Positions 1-64,000 of a DNA stretch of 64,000 nt are shown here, piece after piece. The notes beneath the pieces were generated by a model. That model worked only from the letters and a program-made list of their open reading frames with translations, had not been told where the DNA came from and made no database searches. Position 1 is the first letter of the stretch; each line of letters opens with the position of its first letter. The stretch is from Millisia brevis NBRC 105863 (lineage in GTDB: Bacteria; Actinomycetota; Actinomycetes; Mycobacteriales; Mycobacteriaceae), in assembly GCF_001552615.1 (NCBI RefSeq), contig NZ_BCRN01000006.1, positions 124,001 to 188,000 of the forward strand, read 5' to 3'. The position numbers and the translations under genes are program-made.

Positions 1-844
1 GGACGCACGTCGCGATCGTGCGCCCGTGCTCGTCGTGAAGCCACTGAAGAAACTTCAGAGTCTCCGTGATCTCTTGCTTGGACGAGTGAACTGGCCCGCG
101 TGTTGAGTTTCCGGCCAGCGCAATTTCGTTGATCCTGCGTAGATGATGCCAGGTAGCGAACTGACGAACAGGTCGCTCGATGTCAGGTTCGTCAACGTGC
201 GTGAGCTTCTCGTCCAGCCATCGCTCGAACAGTGCGATGTACTTGTCGCGCGGGGGAATAGCCTTGTGATGCAGGAGAACTGATCGAAGGTGCTCAACAT
301 GTTTGCCGCTTGGTTCAAACTGATCAAGACCGTCATGGCTGAGTGGTGTCGTTCCGGAGGCAATCGCTGACAGGAGGTTCTGCACTTTGCCGGAACGCTT
401 CCAGGTAAGGATGCTCTCTGGCCGGTCGGCGCCGCATAGCGCATCGATAAGGGTCTTGATGCCGTCCGGTGAACCGTCGCGCAAGAGGTCGCGTTCTAGA
501 TCGGATCGCAGTGCGCAGCGCGCACAGCTACCCCGACGGTAGGGGCGTGCTTCCTGCTCACAAGTCAGACATTGATAATTCTGACTGATTCCTGCGCAGC
601 CGCGGCAGACGGGCTGTTCGCCGATGTCTAGGCGACCCGGGAGCATTCGGTTCATTCCGCAACTGGGACAGGTGCCGTAGAGGTTCGTGGCGTCGTAGTA
701 GCACGAGTTGCAGATTTTGCCGTCTGGCCATGTGACTGCGGCCTTGCGCATGTGGCGGTCACAGCGAGCACACTGAAGATCGCCGTCGGTTGCTTGAGGC
801 CGCCCGCGAACAGTGTTGCGTCGGCGTGGTTCAATCGTCGTCAC
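1..844 (-). CDS. Zinc-ribbon protein of the recombinase module (XerD-like family), 3' end outside window
   Basis: I read this from the sequence as a GTG start at 844 that overlaps the end of the upstream HTH gene by 14 nt; about 281 codons lie in the window and the reading frame is still open at base 1. The N-terminal 110 residues carry six CxxC pairs (C25/C28, C45/C48, C59/C62, C80/C83, C92/C95, C107/C110), i.e. about three zinc ribbons, followed by a helical region rich in charged residues. Actinobacterial proteins with this N-terminus are commonly annotated 'site-specific recombinase XerD', but the recombinase catalytic residues, if present, would lie beyond the window, so the function is not shown here. 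It is the third gene of a tightly coupled integrase-HTH-zinc ribbon operon. Base composition is visibly less GC-rich than the rest of the window, which fits a mobile origin. Confidence 0.75.
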   Translation of the reverse strand, partial: MTTIEPRRRNTVRGRPQATDGDLQCARCDRHMRKAAVTWPDGKICNSCYYDATNLYGTCPSCGMNRMLPGRLDIGEQPVCRGCAGISQNYQCLTCEQEARPYRRGSCARCALRSDLERDLLRDGSPDGIKTLIDALCGADRPESILTWKRSGKVQNLLSAIASGTTPLSHDGLDQFEPSGKHVEHLRSVLLHHKAIPPRDKYIALFERWLDEKLTHVDEPDIERPVRQFATWHHLRRINEIALAGNSTRGPVHSSKQEITETLKFLQWLHDEHGRTIATCV

Positions 845-1166
845 TGACAATCCTCGCTCGTCGTGGACGGACAGACTTGTTCAATTCGACGACGTTCTCT
901 CGGCCGGCACTGGCTGCCTTCTTGCGAGCATTGGCGGCTGTCACGGTGACTAGATCCTCTGGGCCGCAGTCGAAGATGTCGCAGAGCGCGGCAATGAGTT
1001 TGAGTGACACGCGCTCGGGACGTTGGTGGACCAACCGGTAGACCTGTGGCCGGGAAAGTGTGATTCCGCGCTCATGGAGGCGGGGGATGAGGTCCGTGCT
1101 GTTGTGCATTTGGTTTCCGGCCATGAGCTCGGCGAGCCGCCAGGTGTAGTCGACATCGCGTTTCAC
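831..1166 (-). CDS. Small Cro/C1-type (XRE) helix-turn-helix protein
   Basis: This 111-residue protein starts at GTG 1166, sharing a GTGA overlap with the stop of the integrase gene, and ends inside the start region of the zinc-ribbon gene, so all three genes are probably translationally coupled. Residues roughly 25-70 form a Cro/C1 helix-turn-helix: LIPRLHERGITLSRPQVYRL contains the turn and recognition helix, followed by the family's typical LIAALCDIFDCGPEDL helix. The C-terminal tail is basic (KSVRPRRARI) and ends in three aspartates. It could repress the module or act as a directionality or architectural factor for the recombinase; the sequence does not decide between these. The family is common beside actinobacterial tyrosine recombinases. 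Confidence 0.8.
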   Translation of the reverse strand: MKRDVDYTWRLAELMAGNQMHNSTDLIPRLHERGITLSRPQVYRLVHQRPERVSLKLIAALCDIFDCGPEDLVTVTAANARKKAASAGRENVVELNKSVRPRRARIVSDDD

Positions 1167-2272
1167 GATGCTCCACCATTCTCGGTGGCCGAGAGTGCGG
1201 CAGAGATCGTCGCATCGAGCGCGGTGCGGAGGGTTCGGGTGCGATAGTCGCTGCTCACGCAGCTGTAGATGGCGGTGGTGGATGCGTGTTCGTGTCCCAT
1301 TTGGTGTTGGACGAACATCGAGTCCCAGCCGTCTTCAAGTAGGTGTGTCGCGTACGAACGTCGGAAGGAGTGAAGGTCGAGTCCGGACGAGAGGTCGAGG
1401 TCATCGCAGTACCGGCGAAATCGGCGGATGAGAGTGGTCTCCGATACTAGATTTCCTCGTTCGCTGGGGAACAGGTCGATTCCATCGTCCATGTGGGGCT
1501 GGCCGTTCTCGAGCCAATCTGCGATGACCTCGGGAGTCCAATCGAAGACGGTGAGAACGCCGCGGCGCTTGGGAGGTGAGCCTTTCTTGGCTTTGCCATA
1601 ACGCACGTTGACGAGCCCGTACTTGCCGAACTCTTTCGCGTGGGGGTTTCGAGCGAAGTCGACGGTTTGGAGGTGCGCCAATTCGTTGAACCGCAGACCG
1701 TAAGAGTATGCGAGCTTGAACATCACCGAATCTCGGTATGCGGGGAGCCATCCCTTACGACCTGATGCCGAGACCGCAGAAACCTGTTCATCGGCGTGGT
1801 CGAAGAAGTCCTGAATCTCGCGCTTGGTGAATGCGCGTTTGTCCGGCCGCGATTCGTTCTCCTGGACGTGCTGCGCGGTGTTCCAGTCGAAGAAGACCTG
1901 CGAGGGATGCGTACCGAAGAGTTCCTCGCAGACGCGGTCCCAGCCGTAGTCCGGATTGGCGACGTAGGAGCAGAACTGCCGCAGCCCTACCTGGTAGGAC
2001 CGGATGGACGACTGCGACAGATTGTGGATGGATCGTAGATCGCCGAAGAACTCGTCGACCATCGCCACTGTCCAGGTCCACGGATGCTCGTTCGAGTGTT
2101 GTACAAACCGCTCAACCTGCTTGATCCGGGCGTCGATCGTTTCGAAGCGAAGATTGCGACTGAGTTGTTGGTTGCGCCATCCCTGAAGCATCTCGGCGAG
2201 ACTCTGTTCCTCAGGATGCAGCGGACGGACAGCACTAACGAGGTACGCGCGACCAACGTCGTCCACCGCCAT
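1163..2272 (-). CDS. Tyrosine recombinase / phage-type integrase
   Basis: 369 residues. The N-terminal part (about 20-130) resembles a SAM-like core-binding domain that contacts the DNA arms. The catalytic domain holds the full set of tyrosine-recombinase residues: R194 in SYGLRFNEL, a basic beta-hairpin near 227-237, H301 and R304 in HSFRR, H327 in QMGH, and the nucleophile Y336 in STTAIY. The enzyme therefore looks active. The start at 2272 is supported by a GGAGG sequence a few bases upstream. It is the first gene of the coupled recombinase operon and sits next to repeated candidate binding sites at 2293-2503. No tRNA or obvious attachment site is visible nearby, so its target cannot be named. 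Confidence 0.9.
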   Translation of the reverse strand: MAVDDVGRAYLVSAVRPLHPEEQSLAEMLQGWRNQQLSRNLRFETIDARIKQVERFVQHSNEHPWTWTVAMVDEFFGDLRSIHNLSQSSIRSYQVGLRQFCSYVANPDYGWDRVCEELFGTHPSQVFFDWNTAQHVQENESRPDKRAFTKREIQDFFDHADEQVSAVSASGRKGWLPAYRDSVMFKLAYSYGLRFNELAHLQTVDFARNPHAKEFGKYGLVNVRYGKAKKGSPPKRRGVLTVFDWTPEVIADWLENGQPHMDDGIDLFPSERGNLVSETTLIRRFRRYCDDLDLSSGLDLHSFRRSYATHLLEDGWDSMFVQHQMGHEHASTTAIYSCVSSDYRTRTLRTALDATISAALSATENGGAS

Positions 2273-2292
2273 GAGGAGCCTCCACTAACTAT

Positions 2293-2503
2293 CTCATCTG
2301 TTGCATCAATGATTCATCGGATGCATCATCAAGTCAAGGCTCCAGGTCAGCGACTCGCGCACGATACCCGACGGTGACCTTACGACCGTGGCACGAGCTT
2401 CCCGGAGGGCGCGTGACGAGGCGGAAATCCAATGGCGGACTACGCCTTTGATGAAGTCGCCGTGGGAGCTGGCGATGGTCTAGCTGTGATTCATCTGATG
2501 CAA
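2293..2503. promoter_or_regulatory. Three imperfect copies of a TTCATCnGATGCA motif upstream of the integrase
   Basis: GATTCATCGGATGCA occurs at 2311-2325 and GATTCATCTGATGCA at 2488-2502, differing at one base, and a weaker copy CTCATCTGTTGCAT lies at 2294-2307. Each is a partial inverted repeat around its centre (CATC/GATG). They flank the stretch just upstream of the integrase start. Candidate roles are recombinase core or arm sites, or operators for the small HTH protein. This is seen in sequence only; binding is inference. Confidence 0.5.
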
Positions 2504-2907
2504 TATGCAGTGGTGTACTTAACATAATGTATATTATCGGCTAAGTGGAGCAGGGGCGAGAGGGGCTGGTCGCGCACGTTTCGATGCACACCGCAACGGC
2601 TGCACGCATGTAGATTCCGCGCACATGCGCAGTTCCCGGATGCCGCGCTGTCGTTCCACGGGACGTCGGGTCGACCCGGGCGTCGGATGGGTCGACCCGA
2701 CACACCCGGGTGGTCGACGGATTATCCGAATGGGCCATCCCGGCCCGGCCGCATCGAAACGCTCGGCCTGACCTGCGGTACGCGACGCGTCACCGGCCCC
2801 GGACTCCTGCGGGACCCGCTTGCCGGGCCCGAGATCAGGCAGGACCGGTAGCCGGCCACGCCTCGATATCAAATCCCCTGCGCAACAAACCAGTTGCGAC
2901 CGGATAA

Positions 2908-2924
2908 TACGTCACAGTGACGTA
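2908..2924. promoter_or_regulatory. 17-bp perfect palindrome, orphan operator candidate
   Basis: TACGTCACAGTGACGTA is a perfect 8-bp inverted repeat around a single central base, preceded by a second inverted repeat CGCAAC-N6-GTTGCG at 2881-2898. The arrangement looks like a TetR- or GntR-type operator, but no credible gene starts immediately on either side: the nearest gene downstream is the 3' end of arsC on the opposite strand. Confidence 0.4.
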
Positions 2925-3084
2925 ATAATGGATGCGTGGCAGGCACTGCGTTCGCCCGCGCCATGATCGCGATGGTGTCCACAAGACGGCTCCCAGAGCA
3001 CCGCCGCGGACATATATGCCGTGCCGTCGCTCTGTGGCACCGTGTTGTGGACGCGCACCCGGTGGCCGGTCGGTCATGCCCGCC

Positions 3085-3495
3085 TCAGGTGTGCAGGCGG
3101 GTGGCCAGATCGTCGACGCGAGCGGCGATGTCGTCGCGGATCAGGCGCATGCGTGCGACTCCGTCGATCCCGCGCTCGGACGGTTCGTCGACGGCCCATA
3201 CCTCGACCGGAACGCCCGGCGGGGCGTCGAGGTGCGCGGTTCCGACGATGACCACCAGGTCGGCGGCCACCATCAGATCGTCGGTCACCTGCCGAGGTTC
3301 GTGTGCATCCACCGGCGCGCCGATCTCCTCGAGCACCCGTGCGGACAGGTCGTTGACCGTTCCGCCGAGCGCGGCGTTCGTTCCCGCGGAGGAAGCCACA
3401 ACCAGAGTCCCGTGGCGTCGGCGCATGAGCGTCTCGGCCATGACGGACTTGCCGCGGTTCGAGACGCAGATGAACAGGACGGACGGCTCGTTCAT
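3085..3495 (-). CDS. arsC: Arsenate-mycothiol transferase type arsenate reductase ArsC
   Basis: 136 residues of the low-molecular-weight phosphatase fold. The P-loop reads LFICVSNRGKSVMAETL, with nucleophile C10 and a lysine (K16) where classical phosphatases have arginine. As I recall, the Corynebacterium ArsC1/ArsC2 arsenate-mycothiol transferases also carry a GGKS-type loop. The C-terminal WAVDEPSERG...RMRLIRDDI segment also matches that family. The enzyme would couple arsenate to mycothiol for mycoredoxin-dependent reduction to arsenite in the cytoplasm. Its ATG overlaps the acr3 stop (ATGA), making it the last gene of arsR-acr3-arsC. A plain tyrosine phosphatase is unlikely given the operon. 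Confidence 0.9.
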   Translation of the reverse strand: MNEPSVLFICVSNRGKSVMAETLMRRRHGTLVVASSAGTNAALGGTVNDLSARVLEEIGAPVDAHEPRQVTDDLMVAADLVVIVGTAHLDAPPGVPVEVWAVDEPSERGIDGVARMRLIRDDIAARVDDLATRLHT

Positions 3496-4586
3496 GTCGA
3501 CTCCCCCAGTTTCGCCCGATCGGCCGGCGCGTCATCCGACGAACCGATCGACCACCGCCGCCGCAGCGCCAGCGAGACGTACACCAACGCGACCAGCACC
3601 GGCACTTCGATCAACGGGCCCACGACGCCGGCCAGAGCCTGACCGGACAATGCACCCCAGGTACCGATGGCCACGGCGATCGCCAACTCGAAGTTGTTGC
3701 CCGCAGCGGTGAATGCCACCGTCGTGGTACGGGCATACCCCAAACCGGCCACCACGCCGTAGGCGTACCCGAGGCCCCACATGATCAGGAAGTACGCCAG
3801 CAGCGGCGCCGCTATCCGCGCCACGTCCCACGGACGAGAGGTGATCTGTTCACCCTGTAGAACGAAGAGCACCACGATCGTGAAGAGCAACCCGTACAGC
3901 GCCCACGGACCGATTCGCGGCAGGAACTGCCCCTCGTACCAGGCGCGACCCCGCGTCCGCTCCCCCAGCCGCCGCGTCACGAATCCCGCGACGAGCGGCA
4001 GACCGAGGAAGACCAACACCGAGAGCGCGATCTGCCACGGCGACGTCGCCATATCGGTGGTCTCGAGGCCCAACCATCCCGGCAGAACCGACAGGTAGAA
4101 CCAGCCGAGGACCGCGAACATCACCACCTGGAACAGCGAGTTGATGGCCACCAGGACGGCCGCCGCCTCACGATCACCGCACGCCAGGTCGTTCCAGATG
4201 ATCACCATCGCAATACATCTGGCCAACCCGACGACGATCAGACCGGTGCGGTACTCCGGCAGGTCGGGGACCAGCAGCCAAGCCAGCGCAAACATGACGG
4301 CCGGGCCGACCACCCAGTTCAGCAGTAGCGAGCCCACCAGCAGGCGCCGGTCCCCCGTCACCGCACCGAGCCGGTCGTAGCGGACCTTCGCCAGGACGGG
4401 GTACATCATCACCAGCAACCCGACGGCGATCGGCAGCGAGATTCCGCCCACCTCGACCGCGCCGAGAACGTCGCCCGCCGCGGGGATGAGCCGCCCCACA
4501 CCAAGTCCCACGACCATGGCCAGGCCGATCCACACCGGCAGCATCCGGTCCAGAAGTGGGAGCCGGGCCGGCGGCCGTTCGGTCAT
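3492..4586 (-). CDS. acr3: Arsenite efflux permease, ACR3/ArsB family
   Basis: 364 residues with about ten hydrophobic segments. The hallmark cysteine C124 lies in GLARCIAMVIIWNDLACGD, and the conserved late motif AAGNNFELAIAVAIG carries the essential glutamate of the family. The protein exports arsenite across the membrane by proton exchange. The start was set at 4586 because this ATG overlaps the arsR stop (ATGA); a longer reading frame upstream is only open because it runs antisense over arsR. Its stop overlaps the arsC start in the same way, so the three genes are one transcript under ArsR control. Confidence 0.93.
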   Translation of the reverse strand: MTERPPARLPLLDRMLPVWIGLAMVVGLGVGRLIPAAGDVLGAVEVGGISLPIAVGLLVMMYPVLAKVRYDRLGAVTGDRRLLVGSLLLNWVVGPAVMFALAWLLVPDLPEYRTGLIVVGLARCIAMVIIWNDLACGDREAAAVLVAINSLFQVVMFAVLGWFYLSVLPGWLGLETTDMATSPWQIALSVLVFLGLPLVAGFVTRRLGERTRGRAWYEGQFLPRIGPWALYGLLFTIVVLFVLQGEQITSRPWDVARIAAPLLAYFLIMWGLGYAYGVVAGLGYARTTTVAFTAAGNNFELAIAVAIGTWGALSGQALAGVVGPLIEVPVLVALVYVSLALRRRWSIGSSDDAPADRAKLGEST

Positions 4587-4897
4587 CGGCACTCCTCGGC
4601 GACACCGGAGACCGTCGCGATATCGGCCAGCAGTTCCGCCACCTCGATCACCGCTTCCGGAATCAGCCGGTAGTACACCCAGGTGCCGCGCCGATCGCCG
4701 GCAACCAGCCCCGCGGTGCGCAGGATCTTCAGATGGTGCGACAGCGTCGGCTGGGACACGTCGGCCACGTCCAGCAGGTCGCAGACGCACGATTCGCCGC
4801 CGGGTCGATCTCCGATCTCCCGCAGGAGGCGCAGGCGGACGGGGTCCGCGAGCGCCTTCAACCGGACGGCCACATCACCCGACGTCCGTATTGACAT
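4583..4897 (-). CDS. arsR: ArsR-family arsenite-responsive repressor
   Basis: 104 residues with a winged helix at about 15-85. The ESCVCDL segment (C37, C39) sits at the position of the classical ELCVCDL metalloid site, and SQPTLSHHLKILRTAGLV is the recognition helix region. A C-terminal EECR adds another possible thiol ligand. It should repress its own operon until arsenite binds. Its ATG at 4897 lies inside a repeated TTGACA/ATCTAT region that looks like the operator, leaving no space for a normal ribosome binding site, so the transcript may be leaderless; an internal GTG is an alternative start. Confidence 0.9.
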   Translation of the reverse strand: MSIRTSGDVAVRLKALADPVRLRLLREIGDRPGGESCVCDLLDVADVSQPTLSHHLKILRTAGLVAGDRRGTWVYYRLIPEAVIEVAELLADIATVSGVAEECR

Positions 4898-4925
4898 CTA
4901 TCTATATTGACAGTCATCTATATCG
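4891..4925 (-). promoter_or_regulatory. ars operator/promoter with repeated ATAGATG and TGTCAAT elements
   Basis: On the minus strand the stretch contains ATAGATGACTGTCAAT followed by ATAGATAGATGTCAAT, i.e. two direct copies of an ATAGAT...TGTCAAT unit. This is the kind of AT-rich repeat bound by ArsR/SmtB repressors in actinobacteria. It overlaps the arsR start codon, suggesting repression by direct occlusion of promoter and start. Confidence 0.7.
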
Positions 4926-4970
4926 TCGGCAAGGACCGAAGCGGTGGAGCTGTCGCCCCGGGTCCCTCCC

Positions 4971-7463
4971 CTACGCCATCGTGGAGTCCGCGCCGCGTCT
5001 GGCCGATAGCAACGCGGGCGTGACCCTGCGGAACACCTCGATCAGGATGATCGCCAGAATCCCGAAGGCGAAGCCGGTTACAACCTTCTGCGGATCACCG
5101 ATGTCGAGGAAGAACCTCTCCTGCGCGATGGGGATGGTGAACAGCACCACGTAGAACAGCACCGAGAACGCCACGAGCACGACTTTCCACCAGTTGTACG
5201 GGCGGGCAATGATTCCCAATACCCACAGCGAGCCGACGAGCAATGTGATCAGGGCGGCGGTAGACGCCTGGACCTGCTCGACGCTCATGGCCGTCGTCTT
5301 GTCGCCGAGGGACGGGCCGGATCCTCCGGGGTTGACCATCAGGTAGCACAGGAAGGTCGCCAGGCCCACCGCCACACCGGACGGCGCCGCCAGTCGCAAC
5401 ACACGGCCCACGAATCCGGTCCGGGCCCGCTCATTGTTGGGCGCCAGCGACATGACGAAGGCCGGGATGCCGATGGTGAACCACGCCGCCAGGGTGACGT
5501 GAATGGGCTGGAACGGATACGAGATCGGAGCGAACCCGAAGACCTTTGCCCCCACTCCGGCGAGGCCGACCAGCCAGGCCAGCAACACCGCGTAGACGGT
5601 CTTCGTCAGGAACAGGCCGGCCACCCGTTCGATGTTCCCGATTACCCGGCGCCCCTCACCAACAACGAAGGGGAGGGTGGCGAACTTGTTGTCCAACAAC
5701 ACGATCTGCGCCACCGATCGGGCGGCCGAACTGCCCGACCCCAGCGCCACACCGATATCGGCTTCCTTGAGCGCAAGGACGTCGTTCACGCCGTCACCGG
5801 TCATCGCGACCGTGTCTCCGCGGGATTGCAGCGCCTTGACCATCGCACGCTTCTGGTCGGGGCGCACCCGACCGAACGTGACCCCATCGGCCACCGCGCT
5901 CGCGAAGGCGTCGGCGTCGGTCGGCAGCCGTCGAGCGTCGACCGACGAGCCGGGCCGGCCGAGGCCCAGCGAATGGGCAACCGCTCCGACCGACACCGCA
6001 TTGTCGCCGGAGATGATCTTCACCTCGACGCCCTGCGATGTGAAGTAGTCCAACGTGTCGGCGGCATCGGGACGCACGCGCTGTTCGATCGTCAGCAGTG
6101 CGCGGGGCACCAGGTGCCCGGGCGCACCGAGCCCACCGGTATCGGTATCGACCGGCAGGTCCGTCGTAGCGACCAGCATCACGCGCAAGCCGCTCGAACC
6201 CAGCTCGGTCGCCCGGCGCGCGGTGTCGGAATCGGGGTCGAGCAGCACGTCGGCCGCTCCGACGATCCAATTCCCCCGTGACGTATCGCCCTCGGCGAGC
6301 GACACGCCCGACCACTTCTTCGCCGAGCTGAACGGGGCGTTCGCAGCAGCCCGCCAGTCGGGTGCCGCCGGATATGCCTCACCGATCGCTTGGACACTCG
6401 CGTTCGGGCGCGGATCCAGTGCAGCGATCGCCGCCAGCGCGCTCTCGATCTCTGCTCGGTCCCCGGTGAGGACCTGAAGCTCCGAAAAGCGCATCCCGTT
6501 TTCGGTCAGGGTGCCGGTCTTGTCCGCGCACACGACGTTCACCCGGGCGAGCCCTTCGATCGCCGGGAGCTCCTGCACCAGACATTTGCGCTGCCCCAAC
6601 CGCACCACGCCGACGGCGAACGCGATCGACGTCATCAGGACCAGACCCTCGGGGATCATCGGCACAAGCGCCGCAACCATCCCGAGGATCGCCTGGTTGA
6701 GTCCCTGCTGGGAGATCACCAGCTGGTTGAACACCGTGAGAATGCCGGCGGGCACCAACAGCCAGGTGATGACCTGCAGGATCCGGTTGATCCCCGCCCG
6801 CAGCTCGGAATTGACCAGAGTGAACTTGCTCGCCTCTTCGGCCAACCGCGCGGCATAGGCGTCGGCGCCGACCTTCGTGGCGCAGTACGCGCCGGACCCC
6901 GAGACCACGAAGCTGCCCGACAGGATCTCGTCGCCAAACTGCTTGTCGACCGGGTCGGCCTCGCCCGTCAGCAGTGATTCGTCGATCTCCAACGCGTCGA
7001 TCTCGACGGCTTCACCGTCCACCACGATCTGATCGCCGGGACCGACCTCGATCACATCGTCGAGTACCACTTCGGACTGCGCGATTTCGATCGCCCGTCC
7101 GTCGCGTCGCACCACCGGATGCGCCTGCCCCACGATCGCGAGCGAGTCCAGGGTCCTCTTCGCCCGCAGCTCCTGGATGACACCGATCGCCGAGTTGAAC
7201 ACGATCAACAGTCCGAACAGTCCGTTGATCAGCGAACCGGTGAACACCACCAGCAGGAAGAGCACCCCGAGCATCGCATTGATGCGGGTAAAAACGTTGG
7301 CGCGGAATATGTCCCAGTTGCTTCGACCGGATCGTGCCGGAAGGACGTTCACCTGCCCGGCGCGCACCCGCTCCGCGACCTCGGCGGAGGTGAGCCCGCC
7401 GAGGGCGGGAGGACCCGAACTGTGCTCGGACCCGTTGGGACCGCCGGCGCGTGTCGCCCGCAT
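4971..7463 (-). CDS. ctpE: Cation-translocating P-type ATPase, CtpE-like
   Basis: 830 residues. Visible P-ATPase landmarks: TGE actuator motif at 166-168, membrane-helix-4 PEGL at 271-274, phosphorylation loop DKTGTLT from D314, and TGDGVND hinge with the following [13 protein letters not shown]. There is no N-terminal heavy-metal CxxC domain and no CPC motif, which argues against a copper/cadmium pump. The N-terminal [21 protein letters not shown] matches the mycobacterial CtpE type, reported as a calcium transporter of the cell membrane. Start ATG at 7463 follows GAGGCGGAAG. It is a single gene between the ars operon and the alcohol dehydrogenase genes. Confidence 0.88.
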
Positions 7464-7603
7464 ACTTCCGCCTCATCTGTTTACGGGACTATCCGTTCGT
7501 CCCGGACGCTAGCACCGGACCGCACCTGCGCATCGTTTCGGTCGCTCGTCCCAGTCTGTCACCGGTCGACACGGGGGTCGTGCAGAGGACCGGTGAGAGC
7601 GAG

Positions 7604-7630
7604 GCGGCGAGGCGTATATCTCCTCGCCGC
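7604..7630. terminator. Hairpin between alcohol dehydrogenase and ctpE genes
   Basis: GCGGCGAGG (7604-7612) and CCTCGCCGC (7622-7630) form a perfect 9-bp stem with a 9-nt loop. It follows the alcohol dehydrogenase stop on the minus strand. No run of T follows, which is usual for actinobacterial terminators. Confidence 0.5.
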
Positions 7631-7675
7631 GGCTCTGTCGCAGATCCTCTGCACACTCCGAGCCTCTGCATACTC

Positions 7676-8806
7676 CTAGGCGGCACCCAGCCGCGGCCGC
7701 CGCAGGACGAGCTTGGTGGTGCGCTCGCGGTAGGCGTCGGGGGCGTCGTCCCAGTCGGCGACCCGGGTGGTGACCACCTCCGCCGGGAAGTCCTCTCGGG
7801 CAATGAAGTCCAGCAGAGCGGGCAGGATCGGGCGCACATGGGAGATGCCGACACGCAGGGTGGCGTCGTTGCCGTACATGTGCATGATCGGCACCTTGGT
7901 GCCCGGCGGCAGGTAGTAGCCGGCGGCATTGCAGTGCCCGCCGGGGGTGAGCGAGCGGATCGCGACATCGATGCCCGCCGCGGTGGAGGTGCCCTCGACG
8001 GCGACATCGTAGCTGCGGCCCGGTAGATCGGAAAGCCGCAGCTTCCCCTTGGGGACGCGATGTGCGGTGGCGCCGAGCTTCTCCGCGATCTCCAACCGCT
8101 CGGTCCGGTGATCGACATAGTCGACCACCCCGGCGCCCTGCGCGACGGCCAGGCCCGCGGCGTAGAGGCCAATGCTCTGGGCGGCGCCGCCCAGGACCAG
8201 GACCGACCCGCCCGGGCGCTGTTCGAGCATCGGTACGACGGTGCGCCACGCGTCGGACAGATTGTCGCTCGCGGCGGCCACCCGGAGCGGGTCGAGACCG
8301 TCCGGCACCTTGACCAGCATGTGGTCGGCGAACGGGATGCGCAGCAGATCGGCGACCATGCCACCCCACGGCCCGGAGGCCGGTCCGAAACCGAAGGCGG
8401 ACAGGACCCCCGCCGAGGTCGTCGAGCACTTTGCCGTCAGTCCGCGCCGGCATTCGACGCAGTCGCCGCAGGAGACCGCCCAGGGCACGATCACGATGTC
8501 CCCCACCGCCGAACCGGTGACCTCGCCGCCCAACGCGACCACCTCGGCAACACATTCGTGCCCGATACCGAACGGCCCGCGAAACGGGACGTTCCCGCAG
8601 ATCCCGGCGACGATCGGGTCGATCAGCCCGAGCCGCAGACCGGCCTGCATCGGCCGGGAGACGTGGCGGTGGATCGGCAGGGTGTCGCCGTCGCACCGGG
8701 AGGCGATGAACGGCCGCACGATCGCATCGCGCGGCCCGCGCAGAGTCGGGTCCGGACGCTCGCGCCATTCGAGCCGGTGCGGGCCGATCAGTTGCAGTTC
8801 GCGCAT
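7676..8806 (-). CDS. Zinc-dependent alcohol dehydrogenase (MDR family)
   Basis: 376 residues. Catalytic zinc ligands C38 and H83-E84 (GHE) are present, and the structural zinc lobe is intact with four cysteines C113, C116, C119 and C127. A Rossmann nucleotide-binding region begins near 195 (VLVLGGAAQSIGLYAAG). The substrate is unknown; the family oxidises alcohols or aldehydes with NAD(P). The start at 8806 forms a TGATG overlap with the tautomerase stop, so the two are co-transcribed; a longer frame upstream is antisense noise. The operon is probably controlled by the divergent TetR repressor at 9339. Confidence 0.88.
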   Translation of the reverse strand: MRELQLIGPHRLEWRERPDPTLRGPRDAIVRPFIASRCDGDTLPIHRHVSRPMQAGLRLGLIDPIVAGICGNVPFRGPFGIGHECVAEVVALGGEVTGSAVGDIVIVPWAVSCGDCVECRRGLTAKCSTTSAGVLSAFGFGPASGPWGGMVADLLRIPFADHMLVKVPDGLDPLRVAAASDNLSDAWRTVVPMLEQRPGGSVLVLGGAAQSIGLYAAGLAVAQGAGVVDYVDHRTERLEIAEKLGATAHRVPKGKLRLSDLPGRSYDVAVEGTSTAAGIDVAIRSLTPGGHCNAAGYYLPPGTKVPIMHMYGNDATLRVGISHVRPILPALLDFIAREDFPAEVVTTRVADWDDAPDAYRERTTKLVLRRPRLGAA

Positions 8807-9237
8807 CAGCTGCCGGCCCTCGCGCCGGCCGCGGCCGCCCGCAGGTCGGCGAAGCGGATGACCGCGCCGCCCGCTCCCCACGTCCCCTCCGGCTGCTCGT
8901 GGATCAGGACCCAGACGCGCAGCACGTCCGACGCGTCGAGCCCCGCCGCGGCGCTCACCTCGGCGGTGACGTCACCGACCAGCCCGGCCTTCCGCCGCTC
9001 GGACAGCGCCCCCTCGGGCACGGTGACATCGACTCTGAATCGGGGCAGATCATCCTCGACGCTGCCGAAGGACTCGGCGGGCACCTCGTCGATGCGCACC
9101 CACGCCAACGACCGGAAGAAGGCCGTATCGGGCGCTCCCTCCCACCTCAGCAGGGTCGCGGACAGCGATGCCCGCACCTGCGTCCGGGACTGATCGGTCA
9201 GGACACCGATCGGGGCGGTGAGATGAATCATCGGCAC
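8806..9237 (-). CDS. Tautomerase-superfamily protein
   Basis: 143 residues, a fused-length member of the 4-oxalocrotonate tautomerase superfamily. After removal of Met the protein begins with Pro (MPMIHLTAP), the catalytic N-terminal proline of this family; this decided the start at 9237. The second half (FRVDVTVPEGALSERRKAGLV) repeats the beta-alpha-beta pattern, so the chain looks like two tautomerase units, as in cis-CaaD-sized enzymes. It is the first gene of the operon with the alcohol dehydrogenase and faces the TetR gene across a strong palindrome. The substrate is unknown; a role in breaking down an unsaturated or halogenated acid is possible. Confidence 0.82.
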   Translation of the reverse strand: MPMIHLTAPIGVLTDQSRTQVRASLSATLLRWEGAPDTAFFRSLAWVRIDEVPAESFGSVEDDLPRFRVDVTVPEGALSERRKAGLVGDVTAEVSAAAGLDASDVLRVWVLIHEQPEGTWGAGGAVIRFADLRAAAAGARAGS

Positions 9238-9254
9238 AGTTGTCTCCTCGCGCA

Positions 9255-9280
9255 GAAGTTATAACGCCTGTTATAACTTC
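9255..9280. promoter_or_regulatory. Perfect 11-bp inverted-repeat operator in TetR/tautomerase divergent region
   Basis: GAAGTTATAAC (9255-9265) and GTTATAACTTC (9270-9280) are exact inverted repeats with a 4-nt spacer. The site lies 17 bp before the tautomerase start and 58 bp before the TetR start. It is strikingly AT-rich for this genome and is the obvious binding site of the divergent TetR protein. Confidence 0.8.
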
Positions 9281-9338
9281 GCCGAAGCGTATTCTAAGAC
9301 GACCGTCATAGACAAGGGAGTGAGGTGGAGGGGTCGCC

Positions 9339-9914
9339 GTGACGCGCACACCCAGCAGGGGACAGATGATCGCCGGCGCAGCCGAATTGCTCGGTCGCCG
9401 CGGCCTTCGTGCGGCGAGCATTCGCCAACTCGCCAAGAGTTCCGGCGCTCCCCTGGGCTCGACCTATCACTACTTCCCGGACGGAAAGTCGCAGCTGGCG
9501 ACGGAGGCGGTGCAGTTCGCTGGGGATCTGACCGCTCGGGTCCTGGCGGCCGAACTTCGGCAGGGCCCGATCGCCGGTCTGCGCGCCTTCGTCGCCGTCT
9601 GGCGCCGCATCGTCACCGACAGCGACTTCCGCGCGGGCTGTCCGGTGCTGGCCGTCTCGGTCGAGGAGCCCGACGAGGGGGACGATGCGCCGGTTCGGGC
9701 GGCGGCGGCGGTGTTCGAACAGTGGCGCGACCTATTGGCGCGTTCGCTCGTCGAGCACGGCGCGGACCCGGAGATCGCCGCGCGGACCGGCACGTTGATC
9801 GTCGCGGCGCTCGAGGGGACGGTGGCGATCTGCCGGGCGCAGCGCGATACCCGCGCCCTCGATCACACCGCCGCCGCGCTCGAGGACGTCGTCACCGCCG
9901 CGCTCCCGCACTAG
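9339..9914 (+). CDS. TetR/AcrR regulator, LmrA/YxaF type
   Basis: 191 residues. The N-terminal helix-turn-helix spans about 10-55, with SIRQLAKSSGAPLGSTYHYF as turn and recognition helix and DGKSQLATEAV leading into the ligand domain, typical of the LmrA/YxaF group. The C-terminal part is a helical ligand-binding domain with one cysteine in FRAGCPVLAV. It is divergent from the tautomerase-alcohol dehydrogenase operon, and the inverted repeat at 9255-9280 between them is its likely operator. The inducer is unknown. Confidence 0.88.
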   Translation: MTRTPSRGQMIAGAAELLGRRGLRAASIRQLAKSSGAPLGSTYHYFPDGKSQLATEAVQFAGDLTARVLAAELRQGPIAGLRAFVAVWRRIVTDSDFRAGCPVLAVSVEEPDEGDDAPVRAAAAVFEQWRDLLARSLVEHGADPEIAARTGTLIVAALEGTVAICRAQRDTRALDHTAAALEDVVTAALPH

Positions 9915-9979
9915 CTCACCGACGGCTGCGGAGCCCGTCGATGGGCGGCGGCCCGGGCAGGTCGGCGAGACCGGGGGTG

Positions 9980-10081
9980 TCACCCGCCCTCGAATCCGGG
10001 GCGCAAACAGACGAACCCTTCGTCGACCAACACCACGCCGTCGTGGGTGATGACGTGCAGCTGCCCGGAGCCTTCGGACAT
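9980..10081 (-). CDS. Possible 33-residue small ORF
   Basis: An ATG at 10081 opens a 33-codon frame containing QLHVITHDGVVLVDEGFV and ending PGFEGG. The hydrophobic/acidic pattern looks protein-like, but I do not recognise it, and the frame remains open a little upstream with alternative GTG starts. It fills the otherwise empty gap between the TetR gene and the kinase-like gene. It may be a real small protein, a gene remnant or chance. Confidence 0.25.
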   Translation of the reverse strand: MSEGSGQLHVITHDGVVLVDEGFVCLRPGFEGG

Positions 10082-10161
10082 GCGACTCCAACCACGTCTA
10101 CTGTTCGTCCAAGCCGGCACGATATCTGTGCGCTCAGGCCCCACCGGTAGCCTGTCCAGCT

Positions 10162-10731
10162 GTGTGGACTGCCGATGATCCGTTGCAGGACGCGCCGCGT
10201 CGGGTGGCGGTCGCCGGGGTCTCGGGTGTCGGCAAGACGACCCTTGCCCGACGGATCGCCGCGATTATCGACGCCGAGTATGTCGAGATCGACGGGCTGT
10301 ATCACGGGCCGAACTGGCAGCCGCGACCGTCGTTCGCCGAGGACGTGCGCGCCTTGGTGGCCCGCGACGCCTGGGTTACCGAGTGGCAGTACAGCTTGGC
10401 CCGTCCGCTGATCGCCGAGCGCGCCGATCTGCTCGTCTGGCTCGACCTACCGTTCTGGACAACGACGTTCCCTCGCGTCGTCCGACGGACCCTGCGCCGA
10501 CGGATACGCCGCGAGGTGCTCTGGAACGGCAATTTGGAGAGGCCGCTTTACACCTTCTTCACCGACGACGATCACATCGTCCGCTGGTCGATTTCCACCA
10601 GGCATAGCTACCACCGGCGGCTGCTCGGCCCCGCAGCTCCGCGCCGAATCGTGCGCCTGACGTCACGGGCGGAGATCGAGCGATGGGTGCACGGCCCCTT
10701 GGCCGGAGCATCCGACTGTCGTCCTCGGTAA
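10162..10731 (+). CDS. P-loop kinase-like protein (adenylate kinase/topology-modulation type)
   Basis: 189 residues. A clear Walker A motif GVSGVGKTT lies near residue 20, and RADLLVWLDLPFW resembles the Walker B/LID region of the small adenylate-kinase-like proteins labelled 'topology modulation protein'. The EIDGLYHGPNW stretch is also typical of this group, in which the bound substrate position is conserved but the substrate is not known. The start is a GTG at 10162. It appears to be a single gene; the neighbour on the right is on the other strand. Confidence 0.75.
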   Translation: MWTADDPLQDAPRRVAVAGVSGVGKTTLARRIAAIIDAEYVEIDGLYHGPNWQPRPSFAEDVRALVARDAWVTEWQYSLARPLIAERADLLVWLDLPFWTTTFPRVVRRTLRRRIRREVLWNGNLERPLYTFFTDDDHIVRWSISTRHSYHRRLLGPAAPRRIVRLTSRAEIERWVHGPLAGASDCRPR

Positions 10732-10768
10732 TCGGTGCACCACGGGCCGGTCCACGGTCCCGACGACA

Positions 10769-11509
10769 TCAGATATCCGACCGCGTCACCAATCGCTGCT
10801 CGACGTGGACCGATGGTCCGAGCGCGCGCACGTGCTCGGCCAGTTCATCGGCGGCGGTGTGTAGTTCGTCATCGGTCATCGGCGCGAGGGCGTCGAGAAT
10901 GAACAGCGCCGAGGTGGTGCTCTCGCTCAGTTGGGTGCGTCGCGCCTGCCGCCAATTCCACCGCCGACAGGTGACGCCGGCGTCGTCACACCAGACGACC
11001 TCACCGGCAGGTGGGAACTCGACAACGCTCTCGCCGGCGGACGTGGTGTCGAACGGTTCGGCGCCGGTGGCTCGAATCAGGCGCGGTGACCCGGCATATC
11101 GCAGCAGGTCCTCGCCGCCCACCGGAATCCGGTGGAGCACCGAGATCGCGTTGTAGATGTCGGTGAGCCGATTGACCCGGGGTAGTCCGGTCTCGGCGCG
11201 CCGGGTCAGAGCTTCGACGCTGTTGCGGGTGCGCTGCGGCTTGGCACCGAAGGCGCGGTAGGCATCTCGCCACGCGGCGATCGTCGGCTGGTCCTCCACG
11301 GGCATGTCCTCGGTCGCCCGGCGCGCGGCGACCTCGGCGCGGCGGAGGAGTTCCTCACCGTGCGCATCACTCGGCGCCGGCTCGATGCCACTGACCGCGA
11401 TCAGCAGCGCGCGGTAGTCGGGCCGCAAGGCGAACACGGATTCGGCGACGGTGGCGGCGCCGACAAAGTCGCGCAAGTACGTCGAGGTGGCTGAATGTGG
11501 CACCGCCAT
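10769..11509 (-). CDS. B3/B4 tRNA-binding-domain protein
   Basis: 246 residues. The central region (about 80-200: AAWRDAYRAFGAKPQRTRNSVE, then NRLTDIYNAISVLHRIPVGG) is the B3/B4 domain seen in the beta chain of phenylalanyl-tRNA synthetase and in free-standing proteins that may edit or bind mischarged tRNA. The start at 11509 was chosen from a GGGAGAGG sequence just upstream; the longer open frame beyond is antisense to the fetB gene. It is divergent from fetB. The free-standing family has no settled function, so cellular role is open. Confidence 0.78.
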   Translation of the reverse strand: MAVPHSATSTYLRDFVGAATVAESVFALRPDYRALLIAVSGIEPAPSDAHGEELLRRAEVAARRATEDMPVEDQPTIAAWRDAYRAFGAKPQRTRNSVEALTRRAETGLPRVNRLTDIYNAISVLHRIPVGGEDLLRYAGSPRLIRATGAEPFDTTSAGESVVEFPPAGEVVWCDDAGVTCRRWNWRQARRTQLSESTTSALFILDALAPMTDDELHTAADELAEHVRALGPSVHVEQRLVTRSDI

Positions 11510-11596
11510 ATCCTCTCCCGCCCGCTCGAGTTCGTCACGTGCGCGATCCCCACCGGCAGCCCCTGCCGGGAGATATCGGTCTGGTGGACTGACCGA

Positions 11597-12346
11597 GTGA
11601 ACAGTATTGGCGACGCCGTGGTGCATATCGGACCCGTCCTCGCAGTGGCCATGGTCCTGCTGGTGGCTCTGGCGATGGCGGTCAATCACGTCAGCGGGTT
11701 CGCGACCTCCACATTGGTGGCAGCGATCCGGGCGGTGGTGCAGTTGGCGATCCTGGCCGCGCTGCTCGCCACCGTGATGCCGCGGCTGTGGGCGTCCGCG
11801 TTGTTCGTGGCCGTCATGGCGGTGACGGCGGCGTGGACGTCGGCAGGTCGGGTCACCCATGACCTGTCCCGGGTGCGGACAACCGCACGATGTCTCGTGC
11901 CTGCGGCCGCGCCCACGCTGGTCATCGTGTTGCTGCTGGTGATCATCGGTGTGCTGCCGGCGACCGGGATAGCGATCATCCCGACCGCGGGGATCATGTT
12001 GGGCGCCGCGATGGTGACCACCTCCCTCGCGGGCCGGCGGGCGCACGATGAACTCGGCACCCGCCACGGAGAAGTGGAGGCGGCCCTGTCGCTGGGGTTC
12101 CTCCCGCGCGATGCCCGCCTGGAGATCTGCCGACAGGCGGCCGCCACGGCGTTGATTCCCGGCCTGGATCAGACCCGTTCGGTCGGGCTGGTCACCATCC
12201 CGGGCGCCTTCGTCGGCATGGTCCTCGGCGGCGCCTCGGTCGTGTCGGCGGCGATCATGCAGCTATTTGTGCTCGTGGCGCTGCTGGCGGTGACCGCGAT
12301 CGCGATGGCCGTGACCCTGGAGATGGTCGCGCGGGACTATCTGTAG
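11597..12346 (+). CDS. fetB: FetB-type iron-export ABC permease (UPF0014)
   Basis: 249 residues with about seven hydrophobic helices and the family signature near the C-terminus (PGLDQTRSVGLVTIPGAFVGMVLGG). FetB is the membrane part of the FetAB exporter linked to iron and oxidative stress resistance in E. coli. The GTG at 11597 gives the usual family length; a longer frame back to 11495 overlaps the divergent gene and is rejected. No FetA-like ATPase gene adjoins it, so its partner must be elsewhere or it works differently. Confidence 0.8.
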   Translation: MNSIGDAVVHIGPVLAVAMVLLVALAMAVNHVSGFATSTLVAAIRAVVQLAILAALLATVMPRLWASALFVAVMAVTAAWTSAGRVTHDLSRVRTTARCLVPAAAPTLVIVLLLVIIGVLPATGIAIIPTAGIMLGAAMVTTSLAGRRAHDELGTRHGEVEAALSLGFLPRDARLEICRQAAATALIPGLDQTRSVGLVTIPGAFVGMVLGGASVVSAAIMQLFVLVALLAVTAIAMAVTLEMVARDYL

Positions 12347-12393
12347 AGCGGCGCCGGCGACGCGTCGCGGCGGAGACTCGGCCCCGGACACGA

Positions 12394-12436
12394 CAGCGGC
12401 CCCGCTCCCCGGGGTGATCGGGAGGCGGAGCCGCTG
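12394..12436. terminator. Hairpin between convergent fetB and APC permease genes
   Basis: CAGCGGC at 12394-12400 pairs with GCCGCTG at 12430-12436, and the inner CCGC/CTCC bases continue the stem with small bulges. The location between two convergent genes suggests a bidirectional terminator. Confidence 0.55.
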
Positions 12437-12461
12437 CTGATGACGCGAAGCGTTCGAACGG

Positions 12462-13916
12462 TCAGCCGTTCTTGCGCGCCGCGATCAGTTCGAGGAGATC
12501 CTCCTCGGCATTCGGGCCGGGCTTGACGCCGCGGGGCAAACGGAAGGCGAAGACCAAGCCGAGCGCCCACCAGACGCCGAACATGATCCAGGCCTCCCAG
12601 CTGAGGAAGGCCGGCATGCCGGGCAGGTACAGGCTCAGCATGCCCGCGGTGCTGACCACGGCCAGCACGCCGACGATCGTGCCGATACCCGGACGATCGC
12701 CGCCGACCCGCATCGGACGCTCCATATCCGGTTCGCGGCGACGCAGCACCAGGAACACGATCGCCACCATCAGGTAGGTGATCACGATGCTCGGCGAGCC
12801 GGAGTCGACCGCCCACACCAGCATCGCCTCGCCGAAGAACGGCGCGATCATCGACGCGACACCGATGAACAGGATCGCGTTGACCGGGGTGCCGTTGGTC
12901 GGGTGCATCTTGGCGAACCAGGCCGGGATCATGCCGGAGTTGGCCATCGCCCACAGCAGGCGCGAGGCGCCGATCAGGAAGGCATTCCAGGTGGTCACGA
13001 TGCCGGCGAGACCGGCAGCGACCACGAGCTGTCCCCAGAAGTCGGCGCCGAGCATGATCGACATCGCGTCGGCGGTGGCCAGGTCGAGGCCGCCGATCTG
13101 CGAGACCGGCACGGCCAGCGAGGTCAGGATGAGGATGCCGATGTAGAACGCGGCCGCCATGATCACCGACAGCACGACCAGCTTGCCGATCTGACGCGGG
13201 GCGACGTTCGCCTCCTCGGCCGACTGCGGGATCACGTCGAAACCGACGAACAGGAAGGGCACCACCACCAGCACCGCGATCAGGCCGGGCGCACCGCCGG
13301 TGAAGAACGGCTGCATGTTCGAGGTGTCCCCACCGAAGAAGGCGGAGATGAACATGATCACAGCGATGACCACCAGGAACATCATCACCGAGGTCTGGAA
13401 GAGGCTGGCCAGCCGAATGCCGCGGATATTGAGCAGCGTGAGCAGCAGGGCCGTACCCGACCCGATCAGCGCCCAGGTCAGGTGAACCTCCGAGCCGGCG
13501 ATCGTCCACAGCGGGATCTGGTTGAGATCCGGGAACAGGTAGAGCGCGGTGCGCGGGACGGCGACCGATTCGAAGAGGATCACCGTGAGGTAGCCGCCGA
13601 TGATTCCCCAGGAGCCGAGGAGCGCGGCGACCGGTCCGAGACCGCGCAGCAGATAGTTGTGCTCCCCGCCGGCCAGCGGCATCGCGGAGACGAGTTCGGA
13701 GTACACCAGGCCGACGAAGGCCATGATGATGCCACCGATGATGAAGGCGACGGCGGCACCCAGCGAGCCGGCCGCGAGCAGCCAGTCACCGGACAACACG
13801 ATCCACCCGAAGCCGATCATGGATCCGAAGCCGAGGAAGAAGATATCGACATTGCCGAGCGTGCGGATGAAGCTGCGCTCTCCACCGTGCGCGGCCGGTG
13901 GTGAATGACTGTTCAT
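12462..13916 (-). CDS. APC-family amino acid/polyamine permease
   Basis: 484 residues with about 12 hydrophobic segments. The first helix region FFLGFGSMIGFGWIVLSGDW corresponds to the conserved helix-1 GSMIG break of APC transporters, and SAEEANVAPRQIGK is the typical loop after helix 6. It probably imports an amino acid or amine by ion symport; the substrate cannot be read from sequence. It is transcribed away from the LysR gene at 14039, which is its likely regulator. Confidence 0.87.
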   Translation of the reverse strand: MNSHSPPAAHGGERSFIRTLGNVDIFFLGFGSMIGFGWIVLSGDWLLAAGSLGAAVAFIIGGIIMAFVGLVYSELVSAMPLAGGEHNYLLRGLGPVAALLGSWGIIGGYLTVILFESVAVPRTALYLFPDLNQIPLWTIAGSEVHLTWALIGSGTALLLTLLNIRGIRLASLFQTSVMMFLVVIAVIMFISAFFGGDTSNMQPFFTGGAPGLIAVLVVVPFLFVGFDVIPQSAEEANVAPRQIGKLVVLSVIMAAAFYIGILILTSLAVPVSQIGGLDLATADAMSIMLGADFWGQLVVAAGLAGIVTTWNAFLIGASRLLWAMANSGMIPAWFAKMHPTNGTPVNAILFIGVASMIAPFFGEAMLVWAVDSGSPSIVITYLMVAIVFLVLRRREPDMERPMRVGGDRPGIGTIVGVLAVVSTAGMLSLYLPGMPAFLSWEAWIMFGVWWALGLVFAFRLPRGVKPGPNAEEDLLELIAARKNG

Positions 13917-14038
13917 GGGTGGTGCCCCCTCATGGGATGTTCGCCGGATTTGACCGCTTTGCGCAAGCTCTCCAATCGTCGGGCACGCCCGCCATGCTGT
14001 CCAACGCTAGACGTTAATCTTTAGTATGCTTTTTAGGC

Positions 14039-14983
14039 ATGAACCTGAGGCTGCTCCGTTACTTTCTGGCGGTCGTGGACGCCGGAACGATCTCGGGAGC
14101 GGCCCAACAACTGCAGGTGGGACAACCGACACTCTCGCGCCAGATCCGTCAGCTCGAACAGGAGCTCGGCATGGACCTGTTCGTCCGAGCCCACGGAACG
14201 CTCGCCCTCAACGCCGCCGGTCGCGAGTTCGTGCATCTGGCGGCGGACCTGGTGGAACGGTCCGAGAAGGTCCGTCGGCTGGCCAGTCAGATGGCGACCG
14301 GCCGCCTGTCGACGGTGACGATCGCCTCGACGTCGACCGCTCTGGTCGACGTGATCGCCCCCTTCCTCGCCACCTTCACCCCCGCCGATCCGACGCCATA
14401 CGTCGACGAGGTCCAGGTCCCGGTCGACCCGGGAAAGATGCTGCTCACGGCCGATTTGCTGGCACTTCCGCAACGTCCCCATCCCGAGCACGCGTCGCTG
14501 CCGCTGTGGAACTTCCCGATCGTGGCCTATGTCCGTCCGGACGACGAGTGGGCCGATCGTCGTGAGGTGTCGATACCGGAGTTGATGACGCGCCCGCTGG
14601 TGGTGACCTCACGTGCGCTCAGCGCTCGCCGACTGCTCGACGCCGAGATCGAACGAACGGGAGCGCCCCCGCCGGGGATGGTCGAGACCTTCCATGCCCG
14701 CGTGGCCCAGGCGCTGGCCGCGGCCGGCCGGGGCGTGGCGGTGCTCAGCGACGACCCCCGGTTCGGTTTGATCCCCCTCCAGGTGATCGGCTCGGATGGC
14801 CCACTGGTAGTCGGATACCACATGGCGTGGCGTGCCGACCACCATGCCCAACAGGCACTCCGCTCGCTCGCCGAACGGTTGCGCGCATTTTGCGCCCAGA
14901 TGTATGCGCCCGCCGACGCAGGCCACGGGGCGTACCCGGCCGCGGATGTGGCGATCGGTGAGCAGGATATCGACCGTTCGTAG
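14039..14983 (+). CDS. LysR-family transcriptional regulator
   Basis: 314 residues. N-terminal winged helix-turn-helix at 1-60 (LRYFLAVVDAGTISGAAQQL, then PTLSRQIRQLEQELGMDLF), linker helix, and a periplasmic-binding-protein-like effector domain from about 90. The effector domain is slightly divergent and the C-terminus is extended past 290. It is divergent from the APC permease; the AT-rich intergenic stretch 14012-14036 with CTAAA-type repeats is the likely control site for both. The ATG has little room for a ribosome site. Confidence 0.9.
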   Translation: MNLRLLRYFLAVVDAGTISGAAQQLQVGQPTLSRQIRQLEQELGMDLFVRAHGTLALNAAGREFVHLAADLVERSEKVRRLASQMATGRLSTVTIASTSTALVDVIAPFLATFTPADPTPYVDEVQVPVDPGKMLLTADLLALPQRPHPEHASLPLWNFPIVAYVRPDDEWADRREVSIPELMTRPLVVTSRALSARRLLDAEIERTGAPPPGMVETFHARVAQALAAAGRGVAVLSDDPRFGLIPLQVIGSDGPLVVGYHMAWRADHHAQQALRSLAERLRAFCAQMYAPADAGHGAYPAADVAIGEQDIDRS

Positions 14984-15061
14984 GGTGACCCCTGTGGTCC
15001 GCTCCTCGACCATCACGCGCAGCTTGCATCCGGGCGTTGGCCCACCGCGTCGCGGTCGCAC

Positions 15062-16419
15062 CTAAGGTCCCGCGGGATTACCGTCCCCGCCGCCGACCGC
15101 AGTTCGACCTCGATACCGTCCGGCGATGATTCCGATCCCGTAGACGCCCGCGGCCGAGACCACGGTGACAACCGGAGCCACCTGTGCGCCCACTCCCGAA
15201 CCCAGTACGAGAAGGGCGATCCCCGCCATCGAAGAGATGCACCAGGCAGCCACCGCCCATGCGGTCCCCGTCGCGCGTTCGCCTGCGGTCCTCCCGGCGA
15301 CGACGATGTGGACGATCGCGATGGCCACCCAGCCAGTGACCAGTACGCCCTGCCATGCCAACGCTTGGAGCAAGTAGCTCAGGACATCGGTCAACATCAA
15401 TACGTATGCCAGGGCCGCGACCACGATCACCCACAAGCTGCGAGGTGCCCGCACACCGACCATCCAGCCGAGCAGTCTCAGGTTGTCGGATGCCAGAAAG
15501 TAATTGGCACTGTTGATTCGAGTCTGAGAGATGAAGATCAACGCCACGCCCGCGAAACCCAGTGACCGGATGATGGAATCGACGATTCCCGTTTCCGACC
15601 CGGCAATGTCCCACGCCAGGATGATGTAGATCCCCACCAGGGCGTTGACGCCAAAGGTGAAGAGATAGAACAGCCAGCCAAAGGTGAAGTGAGCGTGGAA
15701 CGTTGGTCCGCGGGGCGGCCGAGTCGTGCGAAATCCACGGTATACATCATCAGGATCCACACGCCCATGTAGATCAGGTAGGACCCCACCCAGCCCGGGA
15801 GCGGACCGGAAGCCGACCCATGCTCGAAAAAGTCTGTGGGAGCACCTCTTTGCATGGTCGTGACCACGACAATCGCGATGAGGCCGATGACATAGAACGG
15901 CAGGAGTATGCCGTTCAACTTGTCCAGCCAGGTCGCAACTCCGCCGATCACCAGCGGCACCATGTACAGCACACAGAGCAGGTACCACAGATCGATCGAT
16001 CCGCCGAAGTACTGCTGGAACGCGATCGCGACGATCGATCCTTCGAATACCGCGTAGTACAAGGCCGTCGCGGCCAAGAGGAGCGGGCCCATTGCCGCCC
16101 CCACGATGCCGAAAATCCGTCGGGACAGCAGTTCGACCGATTCGCCGGTTCGTGCGGCGTAGCGGGAGAGCGCCGCGTTGATGATGCCGTAGGAGATCAC
16201 CGACAATGTCAATCCGACGAGGGTGTTGACCACCCCCACACTGTCGGCCGACGCTGCCCCGACATAGAGCCAGAACATCGCACTGAACAAGCCCCACCAC
16301 GCCATCGACAGCGACCATCGAGATGCGCGGTTGCCATCGGGAACGAGATGGACGGTGTCCTCATCGACAACCTCGGTCGGAACCGACGCGGGAACGCCGG
16401 CGTTATCTGGAATCTTCAT
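15062..16419 (-). pseudogene. NCS1-family (cytosine/purine/hydantoin) permease with a frameshift
   Basis: The first part (from ATG 16419, about 240 residues, MKIPDNAGVP to MMYTVDFARLGRP) and the last part (FHAHFTFGWLFYLFTFGVN to the stop at 15062, about 210 residues) together make a normal NCS1 permease of about 450 residues, but they are in different frames. The break lies at about 15695-15710, in the conserved loop that normally reads D-ARLGRP-D-...-FHAHF. One inserted or deleted base explains it. There is no long homopolymer there, so either a true mutation or a sequencing error is possible. It follows hyuB in the same direction and would be the importer for that pathway. Confidence 0.8.
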
Positions 16420-16443
16420 GGGTCTTCCGATCGTTGGCGGACA

Positions 16444-16486
16444 GGTGTCATCCGGGGTGCGGCCGTGCCGCACCCCGGATGACACC
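16444..16486. terminator. Long perfect hairpin between hyuB and the NCS1 permease
   Basis: Two exact 20-bp inverted arms (16444-16463 and 16467-16486) enclose a 3-nt loop, CGT. It starts about 20 bp after the hyuB stop and ends about 25 bp before the permease start. There is no T-tract. It could be a terminator, an attenuator lowering permease expression, or an mRNA-stabilising 3' structure for hyuAB. Confidence 0.7.
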
Positions 16487-16506
16487 CGAGAGAAGGAGAG
16501 CGGGCG

Positions 16507-18474
16507 CTACGCCCAGTGCGCCGCAGTGCGCACGTGCAGGAGATCCCGGAACTGCTTGGTGGTGTTGCTCAGCAGTTCGCCGGTCCCCCAGTCGACGACC
16601 ACGCCGTAGCGACGCAGCAGGTCGAAGGAGTCGAGTTCGCCGCTGCGGTAACGACCGGCGATATCCTCGGGATCGGCGTTGAGCCACTGCTTGCGGGCGG
16701 CGCGAATGTCGTTCCGCAACGTGTCGGTGGCCGGGCCGTCGAGATCGTATCGGTCGATATCGGGGTCCACGGGCGTGATGACCACCCCGTAGTCGCGGGC
16801 GGCTCCGGCGGTGGTCACGTACCCGTCGATGACATCCTCGAGGACCGCCGCCGGGTCACGTTCGAGGGGGTCGCCGAGCCCACCTCCGCCCGCCGACGGT
16901 CGTTCGAAGGTGTCGCCAGGTTGTACCGGGACGCTGGAGAATACCGATCCGAGGAAGGACTCCTCCGGAGTTCCCCGATTCAGCCACACCCCGTGCGGGA
17001 TGGACGGCAGACCACCTTCGATACCCCAGGTGACCGAACGGGATCGGTCACAGCAATAGGACATCACCGCGTTGTCGCAGTCGGTCAGCGTGCCGCCCTT
17101 GCGCACTCCGCATCCGCCGCGGTGGAGCCCCGGTCCGCCGGAGTCCGGGATGATCGCGTGTTCGGTGGTGAGTACCGGGGTAAGACGCTCCTGACCCTCG
17201 CACGGCTGGACGGCCAGTCCCACACCGAAAACCGGTGCAGTGGCGGTCGAACCGTCCTTGGTCCGACGGCCGCCCCAGCCGCCGGCCATCCAGTCGTACC
17301 ACATGAAGAAGGGGCGATCAGGGCCGCGCGCGTCTCGGCCACCGACCAGAAGATACTCGAGGTTGAACGAGCAGGCGATCGCGCGTTCGGGGACGATTCC
17401 GGACCACAATTCGAAGATGGCGTTCATGATCTTTTCGTAAGGACCGGAACAGAAACCGGTGACCGCAATGGGCCAGCCGGCATTGACCACGGTGCCCTCC
17501 GGCCCGATCTGCGTATCGATGGCGGCGTACAGGCCGGAGTTCAACGGGACATCGGGGAAGAAGGTCTTGGTGCCGGCGACGATGCCGGAGAAAGCGGTGC
17601 CGTAACCGCAGTTCAGGAAGCTGGCTACCGCCGGCGCGCTCCCCGACAAGTCGTAGCTGAGCTGATCGCCCTCGATGGTCATTTTGACGCGGATCGGGAC
17701 CATGCCTTCGGGTTTGGAGGGATCCGAATCCAGATAGTCCTCGGTTACCCACGATCCGTCGGGCAGATCTGCGACGCGGCTTCGTACGATGCGCTCCACG
17801 TAGTCCTGGACCTCGTCCATCGCGTCGACGACGGTGTCTCGGCCGTACTTTCCGACGAGACGATGGATCTCCCGCTCGCATACCCCGGTTGCCTCGGATT
17901 GGGCATGCAGGTCGCCCATGCTGACCTCGGGCGAACGCGTATTGGCCACCAGCAGTTTGGCGACGTCCGCCAGGTAGCGACCTTCGGACCACAGACGTAC
18001 CGGGGTGATTCGCAGCCCCTCGGCGAAATGCTCGGTGGCGGTGACGTCGAAAGATCCGGGCACACTGCCGCCGATATCCGCCCAGTGCCCCTTGTTCTGT
18101 GCGAAGGCGATCAGCTGGTCGTCGGCGAAGATCGGTCGTATGAAGCTCACGTCGTTGAGGTGCGTGCCGCCGCGGTACGGATCATTGACGCAGAAGATAT
18201 CGCCGGGATTGATGTCGTCGCCGAACTCCTCGAGTACCGCCCGACACTGAAAGTGCAGTGTCCCGACATGTACGGCGATGTCCTGACTGCCCTGCATCAC
18301 GGTATTGCCGCGCGCATCGCACAATGCGGAGGAGAAGTCGCGACTGTAGATCACGAACGAGTAGCAGGTCCGCAGGATCTGTTCGCTCATCAGGTCTACG
18401 GAGGTCGCGAACGCGTTCTTCAGGACTTCGAAGGTGACCGGATCGAGCCGTCGACGGGCGGGGGCGGTACTCAC
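16507..18474 (-). CDS. hyuB: Hydantoinase B / oxoprolinase-family subunit
   Basis: 655 residues. Begins DPVTFEVLKNAFATSVDLMS, the standard HyuB opening, and carries NDPYRGGTHLNDV near 100, a family signature, plus GGPGLHRGGCGVRKGG in the C-terminal part. HyuB pairs with HyuA to hydrolyse cyclic amides (N-methylhydantoin, 5-oxoproline) with ATP, or in related enzymes to carboxylate acetone-like ketones. The GTG start at 18474 overlaps the hyuA stop (GTGA), showing tight coupling. Substrate class is inferred from the NCS1 permease downstream. Confidence 0.88.
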   Translation of the reverse strand: MSTAPARRRLDPVTFEVLKNAFATSVDLMSEQILRTCYSFVIYSRDFSSALCDARGNTVMQGSQDIAVHVGTLHFQCRAVLEEFGDDINPGDIFCVNDPYRGGTHLNDVSFIRPIFADDQLIAFAQNKGHWADIGGSVPGSFDVTATEHFAEGLRITPVRLWSEGRYLADVAKLLVANTRSPEVSMGDLHAQSEATGVCEREIHRLVGKYGRDTVVDAMDEVQDYVERIVRSRVADLPDGSWVTEDYLDSDPSKPEGMVPIRVKMTIEGDQLSYDLSGSAPAVASFLNCGYGTAFSGIVAGTKTFFPDVPLNSGLYAAIDTQIGPEGTVVNAGWPIAVTGFCSGPYEKIMNAIFELWSGIVPERAIACSFNLEYLLVGGRDARGPDRPFFMWYDWMAGGWGGRRTKDGSTATAPVFGVGLAVQPCEGQERLTPVLTTEHAIIPDSGGPGLHRGGCGVRKGGTLTDCDNAVMSYCCDRSRSVTWGIEGGLPSIPHGVWLNRGTPEESFLGSVFSSVPVQPGDTFERPSAGGGGLGDPLERDPAAVLEDVIDGYVTTAGAARDYGVVITPVDPDIDRYDLDGPATDTLRNDIRAARKQWLNADPEDIAGRYRSGELDSFDLLRRYGVVVDWGTGELLSNTTKQFRDLLHVRTAAHWA

Positions 18475-20534
18475 TGCTGCTCCTGGTGGATGTGGATGCG
18501 GATATTGCCCCACTCGTCGACAACCGCCGTGGTTGCGGGCGGTACGACGGTGGTGGAGTCGAGTTGGTCGATGATGGCCGGGCCTTCGATGGAATGACCG
18601 GCGGCGAGGTCGTCGCGGTTGTAGACCGGGGTGAGCACCCGCGCACCGATCTCGTCGAAGTAGACGTCGCGCTCCGCGAGGGCGGATGGAACGGCTTCGT
18701 CGGTCGCCTGTTGTCGGGGGAATCGTGGTTTCGGTGTTTCGCCGATCGCGCGCACACCGATCTGGTAGATCTCCACCGCGATGTCGTCGCGCCGGAAGGA
18801 GTAGTCGCGCTCGTGTTCTTCGTGAAAGAGTTCGACGGCACGATCCAGGAAGCCGTCACTGCTGTCCGCCGCGACGGTCAACGAGCGCCATTGGCCGGCG
18901 TAGCGCATGCTGATCGAGCGGTCGAGTCGCATGCGATTCGGGTCCACACCCTCGTGACGCAGCCGGGCGTGCCCCTCCTTCTCGAGTCGGCCGAACTCGA
19001 CCTCGAGTTCGGCCGGGTCCACCCGGGACGCGGTGCGTTGAAACATCGCCGACAGGTCGTGCCGGATGTCGACCAGAAGGCATCCCTGGGCCGAGGTAAT
19101 GCCCGGGTGGGCCGGCACGACGACGGTCGGTATCGACAGTTCCTTCGCGAGGGCGGCTCCGTGAAGCGCACCGGCCCCGCCGGCAACCACCAGCACGAAG
19201 TCGCGCGGATCGTAGCCGCGCCGGACCGACAGCAGGCGCACCGCGTCGGCCATGTTGGCGTTGGCGACCTGAATGATGTCCGAAGCGGCAGTGTCGAGTT
19301 CGAGGTCCAGTCGTTCGCCGATGCGGGAGCGCACCGCCTCTCGGGCCGCGTCGACATCGAGAGCGAGTTCGCCGCCGATCAGCTGGTCGCCGAGTCGGCC
19401 GAGCACCAGGTTTGCATCGGTATTCGTCGGTTCGGTTCCGCCCCGCTGATAGCAGGCCGGGCCGGGTGCGGCGCCGGCCGATTGCGGGCCGTTGCGCAGC
19501 GAGCCGGCTTCGTCGATCCACGCCAGCGAACCACCGCCTGCTCCAATGGTCAGCACCTCGATGCTGGGGAAACAGATCGGAAAGCCGTATTCGACCTGCC
19601 ACTGCTTCGTCGTGCGGATCTCGCCGTCGTAGACCAGGGAGATATCGGTGCTCGTCCCGCCCATGTCCAGACCGATCGCGTTGACATAGCCGCATCGGCC
19701 GGCGATGTCCGCTACCGCGATGGCGCCTGCGGCGATGCCCGAGGCTGCCAGCCGCACCGGGTAGCGGTCGACCATGGCCGGCGTCATCGAGCCGCCGCCG
19801 GAGTGCAGCAGCAGCAGATCACCTTCGTAGCCGTCGGATCGCAGGGAATCCTCGAGCCGGTTGACGTAGCCGCTGACCAACGGCGCGAGGACGGCATTCG
19901 CCACGGTGGTCGACGCCCGGTCGTATTCGAAGATCTCGGGGAGGATCTCGCTCGAGGTCGACACCACGACATCCGGTATCTCCTCGATCAGAATGTCGCG
20001 CATACGCTTCTCGTGGGCGGCGTTGACGTAGGAGTTCATGAAACACACGGCGACGGTCCGAACATCCTTGCGCCGCAGTACACCTGCCACTCGGCGAGCT
20101 TCCACCTCGTCGATCGGGGTGATCACTGCGCCGGCGTAGTCGATCCGTTCGGGTACCTCGTACCGGTTGCGCCGTTTGATGTAGGGCTCACCGACGTCGG
20201 CGTAGGCGTCCCACAGTTCGTCCTTCGTACCGTCGCGGATCTCGAGGATGTCGCGAAAGCCCGCGCTGCACACCATGGCGGCGGCCGGGAACCGGCGGGT
20301 GATCAGCGCATTCGTTGCGACCGTGGTTCCGTGGGAAAAGAGGGTCACACGGGAGAGGTCGATCTCGGCCGATCGAATCCCGGCCACCACCGCCTCCATC
20401 GGGTCGTGCGGTGTGGACGGCACCTTGGCCACCCGCGTGGTCTGGTCACGCTCGTCGAAGATGCATACGTCGGTGAACGTGCCGCCGACGTCGACAGCCA
20501 CACGAAGCGACTTCGCGGCTGTGTCCTGACTCAT
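18471..20534 (-). CDS. hyuA: Hydantoinase A / oxoprolinase-family ATP-binding subunit
   Basis: 687 residues. The N-terminal VAVDVGGTFTDVCIFDE and later GLDMGGTSTDISLV are the two phosphate-binding loops of the actin-like ATPase fold; GPACYQRGGTEPTNTDANLVLG is the conserved mid-protein motif. It forms the ATP-dependent ring-opening complex with HyuB. The start at 20534 is backed by GGAGA about 8 bases upstream; an open extension to 20612 runs into the divergent PucR promoter region. Expression is probably controlled by the divergent PucR protein at 20662. Confidence 0.9.
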   Translation of the reverse strand: MSQDTAAKSLRVAVDVGGTFTDVCIFDERDQTTRVAKVPSTPHDPMEAVVAGIRSAEIDLSRVTLFSHGTTVATNALITRRFPAAAMVCSAGFRDILEIRDGTKDELWDAYADVGEPYIKRRNRYEVPERIDYAGAVITPIDEVEARRVAGVLRRKDVRTVAVCFMNSYVNAAHEKRMRDILIEEIPDVVVSTSSEILPEIFEYDRASTTVANAVLAPLVSGYVNRLEDSLRSDGYEGDLLLLHSGGGSMTPAMVDRYPVRLAASGIAAGAIAVADIAGRCGYVNAIGLDMGGTSTDISLVYDGEIRTTKQWQVEYGFPICFPSIEVLTIGAGGGSLAWIDEAGSLRNGPQSAGAAPGPACYQRGGTEPTNTDANLVLGRLGDQLIGGELALDVDAAREAVRSRIGERLDLELDTAASDIIQVANANMADAVRLLSVRRGYDPRDFVLVVAGGAGALHGAALAKELSIPTVVVPAHPGITSAQGCLLVDIRHDLSAMFQRTASRVDPAELEVEFGRLEKEGHARLRHEGVDPNRMRLDRSISMRYAGQWRSLTVAADSSDGFLDRAVELFHEEHERDYSFRRDDIAVEIYQIGVRAIGETPKPRFPRQQATDEAVPSALAERDVYFDEIGARVLTPVYNRDDLAAGHSIEGPAIIDQLDSTTVVPPATTAVVDEWGNIRIHIHQEQQ

Positions 20535-20661
20535 AGGAGGTCTCCTTCGTTGAAGTGTGACCAAGTATTGACCTGGGAAAACGGCCCGGCAATTGTAGAT
20601 AGTGACGATCACCTATGCTGTGGTTGGACTTTTTCACAGATCGGTGGGTGGTGTTTCCGCC

Positions 20662-22242
20662 ATGCAAACTGACAATTTCCGGCTTGTTGATCTGCTGCTG
20701 GATCCAACCCTCGGTCTCGAGCTCGTCAGTGACTGCAGCCCGCATATGCCCCTCGCCGGCGCGCACTCGATAGAGATCGCGCACCCTTCCGACTGGCTCC
20801 AGCCGGGGACGGTCATGCTGACCACCGGCTCGCTCTTCAGCGATGCGGAGATCGCCAAGAATCCGGCGCAGGCTCTGCGTGGCCTCGTCCGCGAACTGGT
20901 CTCCGCCGGGGTGGCGGCATTGGGATACGGGGTCGGCATCGTCACCGAAGAGGTGCCCCGCCCGCTGATCGACGAGGCGAACCGACATCATTTCGCGGTC
21001 TTCAGCGTCCCGCGCGAGGTCCCCTTCATGGCGGTGATCGACCGGGTGGTCGAACAGACCCATTCCGGTGAATCGCACGTGCTGTGGCGCACCCTGGCAA
21101 TGCAGGAGCGGTTGCTCGACGCACTGGGGGCCGCCGATCCGGAGCAGGAACTGACCGCGCGGCTGGCCACGATTCTGCGGTGCAGCGTGCTGCTCTACAA
21201 CGACCTGGGCAACGTGGTGGCGTCCTCCGGCCGCGCTCCATCGCATCTGATGAAGTCCCAGTTGAAGGGTCGCTCCGGCCACCTGCGGTTCCGGGTGGGC
21301 AAGTGGTCGGTGACCGCCGACTCGATCCATCCCGGCGGGGAGCCGCACTGGCTGGTAGTTGCCTCGACCCGTCATGAGGTGCCGGACGCCCTGGCCCGCG
21401 CGACCCTCGAGATCTCCGTGCGGATGCTCAACGCGATCGAGCGATCGCGATACCGCGCCGCCGTCGAGAATCGAGCACGGCAGGCCGCATTCGTTCGCGA
21501 GTTGGTCACCGGAGAGATCGTCGACCAGTTCGGCGCCGAGGGGCATCTCGAATCGCTGCGGTTCGGGCACCGCCCGCGCCTACGCGTCTTCGTCCTGTCG
21601 TCCGCCGCGGACTACGACAACGGCCGGTGGGCAACGCGCGCGGCCACCGTGCTCGACGCGGTGGAGGACGATGCGGTCGATCTCGCTCGCCTGCTGCGGC
21701 TACCGGTCATGTTCGCTCAACTCGACGGTCGACTGGTCGGCGTCGTTCCGGCCGATATGCCCGCGCTGAGCGGCTGGATCGCGAATCTGTCCGACGGAGT
21801 GACGTGTGGGTTCTCCGAGCCCTTCCGGGATCTGCGCACAGGCGCGGAACGACTACGGAAGGCTCAGCGCGCCCTGCGCGTCGCGCAGACGCGAGGCATG
21901 CGGCATACCGAATTCGAGAATGTCGATATCGCCGACTGGTTGTTGACCGGCCACGATCGTACGACCACCGCAGCCAAGGCCGCCGAGCAATTGGCCGTCC
22001 TCGGCGAGGATTCGGGCTATGTCGAGTTTCTTCGTGTCTTCTTCGCGAACGACCTCGATGTCGGCGCGACGGCCGAATCCTTGGCCGTGCACCCGAACAC
22101 CGTGCGGCACAGGATCAAACGGATCGAATCGATGTTCGGCGAGTCGCTGCGGTCACCCGCGCTCATCACCGCGATACACCTGAGTCTGGAGGTGCTCGAA
22201 CTCGAGGATGGCCGCCGACGCCAGTCAACCCCACAGCGGTGA
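20662..22242 (+). CDS. PucR-family transcriptional regulator (hyu cluster 1)
   Basis: 526 residues. An N-terminal PucR ligand domain (about 5-130, with MLTTGSLFSDAE and LGYGVGIVTEEVPRPLIDEA), a central GGDEF-like/CdaR region, and a C-terminal HTH_30 (AESLAVHPNTVRHRIKRIES). The family activates purine, hydantoin or amino acid catabolic genes in response to an intermediate. It is divergent from hyuAB, which it most likely controls. The start at 20662 follows GGTGGGTGGTG; the earlier in-frame codons run into the promoter of hyuA. Confidence 0.88.
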   Translation: MQTDNFRLVDLLLDPTLGLELVSDCSPHMPLAGAHSIEIAHPSDWLQPGTVMLTTGSLFSDAEIAKNPAQALRGLVRELVSAGVAALGYGVGIVTEEVPRPLIDEANRHHFAVFSVPREVPFMAVIDRVVEQTHSGESHVLWRTLAMQERLLDALGAADPEQELTARLATILRCSVLLYNDLGNVVASSGRAPSHLMKSQLKGRSGHLRFRVGKWSVTADSIHPGGEPHWLVVASTRHEVPDALARATLEISVRMLNAIERSRYRAAVENRARQAAFVRELVTGEIVDQFGAEGHLESLRFGHRPRLRVFVLSSAADYDNGRWATRAATVLDAVEDDAVDLARLLRLPVMFAQLDGRLVGVVPADMPALSGWIANLSDGVTCGFSEPFRDLRTGAERLRKAQRALRVAQTRGMRHTEFENVDIADWLLTGHDRTTTAAKAAEQLAVLGEDSGYVEFLRVFFANDLDVGATAESLAVHPNTVRHRIKRIESMFGESLRSPALITAIHLSLEVLELEDGRRRQSTPQR

Positions 22243-22307
22243 TCTTCCGACCTGGAGCCGCCGCCTGCCATATGGGCGCCCGCACACACCATCGCCGAAG
22301 AGTACAA

Positions 22308-22323
22308 AGTGGTCCGGACCACT
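22308..22323. promoter_or_regulatory. 16-bp perfect palindrome AGTGGTCCGGACCACT upstream of glutamate dehydrogenase
   Basis: A perfect palindrome whose TGGTCCGGACCA core resembles sites bound by FadR/GntR-family regulators. It lies 79 bp before the glutamate dehydrogenase start. The regulator is not identified; the local PucR proteins or a GntR protein elsewhere could bind it. Confidence 0.55.
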
Positions 22324-22401
22324 GCCACTTCGTCCATCGCTCCCAAGCCGAATTGCCACGCACACTGGCGGGCAACTCTCCGACGAGCAAGGATATCCGC
22401 G

Positions 22402-25400
22402 ATGGGCATTCCCGCCACCGACACCCGTTCCTCAGCCGCGTCCGCGGAGGTGAACGAAACGGTGGAACGGCTGCTGTCCGCTCGCCGCATGGGTCCGGCG
22501 CTGCCCGCGATCCTGTTCACCTCCCCGATCGAGGCGACCGAGTATGTCGAGGGGGTGGCCCTGTGGCCCGGGGCGAGTCCGCTGCTGGCCGATATCGCCA
22601 CCCAATTCGAGCACTTCGGTCTGCGGGTGGCCGACCGCAACCTGCTAACGCTCGATGCGGACGGGGGCCTTTCGGATGCGCATCCGCGCGCCACTCCGCC
22701 GACGCTGCACCGCTTCACCTTCGCGGCAACGGGACTCGCGGACCCGAGTCGGCTGACCCTCGTCTCGGATGCCTTCACCGCCCATTTTGCCCGGGGTTTC
22801 GAGATCGACCACTTCGCGACGCTGATCATCGGCGCCGGATTGACGTGGCGCGAGGTAACACTCGTGCGTGCGGCCACCCGCTTCGTGCGCCAGGCGGGAC
22901 CCGGCTGGTCGGAGCGGTACGTGATCGAGACGCTGCAGCGCCATCGCGCGTACACGCGGGCACTGGTCGACTACTTCGCCGCGCGCTTCGACCCGGCCGC
23001 CGACCCCGACGCCGAGGCGCCGGCTCGCCGGAATGTGCAGGCGCACATCGAGACCGCGCGCACCCTCGACGAGGACCGCATCCTGCGTTCGCTGGAATCG
23101 TTTGTGACCGCCTGCGTGCGCACCAACTGGTATCAGCGCATCGCGGACGGCACCCCCGACGGTGCGGTCAAGGACTACGCCGCCTTCAAGCTCGACTCCG
23201 CCGCACTGTCGGTGGGCGGCCCCGTGGTCCCCCATCGCGAGATCTACGTCTACTCCGCTGATGTCGAGGGCATTCACGCCCGCAGCGGCGAGGTGGCCCG
23301 CGGCGGACTGCGTTTCTCGGATCGACCCGAGGACTACCGCACCGAGGTCCTCGGCCTGATGAAGACCCAGACGGTGAAGAATTCACCGATCGTGCCGGTC
23401 GGCGCCAAGGGCGCCTTCGTGCGCAAGAACCCGGAAGTCCCCGCACCGGAGGCGTATTCGATCTTCGTACGCGGCATGCTCGACGTGATCGACAATCTGG
23501 TCGACGGACGGATCGTCGAACCGGACAACACCGTCCGACGCGAGGAGCCCGATACCTATCTGGTGGTCGCCGCGGACAAGGGCACGGCGTCGTTCTCCGA
23601 TCTGGCCAACTCGATCGCCACCGAACGGGGCTACTGGCTCGGCGACGCCTTCGCCTCCGGCGGGTCGACCGGTTACGACCACAAGGCGATGGCCATCACC
23701 GCGCGCGGAGCCTGGGTGTCGGTGCGCCGCCACCTCGAGTCCCTCGGGATCGACGCCGCGGTCGACCCGTTCACCGTGGTCGGGATCGGCGATATGTCGG
23801 GCGACGTCTTCGGCAATGGGATGCTGCTGTCGCCGGCGATCCGACTGGTGGCCGCCTTCGACCACCGCCACATCTTCATCGACCCGCACCCACCGGCCGA
23901 GCGCGCCTTCGCCGAACGCCGACGCCTGTTCGGTCTGCGCGGCTCCTCCTGGGACGACTACGACCGGGACGCGATCTCGGCGGGCGGCGGCGTGTGGCCC
24001 CGATCGGCGAAGCGGATCCCGCTGTCGCCCGAAGCGGCGGCCGCGCTGGGCATCACCGCGACCGAACTGTCGGCCCCGGACCTGATCAAGGCGATCCAGA
24101 CGGCTCCGGTCGACCTGTTCTGGAACGGCGGAATCGGCACCTACGTCAAGTCGAGCCGGGAGGTGCACGGCGACGCGGCCGACCCGGTCAACGACGCCGT
24201 CCGCGTGGACGCGGCCGACCTGCGGTGCCGGATCGTCGGCGAGGGGGGCAATCTCGGCTTCACGCAGCGCGCCCGCATCGAGTACGCCCTCGGCGGCGGC
24301 CTGATCAACGCGGACTTCATCGACAATGCCGCCGGCGTCGCCAGTTCCGATCTCGAGGTCAATCTCAAGATCGCGCTCGACGTGGCGGTCCGGGCCGGCG
24401 ATATCGACGTGCCGGAACGCAACGCCCTGCTGGCGTCGGCGCAGGAAGATGTCGCGCGGGCCGTGCTGAACAACAGTGAGAGCCAGTCGCTGGCGATCGA
24501 CCTCGCGTCGGCGCAGGCACCCCGGTTGCTCGCCCGCCACCAGCGGTTGATCGGCAACCTCGAGGATCGCAACGGCATCAGCCGCGCGGGCGAGGTGCTG
24601 CCCGACGGCAAGGAACTGTCGCTGCGGGCGCAGGCCGGCGTCGGACTGAGCCGTCCCGAAATCGCCGTGCTGCTGGCGCAATCGAAGAACGTGGTGCGCG
24701 ACGAATTGTTGGCGTCGTCGGTGCCGGAGGATGCCGCCTTCGCCGGGGCGCTGCCCGCCTACTTCCCCGAAGGGCTGCGGGCGGTCCTCGGGGATCGGAT
24801 CCGCACCCACCGTCTCGCCCGCGAGATCATCGCCACCACGATCGCCGACGACCTGATCAACCATGTCGGCCCCGGCCTGATCTATCAGCTCGAGGAGCGC
24901 CTGGGGGTCGGTTCGGCGGACGTGGCGCGCGCCTATGCGGTGGTGCGCGGCGTCTTCGACGTCGACGCGATGTGGCGGTACGCCCGCGACCGCGACGATC
25001 TGAGCGCCGCCGAACGGCGGGCGTTGCTGTCCCGGCTGCAGCACTTCATCGAACGCACCGCCTCCTGGCTGCTGCGCCGCCGACCCGGTCCGATCGACAT
25101 CCCCTCCGAGATCGCCCGCTACCGACCGGCGGCGCTCGAGGCCGCGGCGGATCCGGCCGCCGCCGTCGACCGGATCGCCGCCGGCTCGGGCGGTCCCGTC
25201 GAGGTGCTCGATCACACCGAGACCGCGCAGCGGTACGGCTCGACCCCGGCCACGGCGGCGGAGGTGTACGCGCAAACCGGCCGGGGTCTCGGTCTGGACT
25301 GGCTGGCCGGCCGGATCGAGGAGCACACCCCGATCGGCTGGTGGGACGGGATGGCCATCTCCACCGTCCGCGATGCCCTCGCCGACAATCATCACGCGCT

Positions 25401-25623
25401 GGTGGGGGCGATCCTGGATCGGGAACCGGAGGGCGGCGACCGATACACCTCGTGGCGGGACCGTCGCGGCGAGCAGGTCGATCGCTTCACCCGGCTGATC
25501 GCGGAACTGCGCCGCGACGGCACGATCGACATCGCCCGCGCCTGCACGGTCAACGCCGAATTGGATCTGCTCGTGCGCGCCACTCGCGCATCGGGGGATC
25601 TCGGGAAGATGATCTCAGGGTGA
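22402..25623 (+). CDS. gdh: Large NAD-dependent glutamate dehydrogenase
   Basis: 1073 residues, the shorter class of large NAD-glutamate dehydrogenases. The catalytic core contains GGLRFSDRPEDYRTEVLGLM followed by KTQTVKNSPIVPVGAKGAF (substrate lysines), and the nucleotide fold includes VVGIGDMSGDVFGNGMLLS. It oxidises glutamate to 2-oxoglutarate and ammonia with NAD, a catabolic role. The ATG at 22402 with AAGGAT upstream is preferred to the open extension. It overlaps the next gene, a PucR regulator, by GTGA, implying coupled expression. The context (amino acid permease, aminotransferase operon) fits growth on amino acids as carbon and nitrogen source. Confidence 0.9.
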   Translation: MGIPATDTRSSAASAEVNETVERLLSARRMGPALPAILFTSPIEATEYVEGVALWPGASPLLADIATQFEHFGLRVADRNLLTLDADGGLSDAHPRATPPTLHRFTFAATGLADPSRLTLVSDAFTAHFARGFEIDHFATLIIGAGLTWREVTLVRAATRFVRQAGPGWSERYVIETLQRHRAYTRALVDYFAARFDPAADPDAEAPARRNVQAHIETARTLDEDRILRSLESFVTACVRTNWYQRIADGTPDGAVKDYAAFKLDSAALSVGGPVVPHREIYVYSADVEGIHARSGEVARGGLRFSDRPEDYRTEVLGLMKTQTVKNSPIVPVGAKGAFVRKNPEVPAPEAYSIFVRGMLDVIDNLVDGRIVEPDNTVRREEPDTYLVVAADKGTASFSDLANSIATERGYWLGDAFASGGSTGYDHKAMAITARGAWVSVRRHLESLGIDAAVDPFTVVGIGDMSGDVFGNGMLLSPAIRLVAAFDHRHIFIDPHPPAERAFAERRRLFGLRGSSWDDYDRDAISAGGGVWPRSAKRIPLSPEAAAALGITATELSAPDLIKAIQTAPVDLFWNGGIGTYVKSSREVHGDAADPVNDAVRVDAADLRCRIVGEGGNLGFTQRARIEYALGGGLINADFIDNAAGVASSDLEVNLKIALDVAVRAGDIDVPERNALLASAQEDVARAVLNNSESQSLAIDLASAQAPRLLARHQRLIGNLEDRNGISRAGEVLPDGKELSLRAQAGVGLSRPEIAVLLAQSKNVVRDELLASSVPEDAAFAGALPAYFPEGLRAVLGDRIRTHRLAREIIATTIADDLINHVGPGLIYQLEERLGVGSADVARAYAVVRGVFDVDAMWRYARDRDDLSAAERRALLSRLQHFIERTASWLLRRRPGPIDIPSEIARYRPAALEAAADPAAAVDRIAAGSGGPVEVLDHTETAQRYGSTPATAAEVYAQTGRGLGLDWLAGRIEEHTPIGWWDGMAISTVRDALADNHHALVGAILDREPEGGDRYTSWRDRRGEQVDRFTRLIAELRRDGTIDIARACTVNAELDLLVRATRASGDLGKMISG

Positions 25624-26840
25624 CCGATTCGGTGAACGTCGACTTCACATCGCAGGTGCAGTCGATCGTCGATACCCTCTCGCAGGCGCTCGACCGTGCC
25701 GTGCTCCTGGACGACGAGGAATTGACCTCGATCACGCACAGCCGTCAGCTGGGCCGCCTCGACGACCTGCGGCTCTACAGCGTGCTGCAGCGGGGCACCC
25801 TGCCCGAGGCGAAGTCGCGACTCCTGGGCTTCGGCATCCGGACCGCGACCGAGCCGGTGCGGATGCCGGCGGTCCCCGAGCACGGGCAGATGGCGCGCTG
25901 GTGCGTTCCGATCCGCTCGGCGGAACGGCGGCTCGGCTACCTGTGGATCCTCGATCCCGACGATTCGTTGTCCGAGGAGGGCCGCGGGGTCGCCGTGCGG
26001 GCGGGCGCCGACCTGGCGGCCCTGCTCGATCGTCACAACGGCGAGCTGCGGGCCGAGGAGTTGTCCAAACAGGCTCTGCTGGAACGGTTGCTGAGCGACA
26101 GCGATCGGGAACGCGTCCAGCTGGAGTTGCAGGCACGCGGGATGGCGCAGCCGGACAGCCGATTCAGCGTCTTCACGTTCGATTCGGGGGCGTCGGACGT
26201 CGCCGCCCTCGACGGGGCGATCGCTCTGCGACTGCGCCTCGCCGCCCTCGACCGTTCGCACCAGTGGTTCCCCGCGACGGTCACCCCGACGGTCATCCTG
26301 GCGGTCTCCCGGCCCGACGCGTCGATCGACACCGAGGCGACGATCGATGCGGTGCTGGAGGGGATCGAGGCGAGCTACGGGATCCGACCCGCCGTCGGGT
26401 GGTCCGGCGATCGCTATCCGGGACGTCAGGTGACGCTGGGGGTGCAGCGGGCCCGGCTGGCTTTGACGCTCGGGCAGATCGGCGTCTCCGACGCCCGGGT
26501 GACCGTGTGGACGCGGCTGGGTTCCTGGCAGACGTTGGCGCTGCTCGCCGAGTCGTACGACCGCAATCACCTGCGAGAGATGGTGCATCCGGGCATCATC
26601 GGCCTGATCGAACAGGGCCGCGACGACCTGATCCACACCCTCGAGGTGTACCTGGCCAACGGCGGTGACGCCCGGCAGGCGGCGACCGATCTGTACCTGC
26701 ACCGGTCGACGATGTATTACCGGTTGGAGAAGCTTACCCGGGCAATAGGAGAGGACCTCGGCGACGGGGAAATTCGGTTCGCTTTGACTCTCGGTATCCG
26801 ACTGGCTCAGCTCGCGGGGTTGTATCGACCGATGCGGTGA
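25620..26840 (+). CDS. PucR/CdaR-type regulator coupled to glutamate dehydrogenase
   Basis: 406 residues. The GTG start at 25620 overlaps the gdh stop by 4 nt. It lacks the N-terminal PucR domain of its neighbours; instead about 20-140 looks like a GAF-like sensory region (RWCVPIRSAERRLGYLWILD), then a CdaR-type central domain, then a C-terminal HTH_30 (AATDLYLHRSTMYYRLEKLT). It probably senses a metabolite of amino acid breakdown and controls gdh or the permease genes that follow. Confidence 0.86.
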   Translation: MTDSVNVDFTSQVQSIVDTLSQALDRAVLLDDEELTSITHSRQLGRLDDLRLYSVLQRGTLPEAKSRLLGFGIRTATEPVRMPAVPEHGQMARWCVPIRSAERRLGYLWILDPDDSLSEEGRGVAVRAGADLAALLDRHNGELRAEELSKQALLERLLSDSDRERVQLELQARGMAQPDSRFSVFTFDSGASDVAALDGAIALRLRLAALDRSHQWFPATVTPTVILAVSRPDASIDTEATIDAVLEGIEASYGIRPAVGWSGDRYPGRQVTLGVQRARLALTLGQIGVSDARVTVWTRLGSWQTLALLAESYDRNHLREMVHPGIIGLIEQGRDDLIHTLEVYLANGGDARQAATDLYLHRSTMYYRLEKLTRAIGEDLGDGEIRFALTLGIRLAQLAGLYRPMR

Positions 26841-26934
26841 CCCCCTGCAGGTCCGCGCGGTTTATCGAGGCCGATCGGTGAACCGATGCAGTTCGACAAC
26901 TGTCCGAATGATCCGCCCAAATTCCAGACAGCTT

Positions 26935-26951
26935 CGCCGCACAATGCGGCG
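26935..26951. terminator. Short hairpin after the gdh-pucR pair
   Basis: CGCCGCA (26935-26941) and TGCGGCG (26945-26951) form a 7-bp stem with a CAA loop. It lies 95 bp after the regulator stop and before the permease, in a 188-bp intergenic region that must also carry the permease promoter. Confidence 0.4.
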
Positions 26952-27028
26952 CAGGTGAGCCTAACGTTCGACTTCTAACAGCGCCGAAGTGAATAGCGCT
27001 GATCGATGAGAATTCCGGGTGAGGTCAA

Positions 27029-28849
27029 ATGGGTGAAACACCAGCGTTGAAGAAGGCCCTGAGTCAACGGCAGTTGACCATGATCGCGATCGGCGGTGTT
27101 ATCGGCGCGGGCCTGTTCGTCGGCTCCGGCGTCGTCATCAGGGAGACCGGTCCGGGCACATTCCTCACGTACGGCCTCGCCGGAATCCTGATCATCATGG
27201 TGATGCGGGCGCTGGCCGAGATGGCGGTCGCCCATCCGGCCACCGGTTCGTTCGCCGACTACGCGCGACAGGCGATGGGCGACTGGGCAGGCTTCTCGGT
27301 TGCCTGGCTGTACTGGTACTTCTGGGTGATCGTCGTCGGTTTCGAGGCGATCGCCGGCGCGAAGATCATCGCGTACTGGGTCGACTGGCCGCTGTGGCTG
27401 GTAGCTCTGGTTCTGCTGGTGGCGATGACCGCGACCAACCTGTTCTCGGTCTCGTCGTTCGGTGAGTTCGAGTACTGGTTCGCCGGCGTGAAGGTCGCGG
27501 CGATCATCGCGTTCCTCGTGCTCGGTTCCCTCTTCGTCCTCGGTATGTGGCCGAACAAGTCGATGGATTTCTCGAACCTGTGGAGCCACGGCGGATTCTT
27601 CCCCTTCGGCCCCCTGGCAATCACCGTCGCCGTCGTTACGGTGATTTTCTCGATGGTCGGCGCGGAGATCGCGACCATCGCCGCCGCCGAATCCTCGGAC
27701 CCCGAGCGCGCCGTCGCAAAAGCGGCCAATTCGGTCATTCTTCGCATAGCGGTCTTTTTCGTCGGCTCGTCCTTCCTGCTTGTCACCATCCTTCCGTGGA
27801 ATGACGACGACGCCAGCGCGTCCCCGTTTGTCGCGGCGTTCACCGAAATGGGTATCCCCTACGCCGACCACATCATGAATGCGGTCGTTCTGACGGCGGT
27901 GCTCAGCTGTCTGAATTCCGGTATGTACACCGCCTCGCGCATGCTCTTCGTGCTGGCCGCACGCCGCGAGGCGCCGGCTCAGCTGGTGCGCGTCACCCGG
28001 CGCGGCGTTCCGGCGATCGCCATCCTCGCCTCGTCGGTGGTCGGCTTCCTGTGCGTCGTGGCTGCGGCGTTCTCGCCGGACACGATCTTCGCCTTCCTGC
28101 TGAACTCCAGCGGTGCGATCATCCTGTTCGTCTACCTGCTGATCGTGATCTCCCAGATCGTGCTGCGCTACCGCACCCCCGATTCGCAGCTGCGCGTCAA
28201 GATGTGGCTGTTCCCGGTGCTGTCGATTCTCACCGCGATCGGCATCTTCGCGGTCCTGGTGCAGATGTTCCTGCAGGAGGCGGTCCGTTCGCAGTTGGTG
28301 CTGAGCCTTCTGTCGTGGGCGGTGGTCATCCTGCTGTTCGTCGCCAACCGCTGGTTCGTCAAGCGTCGACCGGTCGTGGAGGGTGTCGCCGGCGGCGATC
28401 GGCCCCACCGGGTGCTCGTGCTGGCCAACCAGACCGTCGAATCCGACGAGCTGCTCGCGGAGCTGCGCGGTATCGGCGCCGATCGGAGCACCAGCTACTT
28501 CGTCGTCGTCCCGGCCAGCCCGATCGAAACCGGCACCGCCGCGACGCACGGTCCGCTCGATGTCTGGGAGGCCACCCGGGTCGAGGCCCAGCGGCGGCTC
28601 GACCACACGCTGACCACCCTGCGGTCGGAGAACCTGGAGGCCGAGGGCGAGATCGGCGACTACCGTCCCCTGCGCGCCCTGGCGACCGCGGTCGGCACCT
28701 TCCACCCCGATCAGATCGTGATCTCGACGCTGCCCCTGGAGGATTCGGTCTGGCATCGCTTCGATGTCGTCGATCGGGCCCGCGCCGAGTACGGGGTGCC
28801 GGTCATCAACGTCACCGCTCGCGCCAAGACCGAGGAACCGTCCTCGTGA
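27029..28849 (+). CDS. Amino acid permease (GABA-permease type) with C-terminal USP-like domain
   Basis: 606 residues. Residues about 10-450 are a 12-helix AAT-family permease: MIAIGGVIGAGLFVGSG is the conserved helix 1, and ALAEMAVAHPATGSFADYA the helix-2 region, closest to GABA/aromatic amino acid permeases. Residues about 460-606 are soluble and begin HRVLVLANQTVESDELL, a Rossmann-like alpha/beta domain resembling universal stress proteins. This tail is unusual for the family and may regulate transport. The stop overlaps the next gene's GTG (GTGA). Confidence 0.85.
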   Translation: MGETPALKKALSQRQLTMIAIGGVIGAGLFVGSGVVIRETGPGTFLTYGLAGILIIMVMRALAEMAVAHPATGSFADYARQAMGDWAGFSVAWLYWYFWVIVVGFEAIAGAKIIAYWVDWPLWLVALVLLVAMTATNLFSVSSFGEFEYWFAGVKVAAIIAFLVLGSLFVLGMWPNKSMDFSNLWSHGGFFPFGPLAITVAVVTVIFSMVGAEIATIAAAESSDPERAVAKAANSVILRIAVFFVGSSFLLVTILPWNDDDASASPFVAAFTEMGIPYADHIMNAVVLTAVLSCLNSGMYTASRMLFVLAARREAPAQLVRVTRRGVPAIAILASSVVGFLCVVAAAFSPDTIFAFLLNSSGAIILFVYLLIVISQIVLRYRTPDSQLRVKMWLFPVLSILTAIGIFAVLVQMFLQEAVRSQLVLSLLSWAVVILLFVANRWFVKRRPVVEGVAGGDRPHRVLVLANQTVESDELLAELRGIGADRSTSYFVVVPASPIETGTAATHGPLDVWEATRVEAQRRLDHTLTTLRSENLEAEGEIGDYRPLRALATAVGTFHPDQIVISTLPLEDSVWHRFDVVDRARAEYGVPVINVTARAKTEEPSS

Positions 28850-29784
28850 CGATCATCGCGGGTTTCAGCTGGAGCCGACACGGCCTCGCCCCTTTGCAGT
28901 TGGCGGCCCAGATCGCGCACTCGACGGGCGAATCGGTGGTCGCGACCGCGATCGTGGAGCGGCCCTGGCCGCCGAAGGGCGACCCGATCGAGGACGAGTA
29001 CCTGCGCTACGTCACCGCGGAGGCCGAGCGATCCTTGGTCCGCGCGGTCGAGCAGTTGCCCGCGGACCTCGACATCAGTGTCGTCGTGCACCAGTCGACC
29101 TCGGTGCCCAAGGGGCTGATCGAGGTGACCACGACGCACGACGCGAGCCTGGTGGTCGTCGGGTCGTCCTCGGCCGGGCTCATGGGCCGGGTGGCGCTCG
29201 GCAGCGTCACCGAATGGCTCGTGCACACCGCGGCGATCCCGGTCGCCATCGCCCCGCGCGGCTATCCGCAGACCCTCGACCGGGTCACCCGCCTGACCGC
29301 CGCATACGGCGGTGACGCGGATATCGAGGGCCTGGTTCCCGCCATCGCCACTCTGGGACAGCAGTGGTCGACGGCGCTGCGCATCGCGTCGTTCACGGTG
29401 CGGCCGGTGTGGATGTCCGGTGGCGCGCTCGAGTCGTCCGCCGAGAGTCTCGTTGTGGCGCAGTGGTCGCGGCGGATGCAGGAGGAGGCCGCTCGACAGC
29501 TCGAGTTGGTCCGCGAACACATCCATGTCGGCGATGTCGACGTGGTGGTCGGCAGCGGGCACGACTGGCGCGAGGCGGTCGAGGACATCACCTGGGAGCC
29601 GGGCGACGTCCTGGTGCTCGGCTCCGGCGCCGCCGGGCAGGCCTCCCGGGTCTTCCTCGGGTCGGCCGCCTCGAAGATCCTGCGGCACTCACCCGTTCCG
29701 ACGATGATCGTGCCGCGTCACCAGCTGCCGATTCCGCAGCCGGCGGGTGCGGCGGCCGGTCACGGCGGGGGCGGCGAGCTGTAG
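28846..29784 (+). CDS. Tandem universal stress protein
   Basis: 312 residues made of two USP domains. Each ends in the nucleotide-contact motif of the family: VVGSSSAGLMGRVALGSVTE near 105-125, and VLGSGAAGQASRVFLGSAAS near 260-280 (G-2x-G-9x-G-S). It starts at GTG 28846 inside the permease stop, so permease and USP are made together. Together with the USP-like tail of the permease this gives three such domains in one operon, suggesting an adenylate- or energy-sensing control of amino acid uptake; that is inference. Confidence 0.85.
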   Translation: MTIIAGFSWSRHGLAPLQLAAQIAHSTGESVVATAIVERPWPPKGDPIEDEYLRYVTAEAERSLVRAVEQLPADLDISVVVHQSTSVPKGLIEVTTTHDASLVVVGSSSAGLMGRVALGSVTEWLVHTAAIPVAIAPRGYPQTLDRVTRLTAAYGGDADIEGLVPAIATLGQQWSTALRIASFTVRPVWMSGGALESSAESLVVAQWSRRMQEEAARQLELVREHIHVGDVDVVVGSGHDWREAVEDITWEPGDVLVLGSGAAGQASRVFLGSAASKILRHSPVPTMIVPRHQLPIPQPAGAAAGHGGGGEL

Positions 29785-29818
29785 TCGGATCGTTCGGCCG
29801 GCCGGGTACGGTTGTCGG

Positions 29819-29868
29819 CATCCGCCGGGATGTGATGGTCGCCGAAGGGTGACCTCGACCGGCGGATG
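29819..29868. repeat. Inverted repeat and duplicated GCCGAAGGGTGA before pucR3
   Basis: CATCCGCCGG (29819-29828) is inverted at 29859-29868, and GCCGAAGGGTGA appears twice (about 29840 and 29875), the second overlapping the ribosome site and start of the PucR gene. The pattern looks like a small duplication; it may form a hairpin that affects translation start. Confidence 0.4.
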
Positions 29869-29882
29869 TCGATGGCCGAAGG

Positions 29883-31445
29883 GTGAGGATGGCGCTGACC
29901 GTTCGCAGGCTCGTTCGGAATCCCGATCTGGGCCTGACCGTGGTGGCCGGCCACGCGGGCGCCGATCGGGTGATCGAGTGGGCGCACGCGATCGAACTCG
30001 CGGACCCGGCGCCGTGGATCACCGGCGGCGAGTTGGTGATGACCACCGGTCTGAACATCGGCTCCTCCGACGAGGAGCAGTTCGACTACGTGTCGCGGCT
30101 CGTCGACGCCAATGCCGTCGCCCTCGCCTTCGATACCGGGACGACCTTCGAGCACGTGCCCGATGCGGTGCTCGCCGCGGGCGACGCACTGGGGCTGCCG
30201 ATCATCGCCGTACCCCAACGCACCCCGTTCATCGCGATCACCCACGCGGTGATCGACGAGTTGACCGCCGATCGGGTCCGGGTGGTGCAGGGCATCGTCG
30301 ACCAACAGGAGAAGTTGGCTCGCGCGACCCTCCGAGGCGGAATCCCCCTACTGACGGCGACATTGGGGCGGGCGCTGACCGCGACGGTCGTGCTGATCGA
30401 TGCGGAGGGCGAATCGCTCGCGGCCCACGGCACCGATGTGCCGCGGGTGATCGAGCAGGCCCGCTCCGTCGCCCGCGCGGCCGGATCCACCTCGGGGCGA
30501 GGGCGATCGACCAGTTCGGTCGCCTCCGACCGGGCCGGCTCCTGTGTCGTGCAGAGCGTCTCGGTGGCCGGGGACATCCGCGGATATCTGGCGATCGGCT
30601 CGGCGGGGCCGCTCGCGACCGAGGACCGGCTGCTGGTCGCACACACCGTGTCGCTGATCTCGATCGAGATGGGCAAGCCGGCGAAGGTGGCCGACGCCGA
30701 ACAACGGTTGCGCACGGTGGTGACCGAGGCCCTCCTCGCAATCGGAGCCGACCTCGATACCGGCTTGCTGCGCTATTTCGGCTTCACCGAGGAGTCGACG
30801 GTTGTCGCGATCGTGATGACCAATGTGGGGGCGCTGCTGCCGGCGCAGCGCGAGGCGGCCGCCGCATTGGCCGCGCAGTCGGTCCCCTACCTGATGGCCC
30901 CCACGCACGGCGATCTCGCCGTCCTCGTCGGCGGTGAGCGCGATGCCGCCTGGGTCGCCGCCCTGGTGCGCACCCTGTCGATCGCCCTGGGTCGACCCGT
31001 TCGAGCGGGGCGGGGTGGCCCGGTCGGCGTCGTCGACGCGGCGACCGGTGTCCGGCAGGCCCGCGCGGCCGCCCGGATCGGGGCCTCGTCATCCTCGGCG
31101 GTCAGCGACTTCGCCGATGCCGGAACGTTTTCGCTGCTGCTGGACGGCCGGTCCGTCGAGGAACTGTCCGTACTGGCGCGCAAGGTCCTCGGTCCGCTGA
31201 TCGACCACGACGCGGCGACCCCGTCCTCCCCCGACCTGTTGACCGCCGTGCGGGTGTGGCTGCTGCACAACACTCAGATCGAAAGCGCCGCCGCCGAGTT
31301 GGGCGTCCACCGCCATACGATGCGCAGCCGGATCGCCAAGGCCGCGGATGTTCTCGACCGCGACCTCGACACCGCGCAGGCCCGCGCCGAACTCTGGATC
31401 GCCGTCAAGGCCCACGAACTCGCCGAAACCCTCCGCCGCCCCTGA
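29883..31445 (+). CDS. PucR-family transcriptional regulator (permease/glutarate region)
   Basis: 520 residues: N-terminal PucR domain (about 5-130, GGELVMTTGLNIG and the IIAVPQRTPFIAI strand), central CdaR-like domain, and C-terminal HTH_30 (AAAELGVHRHTMRSRIAKAA). Start is GTG 29883, or ATG 29889 two codons later. It follows the permease-USP pair and converges on the glutaryl-CoA operon, so it may regulate amino acid import, the glutarate operon or both. Confidence 0.86.
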   Translation: MRMALTVRRLVRNPDLGLTVVAGHAGADRVIEWAHAIELADPAPWITGGELVMTTGLNIGSSDEEQFDYVSRLVDANAVALAFDTGTTFEHVPDAVLAAGDALGLPIIAVPQRTPFIAITHAVIDELTADRVRVVQGIVDQQEKLARATLRGGIPLLTATLGRALTATVVLIDAEGESLAAHGTDVPRVIEQARSVARAAGSTSGRGRSTSSVASDRAGSCVVQSVSVAGDIRGYLAIGSAGPLATEDRLLVAHTVSLISIEMGKPAKVADAEQRLRTVVTEALLAIGADLDTGLLRYFGFTEESTVVAIVMTNVGALLPAQREAAAALAAQSVPYLMAPTHGDLAVLVGGERDAAWVAALVRTLSIALGRPVRAGRGGPVGVVDAATGVRQARAAARIGASSSSAVSDFADAGTFSLLLDGRSVEELSVLARKVLGPLIDHDAATPSSPDLLTAVRVWLLHNTQIESAAAELGVHRHTMRSRIAKAADVLDRDLDTAQARAELWIAVKAHELAETLRRP

Positions 31446-31467
31446 CCCGCGCCACTGGGCCACCGCG

Positions 31468-31515
31468 CCACCCCGCCACCCCGCCACCCCGCCACCCCGC
31501 CACCCCGCCACCCCG
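31468..31515. repeat. Six tandem copies of CCACCCCG
   Basis: Six exact head-to-tail copies of the 8-bp unit CCACCCCG directly follow the PucR stop. They are non-coding and sit next to the palindromic elements. Such short repeats expand and contract by slippage. Confidence 0.85.
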
Positions 31516-31518
31516 CCA

Positions 31519-31845
31519 CGAGAGTGTCACTTTCTGCGACTGAACCGGAGAAAACGACACTCTCGCGGGATGAGGCGGGGTGCGCCGGGCCCGGTGGGCT
31601 GCCGAGCCGCCGCGAGAGTGTCACTTTCCGCCACTGAACCCGAGAAAGTGGCACTCTCGCGCGAGGAGGCGGGGCGCCGGGCCCGGTGGGCTGCTCCAGG
31701 TGCGCTGGGTCGGGTGGGCAGAGCGGGCTGCCAGGCGCTCGGGGTGGACCGAGCCGCCGAGCCGCCGCGAGAGTGTCACTTTCTGCGGCTGAACCGGAGA
31801 AAGCGACACTTTCGCGGGAGGAGGCGGGGTGCCGGGCCCGGTGGG
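31519..31845. repeat. Three copies of a 47-bp palindromic element plus GC-rich flank
   Basis: Copies lie at 31519-31565, 31613-31659 and 31768-31814. Each starts CGAGAGTGTCACTTTC and ends in the inverted sequence (GACACTCTCG or a one-base variant), giving a hairpin with a short loop around TGAACC. Each is followed by a second conserved block containing GAGGCGGGG and GCCGGGCCCGGTGGG, and copies 2 and 3 are preceded by GAGCCGCCG. Differences between copies partly preserve pairing. They lie between convergent genes (PucR and CoA-transferase). They resemble REP/MITE-like extragenic palindromes; an added role as terminators is likely. Confidence 0.8.
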
Positions 31846-31929
31846 GTGCGCTGGGTCGGGTGGACCGGGGCCGCTGGGCCGGGTGAGCCGGGCGGTCGGT
31901 GGGCCGGTGGCGCCGGGCCGGGCGGGCTG

Positions 31930-33081
31930 TCAGGCGGTCGGGTTGTCCCCCAGGGGCGGTGGTCCGCTGCGGTACTGCACGGGGGTCCGCGAGAAGGTCA
32001 GCGGATTGGCGACCTGCGGGGTCGCGCTGCCGGGCACCTCGACCGACGGCGCGAGCCCGAGCTGCTCGGCGAAGTCGAAGGCTTCGGCGATGTTGTTGAT
32101 CGGGCCGATCGGCACACCGAGCGGGCTGAGCAGTGCGAACCAGTGGTCGGCGCCGTGATCGGCCAGCGCCTTCTCCAGCGTCGCGGTCAACTCCTGGCGA
32201 TTGCTCACCCGCGCGGTATTGGTGGCGAACCGCTCGTCGGTCGCCAGATCGGCACGTCCGCTCGCGGCGCACAGCTGGGCGAACTGCTTGTCGTTGCCGA
32301 CCGCGAGCGCGACCGGGCGGTCGGCGGTCGCGAAGGTCTCGTACGGCGAGATGCTGGGGTGCCGATTGCCCAGGATGCCCGGCACCACCCCGGCGCCGAC
32401 GAAGCCGGACGCCTGGTTGACCAGCGACGACAACAGCGACGACAGCAGATTGGTCTCGACCCGTTGGCCCTCGCCGGTGCGGGAGCGGTGGGCGAGCGCG
32501 GCGAGGATGCCGGCGAGGGCGTGCAGCCCGGTGATCACGTCGACCAGCGCCACGCCGACCTTGGTGGGCGCACCCGGTTCGGGGCCGGTGACGCTCATCA
32601 GGCCGCCGACGGCCTGCACCAGCAGGTCGTAGCCGGCGAGGGCGGCTCCCCCGTCGGCCCCGAACCCGGTGATCGAACAGAAGATCAGGTCCGGCTTGAC
32701 CGCGACGAGGTCGTCGTAGCCGAGCCCGAGCCGTTCCATCGTGCCGGTGCGGAAGTTTTCGACGACGACGTCGGCGGTGCGCACCAGCTCGAGCGCCTGC
32801 CGCCGCCCGTCCTCGCTGCCCAGGTCGATCACGACCGATGTCTTGTTGCGGTTGACCGCGTTGAAGTAGGTGGCGGTGCCGTCGGCGTCGAAGGGCGGAC
32901 CCCAGGCCCGGGTGTCGTCACCGGTGCCGGGGCGTTCGACCTTGATGATCCGGGCGCCGAAGTCGCCGAGCATCATCGTCGCGTACGGCCCGGCGAGCAC
33001 TCGACTGAAGTCGACCACCACCACACCGTCGAGGGTTCCCCCGCCCGTCCCGCCTTCGGTCACGTCCGCTCCGCCCGTCAT
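31930..33081 (-). CDS. Family III CoA-transferase (CaiB/BaiF), probable succinyl-CoA:glutarate CoA-transferase
   Basis: 383 residues. VVDFSRVLAGPYATMMLGDFGARIIKVE is split across the standard family III opening near 22-50, and the catalytic aspartate is D152 in GYDLLVQAVGG. It moves CoA between acyl-CoA and a carboxylic acid. Its start overlaps the aldehyde dehydrogenase stop (ATGA), and the operon also holds glutaryl-CoA dehydrogenase, so activation of glutarate to glutaryl-CoA is the best guess, as for GcdG in Pseudomonas. Family members differ widely in substrate, so this rests on context. Confidence 0.85.
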   Translation of the reverse strand: MTGGADVTEGGTGGGTLDGVVVVDFSRVLAGPYATMMLGDFGARIIKVERPGTGDDTRAWGPPFDADGTATYFNAVNRNKTSVVIDLGSEDGRRQALELVRTADVVVENFRTGTMERLGLGYDDLVAVKPDLIFCSITGFGADGGAALAGYDLLVQAVGGLMSVTGPEPGAPTKVGVALVDVITGLHALAGILAALAHRSRTGEGQRVETNLLSSLLSSLVNQASGFVGAGVVPGILGNRHPSISPYETFATADRPVALAVGNDKQFAQLCAASGRADLATDERFATNTARVSNRQELTATLEKALADHGADHWFALLSPLGVPIGPINNIAEAFDFAEQLGLAPSVEVPGSATPQVANPLTFSRTPVQYRSGPPPLGDNPTA

Positions 33082-34547
33082 ATGCGGGCCGCCCCGCCGC
33101 GCAGGTACACCGTCGTGGTGTGGGTGAAGAATTCGCGCGCCGAACGACCCTGTTCCTTGGGACCGTAGCCGCTCTTCTTGGCGCCGCCGAACGGCACGTG
33201 CGGGTCGGCGCCGGCCGATTCGGAGTTCACGTGCAGGATGCCGACGTCGATGTGGTCGACCGCCTCGAGGGTGCGGGTGAGGTCCTGCGTGAACAGGGCG
33301 GCGGACAGGCCGTAGTCGCCGTCGTTGGCGAGGGTGAAGGCGTCCTCGACGGAGGCCACCCGGCGTATGGCCAGGGCCGGTCCGAAGAGCTCGTCGCGCC
33401 AGATGTCGAGATCACCGGAGGGCAGATCCAGGATGGTCGGCGACAGGAAGTAGCCGGATTCCCGCAGCTGCGGATCGGCGGAGGTACCGCCGACGAGCAG
33501 GTCGGCGCCCTGCTCGATCGCACGGTCGATCCCACCCCGGATGGATTCGCGGGCAGCGCCGTTGATGACCGGGCCCATCTCGGTGGTGGGATCGAGCGGA
33601 TCGCCCACGATGATCTCGCGGGCTCGTTTGGTCAGCGCCGCCAGGAAGTCGTCGGCGATGTCGTCGGTGACGATCAACCGGGACGTCGCCGTGCACTTCT
33701 GGCCGGTGGAACGGAATGCGCCGAGAGCCACCTGTTGGACCGCGAGGTCGAGATCGGCGTCGCCGAGCACGATCGCGGCGTTCTTGCCGCCGAGTTCGGC
33801 CTGCACCGGTACGCCGCGCAGCGCCCCGGCCGCGACCAGGCGGCGGCCCACCCCGGTCGATCCGGTGAAGGTCACTGCGTCGATGCCGGGGTGTTCGATG
33901 ATGCCGGTACCGATCTCCCGGTCGCCGAGGACGAGGTTGAGCACGCCGGCCGGCAGGCCCGCCTCGGTCAGCGCCTGCGCCAGCCGCACCGCCAGCAGCG
34001 GCACGGTGCTCGCCGGCTTCCAGACCACGGTGTTGCCGTAGGTCAGGGCGGGGGCGATCTTCCAGGCGGGGATGGCGATCGGGAAGTTGAACGGGGTGAT
34101 GACCCCGACGACGCCGACCGGCTTGCGGGTGACCAGGATGCGTTCACCCCGACGCGGCGAGGAGTAGACCTCGCCGGCCTCCCGGTCGGCGTCGTTGCCG
34201 TAGAAGCGCAGGATCTGCGCGGCGCGCCCGACCTCGCCGATGCCCTCCGCGAGGGTCTTGCCCTCCTCGCGGGACAGCTCCCGGCCCCACTCGTCGGCTC
34301 GGGCCTCGACGATCGCCGCCGCCCGCACCAGCACGGCCCCCCGCTCGTGGGCCGGGGTATGCGCCCATTGCGCCCGGGCGGCGGAGGCCGCCGTGACCGC
34401 GGCGTCGAGCAGCGCGGTGTCGGCGCGCTGTCCCGCCGCCACCACCACCGACGAATCCGCCGGATTGATGCTGACGACGTCGCCGCCGCTTCCCTCGGTC
34501 CACGTGCCGTCGACGAGGTTGTGCAGGTTCTGAATCGGTGCGGTCAT
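33078..34547 (-). CDS. Aldehyde dehydrogenase, probable glutarate (or succinate) semialdehyde dehydrogenase
   Basis: 489 residues. Catalytic N154 (PFNFP), E251 (ELGGKN) and nucleophile C285 (STGQKCTATSR) are all present. The C285 context resembles 2-oxoglutarate-semialdehyde-type dehydrogenases as well as GabD, so specificity is uncertain; in this operon glutarate semialdehyde, produced by the aminotransferase, is the natural substrate. The start at 34547 was chosen because upstream sequence in the same open frame is antisense to gcdH. It overlaps the CoA-transferase start by 4 nt. Confidence 0.85.
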   Translation of the reverse strand: MTAPIQNLHNLVDGTWTEGSGGDVVSINPADSSVVVAAGQRADTALLDAAVTAASAARAQWAHTPAHERGAVLVRAAAIVEARADEWGRELSREEGKTLAEGIGEVGRAAQILRFYGNDADREAGEVYSSPRRGERILVTRKPVGVVGVITPFNFPIAIPAWKIAPALTYGNTVVWKPASTVPLLAVRLAQALTEAGLPAGVLNLVLGDREIGTGIIEHPGIDAVTFTGSTGVGRRLVAAGALRGVPVQAELGGKNAAIVLGDADLDLAVQQVALGAFRSTGQKCTATSRLIVTDDIADDFLAALTKRAREIIVGDPLDPTTEMGPVINGAARESIRGGIDRAIEQGADLLVGGTSADPQLRESGYFLSPTILDLPSGDLDIWRDELFGPALAIRRVASVEDAFTLANDGDYGLSAALFTQDLTRTLEAVDHIDVGILHVNSESAGADPHVPFGGAKKSGYGPKEQGRSAREFFTHTTTVYLRGGAARI

Positions 34548-34591
34548 GGCGGTCTCGTTTCTCCCGTGCCCGGAACGGTTCGATCGGTTGG

Positions 34592-35788
34592 TCAGCGGAA
34601 GGCGGCGTGCCCGGTGAGGGCCTTGCCGATCGACAGCAGATGCATCTCGCTGGTGCCCTCGTAGGTCAGCACCGATTCGAGGTTGTTGGCGTGCCGCAGC
34701 GGCGGGTACTCGAGGGTGATGCCGCTGCCGCCGAGGATGGTGCGGCATTCGCGGGCGATCGCGATCGCTTCGCGCACGTTGTTCAGCTTGCCCAGGCTCA
34801 GCTGCTCCGGTCGGATACCGCCGTCGTCCTTCATGCGGCCCAGGTGCAGGGCGAGCAGCAGACCCTTGCCGAGCTCGAGGGTCATATTCGCCAGCTTCTC
34901 CTGGGTGAGCTGGAAGCTCGACAGCGGGCGGTCGAAGACGTCGCGGGCGGCGGCGTAGTCGATCGCGGACTCGAGGCTGTCGCGGGCGGCGCCGAGGGCG
35001 CCGAAGACGATGCCGAAGCGGGCTTCGTTCAGGCAGGACAGGGGGGCGCTGAGGCCGCGGGCCTCGGGCAGCTGGGCGGAGGCGGGCAGCCGCACATTGT
35101 CGAGGACCAGTTCCGAGGTGACCGACGCGCGCAGCGACAGCTTGTGGTGGATGACGTTGGCGGTGAATCCCGGGGTGTCGGTGGGGACGACGAAGCCGCG
35201 GACACCGTCGTCGGTCTGCGCCCACACCGTGGCGACGTCGGCGAGGTTGCCGTTGGTGATCCACATCTTGGTGCCGTTGAGGATCCAGTCGTCACCGTCG
35301 CGGCGGGCGCGGGTGCGCATCCCGGCGGGGTTGGAGCCGAAGTCGGGTTCGGTCAGGCCGAAGCAGCCGATCGCCTCGCCGGCCGCGAGCTTCGGCAGCC
35401 ATTCGAGCTTCTGCTCCTCGGAGCCGTAACGGTAGATCGAGAACATCGACAGCGAACCCTGCACCGACACGAAGCTGCGGAAGCCGCTGTCGCCCGCCTC
35501 GAGTTCCAGACAGGCCAGGCCGTAACTGACCGCGTTGGTGCCGGCGCAGCCGTAGCCCTGCAGGTGCATGCCCAGCACGCCGAGGCTGCCGAATTCGCGG
35601 GCGATCTCGCGCGGCAGGGTGGCCGATTCGAACCACTCGGCGACGTTGGGCTTGAGGCGGGTGTCGACGAACTTGCGGACGGTGGCGGCGATATCGCGCT
35701 CGTCGTCGTCGAGCAGGCGGTCGGTGCCGAAGAGCTCCAGCGGCTTCTGGGCGCGGTTGTCGGAGCGGGGGGCGGTCACGGTCGTCAT
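34592..35788 (-). CDS. gcdH: Glutaryl-CoA dehydrogenase
   Basis: 398 residues, acyl-CoA dehydrogenase fold. GYGCAGTNAVSYGL, DSGFRSFVSVQGSLSMF and IGCFGLTEPDFGSNP match the glutaryl-CoA dehydrogenase pattern closely, better than other acyl-CoA dehydrogenases. The catalytic base is E377 in TYEGTSEMH. The enzyme oxidises and decarboxylates glutaryl-CoA to crotonyl-CoA with FAD. It is the second gene of the four-gene operon and ties the aminotransferase and CoA-transferase to glutarate rather than only to GABA. Confidence 0.9.
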   Translation of the reverse strand: MTTVTAPRSDNRAQKPLELFGTDRLLDDDERDIAATVRKFVDTRLKPNVAEWFESATLPREIAREFGSLGVLGMHLQGYGCAGTNAVSYGLACLELEAGDSGFRSFVSVQGSLSMFSIYRYGSEEQKLEWLPKLAAGEAIGCFGLTEPDFGSNPAGMRTRARRDGDDWILNGTKMWITNGNLADVATVWAQTDDGVRGFVVPTDTPGFTANVIHHKLSLRASVTSELVLDNVRLPASAQLPEARGLSAPLSCLNEARFGIVFGALGAARDSLESAIDYAAARDVFDRPLSSFQLTQEKLANMTLELGKGLLLALHLGRMKDDGGIRPEQLSLGKLNNVREAIAIARECRTILGGSGITLEYPPLRHANNLESVLTYEGTSEMHLLSIGKALTGHAAFR

Positions 35789-35820
35789 ATCGGGTCCTCG
35801 TCGGTCGGTGGGGCGGTGGA

Positions 35821-37179
35821 TCAGAGGGCGGCGAAGGCGGCGCGCAGGATCTCGAAACCCTCGTCGAGCAGGTCGTCGGAGATCGACAGCGGCGGCAGGA
35901 AGCGCAGCACATTGCCGAAGGTGCCGGCGGTGAGCGTCAACAGCCCATGCTGTACGCAGTCGCGGTTGATCGCGGCGACGGCGTCGCGGTTCGGGGTGTC
36001 GGAATCCGGTTCGACCAGTTCGACGGCGACCATCGCGCCGCGACCCCGGATCTCCCCGACGATCGGATGCTCGGCGGCGATCTCGCGCAGATGCCGGGTC
36101 ATGATGTCGCCGATCACCCGGGCCCGCTCGAGCAGGTTGTCCTGCTCGATGGTCTCGAAGACCCCGAGCGCCGCCTCGCAGGCTGCCGGGTTTCCGCTGT
36201 AGGTGCCGCCGATACCGCCGGCGTGCGCGGCGTCCATGATGTCCGCGCGGCCGGTGACCGCGGCCAGCGGAAGTCCGCCGGCGAGCCCCTTGGCGGTGAC
36301 GACCAGGTCGGGCACGAGGCCCTCGTGTTCGCTCGCGAACCAGGCCCCCGTGCGGCCGATACCGGCCTGGACCTCGTCGGCGACGAAGACGATGCCGCGC
36401 TCCCGGCAGAAGTCGGCGACGCGGGCCAGGAAGCCCGGCGCGGGCACGATGAAGCCGCCCTCACCCTGGATCGGTTCGACGATGACGCAGGCGACCACGC
36501 CGGCGCCGATCTGCACGTCGATCAGATCCCGGAAGGCGGTGAACGCCTCGTCGGCGGCGTTCTCGGGGCCGCTCGGCCACCGGTACGGGTAGGCCATCGG
36601 CGCCCGGTAGACCTCGGGTGCGAAGGGACCGAAGCCCGCCTTGTAGGGCGCGGCCTTCGCGGTCATCGACATCGTCAGCAGGCTGCGGCCGTGGAAGGCG
36701 TTGTCGAAGGTGACCACCGCCGGTCGGCCGGTCGCCGCCCGGGCGTACTTGACCGCGTTCTCGACGGCCTCGCTGCCGGTGTTGAACAGTGCGGTGCGCT
36801 TCTCGTGGTCGCCGGGGGTGAGGCGATTGAGGGTTTCGGCCACCTCGACATAGGACTCGTACGGGGTGGCGAGGAAACAGGTGTGCGTGAACTTCCCGAG
36901 CTGCTCGCGAGCCCGTTCGACCACCCGCGGAGCGGAGTTGCCGACGGTGGTCACCGCGATGCCGCTGCCGAAGTCGATGAAGGAGTTGCCGTCGACGTCG
37001 AGCAGCACACCGCCGCCGGCGGCCGCGGCGTAGACGCCGACGGCACTGGTCAGTCCGGTCGGCAACGCGGCGCCGCGGCGCTGCGCGATCTCGCGGGAGC
37101 GCGGTCCGGGGACCTCGGTGATCAGACGGCGGACCTGCTCGAGCTGGGGTCCGCCGACAGGAGCGTGTACTGCGGTCAT
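35821..37179 (-). CDS. gabT: Omega-aminotransferase (4-aminobutyrate/5-aminovalerate type)
   Basis: 452 residues, class III aminotransferase. PLP lysine K297 (TAKGLAGGLP), the aspartate D268 (VADEVQAGIGRTG) and TGSEAVENAVKYARAATGR are standard for GabT. It transfers the terminal amino group of GABA or 5-aminovalerate to 2-oxoglutarate. It is the first gene of the operon with gcdH, semialdehyde dehydrogenase and CoA-transferase, which favours 5-aminovalerate (lysine breakdown) as the physiological substrate. Start ATG 37179 has GAGGTGA upstream. Confidence 0.9.
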   Translation of the reverse strand: MTAVHAPVGGPQLEQVRRLITEVPGPRSREIAQRRGAALPTGLTSAVGVYAAAAGGGVLLDVDGNSFIDFGSGIAVTTVGNSAPRVVERAREQLGKFTHTCFLATPYESYVEVAETLNRLTPGDHEKRTALFNTGSEAVENAVKYARAATGRPAVVTFDNAFHGRSLLTMSMTAKAAPYKAGFGPFAPEVYRAPMAYPYRWPSGPENAADEAFTAFRDLIDVQIGAGVVACVIVEPIQGEGGFIVPAPGFLARVADFCRERGIVFVADEVQAGIGRTGAWFASEHEGLVPDLVVTAKGLAGGLPLAAVTGRADIMDAAHAGGIGGTYSGNPAACEAALGVFETIEQDNLLERARVIGDIMTRHLREIAAEHPIVGEIRGRGAMVAVELVEPDSDTPNRDAVAAINRDCVQHGLLTLTAGTFGNVLRFLPPLSISDDLLDEGFEILRAAFAAL

Positions 37180-37319
37180 GTCATCACCTCACGGTCGGTT
37201 ACCGATGAACCCTAGGAGCGGCCGCCGGCCTTCGATATCGCCCCGACGGACAAGGTGAACGACGACGTTCGCCGTGGTGTCGACGCCCCGCCCGGCGGGT
37301 TCATGGCACACTCGCGCCG

Positions 37320-38426
37320 GTGACACCGTCGATACAGCTGGGTCTCGTCGCCGGAGACGGGATCGGTCCGGAGATCGTTCCCGCCGCCGCCCGGGTCCTC
37401 GAGGCCGCCGCCACCGACCTGTTCACCATCGACTGGCATCCGCTGCCGATCGGGCACGAGGCGATCGAGCGGTACGGCGTCGCGGTGCCGGCCGAGACGC
37501 TCGCTGCGCTCGACCGCCTGGACGGGTGGATTCTCGGACCGCACGACAGCGCTTCGTATCCGGCGCAGCTGGCCGCGGCGGTGCCGCCGGCGGGGGCGAT
37601 CCGCAAACACTTCGATCTGTTCGCCAATATCCGGCCGGCGCGGGCGTGGCCCGGCACCGATCCGATCGCCCCGCGCGCCGATCTGGTGATCGTCCGGGAG
37701 AACACCGAGGGCCTCTACGCGGACCGCAATATGTTCGCCGGTTCCGGCGAGTTCATGCCGACACCGGACGTCGCCCTCGCGGTCGGCGTCATCACCCGCG
37801 CCGGGAGCGAGCGCATCGCGCGGGAGGCGTTCCGGCTGGCCGAGCAACGCCGCCGACACGTGACGATCGTGCACAAGGCGAACGTCCTGACGATGACGAC
37901 CGGGCTGTTCCGGGACGTCTGCCTCGAGGTGGCCGGCGACTATCCGGACGTCACCGTGTCCGAGCAGTTCGTCGACGCCGCCGCGGCGCATCTGGTACGC
38001 GACGCGTCGATCTTCGACGTGATCGTCACCGAGAACCTCTTCGGCGACATCCTGTCCGACCTCGCCGCGGAGTTGGCCGGCTCACTGGGGATCGCCGCCT
38101 CGCTGAACTGCTCGGCGACCCGGGCGATGGCCCAGGCCGCACACGGCGCCGCGCCGGACATCGCGGGTACCGATACCGCCAACCCGACAGCGCTGATCCT
38201 GTCGGTGGCGATGCTGCTGCGTTGGTTGCAGGGCCGCCACACCTCCCCCGTCTTCGGCGAAGCGGCGGGGCGCACCGAGGACGCGATCGGCGCGGTGATC
38301 GCCTCCCCGATCCGCACGCGCGACCTCGGCGGCACCGCCTCGACCACCGCCTTCACCGATGCGGTGATCGAGCGGATCATCGGAACGAGTAGCCGCCGTC
38401 GGGAAAGAGGGTCGACCCGGTCGTGA
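37320..38426 (+). CDS. Isocitrate/isopropylmalate-type decarboxylating dehydrogenase
   Basis: 368 residues. GDGIGPEI at the N-terminus, RENTEGLYADRN near 125, and VTENLFGDILSDLAAELAG in the C-terminal half are hallmarks of the beta-decarboxylating dehydrogenase family (isocitrate, isopropylmalate, tartrate/malate). Close similarity to one member cannot be settled by eye; being outside a leucine operon argues for a tartrate/malate- or homoisocitrate-like enzyme. Starts at GTG 37320. Its 3' end overlaps the convergent SDR gene by 50 bp. Confidence 0.82.
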   Translation: MTPSIQLGLVAGDGIGPEIVPAAARVLEAAATDLFTIDWHPLPIGHEAIERYGVAVPAETLAALDRLDGWILGPHDSASYPAQLAAAVPPAGAIRKHFDLFANIRPARAWPGTDPIAPRADLVIVRENTEGLYADRNMFAGSGEFMPTPDVALAVGVITRAGSERIAREAFRLAEQRRRHVTIVHKANVLTMTTGLFRDVCLEVAGDYPDVTVSEQFVDAAAAHLVRDASIFDVIVTENLFGDILSDLAAELAGSLGIAASLNCSATRAMAQAAHGAAPDIAGTDTANPTALILSVAMLLRWLQGRHTSPVFGEAAGRTEDAIGAVIASPIRTRDLGGTASTTAFTDAVIERIIGTSSRRRERGSTRS

Positions 38427-39114
38427 CGGTGTTGAGCAGCAGGTAGACCACCGCCTGGGCGACCTCGGGTTCGGTTCCCATCCGGCCGATCGTCGAGATC
38501 GAGGTGTAGAAGTCGAAGGCCGCGGCCCGAACCGCCGGATCGCGCTGGTCCCACAGGTGCCCGTCGACGGTGCCGGGCGCCACCGCGTTGACCCGAATCG
38601 GGGCCAGTTCGAAGGCCAACCCGCGCGCCAAGCCCTCGATGGCGGCGTTGGCCGCGGTATAGGCCGGAGCGTTCCCGGCGGGGCGGATGCTGGCCGCACC
38701 CGACATCAGCACGATCGACGCGTCGGCCGCGAGCTTCGGCAGGGCGGACTTCACCACCCGGTACTGCCCCCAGAACTTCGACTGGAAGGGAGTCGCGGCC
38801 TGCTCGACCGACAAGTCCGCGATCGACCCGGTGACGTAGTCGGCCGCGGTCGTGAAAATGCCGTGCACCGTCTCGATCCCCGCGAAGAAGGTGTCGATGG
38901 TGTCCTGGTCCGAGGTATCGACCACCGCCCAGCGTGCGGCGTCACCGAGTTCGGATGCGGCCGCCTCCAGCGTCGCAGCGGTGCGGCCACCCAGTACGAC
39001 GTTGCCGCCTGCGGCCGTCACCAGTCGGGCGACCGCCAGTCCGATGCCGGTCCCACCCCCGATCAGGACGACGGTGCGGTCGGCGAAGGCGGTTTCGGAC
39101 AGAAACGAGGTCAT
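38377..39114 (-). CDS. Short-chain dehydrogenase lacking the catalytic lysine
   Basis: 245 residues. The nucleotide loop GGGTGIGLAVARL and late AVAPGTVDG and FPDGGYS motifs show an SDR fold. The active site has S138/S142 and Y152 in PAYTAANAA, but the usual lysine four residues after the tyrosine is asparagine (N156). It may be a weakened or non-standard enzyme. ATG 39114 is used; a GTG four codons earlier is also possible. It overlaps the convergent dehydrogenase gene tail to tail by 50 bp. Confidence 0.82.
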   Translation of the reverse strand: MTSFLSETAFADRTVVLIGGGTGIGLAVARLVTAAGGNVVLGGRTAATLEAAASELGDAARWAVVDTSDQDTIDTFFAGIETVHGIFTTAADYVTGSIADLSVEQAATPFQSKFWGQYRVVKSALPKLAADASIVLMSGAASIRPAGNAPAYTAANAAIEGLARGLAFELAPIRVNAVAPGTVDGHLWDQRDPAVRAAAFDFYTSISTIGRMGTEPEVAQAVVYLLLNTVTTGSTLFPDGGYSFR

Positions 39115-39275
39115 GGACCCGAACACTAGAAGCCCGGCCCGACGTCCTCGATGTGCATCCCGCCGGATTGGAGGTCCGAATCAGGGCACTGCGCCCGGTG
39201 AGCCGTGGCCGAAGGATCCATAGGCTGACCGCAGACGCTTGACCGGCGGGCGGCCAACAGCAGAAAGCGGCGCAT

Positions 39276-40841
39276 ATGAGAATCGGAATCGACGTCGGCG
39301 GCACCAATACCGACGCAGTGCTGATGCGCGGTGATCGGGTGGTCGCCGCCTGCAAGCGGTCGACCGCTCCCGACGTCACCCGCGGCATTCTCGACGCGAT
39401 CTCCGCGCTGGAGTCGGCCCATCCGTTCGGGGCGCAGGACATCGACGCGATCATGGTGGGCACCACCCACTTCATCAACGCGTTGATCGAACGGCGTGGG
39501 CTGGCGCCGACCGCCGCCGTCCGGCTCGGTCTCCCGGCGACCAGTTCGCTTCCACCGTTTGTCGGTTGGCCCACCGAGTTGGTGGAGGCGATCGACGGCC
39601 AGGGCTACCTCGCCCATGGCGGATACGAATTCGATGGCTCCGCCCTCGCCGACCTCGATCCCGACGAACTGCACCGCATCGGCGACGACATCGCGGCACG
39701 CGGCATCCGGTCGATCGCGATCTCGAGCGTCTTCGCACCGGTGAACGCGGACGCCGAGATAGCGGCCGCCGACATCTTCGCCGCGCACCTCGGTCCCACC
39801 GTGGCGATCTCGCTGTCCCACGAGATCGGCCGAATCGGGCTGTTGGAACGCGAGAACGCCACGATCATCAACGCCGCCCTGCGCGATATCGCCGACGCGA
39901 TCCTCGCCGACCTGTCCGAATCCCTGCATCGCCGCGGGTGGGACGCCCCGCTCTATCTGAGCCAGAACGACGGCACTCTGATGAACCTCGAACAGGCGCG
40001 CCGGTACCCGGTGGCGACGTTCGCCTCCGGGCCGACCAATTCGATGCGCGGGGCGGCGTTGTTGTCGGGGATGCAGACCTGCGCCGTCGTCGACATCGGC
40101 GGCACCACCAGCGATATCGGTCTGCTCGAGGGCGGATTCCCGCGCGAGTCGCGGGCCGAGGTCCACGTCGCGGGCGTGCGCACCAACTTTCGGATGCCCG
40201 ACGTGATCTCCCTGGGGATCGGAGGCGGTTCGCGCATCCGCGACGACGGCCGACGCATCGGCCCGGACTCGGTCGGCTACCGGCTGCCGTCCGAGGCGCG
40301 CGTCTTCGGAGGAACCGCACTGACCGCCACCGACATCGCGGTCGCCGCCGGTCGCGGCGTCGTCGGCGACCCGAACCTGGTGGCGCATCTGGACGGGTCG
40401 GTCGTTCGCGATGCTCTGGCCCGGATCGACGAGGAGATCGCCCGCGGTGTCGATCGCATGCGGGTGTCGGCCGATCCGTTGGCGGTGGTCGCCGTCGGTG
40501 GTGGTTCGATCCTGCTGCCGGAGAGCCTCCCCGGTTTCGGGACCATCCTGCGACCGGACAACTACGCGGTCGCCAACGCCGTCGGCGCGGCCATTGCCAA
40601 CGTCGGCGGCGAGGTCGACCGCATGTACTCCACCGATCGGCTCTCCCGCGATCGGATCGTCGAGCAGGCCCGTCAGGAGGCGATCAATCGCGCCGTCCTC
40701 GCCGGGGCGACCGCCGATTCGGTCCGCATCGTCGAATTCGACGAACTACCCATCCCCTATCTACCGGGCAACGCGGTGCGCGTTCGCGTGAAAGCGGTCG
40801 GCGTCCTCGATCTCGGCAAGGAGGCTCCCGCTCATGTCTGA
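39276..40841 (+). CDS. Short HyuA-like hydantoinase/oxoprolinase-family ATPase
   Basis: 521 residues. MRIGIDVGGTNTDAVLM and VVDIGGTTSDIGLLEGG are the two phosphate loops of the HyuA fold. It is about 165 residues shorter than the HyuA at 18471 and lacks that protein's C-terminal extension, a form typically found next to DUF917 proteins rather than HyuB. It overlaps the first DUF917 gene by 8 bp. It probably supplies ATP-driven activation of a cyclic amide or related compound; the substrate is unknown. Confidence 0.85.
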   Translation: MRIGIDVGGTNTDAVLMRGDRVVAACKRSTAPDVTRGILDAISALESAHPFGAQDIDAIMVGTTHFINALIERRGLAPTAAVRLGLPATSSLPPFVGWPTELVEAIDGQGYLAHGGYEFDGSALADLDPDELHRIGDDIAARGIRSIAISSVFAPVNADAEIAAADIFAAHLGPTVAISLSHEIGRIGLLERENATIINAALRDIADAILADLSESLHRRGWDAPLYLSQNDGTLMNLEQARRYPVATFASGPTNSMRGAALLSGMQTCAVVDIGGTTSDIGLLEGGFPRESRAEVHVAGVRTNFRMPDVISLGIGGGSRIRDDGRRIGPDSVGYRLPSEARVFGGTALTATDIAVAAGRGVVGDPNLVAHLDGSVVRDALARIDEEIARGVDRMRVSADPLAVVAVGGGSILLPESLPGFGTILRPDNYAVANAVGAAIANVGGEVDRMYSTDRLSRDRIVEQARQEAINRAVLAGATADSVRIVEFDELPIPYLPGNAVRVRVKAVGVLDLGKEAPAHV

Positions 40842-41988
40842 CGTCACCATGACTCGACCCCGCCGGCCCTACCCCGACCACCCCCATACCCTCGCGCGCA
40901 TTTCCACCGACGACGTCGATCCGATCACCGTCGGCGCGGCCCTGCTCGGCACCGGCGGAGGCGGCGATCCCCATATCGGCGGACTGCTCGCCGCCGAGGC
41001 GATCCGCCGCCACGGCCCGGTGGAGGTGGTGGGTCTCGACGCCGTACCCGACGATGCCGTCGTGCTGCCGGTCGCCCTGATGGGCGCACCGACCGTCGTC
41101 ATCGAGAAGATCCCCTCCGCCGACCAGTTGGAGACCGCGATCGGCGCCATGGCCAGATATCTGGGCACCCCGCCGACCCATATCGCCTGCATCGAGGCCG
41201 GTGGCATCAACTCGATGCTTCCGGTGGTGGCCGCCGCCCGCCTCGGACTGCCACTGATCGACGGCGACGGGATGGGGCGGGCCTTCCCGGAGATTCAGAT
41301 GGTGCTGCCCACCCTGTCCGGCATACCCGCAGGCCCCCTGTCGTTCGCGGATGAAAAGGGCAACACCGGCATCGTCGACTCGATCGACAACAACTGGGCC
41401 GAACGCCTGACCCGCCCGCTCGCGGTGCAGATGGGCAGTTCGATCGTCATCTCCTGCTTCCCGATGTCCGGGGCCGCGGTGCGCGACAGCTTCGTGCCGG
41501 ACACGCTGTCCCTCTGCCAGGAACTGGGGATCCTCACCCGTTCGGCCGTCACCTCGCATACCGATCCGGTGACCGCCCTGGCCGATCGGCTCGGTGGTTC
41601 GATCCTGTTGACCGGCAAAGTGATCGACGTGCGGCGTGAGACCGTCGGCGGATTCGTGCGCGGCGAGGCGTTCATCGAGGGCATCGGCGACGACGACGGC
41701 AGGTGCCTGACGGTGGGGTTCCGGAACGAGAACCTGGTGGCGACCGTCGACGGCACCGTCGTGTGCACGACGCCCGACCTGATCATCCTGGTCGACGACG
41801 AGACCGGCGCGGCGATCACCACCGAGGCCGTGCGGTACGGCCAACGCGTGCGCGTGCTGTCCGGCCCGAGCGACGAGCGGTGGCATTCCGTCGCCGGGGT
41901 CGATCTGGTCGGTCCGCGCCGTTTCGGCTACGACGTCGATGTGGTTCGTTCACCGGCCCCACCGTCGACCGTCCCCGCCGTAGGCTGA
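40834..41988 (+). CDS. DUF917 (S-methyl-thiohydantoin desulfurase-like) protein A
   Basis: 384 residues. GAALLGTGGGGDPHIGGLL near 35-52 is the signature of the DUF917 N-domain, and ACIEAGGINSMLPVVAAARL with PLIDGDGMGRAFPEIQM the second conserved block. Members are tied to hydantoin/thiohydantoin metabolism by name and gene context, but few have been tested. It is translationally coupled to the HyuA-like gene (8-bp overlap) and followed 5 bp later by a second DUF917 gene. Confidence 0.85.
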   Translation: MSDVTMTRPRRPYPDHPHTLARISTDDVDPITVGAALLGTGGGGDPHIGGLLAAEAIRRHGPVEVVGLDAVPDDAVVLPVALMGAPTVVIEKIPSADQLETAIGAMARYLGTPPTHIACIEAGGINSMLPVVAAARLGLPLIDGDGMGRAFPEIQMVLPTLSGIPAGPLSFADEKGNTGIVDSIDNNWAERLTRPLAVQMGSSIVISCFPMSGAAVRDSFVPDTLSLCQELGILTRSAVTSHTDPVTALADRLGGSILLTGKVIDVRRETVGGFVRGEAFIEGIGDDDGRCLTVGFRNENLVATVDGTVVCTTPDLIILVDDETGAAITTEAVRYGQRVRVLSGPSDERWHSVAGVDLVGPRRFGYDVDVVRSPAPPSTVPAVG

Positions 41989-41993
41989 GCCGC

Positions 41994-42974
41994 GTGCCAA
42001 CCCGGTGGAGCCCGTCCGAACTCGATGAATTCGTGCTCGGACTGCGTCTGCTCGGCTCCGGCGGTGGCGGCGACCCGCACCTGCTCGCGCTGTCCACCGC
42101 GACGGTGCTGCGCGAGCATCCGGTGGACTGGGTCACCCTCGACGATCTGCCCGACGATGGATGGGTGGCGCCCGTCGCGTATATCGGCGCGACCGCCGCG
42201 ATCCGGGAAAAGCTGCCCGCCGGAACCGAGTTGGTCGCCGCCGTCGAGGCATTGACCCGGTGGACCGGCGTCCGGCCGGTGGCGGTCATGGCGGTCGAGA
42301 TGGCCGGTGTCAACGGCATCGCCGCCCTCGATACGGCCGCACGCGGCGGACTTCCGCTGCTCGACGCGGATTTCACCGGCCGGGCGCTCCCCCGCCTGGA
42401 CCAACTGTCGGTCTGCGTCGCCGGCGGCCGGCCGACGCCGTGCGTCGTCACCGAGGCCGGCGGCACCACCGTACTGGTGGACGGAACCGACGCACACCGC
42501 ACCGAAACCCTGATCCGGACGGTGATCACGGCGACCGGCGGGTGGGCCGCGCTGGCGTTCGCCTTCCAACGGGTGGCGGCTCTCGGGGCGGTGGCCATCA
42601 CCGGCACGGCGGCGCGGGCGCGGCATCTCGGGCGAGCGATGGCCACCGCCGACCACCTGCACGAGATCGACGAGGTGACCGTCCTGGCGGACGGTCGGAT
42701 CAGCGCGATCGACGCCGCCCCCGAACGGGACGGATCCCGACGGACCTCGGTGACGATCACCGATTCCGCCTCGGGTGCGGTGCTGCGGGTCGAGGCGGAC
42801 AACGAGTTCGTCCTGGTCCTGCTCGATGGTGACATCGTCTGCGCCGCACCGGATATCATCTGCCTGATCGCGGCTGCCGATCGGCAGGTACTCAGCATCG
42901 ACGATGTGCGCGCCGGAACCCGGGTATCGCTGCTGCATCTGCCGGCGCCCGCGTGGTGGCGGGCCCGCCGATGA
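41994..42974 (+). CDS. DUF917 protein B (shorter paralogue)
   Basis: 326 residues from GTG 41994, 5 bp after the first DUF917 gene. It keeps LRLLGSGGGGDPHLLAL and AVEMAGVNGIAALDTAARGG with PLLDADFTGRALP, so it is a paralogue of protein A but about 60 residues shorter at the C-terminus and clearly diverged. The pair may form a heteromer. Its stop overlaps the start of the PucR gene (ATGA), so enzyme and regulator are co-translated. Confidence 0.83.
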   Translation: MPTRWSPSELDEFVLGLRLLGSGGGGDPHLLALSTATVLREHPVDWVTLDDLPDDGWVAPVAYIGATAAIREKLPAGTELVAAVEALTRWTGVRPVAVMAVEMAGVNGIAALDTAARGGLPLLDADFTGRALPRLDQLSVCVAGGRPTPCVVTEAGGTTVLVDGTDAHRTETLIRTVITATGGWAALAFAFQRVAALGAVAITGTAARARHLGRAMATADHLHEIDEVTVLADGRISAIDAAPERDGSRRTSVTITDSASGAVLRVEADNEFVLVLLDGDIVCAAPDIICLIAAADRQVLSIDDVRAGTRVSLLHLPAPAWWRARR

Positions 42975-44500
42975 CCACCGTCGCCGCGCTTCTCGGTCGT
43001 CCGGCCTTCACCTCCGTCACCGTGGTGACCGGCTCGGTGGAGGCGGTCGTCCATACCGTCGAGGCGACCCGCCTCGAGGATCTGCTGGGCGACGACGTCC
43101 CCACCCCGTCGGCCGACATCATCGTGCTGCTCGATCGCCTCGAGGCCACCAGTTGGCGTTTCGATATGGCCTTGCGCGACCTGCGGGCCGCCGGCGCGAA
43201 GGTGGTGGTGCTCGACCGGCGGGCGACGCCGGCATCGGGAACGATCCGGCTCGCCGAGCGGCTTCGGCTGACGGTTCTTGCCACCGACGATCCGTGGCGG
43301 GTGGCCGTCGCGTTGCGCGATCAACTCCTCGGCGGGCAGGTGGTGGTGGCCGAGCGGATCCGGGCGGTGACGGCCGAGATCGCACACGCCGGCCCGGATG
43401 TCGATGATGTGCTGCGCCGGGTATCGCGGATTCTCGGCCGCGAGGTATTGCTGAGCGATCGGGCCGCCCGGGTGATCGCCCCCGAGGGCGGCGTACTCGA
43501 CGATGCGGTGACCCGGTGGATCCTCGAGGGCGATACTCGCGCTCTGGCGCGGTTGACGCCGTACCCGGCCGCGGAGGTGGTGACCATTCCCGTCGACTCC
43601 GGTCTCCCCCAACCCCCGCTTCTGGTGGTGCCGGTACCGGGCGCGGCCCGCCCGGAGCTCGATCAGGTGGCCGGGGTCCTGCCGGTGGCCGCGCTGGCGG
43701 TGGGGCATCGGCTGGCGTTGCGGCGAGTCGCCGACGAGCGCATGGCCTGGCAGCGCACCAGTCTGCTCGGGGACTTCCTCAAATCGTCTCCGGCGATCCC
43801 GGATGCGATCCTGCGACGGGCCGTCGAGCGTGGATGGCCCACCGACGGTTGGCATATCGGAGTGCGGATCGTCGGTCGCGGTGAGGTCGACGCGGTGGCG
43901 CACCGCGCCGATGTTCTGGGGGCGTTGACCGACGAGGGTGTCGACTGCACGGTGGTCGAGCAGACCAATGGGTGGGCCGCCTGGACCACCTTCGGCGTGG
44001 AACCGGATGTGGCGACCACCGCGTCGACGGTGCGACGCATCCGCCGTGCGCATGCCCGCTGGGACGATTCGACGCCGACCAGTGTCGGGGTGGGGCGGGT
44101 CCATCGCGGTGCCGCCGGGATCGCGGAATCGCTCGCCGAGGCGTCCGACGCGGCCCGGCTCGCGGCGTCCCGCCCGCAGACCGCGTATTTCCTGCATGTC
44201 GACCGGCTGGGCCTGGCGCAACTGCTGCTCGCCTGGACCCAGACGGATACCTTCGTGCCCGCCGCCCGCGAACTGCTTTCCCCGTTGACCGAAGCCGGTC
44301 AGGGCCGGTTGCTCGAGACGTTGGTGACCTATCTCGATGCGCGCTCGTCGGCCACCGAGACCGCCTCGATTCTCGGGGTACACCGCAATACCGTGACCGA
44401 GCGGATCACCCGGGTGGAGCGGCTGTTGGGGGTCGATCTCGACGACGCCGAAACCCGGCTCGCGCTGCACCTGGCCTGTCGGTCGCTGCCGGCCCGGTAA
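42971..44500 (+). CDS. PucR-family transcriptional regulator (hyu cluster 2)
   Basis: 509 residues from the ATG that overlaps the DUF917-B stop. The N-terminal PucR domain is present but less typical (TVAALLGRPAFTSVTVVTGS), the central domain is CdaR-like, and the C-terminal HTH_30 is clear (TASILGVHRNTVTERITRVE). As last gene of the HyuA-like/DUF917 operon it probably autoregulates that operon and perhaps the divergent racemase/permease pair downstream. It converges on the racemase gene with only 3 bp between stops. Confidence 0.87.
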   Translation: MTTVAALLGRPAFTSVTVVTGSVEAVVHTVEATRLEDLLGDDVPTPSADIIVLLDRLEATSWRFDMALRDLRAAGAKVVVLDRRATPASGTIRLAERLRLTVLATDDPWRVAVALRDQLLGGQVVVAERIRAVTAEIAHAGPDVDDVLRRVSRILGREVLLSDRAARVIAPEGGVLDDAVTRWILEGDTRALARLTPYPAAEVVTIPVDSGLPQPPLLVVPVPGAARPELDQVAGVLPVAALAVGHRLALRRVADERMAWQRTSLLGDFLKSSPAIPDAILRRAVERGWPTDGWHIGVRIVGRGEVDAVAHRADVLGALTDEGVDCTVVEQTNGWAAWTTFGVEPDVATTASTVRRIRRAHARWDDSTPTSVGVGRVHRGAAGIAESLAEASDAARLAASRPQTAYFLHVDRLGLAQLLLAWTQTDTFVPAARELLSPLTEAGQGRLLETLVTYLDARSSATETASILGVHRNTVTERITRVERLLGVDLDDAETRLALHLACRSLPAR

Positions 44501-44503
44501 CCC

Positions 44504-45223
44504 TCAGGGCACCCGCTGCTTGTGTCGCGGACGCGGGTAGCTGCTGCGGCTCGGGGTCAGCCCGAGCCGAACGGAGGTCTCCAGCCACCCGATCGCCGCC
44601 GCGGTCGGGTCGACAATCGGCATCTCGATACCCTTGCCTCGCAGGGCATTCCGAACCGCTGACGTCACCCCGAGCATGCCGGTGCATCCCAGCACGATCA
44701 CATCGGCCTCGTCGGCCACCGCTGCGGCGGTCACCTGATCGACGAGCCGATCGACCAGCCTGTCCCGCTCGACCAGGTCGACGACAGCGAGATCGACGAC
44801 CCGGATCGAGCCGAGCCGCGCGTCGAGGCCGGACCGGCGGACCAACGACCGGAGCATCGGCACGACGGTGGGCAGCACCGTGACGATGCCGATCCGCTCC
44901 CCCAGCCCCAGGGCCAGCAGAAACGCCGGCTCGAAGCCGCCGACCACCGGCGCGTCGATGATCTCCCGGGCGGCATGGACCCCCGGGTCGGCGAAGCACG
45001 TCACGAAGACTCCGTCGACGCCGTCGGCGGCGGCACGCCGCACCTGTTCGAGGATGCCCGGGCCGGCCAACGCCTCGTCGTATTCCGATTCGATGCTGTC
45101 GGTGCCGTGCGCGATCGAGACCACATCGATCGTGGTCCCCGGGCTGACCCAGCTGCGCACCTCCGCCAGCACCGCCGGCGTGCGGGTGGTGTCGATCACC
45201 GGTCGGATCACTCGCAGGTGCAT
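44504..45223 (-). CDS. Asp/Glu/hydantoin racemase-family protein
   Basis: 239 residues. The two active-site cysteines of this family are visible: C76 in GVFVTCFADPG and C180 in IVLGCTGM. They take part in two-base proton transfer in hydantoin and aspartate/glutamate racemases. Next to HyuA-like, DUF917 and NCS1 genes it is likely to racemise a hydantoin-type ring compound so that both isomers can be used. It is divergent from the NCS1 permease and shares its control region, which holds a CRP-type box. Confidence 0.86.
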   Translation of the reverse strand: MHLRVIRPVIDTTRTPAVLAEVRSWVSPGTTIDVVSIAHGTDSIESEYDEALAGPGILEQVRRAAADGVDGVFVTCFADPGVHAAREIIDAPVVGGFEPAFLLALGLGERIGIVTVLPTVVPMLRSLVRRSGLDARLGSIRVVDLAVVDLVERDRLVDRLVDQVTAAAVADEADVIVLGCTGMLGVTSAVRNALRGKGIEMPIVDPTAAAIGWLETSVRLGLTPSRSSYPRPRHKQRVP

Positions 45224-45361
45224 GGCTTCTCCTCGGCCGGCGATCGTCTGTCGAGATGATTATCGGCCGGACCCGGGACCGGCCGACACCGGCGGTTCGC
45301 CCGGATCGGACCGCTCGACCGGGCACTTCGCACTGTGCTCGGGGAGTCGCGTCGACCCTAC

Positions 45362-45381
45362 GTTGTGAACGACATCACAAC
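45362..45381. promoter_or_regulatory. CRP/GlxR-type box TGTGA-N6-TCACA
   Basis: The site has 7-bp inverted arms GTTGTGA and TCACAAC separated by 6 bp, an exact match to the TGTGA-N6-TCACA consensus of CRP proteins, including actinobacterial GlxR/Crp. It lies in the racemase/permease divergent region, 21 bp before the permease ATG. Its position close to the start suggests repression of the permease when the box is filled, or control of the divergent racemase; direction is inference. Confidence 0.7.
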
Positions 45382-45402
45382 TACGCCACGGAGATCAGCG
45401 TC

Positions 45403-46800
45403 ATGACGGACAACGACACCACCTCCTCGGGCAGCCCCGCGGAACGGCAGCGCGACGACTACTCGCTCGGTCGCGTTCCGCCGGCGGCTCGCTATCACTG
45501 GTTCTCGATCGCCACCCAACGATTCGGCATGCTGTCCTCACTGGCCAGCTTCCTGATCGGCGCCACCCTCGGGTTCGGCATGTCGTTCCGGGATGCCGTA
45601 CTGGCCATCACCCTCGGCGCGGTCATCCTCGAGGTGCTGTCCGTCTTCACCGGGATCGCCGGGCAGCGCGAGGGACTGTCGACGTCGGTCCTCGCCCGCT
45701 GGACCGGTTTCGGCCGGTCCGGCTCGGCGCTGGTGGGCCTGGCGATCAGCATCAGCGCGATCGGCTGGTTCGGCGTCCAGAATCAGGTCTCGGCCGAGGG
45801 GCTGGCCCTGCTGGTGGGCAGCCAACCGGTGTGGTTCTGGGCGGTCGTCGCCGGTGTGGCCACCACGGTGATCGTCACCTTCGGGATCGCGTCGATGGCG
45901 TGGACGGCGTACGTGACGGTGCCGGCGTTTCTGCTGCTCGCCGGGTGGTCGATCATCTCTGAGCTGTCCCGACACAGTTTCGGGGACCTGTTGAACGCGC
46001 AGCCCGCCGGGCCGGCGTTGTCGCTGGTGCAGGGCACGACGATCGTGGCGGGCGGCTTCATCGTCGGGGCGGTGGTCACCCCCGATATGAGCCGGTACAA
46101 CCGCTCGGTCGCCGACGTCGTCAAGCAGACCTTCGTCGGAATCACGCTGGGCGAGTACGTGATCGGTCTGACCGGTGTGCTGTTGGCGTTGGCGCTGCGC
46201 ACCAATGACGTCATCGCCATCGTCACGTCGACCTCCGGGTTCATCGGCACGATCGTCATCATCGCCGCGACGTTGAAGATCAACGACTGGAACCTGTACG
46301 CGGCCTCGCTCGGGGTGGTCAACTTCGTCGACCAGGTCTTCGGTCGGCGGATCAACCGGTCGATCGCCACGGTCGTGATCGGCTTGCTGGGAACGGCTCT
46401 CGGGGCGGCGGGGATTCTCAACAGCTTCGTGAGCTTCCTGACCCTGTTGGGTGTGGTCTTCCCGCCCGTCGCCGGAATCATGGTGGCCGAGTACTTCGTG
46501 GCCCGGACCTGGCGGCGCGATCTGGAAGCGTCCGGCGCCTCGGGGGCGCTGCCCGCCTCGGCGCCGACCTGGGTGCCCGCCGGTCTGGCCGCCTGGATCA
46601 TCGCCGGGCTGTTCGGCCACTACGTCGACTGGGGAATCCCGTCGGTCAACTCGGTCCTGGTCGCGATGGCGGTCTACCTGATCGCCTCGAGGCTCGGTCT
46701 GGTGCGCGGGGTGGGTTCCTCGTCGACCCGGGCGGACGCCCCTGCGGCCCGAAAGCTGGTGGCCGGTCCGGCCGAACGGCCCGTTCCGCTCGCCGATTGA
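45403..46800 (+). CDS. NCS1-family permease (cytosine permease-like)
   Basis: 465 residues with about 12 hydrophobic segments. RYHWFSIATQRFGMLSSLASF followed by GATLGFGMSFRDAVLAI matches CodB-type NCS1 permeases, and VTPDMSRYNRS is the conserved substrate-domain motif. It imports a nucleobase, hydantoin or allantoin-like ring using an ion gradient. ATG 45403 with GGAG upstream was chosen over the longer open frame. Context makes it the importer for the HyuA-like/DUF917 pathway, parallel to the frameshifted NCS1 gene of cluster 1. Confidence 0.88.
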   Translation: MTDNDTTSSGSPAERQRDDYSLGRVPPAARYHWFSIATQRFGMLSSLASFLIGATLGFGMSFRDAVLAITLGAVILEVLSVFTGIAGQREGLSTSVLARWTGFGRSGSALVGLAISISAIGWFGVQNQVSAEGLALLVGSQPVWFWAVVAGVATTVIVTFGIASMAWTAYVTVPAFLLLAGWSIISELSRHSFGDLLNAQPAGPALSLVQGTTIVAGGFIVGAVVTPDMSRYNRSVADVVKQTFVGITLGEYVIGLTGVLLALALRTNDVIAIVTSTSGFIGTIVIIAATLKINDWNLYAASLGVVNFVDQVFGRRINRSIATVVIGLLGTALGAAGILNSFVSFLTLLGVVFPPVAGIMVAEYFVARTWRRDLEASGASGALPASAPTWVPAGLAAWIIAGLFGHYVDWGIPSVNSVLVAMAVYLIASRLGLVRGVGSSSTRADAPAARKLVAGPAERPVPLAD

Positions 46801-46805
46801 CCGCT

Positions 46806-46839
46806 CCCGATCCGGCCCGGTCCCCGAACGGGGATCGGG
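46806..46839. terminator. Hairpin between convergent NCS1 permease and thioesterase genes
   Basis: CCCGATCC (46806-46813) pairs with GGATCGGG (46832-46839); an alternative inner stem CCCC/GGGG competes. The structure fills the 39 bp between the two stops and is a likely bidirectional terminator. Confidence 0.5.
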
Positions 46840-47319
46840 TCACCGGCGTGTCCGCGCCGGGCTCGCCACCACAGTCCCCTGAGCGATCGCGCACAGGAGC
46901 GGGTCCGGCGCGTCCGGTCGATCGTTCCAGATCTCCACCCGCCCGATCGCCAACGCGTCGGTGTGCCGGACGACCGTGCCGATCGCCCGCAGTGTGCCCG
47001 CCCGCGCCGCCCGCAGATAGCTCACGTCCACACCCGACGTCAGCACCTGCGAACCGAGCCGGGTTGCGGCCGCGAAAGTCACCACGTTGTCGGCCAGATA
47101 CGCGAGGACTCCGCCGTGCACGACGCCGTACTGCTGACGGTGGCGCGGTTCGATTGTCAGCACCAGTTCCGCCGATCCGTCCCCGAATCCGGTGAGGTCG
47201 GCGCCGATCATGGTGTTGAAGGGCTGACCGGCCAGGACCGCCCGAGCGGTGTCGATGTCGAGGTCGGCGTGGTCGATATCGGCGGGGGACATCCGATCGT
47301 CCGATGATTTTAGCGACAT
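46840..47319 (-). CDS. PaaI-family (hotdog fold) thioesterase
   Basis: 159 residues. The central YGVVHGGVLAYLADNVVTFAA is the HGG-type active-site helix of the PaaI/hotdog family, which hydrolyses acyl-CoA thioesters. The C-terminal half has the matching strands (TSGVDVSYLRAARAGTLRAIG). Start ATG 47319 is taken, with ATG 47292 as alternative; ribosome signal spacing is poor for both. It is divergent from a TetR regulator 34 bp away, which probably controls it. Substrate unknown. Confidence 0.82.
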   Translation of the reverse strand: MSLKSSDDRMSPADIDHADLDIDTARAVLAGQPFNTMIGADLTGFGDGSAELVLTIEPRHRQQYGVVHGGVLAYLADNVVTFAAATRLGSQVLTSGVDVSYLRAARAGTLRAIGTVVRHTDALAIGRVEIWNDRPDAPDPLLCAIAQGTVVASPARTRR

Positions 47320-47353
47320 CTCTCCAAAATACGCTCGGCATAGGCTGCTCGCC

Positions 47354-47938
47354 ATGGGCCGACCGACTCTGCACGATCCGGATGCGTTGCTCGACGCCGC
47401 CGTGGCGATCGTGGCCCGCGACGGCGTGCGCGCCCTGACGGTCTCGGCGGTCGCCCGCGAAGCCGGGGCACCCAGTGGGTCCCTCTACAACCGCTTCCCG
47501 GATCGCGCGAGCCTGCTGGCGGCGGTCTGGATGCGTACCGTCCATCGCTTTCAGCAGGCCTATCTCGAGTTCGTGACGGACGACCCACCTGTCGAGCGAG
47601 CCGTCGAGGGTGCGCCGTGGACCGTGCGATGGTGTCGGGACAACCTCGCTCAGGCCGCCGTCCTCGAGGCCGGGCCGCAGAGTTTCGAGGAACACCACTG
47701 GCCCGACCCCGTTCGCGCCCGGTGGGCGGCGCTGCGTGCCGAACAGAACGAGAAGATCGGCACCCTGGCCCGACTGGTGGCGGACCGATCCGGGTGCACA
47801 CCGGAGGAGGCCGCCTTCGCCATGTTCGATCTGCCCTTGGCGGTGGTGCGCCCGTACCTGCAGGCCGGTCGCCGACCGCCGGAACGGGCCGGGGACCTCG
47901 CGCGGCGTCTGGCCGGTCGGATCATTCACGGTCGGTAG
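47354..47938 (+). CDS. TetR-family transcriptional regulator
   Basis: 194 residues. The N-terminal helix-turn-helix spans about 8-55 (LTVSAVAREAGAPSGSLYNRF then PDRASLLAAVW). The ligand domain is helical and has no recognisable specificity motif. It starts at ATG 47354 immediately beside the divergent thioesterase gene; an open extension upstream is antisense. It probably represses itself and the thioesterase. Confidence 0.86.
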   Translation: MGRPTLHDPDALLDAAVAIVARDGVRALTVSAVAREAGAPSGSLYNRFPDRASLLAAVWMRTVHRFQQAYLEFVTDDPPVERAVEGAPWTVRWCRDNLAQAAVLEAGPQSFEEHHWPDPVRARWAALRAEQNEKIGTLARLVADRSGCTPEEAAFAMFDLPLAVVRPYLQAGRRPPERAGDLARRLAGRIIHGR

Positions 47939-48065
47939 TGGGGTACGGGCGCCGCCCGGCGGTAGTGTCGAGGAGTCGGCTGCAGCGGTGCAGTGCCGAA
48001 CCTCGGGGTCCGCTGCCGCCAACGACGTTGTCAACCAGCGGATTACCGAGTATTGGGGGATCGAT

Positions 48066-48662
48066 ATGCGCGTAGTTGTACCCGGAATCATCCTGTCTGC
48101 CGCTCTTCTTGGGGTGGTCGCCTGCGGATCGTCCACCGACACGTCGACCGCCACAACGACGGTGTCGACGACCGCCGAACAGACCGGCACGAGCGCCGCG
48201 CCGGATGCCGGCGGGACGGCAACGGTCACCCTCGCGCCGGCCCCCGGCGGTTCGGTGTCCGGGCAGTTGACGGTCGCGCCCAGCGCGGACGGGGTGCTGG
48301 TGTCCGGCACGATCGAGGGCCTCGAACCGAACACTCAGCACGGCTTTCACATTCACGAGTTCGGTGACTGCAGTGCCCCGGACTTCGCCGGCGCCGGCGG
48401 CCACTTCAATCCCACCGGGCAGCCGCACGGGCAGGCAGGCATGGGCGAGCACCACGCGGGTGACGCCAACAACGTCGTCGCGGACGCCGACGGGGTGGCG
48501 ACGGTCGACGCCGACTTCGTGGGCGTGACGCTCGGCGACGGCGGCCCCGAGGACGTGCTGGGTCGGGCGGTGGTCGTGCACGCCGACCCGGACGACTACG
48601 TCTCTCAACCGGCTGGCAACGCCGGCGGTCGCATCGCCTGCGGGGTCATCACGGAGGGCTGA
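48066..48662 (+). CDS. sodC: Lipoprotein Cu/Zn superoxide dismutase
   Basis: 198 residues. The signal peptide ends in a lipobox (LLGVVAC, lipidated C20), followed by a Thr/Ser-rich linker, as in mycobacterial SodC. Metal ligands are present: HGFHIHEFGDC, the GGHFNP loop, EHHAGD, and the late VVHADPDDY; the disulphide cysteines are in HEFGDC and RIACGV. It would disproportionate superoxide outside the membrane. It is a single gene that converges on the decarboxylase gene with 30 bp between. Confidence 0.92.
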   Translation: MRVVVPGIILSAALLGVVACGSSTDTSTATTTVSTTAEQTGTSAAPDAGGTATVTLAPAPGGSVSGQLTVAPSADGVLVSGTIEGLEPNTQHGFHIHEFGDCSAPDFAGAGGHFNPTGQPHGQAGMGEHHAGDANNVVADADGVATVDADFVGVTLGDGGPEDVLGRAVVVHADPDDYVSQPAGNAGGRIACGVITEG

Positions 48663-48692
48663 ACCGCCTCGACCACCTCCTTCGCCGGCGCG

Positions 48693-51593
48693 CTACCCCA
48701 CGGACTCCCGAGCGGCCGCGTCCGAAGATGCCGTGTGCTCGCCGTCGGCCTCGGGTGGGGAGATCGAGTCCGTCCCGGAGGGCGCCAACGAGTTCTGAAT
48801 CGCGCTGTCGATCCGCGCCGCGGTGTCGATCGCGTCCTCACTGTGGTGGGTCAGGATGGCCGTCGTCGTGCGCGCGGCGGTCAGGCGGGCCAGGACCGGT
48901 TCGGGGAACACCGACAGGCCGAGGTCGCGGTTGTACCCGTGGATCTCCTTCACATCGAGCTGCGCGAGGAAGTACAAAATCTCCTTCGAGACAACCTGGC
49001 CGGGCACGAGAATGGGGAACCCCGGCGGGTACGGGACCACGAAGGTGGTCGAGACCAGCGTGCGGCCCTCGGCGATCCGACGCCCGGCCTCACCCAATTG
49101 CACGTACTCGCGATCCTCCTCGTCGTACCCCGCGTAGAAGGCCGCCCGCATATCGCCGAAGGCGGAGGCCGGATCCGGCCGAAAGGCCGCGGCGAACGAA
49201 CTGAAATTCGGCAGCGGCGGCAGATCCTCGGTGTGCTCGATGATGCGACGTTCCTGCAACGCCCGGTCGGCCTTGCTGGCCGACGCCTGCTTACGGTCGA
49301 GATCGTGGGCCACCCGCCTCAGGGCGTCGAGCAGGAAATGCACGCTCGACCACGTCACGCCGATGGTGAAGATCAGCAGGATGCTGTTGATCGAGGTCTT
49401 GTTGATCTGAATACCGAACTGCTTCATCAGCACGTTCTCGCGGAAGTCGTATCCGTTCATGCCGGTGCGCCCGATGAACAGGGTCACGCGGGTCAGGTCG
49501 AGCACGAACTCGTCGGAACGCCATGCCTCGTTCCACCCCTCGAGGACGCCGTCGGCGTTCTGCTGATACGCGCTGACCCGGGAGGGTCGAAACTCCTCCG
49601 GTACCAGGTCGCGCTCCTCTAGCACGCTGAACCACTTGCTGATCACCCGGTCGTTGGCCAGTCGCTGCCGAAAGACCAGGGCCATCGTGTAGGCCGAACG
49701 GACCATCTGGAAGCCCTCGATATCGACCTGCCGGCGGGCGAGATCCAACGAGGCGAGCAACTGCTGATTGGGCGAGGTCGAGGTGTGGGTGAGGAAGGCC
49801 TCCCCGAACGCGTCGCGGGTGCGCGCGTTGAAATCCTGATCGCGGATATGGATCATCGACGCCTGCCGCAGCGCGGAGAGCGACTTGTGGGTCGAGTGGG
49901 TGCCGTAGACGCGCACCCGCGCCTGTCGGGGGTTCGGCAGCAATCGGGTGGTCGCCCAGTCCTCCCGGCTGGTTCCCTCCATGTCCCGAACCCACTGGTC
50001 GTACCGGATGGCGTAGTCGGGCGAGGTGAGCATCGCCTCCAACTGTTCGGCGGCCACCATCGCCGTGCGCTGCCGCGCCCACGGCACCGCCGTCGCGAAG
50101 GCGTACCACGCCTCGTCCCAGAGGAACACCATGTCCGGCTTGATCGCCAGCACCTCCTCCATGACGCGACGGGCGTTGTAGACGATGCCGTCGAAGGTGC
50201 AGTTGGTCAGCAACACCATCCGCACCCGATGCAGCTGCCCGGCGGCCTCGAGGTCGAGCAGCGCCTTCTTGATCGTGGCCAGCGGGACTGCGCCGTAGAT
50301 CGCGTACTCCTCGAGCGGATATGCGTCGAGGTACAGCGGATCGGCGCCGGCGAGCACCAGTCCGTAGTGGTGCGACTTGTGGCAATTGCGGTCGATCAGC
50401 ACGATGTCGCCGGGGCGGGTGAGCGATTGCACGACGATCTTGTTGGCCGTCGAGGTGCCATTGGTGACGAAGTACGTCTCGTTGGCGTGCCACGTGCGGG
50501 CCGCCTTGTCCATCGCCTCCCGGATCGTGCCGTGCGGATCGAGCAGCGAATCCAACCCGCCCGACGTGGACGACGTCTCGGCCATGAAGATATTGCGCCC
50601 GTAGAACTCCCCCATGTCCTTCAGGGACTTGGAATTGAAGATGCTCGCTCCGCGGGCTACCGGCAGGGCGTGGAACTGGCCGACCGGCTCCGAGGCGTAG
50701 GCGCGCAAGGCGTCGAAGAACGGCGTGGCGAATCGTCCCCGAATCCCGGCCAACAGTGTCGAGTGCAGATCGGTCGCGTCGTTGAGCCGATAGAACGTCC
50801 GGTCGTAGATATCCGGTTCGTCCTCGCCGATCTGGGCGATCGACTCGTCGGTCAGCAGGTAGAGATCGATATGCGGGCGCAGTTCGCGAATCCACTCGCC
50901 GCACTCGATCCAGTCGTTGGTGCGATCGGTGGCCACCGCATGCTTCTCGACGCCCAACAGCGTCGTCATCAACGGCAGGTGGTTGCGCGACCGCAGCGGC
51001 AGATCGTGGCGGATGATCGCCGCCTGGATGTCCCCGTTGAGCGCGACCGCGCAGACCGCGTCCTCGACACTGGTGACGATCAGCAGCTCGAATTGCACGT
51101 CGGTCGACGGTCCGAGGGCGCGCAGGCTTTCGGCGATGCTGTCCTGCCCGGCGGGTGAATCATCGGCCAGCAGGACGGTATAGAAGTGCCGCTTGCTCGC
51201 GCGGGCGGCGAATTCCTGCTCGGCCAGGGGCGCGGACATATCGAACGAGGCGGCGCGGTCGGAGTGTTCGGCCAACAACCGTACGGCCAGGGACACCTGC
51301 TCGGAGAGCCGTTCGGTTTCCATGTCGTCCAGCTGGCGCCGCAGAGCCGCCAGATTGGCCGCGCCGGGGTAGAGCCAGTACCGCTCGTAGGCGGAGAGCC
51401 GATCCATGATCCGACGAACCCGCCCGACCTCGGACTCCGAATCCAGCCCCGCCCGTTCGACCGCCGCGAGCTGCCGGCAGGCATCGTCGAGCATGTTCCA
51501 GGTGTCGAGGCGCTGGGTGGACGGATTGGCCACCGCCGCCAACGCGGAGACCCGAAGCCGTCGCGGACGCCTGCTGCTGCGGTGAATGCTCAT
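48693..51593 (-). CDS. adi: Orn/Lys/Arg-type PLP decarboxylase, Rv2531c-like
   Basis: 966 residues. An N-terminal region (about 1-300) with a receiver/wing-like part is followed by the aspartate-aminotransferase-fold core: H405-type CHKSHH, PLP-contact D493 (LWDEAW), and PLP lysine K570 in THSTHKSLSALRQ. The C-terminal domain holds PPGFPILVPGQ, typical of the family. It decarboxylates a basic amino acid (arginine, lysine or ornithine) to an amine, using a proton. Size and layout match the mycobacterial protein. If lysine is the substrate, cadaverine could feed the 5-aminovalerate operon at 31930-37179, but this link is inference. Confidence 0.87.
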   Translation of the reverse strand: MSIHRSSRRPRRLRVSALAAVANPSTQRLDTWNMLDDACRQLAAVERAGLDSESEVGRVRRIMDRLSAYERYWLYPGAANLAALRRQLDDMETERLSEQVSLAVRLLAEHSDRAASFDMSAPLAEQEFAARASKRHFYTVLLADDSPAGQDSIAESLRALGPSTDVQFELLIVTSVEDAVCAVALNGDIQAAIIRHDLPLRSRNHLPLMTTLLGVEKHAVATDRTNDWIECGEWIRELRPHIDLYLLTDESIAQIGEDEPDIYDRTFYRLNDATDLHSTLLAGIRGRFATPFFDALRAYASEPVGQFHALPVARGASIFNSKSLKDMGEFYGRNIFMAETSSTSGGLDSLLDPHGTIREAMDKAARTWHANETYFVTNGTSTANKIVVQSLTRPGDIVLIDRNCHKSHHYGLVLAGADPLYLDAYPLEEYAIYGAVPLATIKKALLDLEAAGQLHRVRMVLLTNCTFDGIVYNARRVMEEVLAIKPDMVFLWDEAWYAFATAVPWARQRTAMVAAEQLEAMLTSPDYAIRYDQWVRDMEGTSREDWATTRLLPNPRQARVRVYGTHSTHKSLSALRQASMIHIRDQDFNARTRDAFGEAFLTHTSTSPNQQLLASLDLARRQVDIEGFQMVRSAYTMALVFRQRLANDRVISKWFSVLEERDLVPEEFRPSRVSAYQQNADGVLEGWNEAWRSDEFVLDLTRVTLFIGRTGMNGYDFRENVLMKQFGIQINKTSINSILLIFTIGVTWSSVHFLLDALRRVAHDLDRKQASASKADRALQERRIIEHTEDLPPLPNFSSFAAAFRPDPASAFGDMRAAFYAGYDEEDREYVQLGEAGRRIAEGRTLVSTTFVVPYPPGFPILVPGQVVSKEILYFLAQLDVKEIHGYNRDLGLSVFPEPVLARLTAARTTTAILTHHSEDAIDTAARIDSAIQNSLAPSGTDSISPPEADGEHTASSDAAARESVG

Positions 51594-51691
51594 CTGACTC
51601 CTTGTCCGACCGACGGGTGTGCTCGGGTCGTCGCGGCGCGATCCCGGAGCACAAGTGTCGAGTCTCCCCGAGAATCGGCGCGCGGGTCGAA

Positions 51692-51736
51692 TCAGGAGAA
51701 CGGGTTTTCGGTCACCGAGTCGTTGGTCTGCAGGCC
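51692..51736 (-). pseudogene. Relic 3' end of a GabD-type aldehyde dehydrogenase
   Basis: Reading minus from 51736, the codons give LQTNDSVTENPFS and a stop. The gabD gene at 54435 ends LQTKYTLTENPFA and a stop; 36 of the last 42 bases are identical. No dehydrogenase body precedes it: 8 bases further upstream lies the stop codon of an unrelated 563-codon gene. This looks like the tail of a second gabD copy whose body was deleted or replaced. Confidence 0.7.
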
Positions 51737-51743
51737 GCCCGAC

Positions 51744-53435
51744 CTAACGCTTCCGAACGGCGCGATCGACGAAGCGAACGATCAGCCACGGTGCCAGGGC
51801 ATCCACTCCCTTGCCCACCGCGGCGGCGGCACCTTCGGATGCGGCATCGGTGACGTTCCGGTCGTAACGCAGTCCCCAGATGAGCGACCGAAGCGCCTTG
51901 TAGGCGTCCCGCGCCGCTCCCGGCCGACCGGGCTTCGCACCACCGAGCGCAGAGAACATCGCTTCGAAAGCCACCCGTTGCGCGTATCGCACCCACTGGC
52001 GATTCAGTGCGGTCGGAACCGTGCCACGGACCTTGCCGTGCCCCTGCGTGACCCGGTTGGTCCACCAGACGATTCTCAGGCCGATCGCCCCATATTCCTC
52101 ATATTCCTCCGCGGTCCGTGGTGCCACGCCGCGCAGAAGAGCGATCCCCAGGGTCAGCACCGCGACGACATCAATCGGCGAGTCGCCCACGGAATCGTCG
52201 CCGAGCGCCTCAGCGAGGTCGCGGGTCGCACGCCTCTTGAGGACGCGAATCAGACCTTCCGCGTCCATTCCGGGATGGTCGCGCCGGAGCTGATCGACAA
52301 GCGTTTGGGCTTCCTCGGCTTTGGCAGCAAAGATGTCGCCGAGCAATTTCGCGAAGTCGTCCATCGATTCCTCATCGATGGGCTCGTCCGTTGTCTGATC
52401 TCGCGATTCGTCGACTCCCGCATCGAACAGTGCCACGGCCTCCACCGCCTCGGCGAATGCGAACCCGGCCGCGATGGGTCCCGATTCGGTGGCGGGCCCC
52501 GTCAGGCGATACGCCGACACGGCATCCCGCAGGAGGTTCGTCTCCCGGTGCAGACCGCGCTTGGCGACCCGACCGATCACCCCCTCCGGAACGGCCGGGG
52601 CTCGGCCGAGCGCTTCCTCGAGAAGAGTGATCAGCAGGGCGGACTGTTCGGCGTCGCGCTCGTAGGCGGCGAGGAGATCCCTGCCCTCACGAGCGGTGTC
52701 ATGGTCGGCCGAGAGCGCGCGTGCGATCTCGTCGAGGATGGCGAGCGCACGGATCTCCTCGGCGACGATGAGTACCCGCAGGCGACCGATCCAGCCGTCC
52801 GATTCGGCGGCCCGATGGATCGACTTGGCAACCGCCGAATCGGCGGCGTCGGCAAGACCGGCAGCGCCGTATCGGACCGCGGCGCGCAGGTCGGAAATCA
52901 CTTCGTCGATGCGCTCCAACAACCGATGCCCGTCGGAACGACCACCGCCTGCCGTGCTGTCGGGGGTGATCTGCAGTCGGCGGCGTTCGGCGCGCAGCTC
53001 ACCGAGCGAAGGGTTTCCGGGGAGGTCGAGCCGTCCGACCAGAGCCGCCTCGGCGTCCGTCAGAGGTGTCAGTCGATCCGACGCGTCGGCGAGTCGCTGT
53101 CGGCGAACCGCCCAGGCCGCCTCCGCCAGGATGTTCGTCTCGGTGGCCGGGTCGAGCGCCCACCCGGAGTCGAGGCCGTCGTCCGTTACACCGGTGGGCA
53201 GACCGTCGAGCGAACTCATCAGATCTTCTCGCTCGGTCACGAAGAGCGCCTCGGACAGGTCGACGATGCTCCTGTCGGAGCGCAAGCGCTGCGCCGTTCC
53301 GCGCAGGTCCTCCATCCCGACACGAGAATGGTCACCCGAGGCGACCATTTCCATGGCGGTCACGGATACGTCATCCGCGATCATGAGCAGCAGCCGCCCA
53401 CGGCGGATTACCAGCGATTGAGACAGTTCGGGCAC
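51744..53435 (-). CDS. Hypothetical protein, 563 residues, unrecognised
   Basis: I do not recognise the family. The protein starts at GTG 53435 and is mostly alpha-helical in appearance, rich in Ala, Glu, Arg and Leu, with no signal peptide and no transmembrane segment except mildly hydrophobic stretches near the C-terminus (AAAAVGKGVDALAPWLIVRF). No Walker, zinc or protease motif is visible. The DDFAKLLGDIFAAKAEEAQTL region could be a coiled coil. It lies directly upstream of a relic gabD tail, suggesting it arrived by an insertion or deletion event. Its codon use resembles its neighbours, so coding status is likely. Confidence 0.65.
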   Translation of the reverse strand: MPELSQSLVIRRGRLLLMIADDVSVTAMEMVASGDHSRVGMEDLRGTAQRLRSDRSIVDLSEALFVTEREDLMSSLDGLPTGVTDDGLDSGWALDPATETNILAEAAWAVRRQRLADASDRLTPLTDAEAALVGRLDLPGNPSLGELRAERRRLQITPDSTAGGGRSDGHRLLERIDEVISDLRAAVRYGAAGLADAADSAVAKSIHRAAESDGWIGRLRVLIVAEEIRALAILDEIARALSADHDTAREGRDLLAAYERDAEQSALLITLLEEALGRAPAVPEGVIGRVAKRGLHRETNLLRDAVSAYRLTGPATESGPIAAGFAFAEAVEAVALFDAGVDESRDQTTDEPIDEESMDDFAKLLGDIFAAKAEEAQTLVDQLRRDHPGMDAEGLIRVLKRRATRDLAEALGDDSVGDSPIDVVAVLTLGIALLRGVAPRTAEEYEEYGAIGLRIVWWTNRVTQGHGKVRGTVPTALNRQWVRYAQRVAFEAMFSALGGAKPGRPGAARDAYKALRSLIWGLRYDRNVTDAASEGAAAAVGKGVDALAPWLIVRFVDRAVRKR

Positions 53436-53672
53436 GGCACGATAATAGGGTCGAGCTCCGACAGCGAGGATTCCCGCCCGTTGTCGGACCGGCGGCCGGT
53501 AATTCGGCGGTCACCATTCTCCAACGACATTTCGCCGTCGGCGACTGCGGCCGTGTTCTTCGACGTCGCAGTCGTCGGCAATCGCTTCCTCCCCCGACCC
53601 GCACCCGTGGGTGACGGCGACTCCCTATCCTCGATCGAGGCGAATCGGCCGGTCCGGGAGGGAGGGAACACG

Positions 53673-54365
53673 ATGATCGTGCATCCGATGGTCTCGTGGT
53701 GGCGCCGGACCGAACCGGCGGCGATCCGGGAACGCATCACCGACATCAACGACGGCATCATCGCGGTGGCCGGTATGGGACTGGGCCTGGCGGGAGCGGA
53801 GGTCGCGGCGGCGACCTCGTACGCGGTGATCGCGATCAGCGCGACCGCCGGGGCGTTGTCGGTGGCGGGAACCAAGCTCGGTGAGTCCTTCGCCGACCGC
53901 GAGGCACAGCAGGCGACCGTCGCCGAGGAACGCCGACTGTTGGCGCTGACCCCGGACGAGGAGCGCGCCGAGCTGGTCGCGTGGTTCGAGGCGAAGGGCG
54001 TGTCCACCGACACCGCCCGGCAGGTGGCGAAGGAACTCTCGGCCACGGACGCCTTGTCGACCCAGCTGGAGATCGAGTACGGCATCCGCGACCTGACCAC
54101 CCGGCGGGACGCCTGGTCCGATGGGCTGTGGTCCGGGCTGGCTTTCCTGCTGGGCGCCCTGCTGCCGGTGCTCGTCGCGATCGTCACCCCACTTCCGTGG
54201 CGCACGGAGTGGACCGTCGCGGTGGCGTCTGCGTCGTTGGTGGCGACGTCGGTCGTCCTCGCTCGGCGCGGCAAGTCCCGGATCTGGTTGACCATCCTGC
54301 GTTCGGTCGCGGTCGGCCTGGGGACCCTGGCGGCCTCCTACCTGCTCGGAGACTGGCTGATCTGA
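53673..54365 (+). CDS. VIT1/CCC1-family transporter
   Basis: 230 residues. ERITDINDGIIAVAGMGLGLAGA is the conserved first helix of the VIT1/CCC1 family, with the remaining helices in the C-terminal half and a cytoplasmic Glu-rich middle segment (AVEERR, TPDEERAELVAWFEAKG) that in homologues binds metal. These proteins move iron or manganese across membranes. Start ATG 53673 follows GGGAGGGAGGG. It converges on gabD and shares a strong hairpin with it. Confidence 0.85.
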   Translation: MIVHPMVSWWRRTEPAAIRERITDINDGIIAVAGMGLGLAGAEVAAATSYAVIAISATAGALSVAGTKLGESFADREAQQATVAEERRLLALTPDEERAELVAWFEAKGVSTDTARQVAKELSATDALSTQLEIEYGIRDLTTRRDAWSDGLWSGLAFLLGALLPVLVAIVTPLPWRTEWTVAVASASLVATSVVLARRGKSRIWLTILRSVAVGLGTLAASYLLGDWLI

Positions 54366-54393
54366 TCCGCCCGCTGTCCTTCGGCGCCCCGAC

Positions 54394-54430
54394 TCGGTGC
54401 CCGGCAGGTGGGTGATCCGCCGGGCACCGA
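54394..54430. terminator. Strong bidirectional hairpin between VIT1-type gene and gabD
   Basis: TCGGTGCCCGGC (54394-54405) and GCCGGGCACCGA (54419-54430) form a perfect 12-bp stem with a 13-nt loop, between two convergent stop codons. It is the clearest terminator in the window. Confidence 0.75.
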
Positions 54431-54434
54431 CAGG

Positions 54435-55904
54435 TCAGGCGAAAGGGTTTTCGGTCAGCGTGTACTTGGTCTGCAGGTATTCGTGGATGCCCTCGGCGCC
54501 CCCCTCGCGGCCGAGACCGGACATCTTCCAACCGCCGAATGGGGCCGCGGCATTGGAGACCACGCCGACGTTGAGCCCCATCATCCCGGTCGCCAACCGG
54601 TCGATCATCCGCTGCCCGCGCTGGAGGTTCTCGGTGTAGACGTAGGAGACTAGCCCGTACTCGGTGTCATTGGCCAGGGCGACCGCCTCGTCCTCGGTGT
54701 CGAAGGCGGCGATCGCCAGGACCGGCCCGAAGATCTCCTCGCGCAGGATCTCGCTGCCCGGCCGCACATCGGTGAGAACCGTTGGCGCGTAGAACGTTCC
54801 CGGACGGTCCAGGCGCTCGCCGCCGGTGGTGAGGGTCGCTCCGCGGCCGACCGCGTCGGAGACGAGTTGCTCGGCCTTGGCCACCGCGTTGTCGTCGATC
54901 AACGGACCGATCGTCACATCCGGTTCGGTCCCCCGGCCGACCACAAATCCGTGCACCTTCTCGGTGATGCTCCGGCTGAATTCGTCGGCGACCGAGCGGT
55001 GCACGATGAACCGGTTGGCGGCGGTACAGGCCTGCCCGATATTCCGGAACTTCGCGGCCAGGGCGCCGGCGACCGCCTTGTCGAGGTCCGCATCGTCGAA
55101 GACGACGAAGGGAGCGTTGCCGCCGAGTTCCATCGAGGTGCGCAGCACACCGTTCGCCGCCTGGGCGAGCAAGCGCCGTCCGACCGGGGTCGACCCGGTG
55201 AAGGACAGTTTGCGCAGTCGGGGGTCGTCGATGATCGGCCCGGTGACCGCGCCGGACGCGGTCGTGGTGATCACGTTGACCACGCCGGCGGGAACACCCG
55301 CTTCCTCGAGCACCTTGGTCAGCAGCAGGGTCGTCAGCGGGGTGAGCGCCGCCGGCTTGACGACCACCGTATTGCCGGCGGCCAGCGCGGGGGCGATCTT
55401 GCGGGTGGCCATGGCCAGCGGGAAGTTCCACGGGGTGATCAGCAGGCAGGGGCCGACCGGATGCTGGCTGACGATCATTCGGCCGGTACCTTCCGGGTTC
55501 GGCCCGTACCGACCCTGGATCCGGGTGGCCTCCTCACTGAACCAGCGCAGGAACTCGCCGCCGTAGGTCACCTCGCCGCGCGCCTCGGCCAGTGGCTTGC
55601 CCATTTCGAGCGTCATCAGCAGGGCGAAGTCCTCGCGGCGGGCGGTCAGCGTGTCGAAGGTGCGCCGCAGGATGTCCGCGCGTTCGCGCGCGGGTGTCGC
55701 CGCCCAATCGGCGGCGGCGTCGACGGCCGCGTCGAGTGCCGCAGCACCGTCCTCGGGTGTGGCATCCGCGATCGAGGCGAGCACCTCGCCGGTGGCCGGG
55801 TCATGGACGTCGAAGGTCGCGCCGCTCCCCGACGGGCGCCACGACCCTGCGATGAACAGGTTGTCGGGAACCCCTGCCAACAGCGTGCTCTGGTGATCGG
55901 TCAT
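54435..55904 (-). CDS. gabD: Succinic semialdehyde dehydrogenase
   Basis: 489 residues. Catalytic N160 (TPWNFP), K183 (VVKPAA), E259 (MELGGN) and nucleophile C293 (IGQACTAANR) match the GabD type. It oxidises succinic semialdehyde to succinate with NAD(P). Its start overlaps the stop of the FAD hydroxylase gene (ATGA). In the homoprotocatechuate meta-cleavage pathway the last step yields pyruvate and succinic semialdehyde, so this enzyme would finish the pathway encoded around it; it could also serve GABA breakdown. Confidence 0.9.
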   Translation of the reverse strand: MTDHQSTLLAGVPDNLFIAGSWRPSGSGATFDVHDPATGEVLASIADATPEDGAAALDAAVDAAADWAATPARERADILRRTFDTLTARREDFALLMTLEMGKPLAEARGEVTYGGEFLRWFSEEATRIQGRYGPNPEGTGRMIVSQHPVGPCLLITPWNFPLAMATRKIAPALAAGNTVVVKPAALTPLTTLLLTKVLEEAGVPAGVVNVITTTASGAVTGPIIDDPRLRKLSFTGSTPVGRRLLAQAANGVLRTSMELGGNAPFVVFDDADLDKAVAGALAAKFRNIGQACTAANRFIVHRSVADEFSRSITEKVHGFVVGRGTEPDVTIGPLIDDNAVAKAEQLVSDAVGRGATLTTGGERLDRPGTFYAPTVLTDVRPGSEILREEIFGPVLAIAAFDTEDEAVALANDTEYGLVSYVYTENLQRGQRMIDRLATGMMGLNVGVVSNAAAPFGGWKMSGLGREGGAEGIHEYLQTKYTLTENPFA

Positions 55905-57835
55905 ACCGGCTCCTCCATCAACTGGGTGACGCGCTGTGCAACAAAAATACCGCCGAAGAACCTCGCCAGGTCGGCGGTCGCCGTCAGCGGAAGGACCGTG
56001 GCGACATATTGGTCCGGTCGAACCACGACCGCCGCGCCCTCGGGATCGATATCCCGTTCGGCGAAGATGTCGATCGACGGATGCGTCGCAAAAACCTTCT
56101 CGCGATCGGTCAACCCGTACGGGCCCACCTTCGGTACGAATACCGACGGTACCGCCGCCAGGTCGACGCCGGTGTGGTCCTGTCGATAGATCACCTTCAC
56201 GTCGAACAGCGCGTCGATATCGCCGTCCTCGGGGGTGAAGGCCACCACCGGTGAGTCCTCATCGGTCGCCAGCCACCGGGCCCAGTCGTCGATCGCCGAC
56301 CGGTGCACCCCGTCGACGGGTGCCGACGCATCGGAGGCCGCCGGGGCGAAGGCGTAGATCCGCCACCTGCCGTCGGCGCGATGGTCGTGGCCGAGGTGGA
56401 TCGGGTTGGCGTCGGCGACCCGGACCACCGGAACCGACTTGAAGCGCTTGCCGATCGGGAAGCCGGCGGCAAGGTCCTGGTGCTCGGCGGTGCCGGTGAT
56501 CATCGATGGGCTGTACTGCGTCATGAACCCGGCGGGGAATTCGGCGGTCTTGACGTAGAAGTCCTCGAGCTCCGACGGATCGTCGAACTCCTCGGGCCGC
56601 TTCGCCATCATGGCCGACCACTGCCGATCGAAGTCGATCAGGTTCTGCGCGATCACCTGTCGCTCGGTGGAGTAGGTGGACAGCAGATCCGGGGAGCTGC
56701 GGCCCTCGAGCACGTGGGCGAGCTTCCAGCCGAGATTGAATCCGTCCTGCATCGACACGTTCATGCCCTGGCCGGCCTTGGCGCTGTGGGTATGGCAGGC
56801 GTCCCCGGCGATGAAGACCCGCGGCCGCCGCTCGCCGACCTGCCGGAGCGGAACATCGTCGAAGCGATCGGTCACCCGATGACCCACCTCGTAGACGCTG
56901 TGCCAGGCGACGTGCCGCACGTCGACGTGATACGGATGCATGATCTCGTTGGCGATCTCGATGATCCGGTTCAGCGAGGTGGTGCGGACGCGGCCGGCGT
57001 CGTCGGCGGGGACCTGTCCGAGGTCGACGTACATCCGGAACAGGTGCCCGCCCTCGCGGGGGATCAGCAGGATGCTGCCGCCGGAGCCGGACTGGATCGC
57101 GCACTTGGTGCGAATATCCGGGAAGTCGGTCTCCGCGAGCACGTCCATGACACCCCAGGCGTGGAACGCCTTGTCACCGAGCGGCGTACATCCGATCGAC
57201 GTGCGGACGCCGCTGTGCGCGCCGTCGCAACCGACCACGTACTTCGCCCGCACCGTGCGGATCTGCTCGGGTGCCTCGGTCCGGCGGAGGGTGACGGTCA
57301 CCGGATACTCGCCGGTGTCGGCGACCTCGAGCCCGACGAACTCGTAGCCGTAGTCCGGCCGCATGCGGGTCGGCGCGGCGGCCATCACCTCGGCGAAGTA
57401 GTCCAGGACGCGGGCCTGGTTGACGATCAGATGCGGGAACTCGCTGATGCCGGTGGGATCGTCGGGGGTGCGCGCCGCCCGCACGATGCGGGTCGGGTCG
57501 GTGGGATCGGGCTTCCAGAAGCACATCTCGGTGATGCGGTAGGCCTCCGCGATGATCGGTTCGGCGAAACCGAAGGCCTGGAAGGTCTCGACGCTGCGCG
57601 CCTGGATGCCGTCGGCCTGGCCGACCGCCAGGCGTCCGGGACGCCGCTCGATGATGCGGGTGGTGATGTCGGGGAACTGCGACAGCTGCGCCGCGGTGAT
57701 CATCCCTGCCGGCCCGCTGCCGACGATCAGCACGTCCATCACATCCGGAAGCTCGTCCGGCCGGTCGATACCGACACCGGCGGCCGGCTGGATACGCGGG
57801 TCGCCCGAGACGTACCCGTGATGATGAAACTGCAT
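55901..57835 (-). CDS. FAD-dependent aromatic hydroxylase, MobA/phenol hydroxylase type
   Basis: 644 residues. FAD-binding GSGPAG at 39-44, the DG motif VVGCDGAHSGVR near 200, and the GD motif GDACHTHSAKAGQG with a late NLGWKLA helix are all present, followed by a C-terminal thioredoxin-like domain as in phenol 2-monooxygenase and 3-hydroxybenzoate 4-monooxygenase. It hydroxylates a phenolic ring with NAD(P)H and oxygen. Because HpaD and HpaE are next door, hydroxylation of a hydroxyphenylacetate to homoprotocatechuate is likely; no two-component HpaBC is seen. It is the middle gene of MHS-hydroxylase-gabD, 1 bp from the transporter stop. Confidence 0.87.
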   Translation of the reverse strand: MQFHHHGYVSGDPRIQPAAGVGIDRPDELPDVMDVLIVGSGPAGMITAAQLSQFPDITTRIIERRPGRLAVGQADGIQARSVETFQAFGFAEPIIAEAYRITEMCFWKPDPTDPTRIVRAARTPDDPTGISEFPHLIVNQARVLDYFAEVMAAAPTRMRPDYGYEFVGLEVADTGEYPVTVTLRRTEAPEQIRTVRAKYVVGCDGAHSGVRTSIGCTPLGDKAFHAWGVMDVLAETDFPDIRTKCAIQSGSGGSILLIPREGGHLFRMYVDLGQVPADDAGRVRTTSLNRIIEIANEIMHPYHVDVRHVAWHSVYEVGHRVTDRFDDVPLRQVGERRPRVFIAGDACHTHSAKAGQGMNVSMQDGFNLGWKLAHVLEGRSSPDLLSTYSTERQVIAQNLIDFDRQWSAMMAKRPEEFDDPSELEDFYVKTAEFPAGFMTQYSPSMITGTAEHQDLAAGFPIGKRFKSVPVVRVADANPIHLGHDHRADGRWRIYAFAPAASDASAPVDGVHRSAIDDWARWLATDEDSPVVAFTPEDGDIDALFDVKVIYRQDHTGVDLAAVPSVFVPKVGPYGLTDREKVFATHPSIDIFAERDIDPEGAAVVVRPDQYVATVLPLTATADLARFFGGIFVAQRVTQLMEEPV

Positions 57836-57836
57836 G

Positions 57837-59216
57837 TCAAGCCCTCGACATTCCTCGGATCGGACTGATGGACTGCTCGTCCTCGTGATCGGGTCCCAGC
57901 GGAATCCCGCTGCGGTCCCGCAGGGCGAGAGTCGCGAGAAGACTGATCACGGCCATACCCGACAGGTAGATCGTGATCGCCGTGGTGGTGCCGGTGGCGT
58001 TCATCAGCCACGCGGCGATGGTGGGGGCGAAGGCGCCGCCGATGATCGCCCCGAGCGCATAGGAGATCGACACTCCGGAGAAGCGGATCGAGGCCGGGAA
58101 CAGTTCGGCGTAGAGCGCCGCCTGCGGTCCGTAGGTGAAACCGAGACCGACGGTGACCACCGCCAATCCGAGGAAGAGCAACCCCAGCCGGCCGGTGTTG
58201 ACCAGGGGGAACAACACCAACAGCCCCCCGAGCAACAGCACCCACCCGATCAGATACGTCGATCGACGACCGATGCGGTCGCTGACGACTGCGCCCACCC
58301 AGGTGAACAGCAACCAGGTGGCGGCGGAGCCGGCCACCGCCCAGAGCACCGGTCCGCGGTCGAGTCCGACCGGGCCATTCGGGTTGGTGGCGTAGTTCTG
58401 GATGAACCCACCGGTGGTCATGTAGCCGACGGCGCTGTTGCCGGCGAAGACCAGGGCGGCGACGAGGACCAGCGGGGTGTGCTTGCGGAAGAGTTCGACG
58501 ACAGGGGTTTTGGTCTGTTCGCTGCGCACCGAGATCTCCCGGAAGACCGGGCTCTCCTCGACGCTGCGCCGGATGTAGTGGCCGACGAGGATCAGGATGA
58601 AGGAGATCAGGAAGGGCACACGCCATCCCCAGGATTCGAAGGCGTCGCCGGGGGCGATCAGCGTCATCAACGCCATGACGCCGGACGCCATCAGCAGGCC
58701 GAGGGGGACGCCTATCTGTGGGGACGCGCCGAAGACACCGCGTTTACCGGGTGGCGCGTGTTCGACGGCCATCAGCACCGCACCTCCCCACTCGCCGCCC
58801 GCGGAGATACCTTGCAGGATGCGCAGCGTGATCAGCAGCAGCGGGGCCGCGATCCCGATCGAGGCGTAGGTCGGCAGTAGACCGACCAGCGTGGTGGCGA
58901 TGCCCATGGTGATCAGCGTGATCACCAGCACCACCCGTCGGCCGTAGCGGTCGCCGTAGTGGCCGGCGAGGAAGGCGCCGAGGGGTCGGAACAGGAAGCT
59001 GATGCCGACGGTCAGGAACGACAGGATCGTCGCGACCCCGGGTCCGGCCGGAGCAAAGAACAACTGCCCGAACACAAGTCCGGCAGCTGCCGCGTAGATG
59101 AAGAAGTCGTACCACTCGACGGTCGTCCCCACGATGGTGGCAAGGACCACTCGACGACGGTCGATCTCCGTGACGGCTGAGGCGGTCGACGGGCGAATTT
59201 CGGGTGATGTGCTCAT
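57837..59216 (-). CDS. MHS-family MFS transporter for an aromatic or organic acid
   Basis: 459 residues, 12 hydrophobic segments. GTTVEWYDFFIYAAAAGLVF is the hallmark opening of the metabolite:H+ symporter family (shikimate, aromatic acid and citrate carriers), and GHYGDRYGRRVVL is the conserved loop 2-3 motif. It is the first gene of the minus-strand transporter-hydroxylase-gabD operon and is divergent from the FAH-RraA gene across a palindromic control region. It probably imports the aromatic acid. AAGGAG precedes the start. Confidence 0.9.
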   Translation of the reverse strand: MSTSPEIRPSTASAVTEIDRRRVVLATIVGTTVEWYDFFIYAAAAGLVFGQLFFAPAGPGVATILSFLTVGISFLFRPLGAFLAGHYGDRYGRRVVLVITLITMGIATTLVGLLPTYASIGIAAPLLLITLRILQGISAGGEWGGAVLMAVEHAPPGKRGVFGASPQIGVPLGLLMASGVMALMTLIAPGDAFESWGWRVPFLISFILILVGHYIRRSVEESPVFREISVRSEQTKTPVVELFRKHTPLVLVAALVFAGNSAVGYMTTGGFIQNYATNPNGPVGLDRGPVLWAVAGSAATWLLFTWVGAVVSDRIGRRSTYLIGWVLLLGGLLVLFPLVNTGRLGLLFLGLAVVTVGLGFTYGPQAALYAELFPASIRFSGVSISYALGAIIGGAFAPTIAAWLMNATGTTTAITIYLSGMAVISLLATLALRDRSGIPLGPDHEDEQSISPIRGMSRA

Positions 59217-59247
59217 TGATGAGACTCCTTTGTCCTCCAGAACCCGG

Positions 59248-59275
59248 TGTGGCCACCAACGCTGTGGTCACCAAC
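59248..59275. repeat. Direct repeat TGTGG(C/T)CACCAAC in the hpa divergent control region
   Basis: TGTGGCCACCAAC (59248-59260) and TGTGGTCACCAAC (59263-59275) are direct repeats with one mismatch, 15 bp apart, each nearly palindromic at GTGGYCAC. They lie between the MHS transporter start and the second operator, and look like paired regulator half-sites. Confidence 0.45.
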
Positions 59276-59307
59276 ACCGGGGAGGAATCATTGCGATCTG
59301 CGTCACT

Positions 59308-59333
59308 CATCGTATATGATTTAAGATACGATG
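59308..59333. promoter_or_regulatory. Palindromic operator CATCGTAT-N10-ATACGATG
   Basis: Exact 8-bp inverted arms (59308-59315 and 59326-59333) with a 10-bp AT-rich spacer, just upstream of the FAH-RraA gene and 92 bp from the divergent transporter start. GntR-family regulators of the FCD group often bind AT-rich palindromes with GTAT/ATAC arms, so the GntR protein at 60910 is the likely ligand. Confidence 0.65.
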
Positions 59334-59360
59334 CAAGGGTCGGTTGAAACGAGGAGGGTC

Positions 59361-60857
59361 ATGACGCTCGGGGATCAGGTCGCCGGATCGGCGGTCGACG
59401 GGATATCTCGTCCCGGCAAAATCGTTGCGGTACATCTGAGTTACGGCTCGCGTGCGGATCAGCGCGGCCGCCGACCGGCGCACCCCTCGTACTTCTTCAA
59501 GCCGTCGAGCTCGGTCGCATCCGGCGGATCGACCATCGAACGGCCCGCGGGCACCGAGTTGCTGGCCTTCGAGGGCGAGGTCGCCCTGATCGTCGGCCGA
59601 CCGGCTCGCCGGGTCCCGGCCGCGGACGCCTGGAGCCATATCGCCGCGGTGACCGCGTCGAACGACTTCGGCCTCTACGACCTGCGCGCCAACGACAAGG
59701 GTTCGAATGTCCGATCCAAGGGCGGCGACGGATACACCCCGTTGGGGCCGGCCACGATCGCCGCGGATGCGATCGATCCGGATCGCATCCGGGTGCGGAC
59801 CTGGGTCAACGGCAAACTCGCCCAGGATGATACGACCGCGGGTCTGATCTTCTCGCTCCCCCAGCTGATCGCCGATCTGTCCCAGCACTTCACCCTGGAG
59901 ACCGGCGATGTCATCCTCACCGGCACCCCGGCCGGCTCCTCGGTCGTCCAGCCGGGCGATGTGGTCGAGGTCGAGGTCGACGCTCCGGATACCGAGGGTG
60001 CGCCGACGTCGGGACGGCTGATCACCACCGTCGTCCAGGGCACGCAGGCCTTCGATCCGGATCTCGGATCGCTGCCGGCGGTCGACGAGAAGCAGCGGGT
60101 GGAGGCCTGGGGATCGCGCGAAGCCGCGGGCCTACCCGCCACCGACACCGCCGGGAGCCTGCCGGCCGATCTACGGGAGGCGCTGCTGGCCGTCCCGGTC
60201 GCCGGCCTGTCCCAGCAGCTGCGCAAACGCGGCCTCGACAACGTCTCGATCGATGGGGTCCACCCCCTCGCGGCGGGCACCAAGCTGGTCGGCACCGCCC
60301 GGACCCTGCGTTTCGTACCGAACCGCGAGGACCTCTTCCGATCGCACGGCGGTGGCTACAACGCGCAGAAGCGCGCCTTCGACGCCGTCGAACCGGGCGA
60401 GGTCATCGTGATCGAGGCGCGCGGCGAGTCCGGATCGGGCACGCTCGGCGACATCCTCGCGCTGCGCGCCCGGGCGCGGGGCGCCGCCGGGGTGGTCACC
60501 GACGGCGGGGTCCGCGACCGTGACGCGGTCGCGGCCACCGGACTTGCGGTCTTCACCGTCGGACCGCACCCGGCCGTGCTCGGACGGCGCCACGTGCCCT
60601 GGGATACCGACATCACCATCGCCTGCGGCGGCGCCACCGTCCAACCCGGCGACATCATCGTCGGCGATGCCGACGGCGTGATCGTCATCCCGCCGAGCAT
60701 CGCGCGCGAGGTGGCCGAAGCCGCCGCCGAACAGGAACATCTCGACGCCTGGATCGCCGATCGGGTTGCGGAGGGCCATCCGGTCGACGGATTGTTTCCC
60801 CCGAATGCCGAATGGCGGCAGCGTTACGAGCAGTGGCGCCGGAGCACGACCGACTGA
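59361..60857 (+). CDS. Fusion of FAH-type hydrolase/isomerase and RraA-type aldolase domains
   Basis: 498 residues. Residues about 25-235 are a fumarylacetoacetate-hydrolase-fold domain (metal-binding EGEVALIVG, then ASNDFGLYDLR, and VILTGTPAGS). Residues about 270-498 are an RraA/HMG-aldolase-type domain with GDILALRARARGAAGVVTDGGVRD, the metal-dependent pyruvate aldolase/oxaloacetate decarboxylase signature. FAH-fold enzymes act as the isomerase/decarboxylase of the homoprotocatechuate pathway (HpaG); the RraA half may replace the second HpaG half or act as the aldolase. ATG 59361 with GAGGAGGG is used, not the earlier ATG in the operator. Confidence 0.85.
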   Translation: MTLGDQVAGSAVDGISRPGKIVAVHLSYGSRADQRGRRPAHPSYFFKPSSSVASGGSTIERPAGTELLAFEGEVALIVGRPARRVPAADAWSHIAAVTASNDFGLYDLRANDKGSNVRSKGGDGYTPLGPATIAADAIDPDRIRVRTWVNGKLAQDDTTAGLIFSLPQLIADLSQHFTLETGDVILTGTPAGSSVVQPGDVVEVEVDAPDTEGAPTSGRLITTVVQGTQAFDPDLGSLPAVDEKQRVEAWGSREAAGLPATDTAGSLPADLREALLAVPVAGLSQQLRKRGLDNVSIDGVHPLAAGTKLVGTARTLRFVPNREDLFRSHGGGYNAQKRAFDAVEPGEVIVIEARGESGSGTLGDILALRARARGAAGVVTDGGVRDRDAVAATGLAVFTVGPHPAVLGRRHVPWDTDITIACGGATVQPGDIIVGDADGVIVIPPSIAREVAEAAAEQEHLDAWIADRVAEGHPVDGLFPPNAEWRQRYEQWRRSTTD

Positions 60858-60909
60858 AGCGGATCGTGCGCGGACACCTCGGAGCGACACGAGCGGGAGG
60901 GAGCGGCAG

Positions 60910-61581
60910 ATGACCCAGAGCAAGTCGCAGAAGGCTTATCACTGGATCAAGGAGAAGATCTCCGGAGGGGACTTCCCGCCGGGATATCGCCTGGTTCTCA
61001 ATACGATCGGCAAGGAACTCGATATGAGTGTCGTGCCGGTCCGCGAGGCGATCCGGCAGCTCGAGGCCGAAGGCCTGATCACCTTCGAGCGCAATATCGG
61101 CGCGCAGGTGGCCATGGTCGACGACACCCAATACCGCTACAGCATGCAGAGTCTCAGCGTTCTCGAGGGGGCGGCGACCGCGCTGGCCGCCCGGCGCCTC
61201 TCCGAGGACGACCTGCGCCGCGCGCGGTCGATCAACGAACGCATGATCGAGTCCTTCGATCGGTTCGATCCGGCCGAATTCACCGCGCTCAACCAGCAAT
61301 TCCACGCCGTCCTCTACGGCAAGTGCACCAATCCGCGGCTGATCACCCTGGTCGAGGCCGAGTGGGGTCGACTGGGTCACCTGCGCACGTCGACCTTCGC
61401 GTTTGTCCCGGGACGCGCCAAGGAGTCGGTGCGCGAACACGAGAACATCGTGCGCCTGATCGAAATCGGCGCTCCCCTCGGCGAGATCGAGAAGGTCGCG
61501 CGCCGGCATCGGGCCGCGACCCTCGACGCCTACATGGTTCACGAACATCCCGACGAAACACTCGGGCTACCAGCCTTTTGA
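60910..61581 (+). CDS. GntR-family regulator (FCD type)
   Basis: 223 residues. The N-terminal winged helix-turn-helix is at about 5-70 (YHWIKEKISGGDFPPGYRL, IGKELDMSVVPVREAIRQLE), and the C-terminal all-helical FCD ligand domain begins near 90 and holds the usual metal-binding His pattern (NQQFHAVLYG, REHENIVRLI). It sits inside the hpa-type operon and most likely represses the divergent promoters through the palindrome at 59308-59333 until an aromatic acid or intermediate binds. Confidence 0.88.
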   Translation: MTQSKSQKAYHWIKEKISGGDFPPGYRLVLNTIGKELDMSVVPVREAIRQLEAEGLITFERNIGAQVAMVDDTQYRYSMQSLSVLEGAATALAARRLSEDDLRRARSINERMIESFDRFDPAEFTALNQQFHAVLYGKCTNPRLITLVEAEWGRLGHLRTSTFAFVPGRAKESVREHENIVRLIEIGAPLGEIEKVARRHRAATLDAYMVHEHPDETLGLPAF

Positions 61582-61603
61582 CACCCCGGAAAGGGAGACA
61601 GAG

Positions 61604-63160
61604 ATGACCCGAACCGTATCTGCCGTCACCGGCGCGCACGTGCCCGCCGACCTGCCCGACCACATTCGGCACTACATCGGCGGGGCGTTCGTCGACTCGA
61701 TCGACGGTGACACCTTCGACGTGATCGACCCGGTCTCCAACGAGACCTATGTGCGGGCGGCAGCCGGCAGGAAGGCCGATATCGACGCGGCGGTCGCGGC
61801 GGCGCGCACCGCCTTCACCGACGGACCGTGGCCGCGGCTACTCCCCCGCGAACGCTCCCGCGTCCTGCACCGCATCGCCGACATCGTCGAATCCCGCGAC
61901 GCCCGACTGGCGGAACTCGAGTCCTTCGATTCGGGGCTGCCGATCACCCAGGCGCTCGGCCAGGCCCGGCGGGCGGCGGAGAACTTCCGCTTCTTCGCCG
62001 ACCTGATCGTCGCGCAGGCCGACGACACCTACAAGGTGCCCGACCGGCAGATCAACTACGTCAACCGCAAGCCGATCGGTGTCGCCGGGCTGATCACGCC
62101 GTGGAATACCCCGTTCATGCTCGAGTCGTGGAAGCTCGCGCCCGCGCTGGCCACCGGCAACACCGTCGTGCTCAAGCCGGCCGAGTTCACCCCGCTGTCG
62201 GCGTCGCTGTGGGCCGGGATCTTCGAGGAAGCCGGGCTGCCCGAGGGCGTGTTCAACCTGGTGAACGGTCTCGGCGAGGACGCCGGCGATGCGCTGGTCA
62301 AGCACCCGGACGTGCCGCTGATCTCCTTCACCGGCGAAAGCCGCACCGGCCAGCTGATCTTCGCCAACGCCGCCCCCTACCTCAAGGGGCTGTCGATGGA
62401 ACTCGGCGGCAAGAGCCCGGCGATCGTCTTCGCCGACGCCGACCTCGACGCGGCGATCGACGCCACGATCTTCGGGGTCTTCTCCCTCAACGGTGAACGC
62501 TGCACCGCGGGCAGCCGCATCCTCGTCGAACGGCCGATCTACGACGAATTCGTCGAACGGTATGCCGCGCAGGCGAAGCGGGTGGTCGTCGGCTATCCGC
62601 ACGAGGCCGGTACCGAGGTCGGCGCCCTGGTGCACCCGGAGCACTACGACAAGGTGATGAGCTACGTCGAGATCGGCCGCACCGAGGGCCGCCTCGTCGC
62701 CGGCGGTGGCCGCCCGGCCGGATTCGAGACCGGCAACTTCGTCGCGCCGACGGTCTTCGCCGACGTGCCCGCCGACGCCCGGATCTTCCAGGAGGAGATC
62801 TTCGGCCCGGTCGTCGCGATCACCCCCTTCGACACCGACGCTGAGGCCCTCGAGCTGGCCAACGGTGTGAAATACGGTCTGGCCGCGTACGTCTGGACCA
62901 ACGACCTCAAGCGCGCCCACAACTTCTCCCAGGCGGTCGAGGCCGGGATGGTGTGGCTGAACTCCAACAATGTGCGCGACCTGCGCACCCCGTTCGGCGG
63001 GGTCAAGGCGTCGGGACTCGGCCACGAGGGCGGCTACCGCTCGATCGACTTCTACACCGATCAGCAGGCGGTCCACATCACGCTGGGCAAGGTCCACAAC
63101 CCGACCTTCGGCAAGCAGGAACACCCGGAGCCGTCGCTCGACGATCCCGATCCGCGCTGA
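61604..63160 (+). CDS. hpaE: 5-carboxymethyl-2-hydroxymuconate semialdehyde dehydrogenase
   Basis: 518 residues. Catalytic N168 (TPWNTP), E266 (MELGGKSPA) and C300 (NGERCTAGSR) match the HpaE group; the N-terminal YIGGAFVDS and INYVNRKPIGVAGLITPWN fit it too. It oxidises the ring-cleavage product of homoprotocatechuate to the dicarboxylate using NAD. The ATG follows GAAAGGGAGA. Being directly upstream of hpaD supports the assignment over a generic aldehyde dehydrogenase. Confidence 0.9.
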   Translation: MTRTVSAVTGAHVPADLPDHIRHYIGGAFVDSIDGDTFDVIDPVSNETYVRAAAGRKADIDAAVAAARTAFTDGPWPRLLPRERSRVLHRIADIVESRDARLAELESFDSGLPITQALGQARRAAENFRFFADLIVAQADDTYKVPDRQINYVNRKPIGVAGLITPWNTPFMLESWKLAPALATGNTVVLKPAEFTPLSASLWAGIFEEAGLPEGVFNLVNGLGEDAGDALVKHPDVPLISFTGESRTGQLIFANAAPYLKGLSMELGGKSPAIVFADADLDAAIDATIFGVFSLNGERCTAGSRILVERPIYDEFVERYAAQAKRVVVGYPHEAGTEVGALVHPEHYDKVMSYVEIGRTEGRLVAGGGRPAGFETGNFVAPTVFADVPADARIFQEEIFGPVVAITPFDTDAEALELANGVKYGLAAYVWTNDLKRAHNFSQAVEAGMVWLNSNNVRDLRTPFGGVKASGLGHEGGYRSIDFYTDQQAVHITLGKVHNPTFGKQEHPEPSLDDPDPR

Positions 63161-63206
63161 CAGCGGACCGACCCTCCCTCCTCCCCCATCCGGGCACTCG
63201 TCTACG

Positions 63207-63305
63207 GGCTCGTCTTCGCAGCCCGCCATTGCTCCGAGCCCGCCATCAGGGCTCGTCTTCACAGGCTCGTCTTCACTGGCTCGTCTTCACTGGCTCGTCT
63301 TCACA
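63207..63305 (+). repeat. Tandem 14-bp repeats GGCTCGTCTTCACW before hpaD
   Basis: Four head-to-tail copies of GGCTCGTCTTCAC(A/T) occupy 63250-63305, and a fifth, one base different, lies at 63207-63220. They end 15 bp before the hpaD ATG, in the non-coding gap after hpaE, next to the ribosome site AAGGA. The number of copies would set the distance between hpaE and hpaD on the mRNA. Confidence 0.85.
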
Positions 63306-63320
63306 GGCAAGGACGCCATC

Positions 63321-64000
63321 ATGACCCTCAATCCGCACACCATCGACCCCAACACCACCGGCCCCGTCGTCACCGCCGACGACCCGATTCGCGCCGCCCA
63401 TCCCCTTCCCGTACCCACGAGCCCACCGCCGGACGTCCTGCGCTGTGCCTATATGGACTTGGTGGTCACCGACCTCGCGGCCTCCCGCAGGTTCTACGTC
63501 GACGTGCTCGGCCTGGTGGTCACCGCCGAAGATGACGACGCGGTCTACCTGCGCTCCTTCGAGGAGTTCATCCACCACAACCTCGTCCTGCGGCGCGGCC
63601 CCGTCGCAGGGGTGGCCGCCTTCTCCTATCGGGTCCGCTCCCCCGAGGATCTCGACCGCGCCGAGGCGTTCTACACCGAACTCGGCTGCCGCGTCGAACG
63701 GCGCCCGGAGGGCTATACCCTCGGGATCGGCGACTCGGTGCGCGTGGAGGACCCGCTGGGCTTCCCGTACGAGTTCTTCCACGACGTTCGCCACGTCGAT
63801 CGCCTGGCCTGGCACTACGACCTGCACACCCCCGGTGCGCTGGTGCGACTCGACCACTTCAACCAGGTCACCCCGGACGTCCCCCGCGCGGTCGGCTACA
63901 TGGAGAGCCTCGGCTTCCGCGTCACCGAGGACATCCAGGACGAGGCGGGCACCGTCTACGCGGCCTGGATGCGGCGCAAGCCCACCGTGCACGACACCGC
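63321..64000 (+). CDS. hpaD: 3,4-dihydroxyphenylacetate (homoprotocatechuate) 2,3-dioxygenase, 3' end outside window
   Basis: 226 codons lie in the window; the gene continues past base 64000. After a proline-rich N-terminus, CAYMDLVVTDLAASRRFY starts the first vicinal-oxygen-chelate domain and ALVRLDHFNQVTP the second. Iron ligand H179 (LDHFNQ) and the second histidine H224 (RRKPTVHDT) correspond to H155 and H214 of the Brevibacterium enzyme; the glutamate ligand would be beyond the window. It opens the homoprotocatechuate ring by meta cleavage. Confidence 0.9.
   Translation, partial: MTLNPHTIDPNTTGPVVTADDPIRAAHPLPVPTSPPPDVLRCAYMDLVVTDLAASRRFYVDVLGLVVTAEDDDAVYLRSFEEFIHHNLVLRRGPVAGVAAFSYRVRSPEDLDRAEAFYTELGCRVERRPEGYTLGIGDSVRVEDPLGFPYEFFHDVRHVDRLAWHYDLHTPGALVRLDHFNQVTPDVPRAVGYMESLGFRVTEDIQDEAGTVYAAWMRRKPTVHDT

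Follow-up and report, generated by a model that had tools for sequence, protein, structure and literature searches.

A diverged DUF917 protein as a possible partner of a PucR-family regulator in a probable ring-processing locus of Millisia brevis

In Millisia brevis NBRC 105863, a locus with a probable role in importing a small ring compound and opening it encodes two DUF917 proteins, and the diverged paralog, DUF917-B, may be an enzyme-derived sensor or co-regulator of the neighboring PucR-family protein rather than an enzyme, as judged from sequence comparisons. The joint reading, in which these genes catabolise a small cyclic compound, amide- or hydantoin-like in nature, and DUF917-B serves as the partner of PucR, is one that we hold with slightly better than even confidence. 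The locus lies in a stretch of 64,000 nucleotides (contig NZ_BCRN01000006.1, positions 124,001 to 188,000), hereafter the window, and feature positions are given within it.

Gene content of the locus

The original prediction of a six-gene set at 39276-46800 held, as all six reading frames are open and each has a Pfam match (Table 1): Hydant_A_N and Hydantoinase_A in HyuA; S-Me-THD_N and S-Me-THD_C in both DUF917 proteins, S-Me-THD being the present Pfam name of DUF917; HTH_30 and GGDEF_2 in PucR; Asp_Glu_race in the racemase; and Transp_cyt_pur in the permease. Gene content also supports its description as a regulated set for uptake, racemisation and processing of a ring, in which the DUF917 proteins are uncharacterised, and the operon indeed lacks HyuB, the genome's two HyuB matches lying at 16867-18444 of the window and on another contig. 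A separate HyuA/HyuB pair occupies 16507-20501 of the window on the minus strand. Across the genome, DUF917 matches at E <= 0.001 number two, DUF917-A and DUF917-B.

Table 1 Features of the locus, with positions in the window.
Feature	Coordinates	Strand	Basis
HyuA-like ATPase of 521 aa (hydantoinase/oxoprolinase A); short form lacking Hydant_A_C	39276..40841	+	PF05378 and PF01968
DUF917-A (S-Me-THD-like), clade A1, proposed hydrolase partner of HyuA	40834..41988	+	Pfam, clade, 51/52 residues, AlphaFold2
DUF917-B, diverged paralog, B clade, proposed PucR sensor or co-regulator	41994..42974	+	Pfam, 34/52 residues, AlphaFold2
PucR-family regulator	42971..44500	+	HTH_30 and GGDEF_2
Asp/Glu/hydantoin racemase family protein	44504..45223	-	PF01177, 3.5e-42
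NCS1-family permease, cytosine permease-like	45403..46800	+	PF02133
SDR-family oxidoreductase, oriented divergently from HyuA; probable member of the set	38377..39126	-	Pfam and loci of relatives

The HyuA and DUF917-A genes overlap by 8 bases. The start of DUF917-B is uncertain, being probably the GTG at 41994 and otherwise that at 42033, and PucR probably starts at the ATG at 42971, which overlaps the DUF917-B stop codon (ATGA), with the GTG at 42953 as an alternative. The regulator has a C-terminal HTH_30 domain (73.5 bits) and a GGDEF-like domain (44.4 bits); the N-terminal PucR domain PF07905 gave no match in the window protein (P0004) even at E 10. When five B-linked PucR proteins were compared with PF07905, that of L005 with a shortened start, two scored 26.8 and 27.4 bits, short of the 33.5 set as cut-off, and the match to this model is also weak or missing among PucR proteins of loci without DUF917-B.

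The remaining genes recur in related loci. The racemase has two cysteines, in VTCF and LGCT, which we take to be the expected positions of the family's catalytic pair, and its relatives lie beside HyuA in L038 (59%) and L061 (53%). The permease scores 179.8 bits against NF008241, under the cut-off of 326, and relatives are found directly upstream of HyuA, for example in L005-L007 and L039-L041. The SDR gene is probably part of the set because L039-L041 carry relatives within the operon (61% identity) and L064 has one next to it in divergent orientation (67%). Other genes of related loci hint at the type of compound: the D-glutamate cyclase gene of L039 hints at a ring like that of pyroglutamate, and cysteine synthase and OsmC genes between DUF917-A and DUF917-B in L111 hint at sulfur; none of these is among the scanned window genes.

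A candidate ring-opening enzyme

HyuA and DUF917-A probably constitute an ATP-dependent ring-opening enzyme, because the ATPase retains its phosphate motifs (DVGGTNTD and DIGGTTSD) and its GGGS motif, and DUF917-A retains 51 of the 52 residues found to be invariant among relatives linked to HyuA. PF19278, present in the window's other HyuA, is absent from this one. Both domains of DUF917-A exceed their Pfam cut-offs of 27 (185.2 and 208.8 bits; E-values 1.1e-54 and 5.8e-62), as do those of DUF917-B (150.6 and 93.9 bits; 4.9e-44 and 1e-26). AlphaFold2 models reached a pLDDT of 84.8 for DUF917-A and 84.9 for DUF917-B, the latter with the DUF917 fold, and a Foldseek search of the PDB returned 2o3i as the sole match at E <= 0.001 for both.

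In the scheme that we propose, the NCS1 permease would import the ring compound, the racemase would convert the wrong enantiomer, and HyuA, on our assumptions about substrate and ATP activation, would spend ATP to activate a ring carbonyl. With DUF917-A in the place of HyuB, water would then attack the activated carbon and the ring would open. DUF917-B would be an enzyme copy turned PucR partner and made in step with PucR; it would bind the ring compound, no longer complete the reaction, and pass its binding state to PucR, which would then switch the operon, the ligand binding, the contact and the direction of control all being presumed.

Residue retention in DUF917-B

DUF917-B retains 34 of the 52 residues, a set that was defined from proteins not linked to PucR and is therefore partly circular as a measure; six HyuA-linked proteins from other phyla retain 48-52. 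B-type proteins share a pattern in which polar residues of the N-terminal half are kept and several of the C-terminal half are lost: E91, E121, N126, D143, D145, R149, E190 and R194 are retained in 18-19 of 19 such proteins, and D265, Q297, T330, E331 and R338 in just 0-4 of 19. E299, retained in all 19, could be catalytic, which counts against the sensor proposal. On the tree, two state changes suffice, a count to be read with its long branches and the non-independence of related genomes in mind. The original prediction was exposed to the possibility that one DUF917 protein had lost all conserved residues, which is not the case given the 34 that remain, nor is it overturned by rarity of the trio, as an intact HyuA, a B-type DUF917 and PucR occur together in 8 of 394 class-sample genomes, that of M. 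brevis included.

DUF917-B could also be an independent enzyme, working without HyuA as the desulfurases may, that makes or destroys the effector of PucR, which we consider unlikely. L107, a relative with no HyuA nearby that scores nearest the desulfurases (258 bits with the model for S-methyl thiohydantoin desulfurase), likewise retains just 32 of the 52 residues, so residue loss alone is no proof of lost activity, and it has E121, D143, R149 and E299 in common with B-type proteins. However, L107 lacks E91, N126, D145 and E190, all of which DUF917-B keeps, so that the site of DUF917-B looks nearer to that of the HyuA-linked enzymes, and the two desulfurase models, with cut-offs of 450 and 440, give DUF917-B just 62 and 61 bits.

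Linkage of B-type DUF917 proteins to PucR

One line of evidence for the proposal that DUF917-B is a sensor or co-regulator is its genomic position. Among 111 full-length DUF917 proteins (of 113 rows, with L083_p7559, a fragment, and L083_p7269, which is broken, left out), 24 of the 31 that retain fewer than 47 of the 52 residues lie immediately upstream of PucR, compared with 0 of the other 80. The related loci were drawn from part of the matched places, and four of the others were read at a later stage. Of the seven low-retention exceptions, five have a motif-poor HyuA and the other two are L103 and L107. The class sample was not drawn up through a DUF917-B query, and by itself it gives 11/18 and 0/48. 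The linkage prediction was set beforehand for 19 fresh regions, where, leaving out the L116 fragment, 16 of 18 low-retention proteins lie directly upstream of PucR, compared with 0 of 17 others; the remaining two have a motif-poor HyuA and PucR in their locus. An in-frame start-stop overlap joins DUF917-B to PucR in 19 of 19 loci. The overlap prediction failed in part, with 11 of 16 in the fresh regions. With the exception of L125, a paralog of a pathway enzyme is genetically tied to the regulator, as a co-regulator would be. In L069, a non-DUF917 gene upstream of PucR shows the same 4-base overlap, and PucR can thus be closely packed behind other genes too.

These positions also bear on the earlier suggestion that DUF917-A and DUF917-B form one heteromeric enzyme, which proved less well supported, as B-type proteins segregate with PucR and not with HyuA. 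DUF917-B could still be the second subunit of a HyuA-dependent enzyme, diverged and either non-catalytic or differently acting, although we regard this as improbable. In the window, the four genes stand close together in the same orientation, the four residues lost in the HyuA-free L107 are kept, and L125 breaks the rule, the sole DUF917 match of its genome, of the PucR-linked clade (46/52), directly following an intact HyuA and preceding PucR. Against this, four of the 19 B-type loci (L038, L045, L059 and L060) have DUF917-B and PucR on the strand opposite HyuA and DUF917-A, no start-stop overlap joins the enzyme DUF917 to DUF917-B (0/12), and the divergence of DUF917-B tracks PucR more closely than HyuA (see below). 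A DUF917 pair found in relatives, A1 and A2, with a start-stop overlap in 14 of 14 cases, fits a heteromer better than DUF917-A and DUF917-B do; the window has no A2.

Divergence and selection

Across 45 locus pairs, median pairwise identity was 69.0% for HyuA, 37.8% for DUF917-B and 37.0% for PucR. The rank correlation of divergence was 0.82 between DUF917-B and PucR and 0.36 between DUF917-B and HyuA; given HyuA, the partial correlation of DUF917-B with PucR was 0.74 (permutation p 0.0005, 16 loci). A point on the other side is the correlation of HyuA with PucR, which was 0.57 with DUF917-B held constant.

A decaying duplicate without a role is a further reading of DUF917-B, and one that we hold to be highly improbable. 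The window protein is the shortest of the 19 B-type domains (326 aa; the next is 344) and lacks the C-terminal segment with G360, P361, F364 and G365. Its position beside PucR is nevertheless conserved, and dN/dS in six pairs of relatives, among which the window's own DUF917-B has no close counterpart, was 0.13-0.31, near the 0.09-0.29 of PucR, so those orthologs are not decaying. Decay of the B-type proteins as a class was rejected on the purifying selection seen in these relatives.

A second module with motif-poor HyuA

HyuA was motif-poor in 10 of 77 aligned copies (of 79 rows, two under 250 aa being left out), all of them beside a DUF917 with 25-46 of the 52 residues and with PucR in the locus. 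In L067 and L092 the first phosphate motif is kept with one residue changed; no alignment of that region was obtained for L055, L104 and L106. Actinobacteria might have turned a HyuA-DUF917 enzyme into a PucR sensing module at least twice, once as DUF917-B with PucR and once as an ATPase-dead HyuA with DUF917 and PucR, the enzyme fold lending ligand specificity, a proposal that we judge equally apt to be right or wrong. DUF917 proteins occur in 42 of the 394 class-sample genomes, and if one class were sensory, the blanket annotation as hydantoinase or desulfurase would be wrong for it. Sensor copies would also offer, through ligand binding, a handle on the substrates of many operons, and would present a case in which a two-part enzyme lost its ATPase part and was recruited to a transcription factor.

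Relation to known systems

Thiohydantoin and S-methyl thiohydantoin desulfurases (NF058529 and NF058532, whose model names are our source for the chemistry) belong to the same two-domain family as DUF917-A and DUF917-B. At 100 bits against NF058532, DUF917-A falls below the cut-off of 450, and DUF917-B was rejected as a true S-methyl thiohydantoin desulfurase on its lower score given above. HyuA matches the A-type subunits of HyuA/HyuB hydantoinases, 5-oxoprolinase, caprolactamase and acetophenone carboxylase and has its ATPase motifs intact, but differs from HyuA/HyuB-type enzymes in being short and in having DUF917 in the place of HyuB. Enzyme copies act as sensors or co-regulators of transcription factors in DhaQ-DhaS of Lactococcus and Gal3 of yeast; these protein families are unrelated to DUF917, and the present case is drawn solely from genomes.

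In the available portion of PMC11055893, clusters of DUF917, hydantoin racemase and AroM proteins are described around cyclodipeptide-oxidase-like genes, and DUF917 is termed uncharacterised and suggested to be a hydantoinase. Those clusters share with our locus the combination of DUF917 and a PF01177 racemase; that portion makes no mention of a DUF917-regulator pairing, and the cyclodipeptide-oxidase-like family had no match among the ten proteins scanned in 35821-47355. A literature search covering DUF917, desulfurases, diketopiperazine hydrolases, PucR with hydantoin, and inactive paralogs as co-regulators returned no report of DUF917-B as a PucR partner. One paper that mentions DUF917 names PucR a single time, in a mutation table where it is a gene next to a DUF917 gene.

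The HyuA-DUF917 operon and its probable reaction

The gene set that the original prediction had reported at 39276-46800 is real, as every gene could be placed in the window, and the operon lacks HyuB, as was first noted; elsewhere in the window, about 19 kb upstream, is a HyuA/HyuB pair. The divergent neighbour of that pair is a PucR-family gene (PF07905, 66.8 bits), and the window holds further PucR-family genes. DUF917, presently named S-Me-THD in Pfam, is matched in this genome only by DUF917-A and DUF917-B. Gene sets of the HyuA-DUF917 kind are widespread and poorly known, and this one is a variant of them. At the place of the usual catalytic motif, YxxxK, the SDR protein reads YTAAN, so its catalytic lysine seems to be missing. 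In the related locus L039, a D-glutamate cyclase family gene (PF07286) stands between the SDR gene and DUF917-B.

Features of the window and of related loci in other genomes
Locus	Feature	Position	Strand
Window	HyuA/HyuB pair	16507-20501	minus
Window	PucR-family gene	20662-22242	plus
Window	PucR-family gene	25620-26840	
Window	PucR-family gene	29889-31445	
Window	SDR gene	38377-39126	minus
Window	HyuA	39276-40841	plus
Window	DUF917-A	40834-41988	plus
Window	DUF917-B	about 41994-42974	plus
Window	PucR-family regulator	about 42971-44500	plus
Window	Racemase	44504-45223	minus
Window	NCS1 permease	45403-46800	plus
L039	D-glutamate cyclase family gene	8789-9598	minus
L108	Motif-poor HyuA, DUF917, HTH regulator	7571-11488	
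L110	HyuA amid three DUF917 genes	4129-9720	
L111	OsmC and cysteine synthase genes	6320-7851	

The window HyuA has its two phosphate-binding motifs intact, and its glycine-rich motif as well. DUF917-A falls in clade A1, has 51 of the 52 residues invariant among HyuA-linked proteins, and is confidently predicted to fold like 2o3i, the one solved relative found; on model scoring, neither DUF917-A nor DUF917-B reached the cut-offs of the named desulfurases. By analogy with the chemistry generally seen among HyuA enzymes, ATP-dependent ring opening is the likely reaction: HyuA would open a ring using ATP, with DUF917-A standing in for HyuB. At L111 (Streptomycetaceae NBC_01309), OsmC and cysteine synthase genes lie between two DUF917 genes, a possible hint of a sulfur-containing ring substrate. 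At L110 (Haloferax mediterranei), one HyuA sits amid three DUF917 genes keeping 48-52 of the 52 residues, and the downstream regulator is Lrp-type, not PucR.

Linkage of diverged DUF917 proteins to PucR

The new point concerns DUF917-B, for which the most likely reading, held with moderate confidence and drawn from genome comparison, is that of an enzyme-derived partner of PucR. In the parts of the literature available to the search, which left subscription journals mostly outside, we found no report of DUF917 as a regulator's partner; a study of cyclodipeptide oxidases records clusters containing DUF917 and hydantoin racemases and terms DUF917 uncharacterised (PMC11055893), and the other mentions found are gene lists or tables.

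A class survey with PF06032 covered 394 genomes (42 with a match, 50 regions read) and an order search with DUF917-B as query covered 200 (21 with a match, 20 regions read); three named loci were read in addition. Proteins were classed as HyuA-linked when HyuA lay on the same strand at most 2.4 kb away, provided that they were not directly upstream of PucR and that HyuA was not motif-poor (78 of 113 DUF917 rows), and as a yardstick we took the 52 residues that at least 93% of these 78 share. Retention was 48-52 in HyuA-linked proteins, except for one broken gene with 29, 30-44 in the PucR-adjacent B-type proteins, and 25-46 in those accompanying a motif-poor HyuA.

B-type proteins sit immediately 5' of PucR, judged by gene distances in these first surveys. 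Across all first-survey regions, 24 of 31 low-retention proteins (split at 47 of 52) were encoded directly upstream of PucR, compared with 0 of 80 high-retention ones; the order search is biased towards B because its query was B itself, and in the class survey alone the counts were 11/18 and 0/48. Three predictions were then fixed in writing before 19 further regions were read; 11 previously unsampled genomes of the order and four unread places in already sampled ones supplied these. Low-retention DUF917 lay directly upstream of PucR in 16 of 18 cases, the other two adjoining a motif-poor HyuA with PucR in the locus, and all 17 high-retention proteins stood beside an intact HyuA and none directly upstream of PucR, although the test is not fully independent since some new genomes belong to already sampled genera. 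The overlap prediction failed in part, as start-stop overlap occurred at 11 of 16 junctions.

Start-stop overlaps of the NTGA type are common in operons. With predicted start codons, the first surveys gave in-frame NTGA overlap at 19/19 B-PucR junctions, 14/14 between HyuA-linked DUF917 genes, 14/25 from HyuA to DUF917 and 0/12 from enzyme to B. Tight spacing is not confined to B, however: at locus L069, PucR lies tightly behind another gene.

Residue retention, co-divergence and selection

Numbered as in DUF917-A, residues E91, E121, N126, D143, D145, R149, E190 and R194 are retained in 18-19 of 19 B-type proteins, E190 and R194 lying where the C-terminal Pfam domain begins; E299 is present in all 19, and D265, Q297, T330, E331 and R338 remain in only 0-4. 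DUF917-B of the window has R338 and has lost the other four. As E91, N126, D145 and E190 are absent from the protein of L107, the relative without HyuA that comes nearest to the desulfurases, the N-terminal half of B resembles that of HyuA-linked enzymes at the sequence level. Against the proposed role of B, residue loss is seen too in the L107 protein, which is probably an enzyme.

Over 10 loci, median pairwise identity was 69.0% for HyuA (45 pairs), 59.4% for A1 (36), 63.5% for A2 (28), 63.0% for NCS1 (21), 37.8% for B (45) and 37.0% for PucR (45). Divergence of B showed a rank correlation of 0.82 with PucR versus 0.36 with HyuA; in a set of 16 loci, B and PucR had a partial correlation of 0.74 with HyuA held constant (permutation p 0.0005), and HyuA and PucR still had one of 0.57 with B held constant. 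In six pairs of relatives, dN/dS of B was 0.126-0.314, compared with 0.048-0.175 for HyuA, 0.056-0.283 for A1, 0.032-0.206 for A2 and 0.093-0.293 for PucR.

An exception and a parallel module

At L125, a DUF917 of the PucR-linked clade (46/52; ending at 7355), the only match in its genome, lies between an intact HyuA and PucR. This breaks the rule, and the protein is either a transitional case or one that falls outside the proposed division between enzymes and PucR partners.

ATPase motifs are lost or changed in 10 of 77 aligned HyuA copies, all of which adjoin a diverged DUF917 (25-46 of 52) with PucR in the locus. The order is HyuA-DUF917-PucR in L055, L056, L104, L105 and L106, and DUF917-HyuA-PucR in L080, L099 and L102; in L067 and L092, PucR is divergent and the first phosphate motif of HyuA is present apart from one altered residue. 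By parsimony, a minimum of two changes is required to place the PucR-linked state on the tree, whose long branches may have been drawn together. The parallel arrangement of a motif-poor HyuA, a DUF917 and an HTH regulator also occurs on Paenarthrobacter sp. YJN-5 plasmid pYJN5-3 (L108), close to a racemase and a HyuA-HyuB pair.
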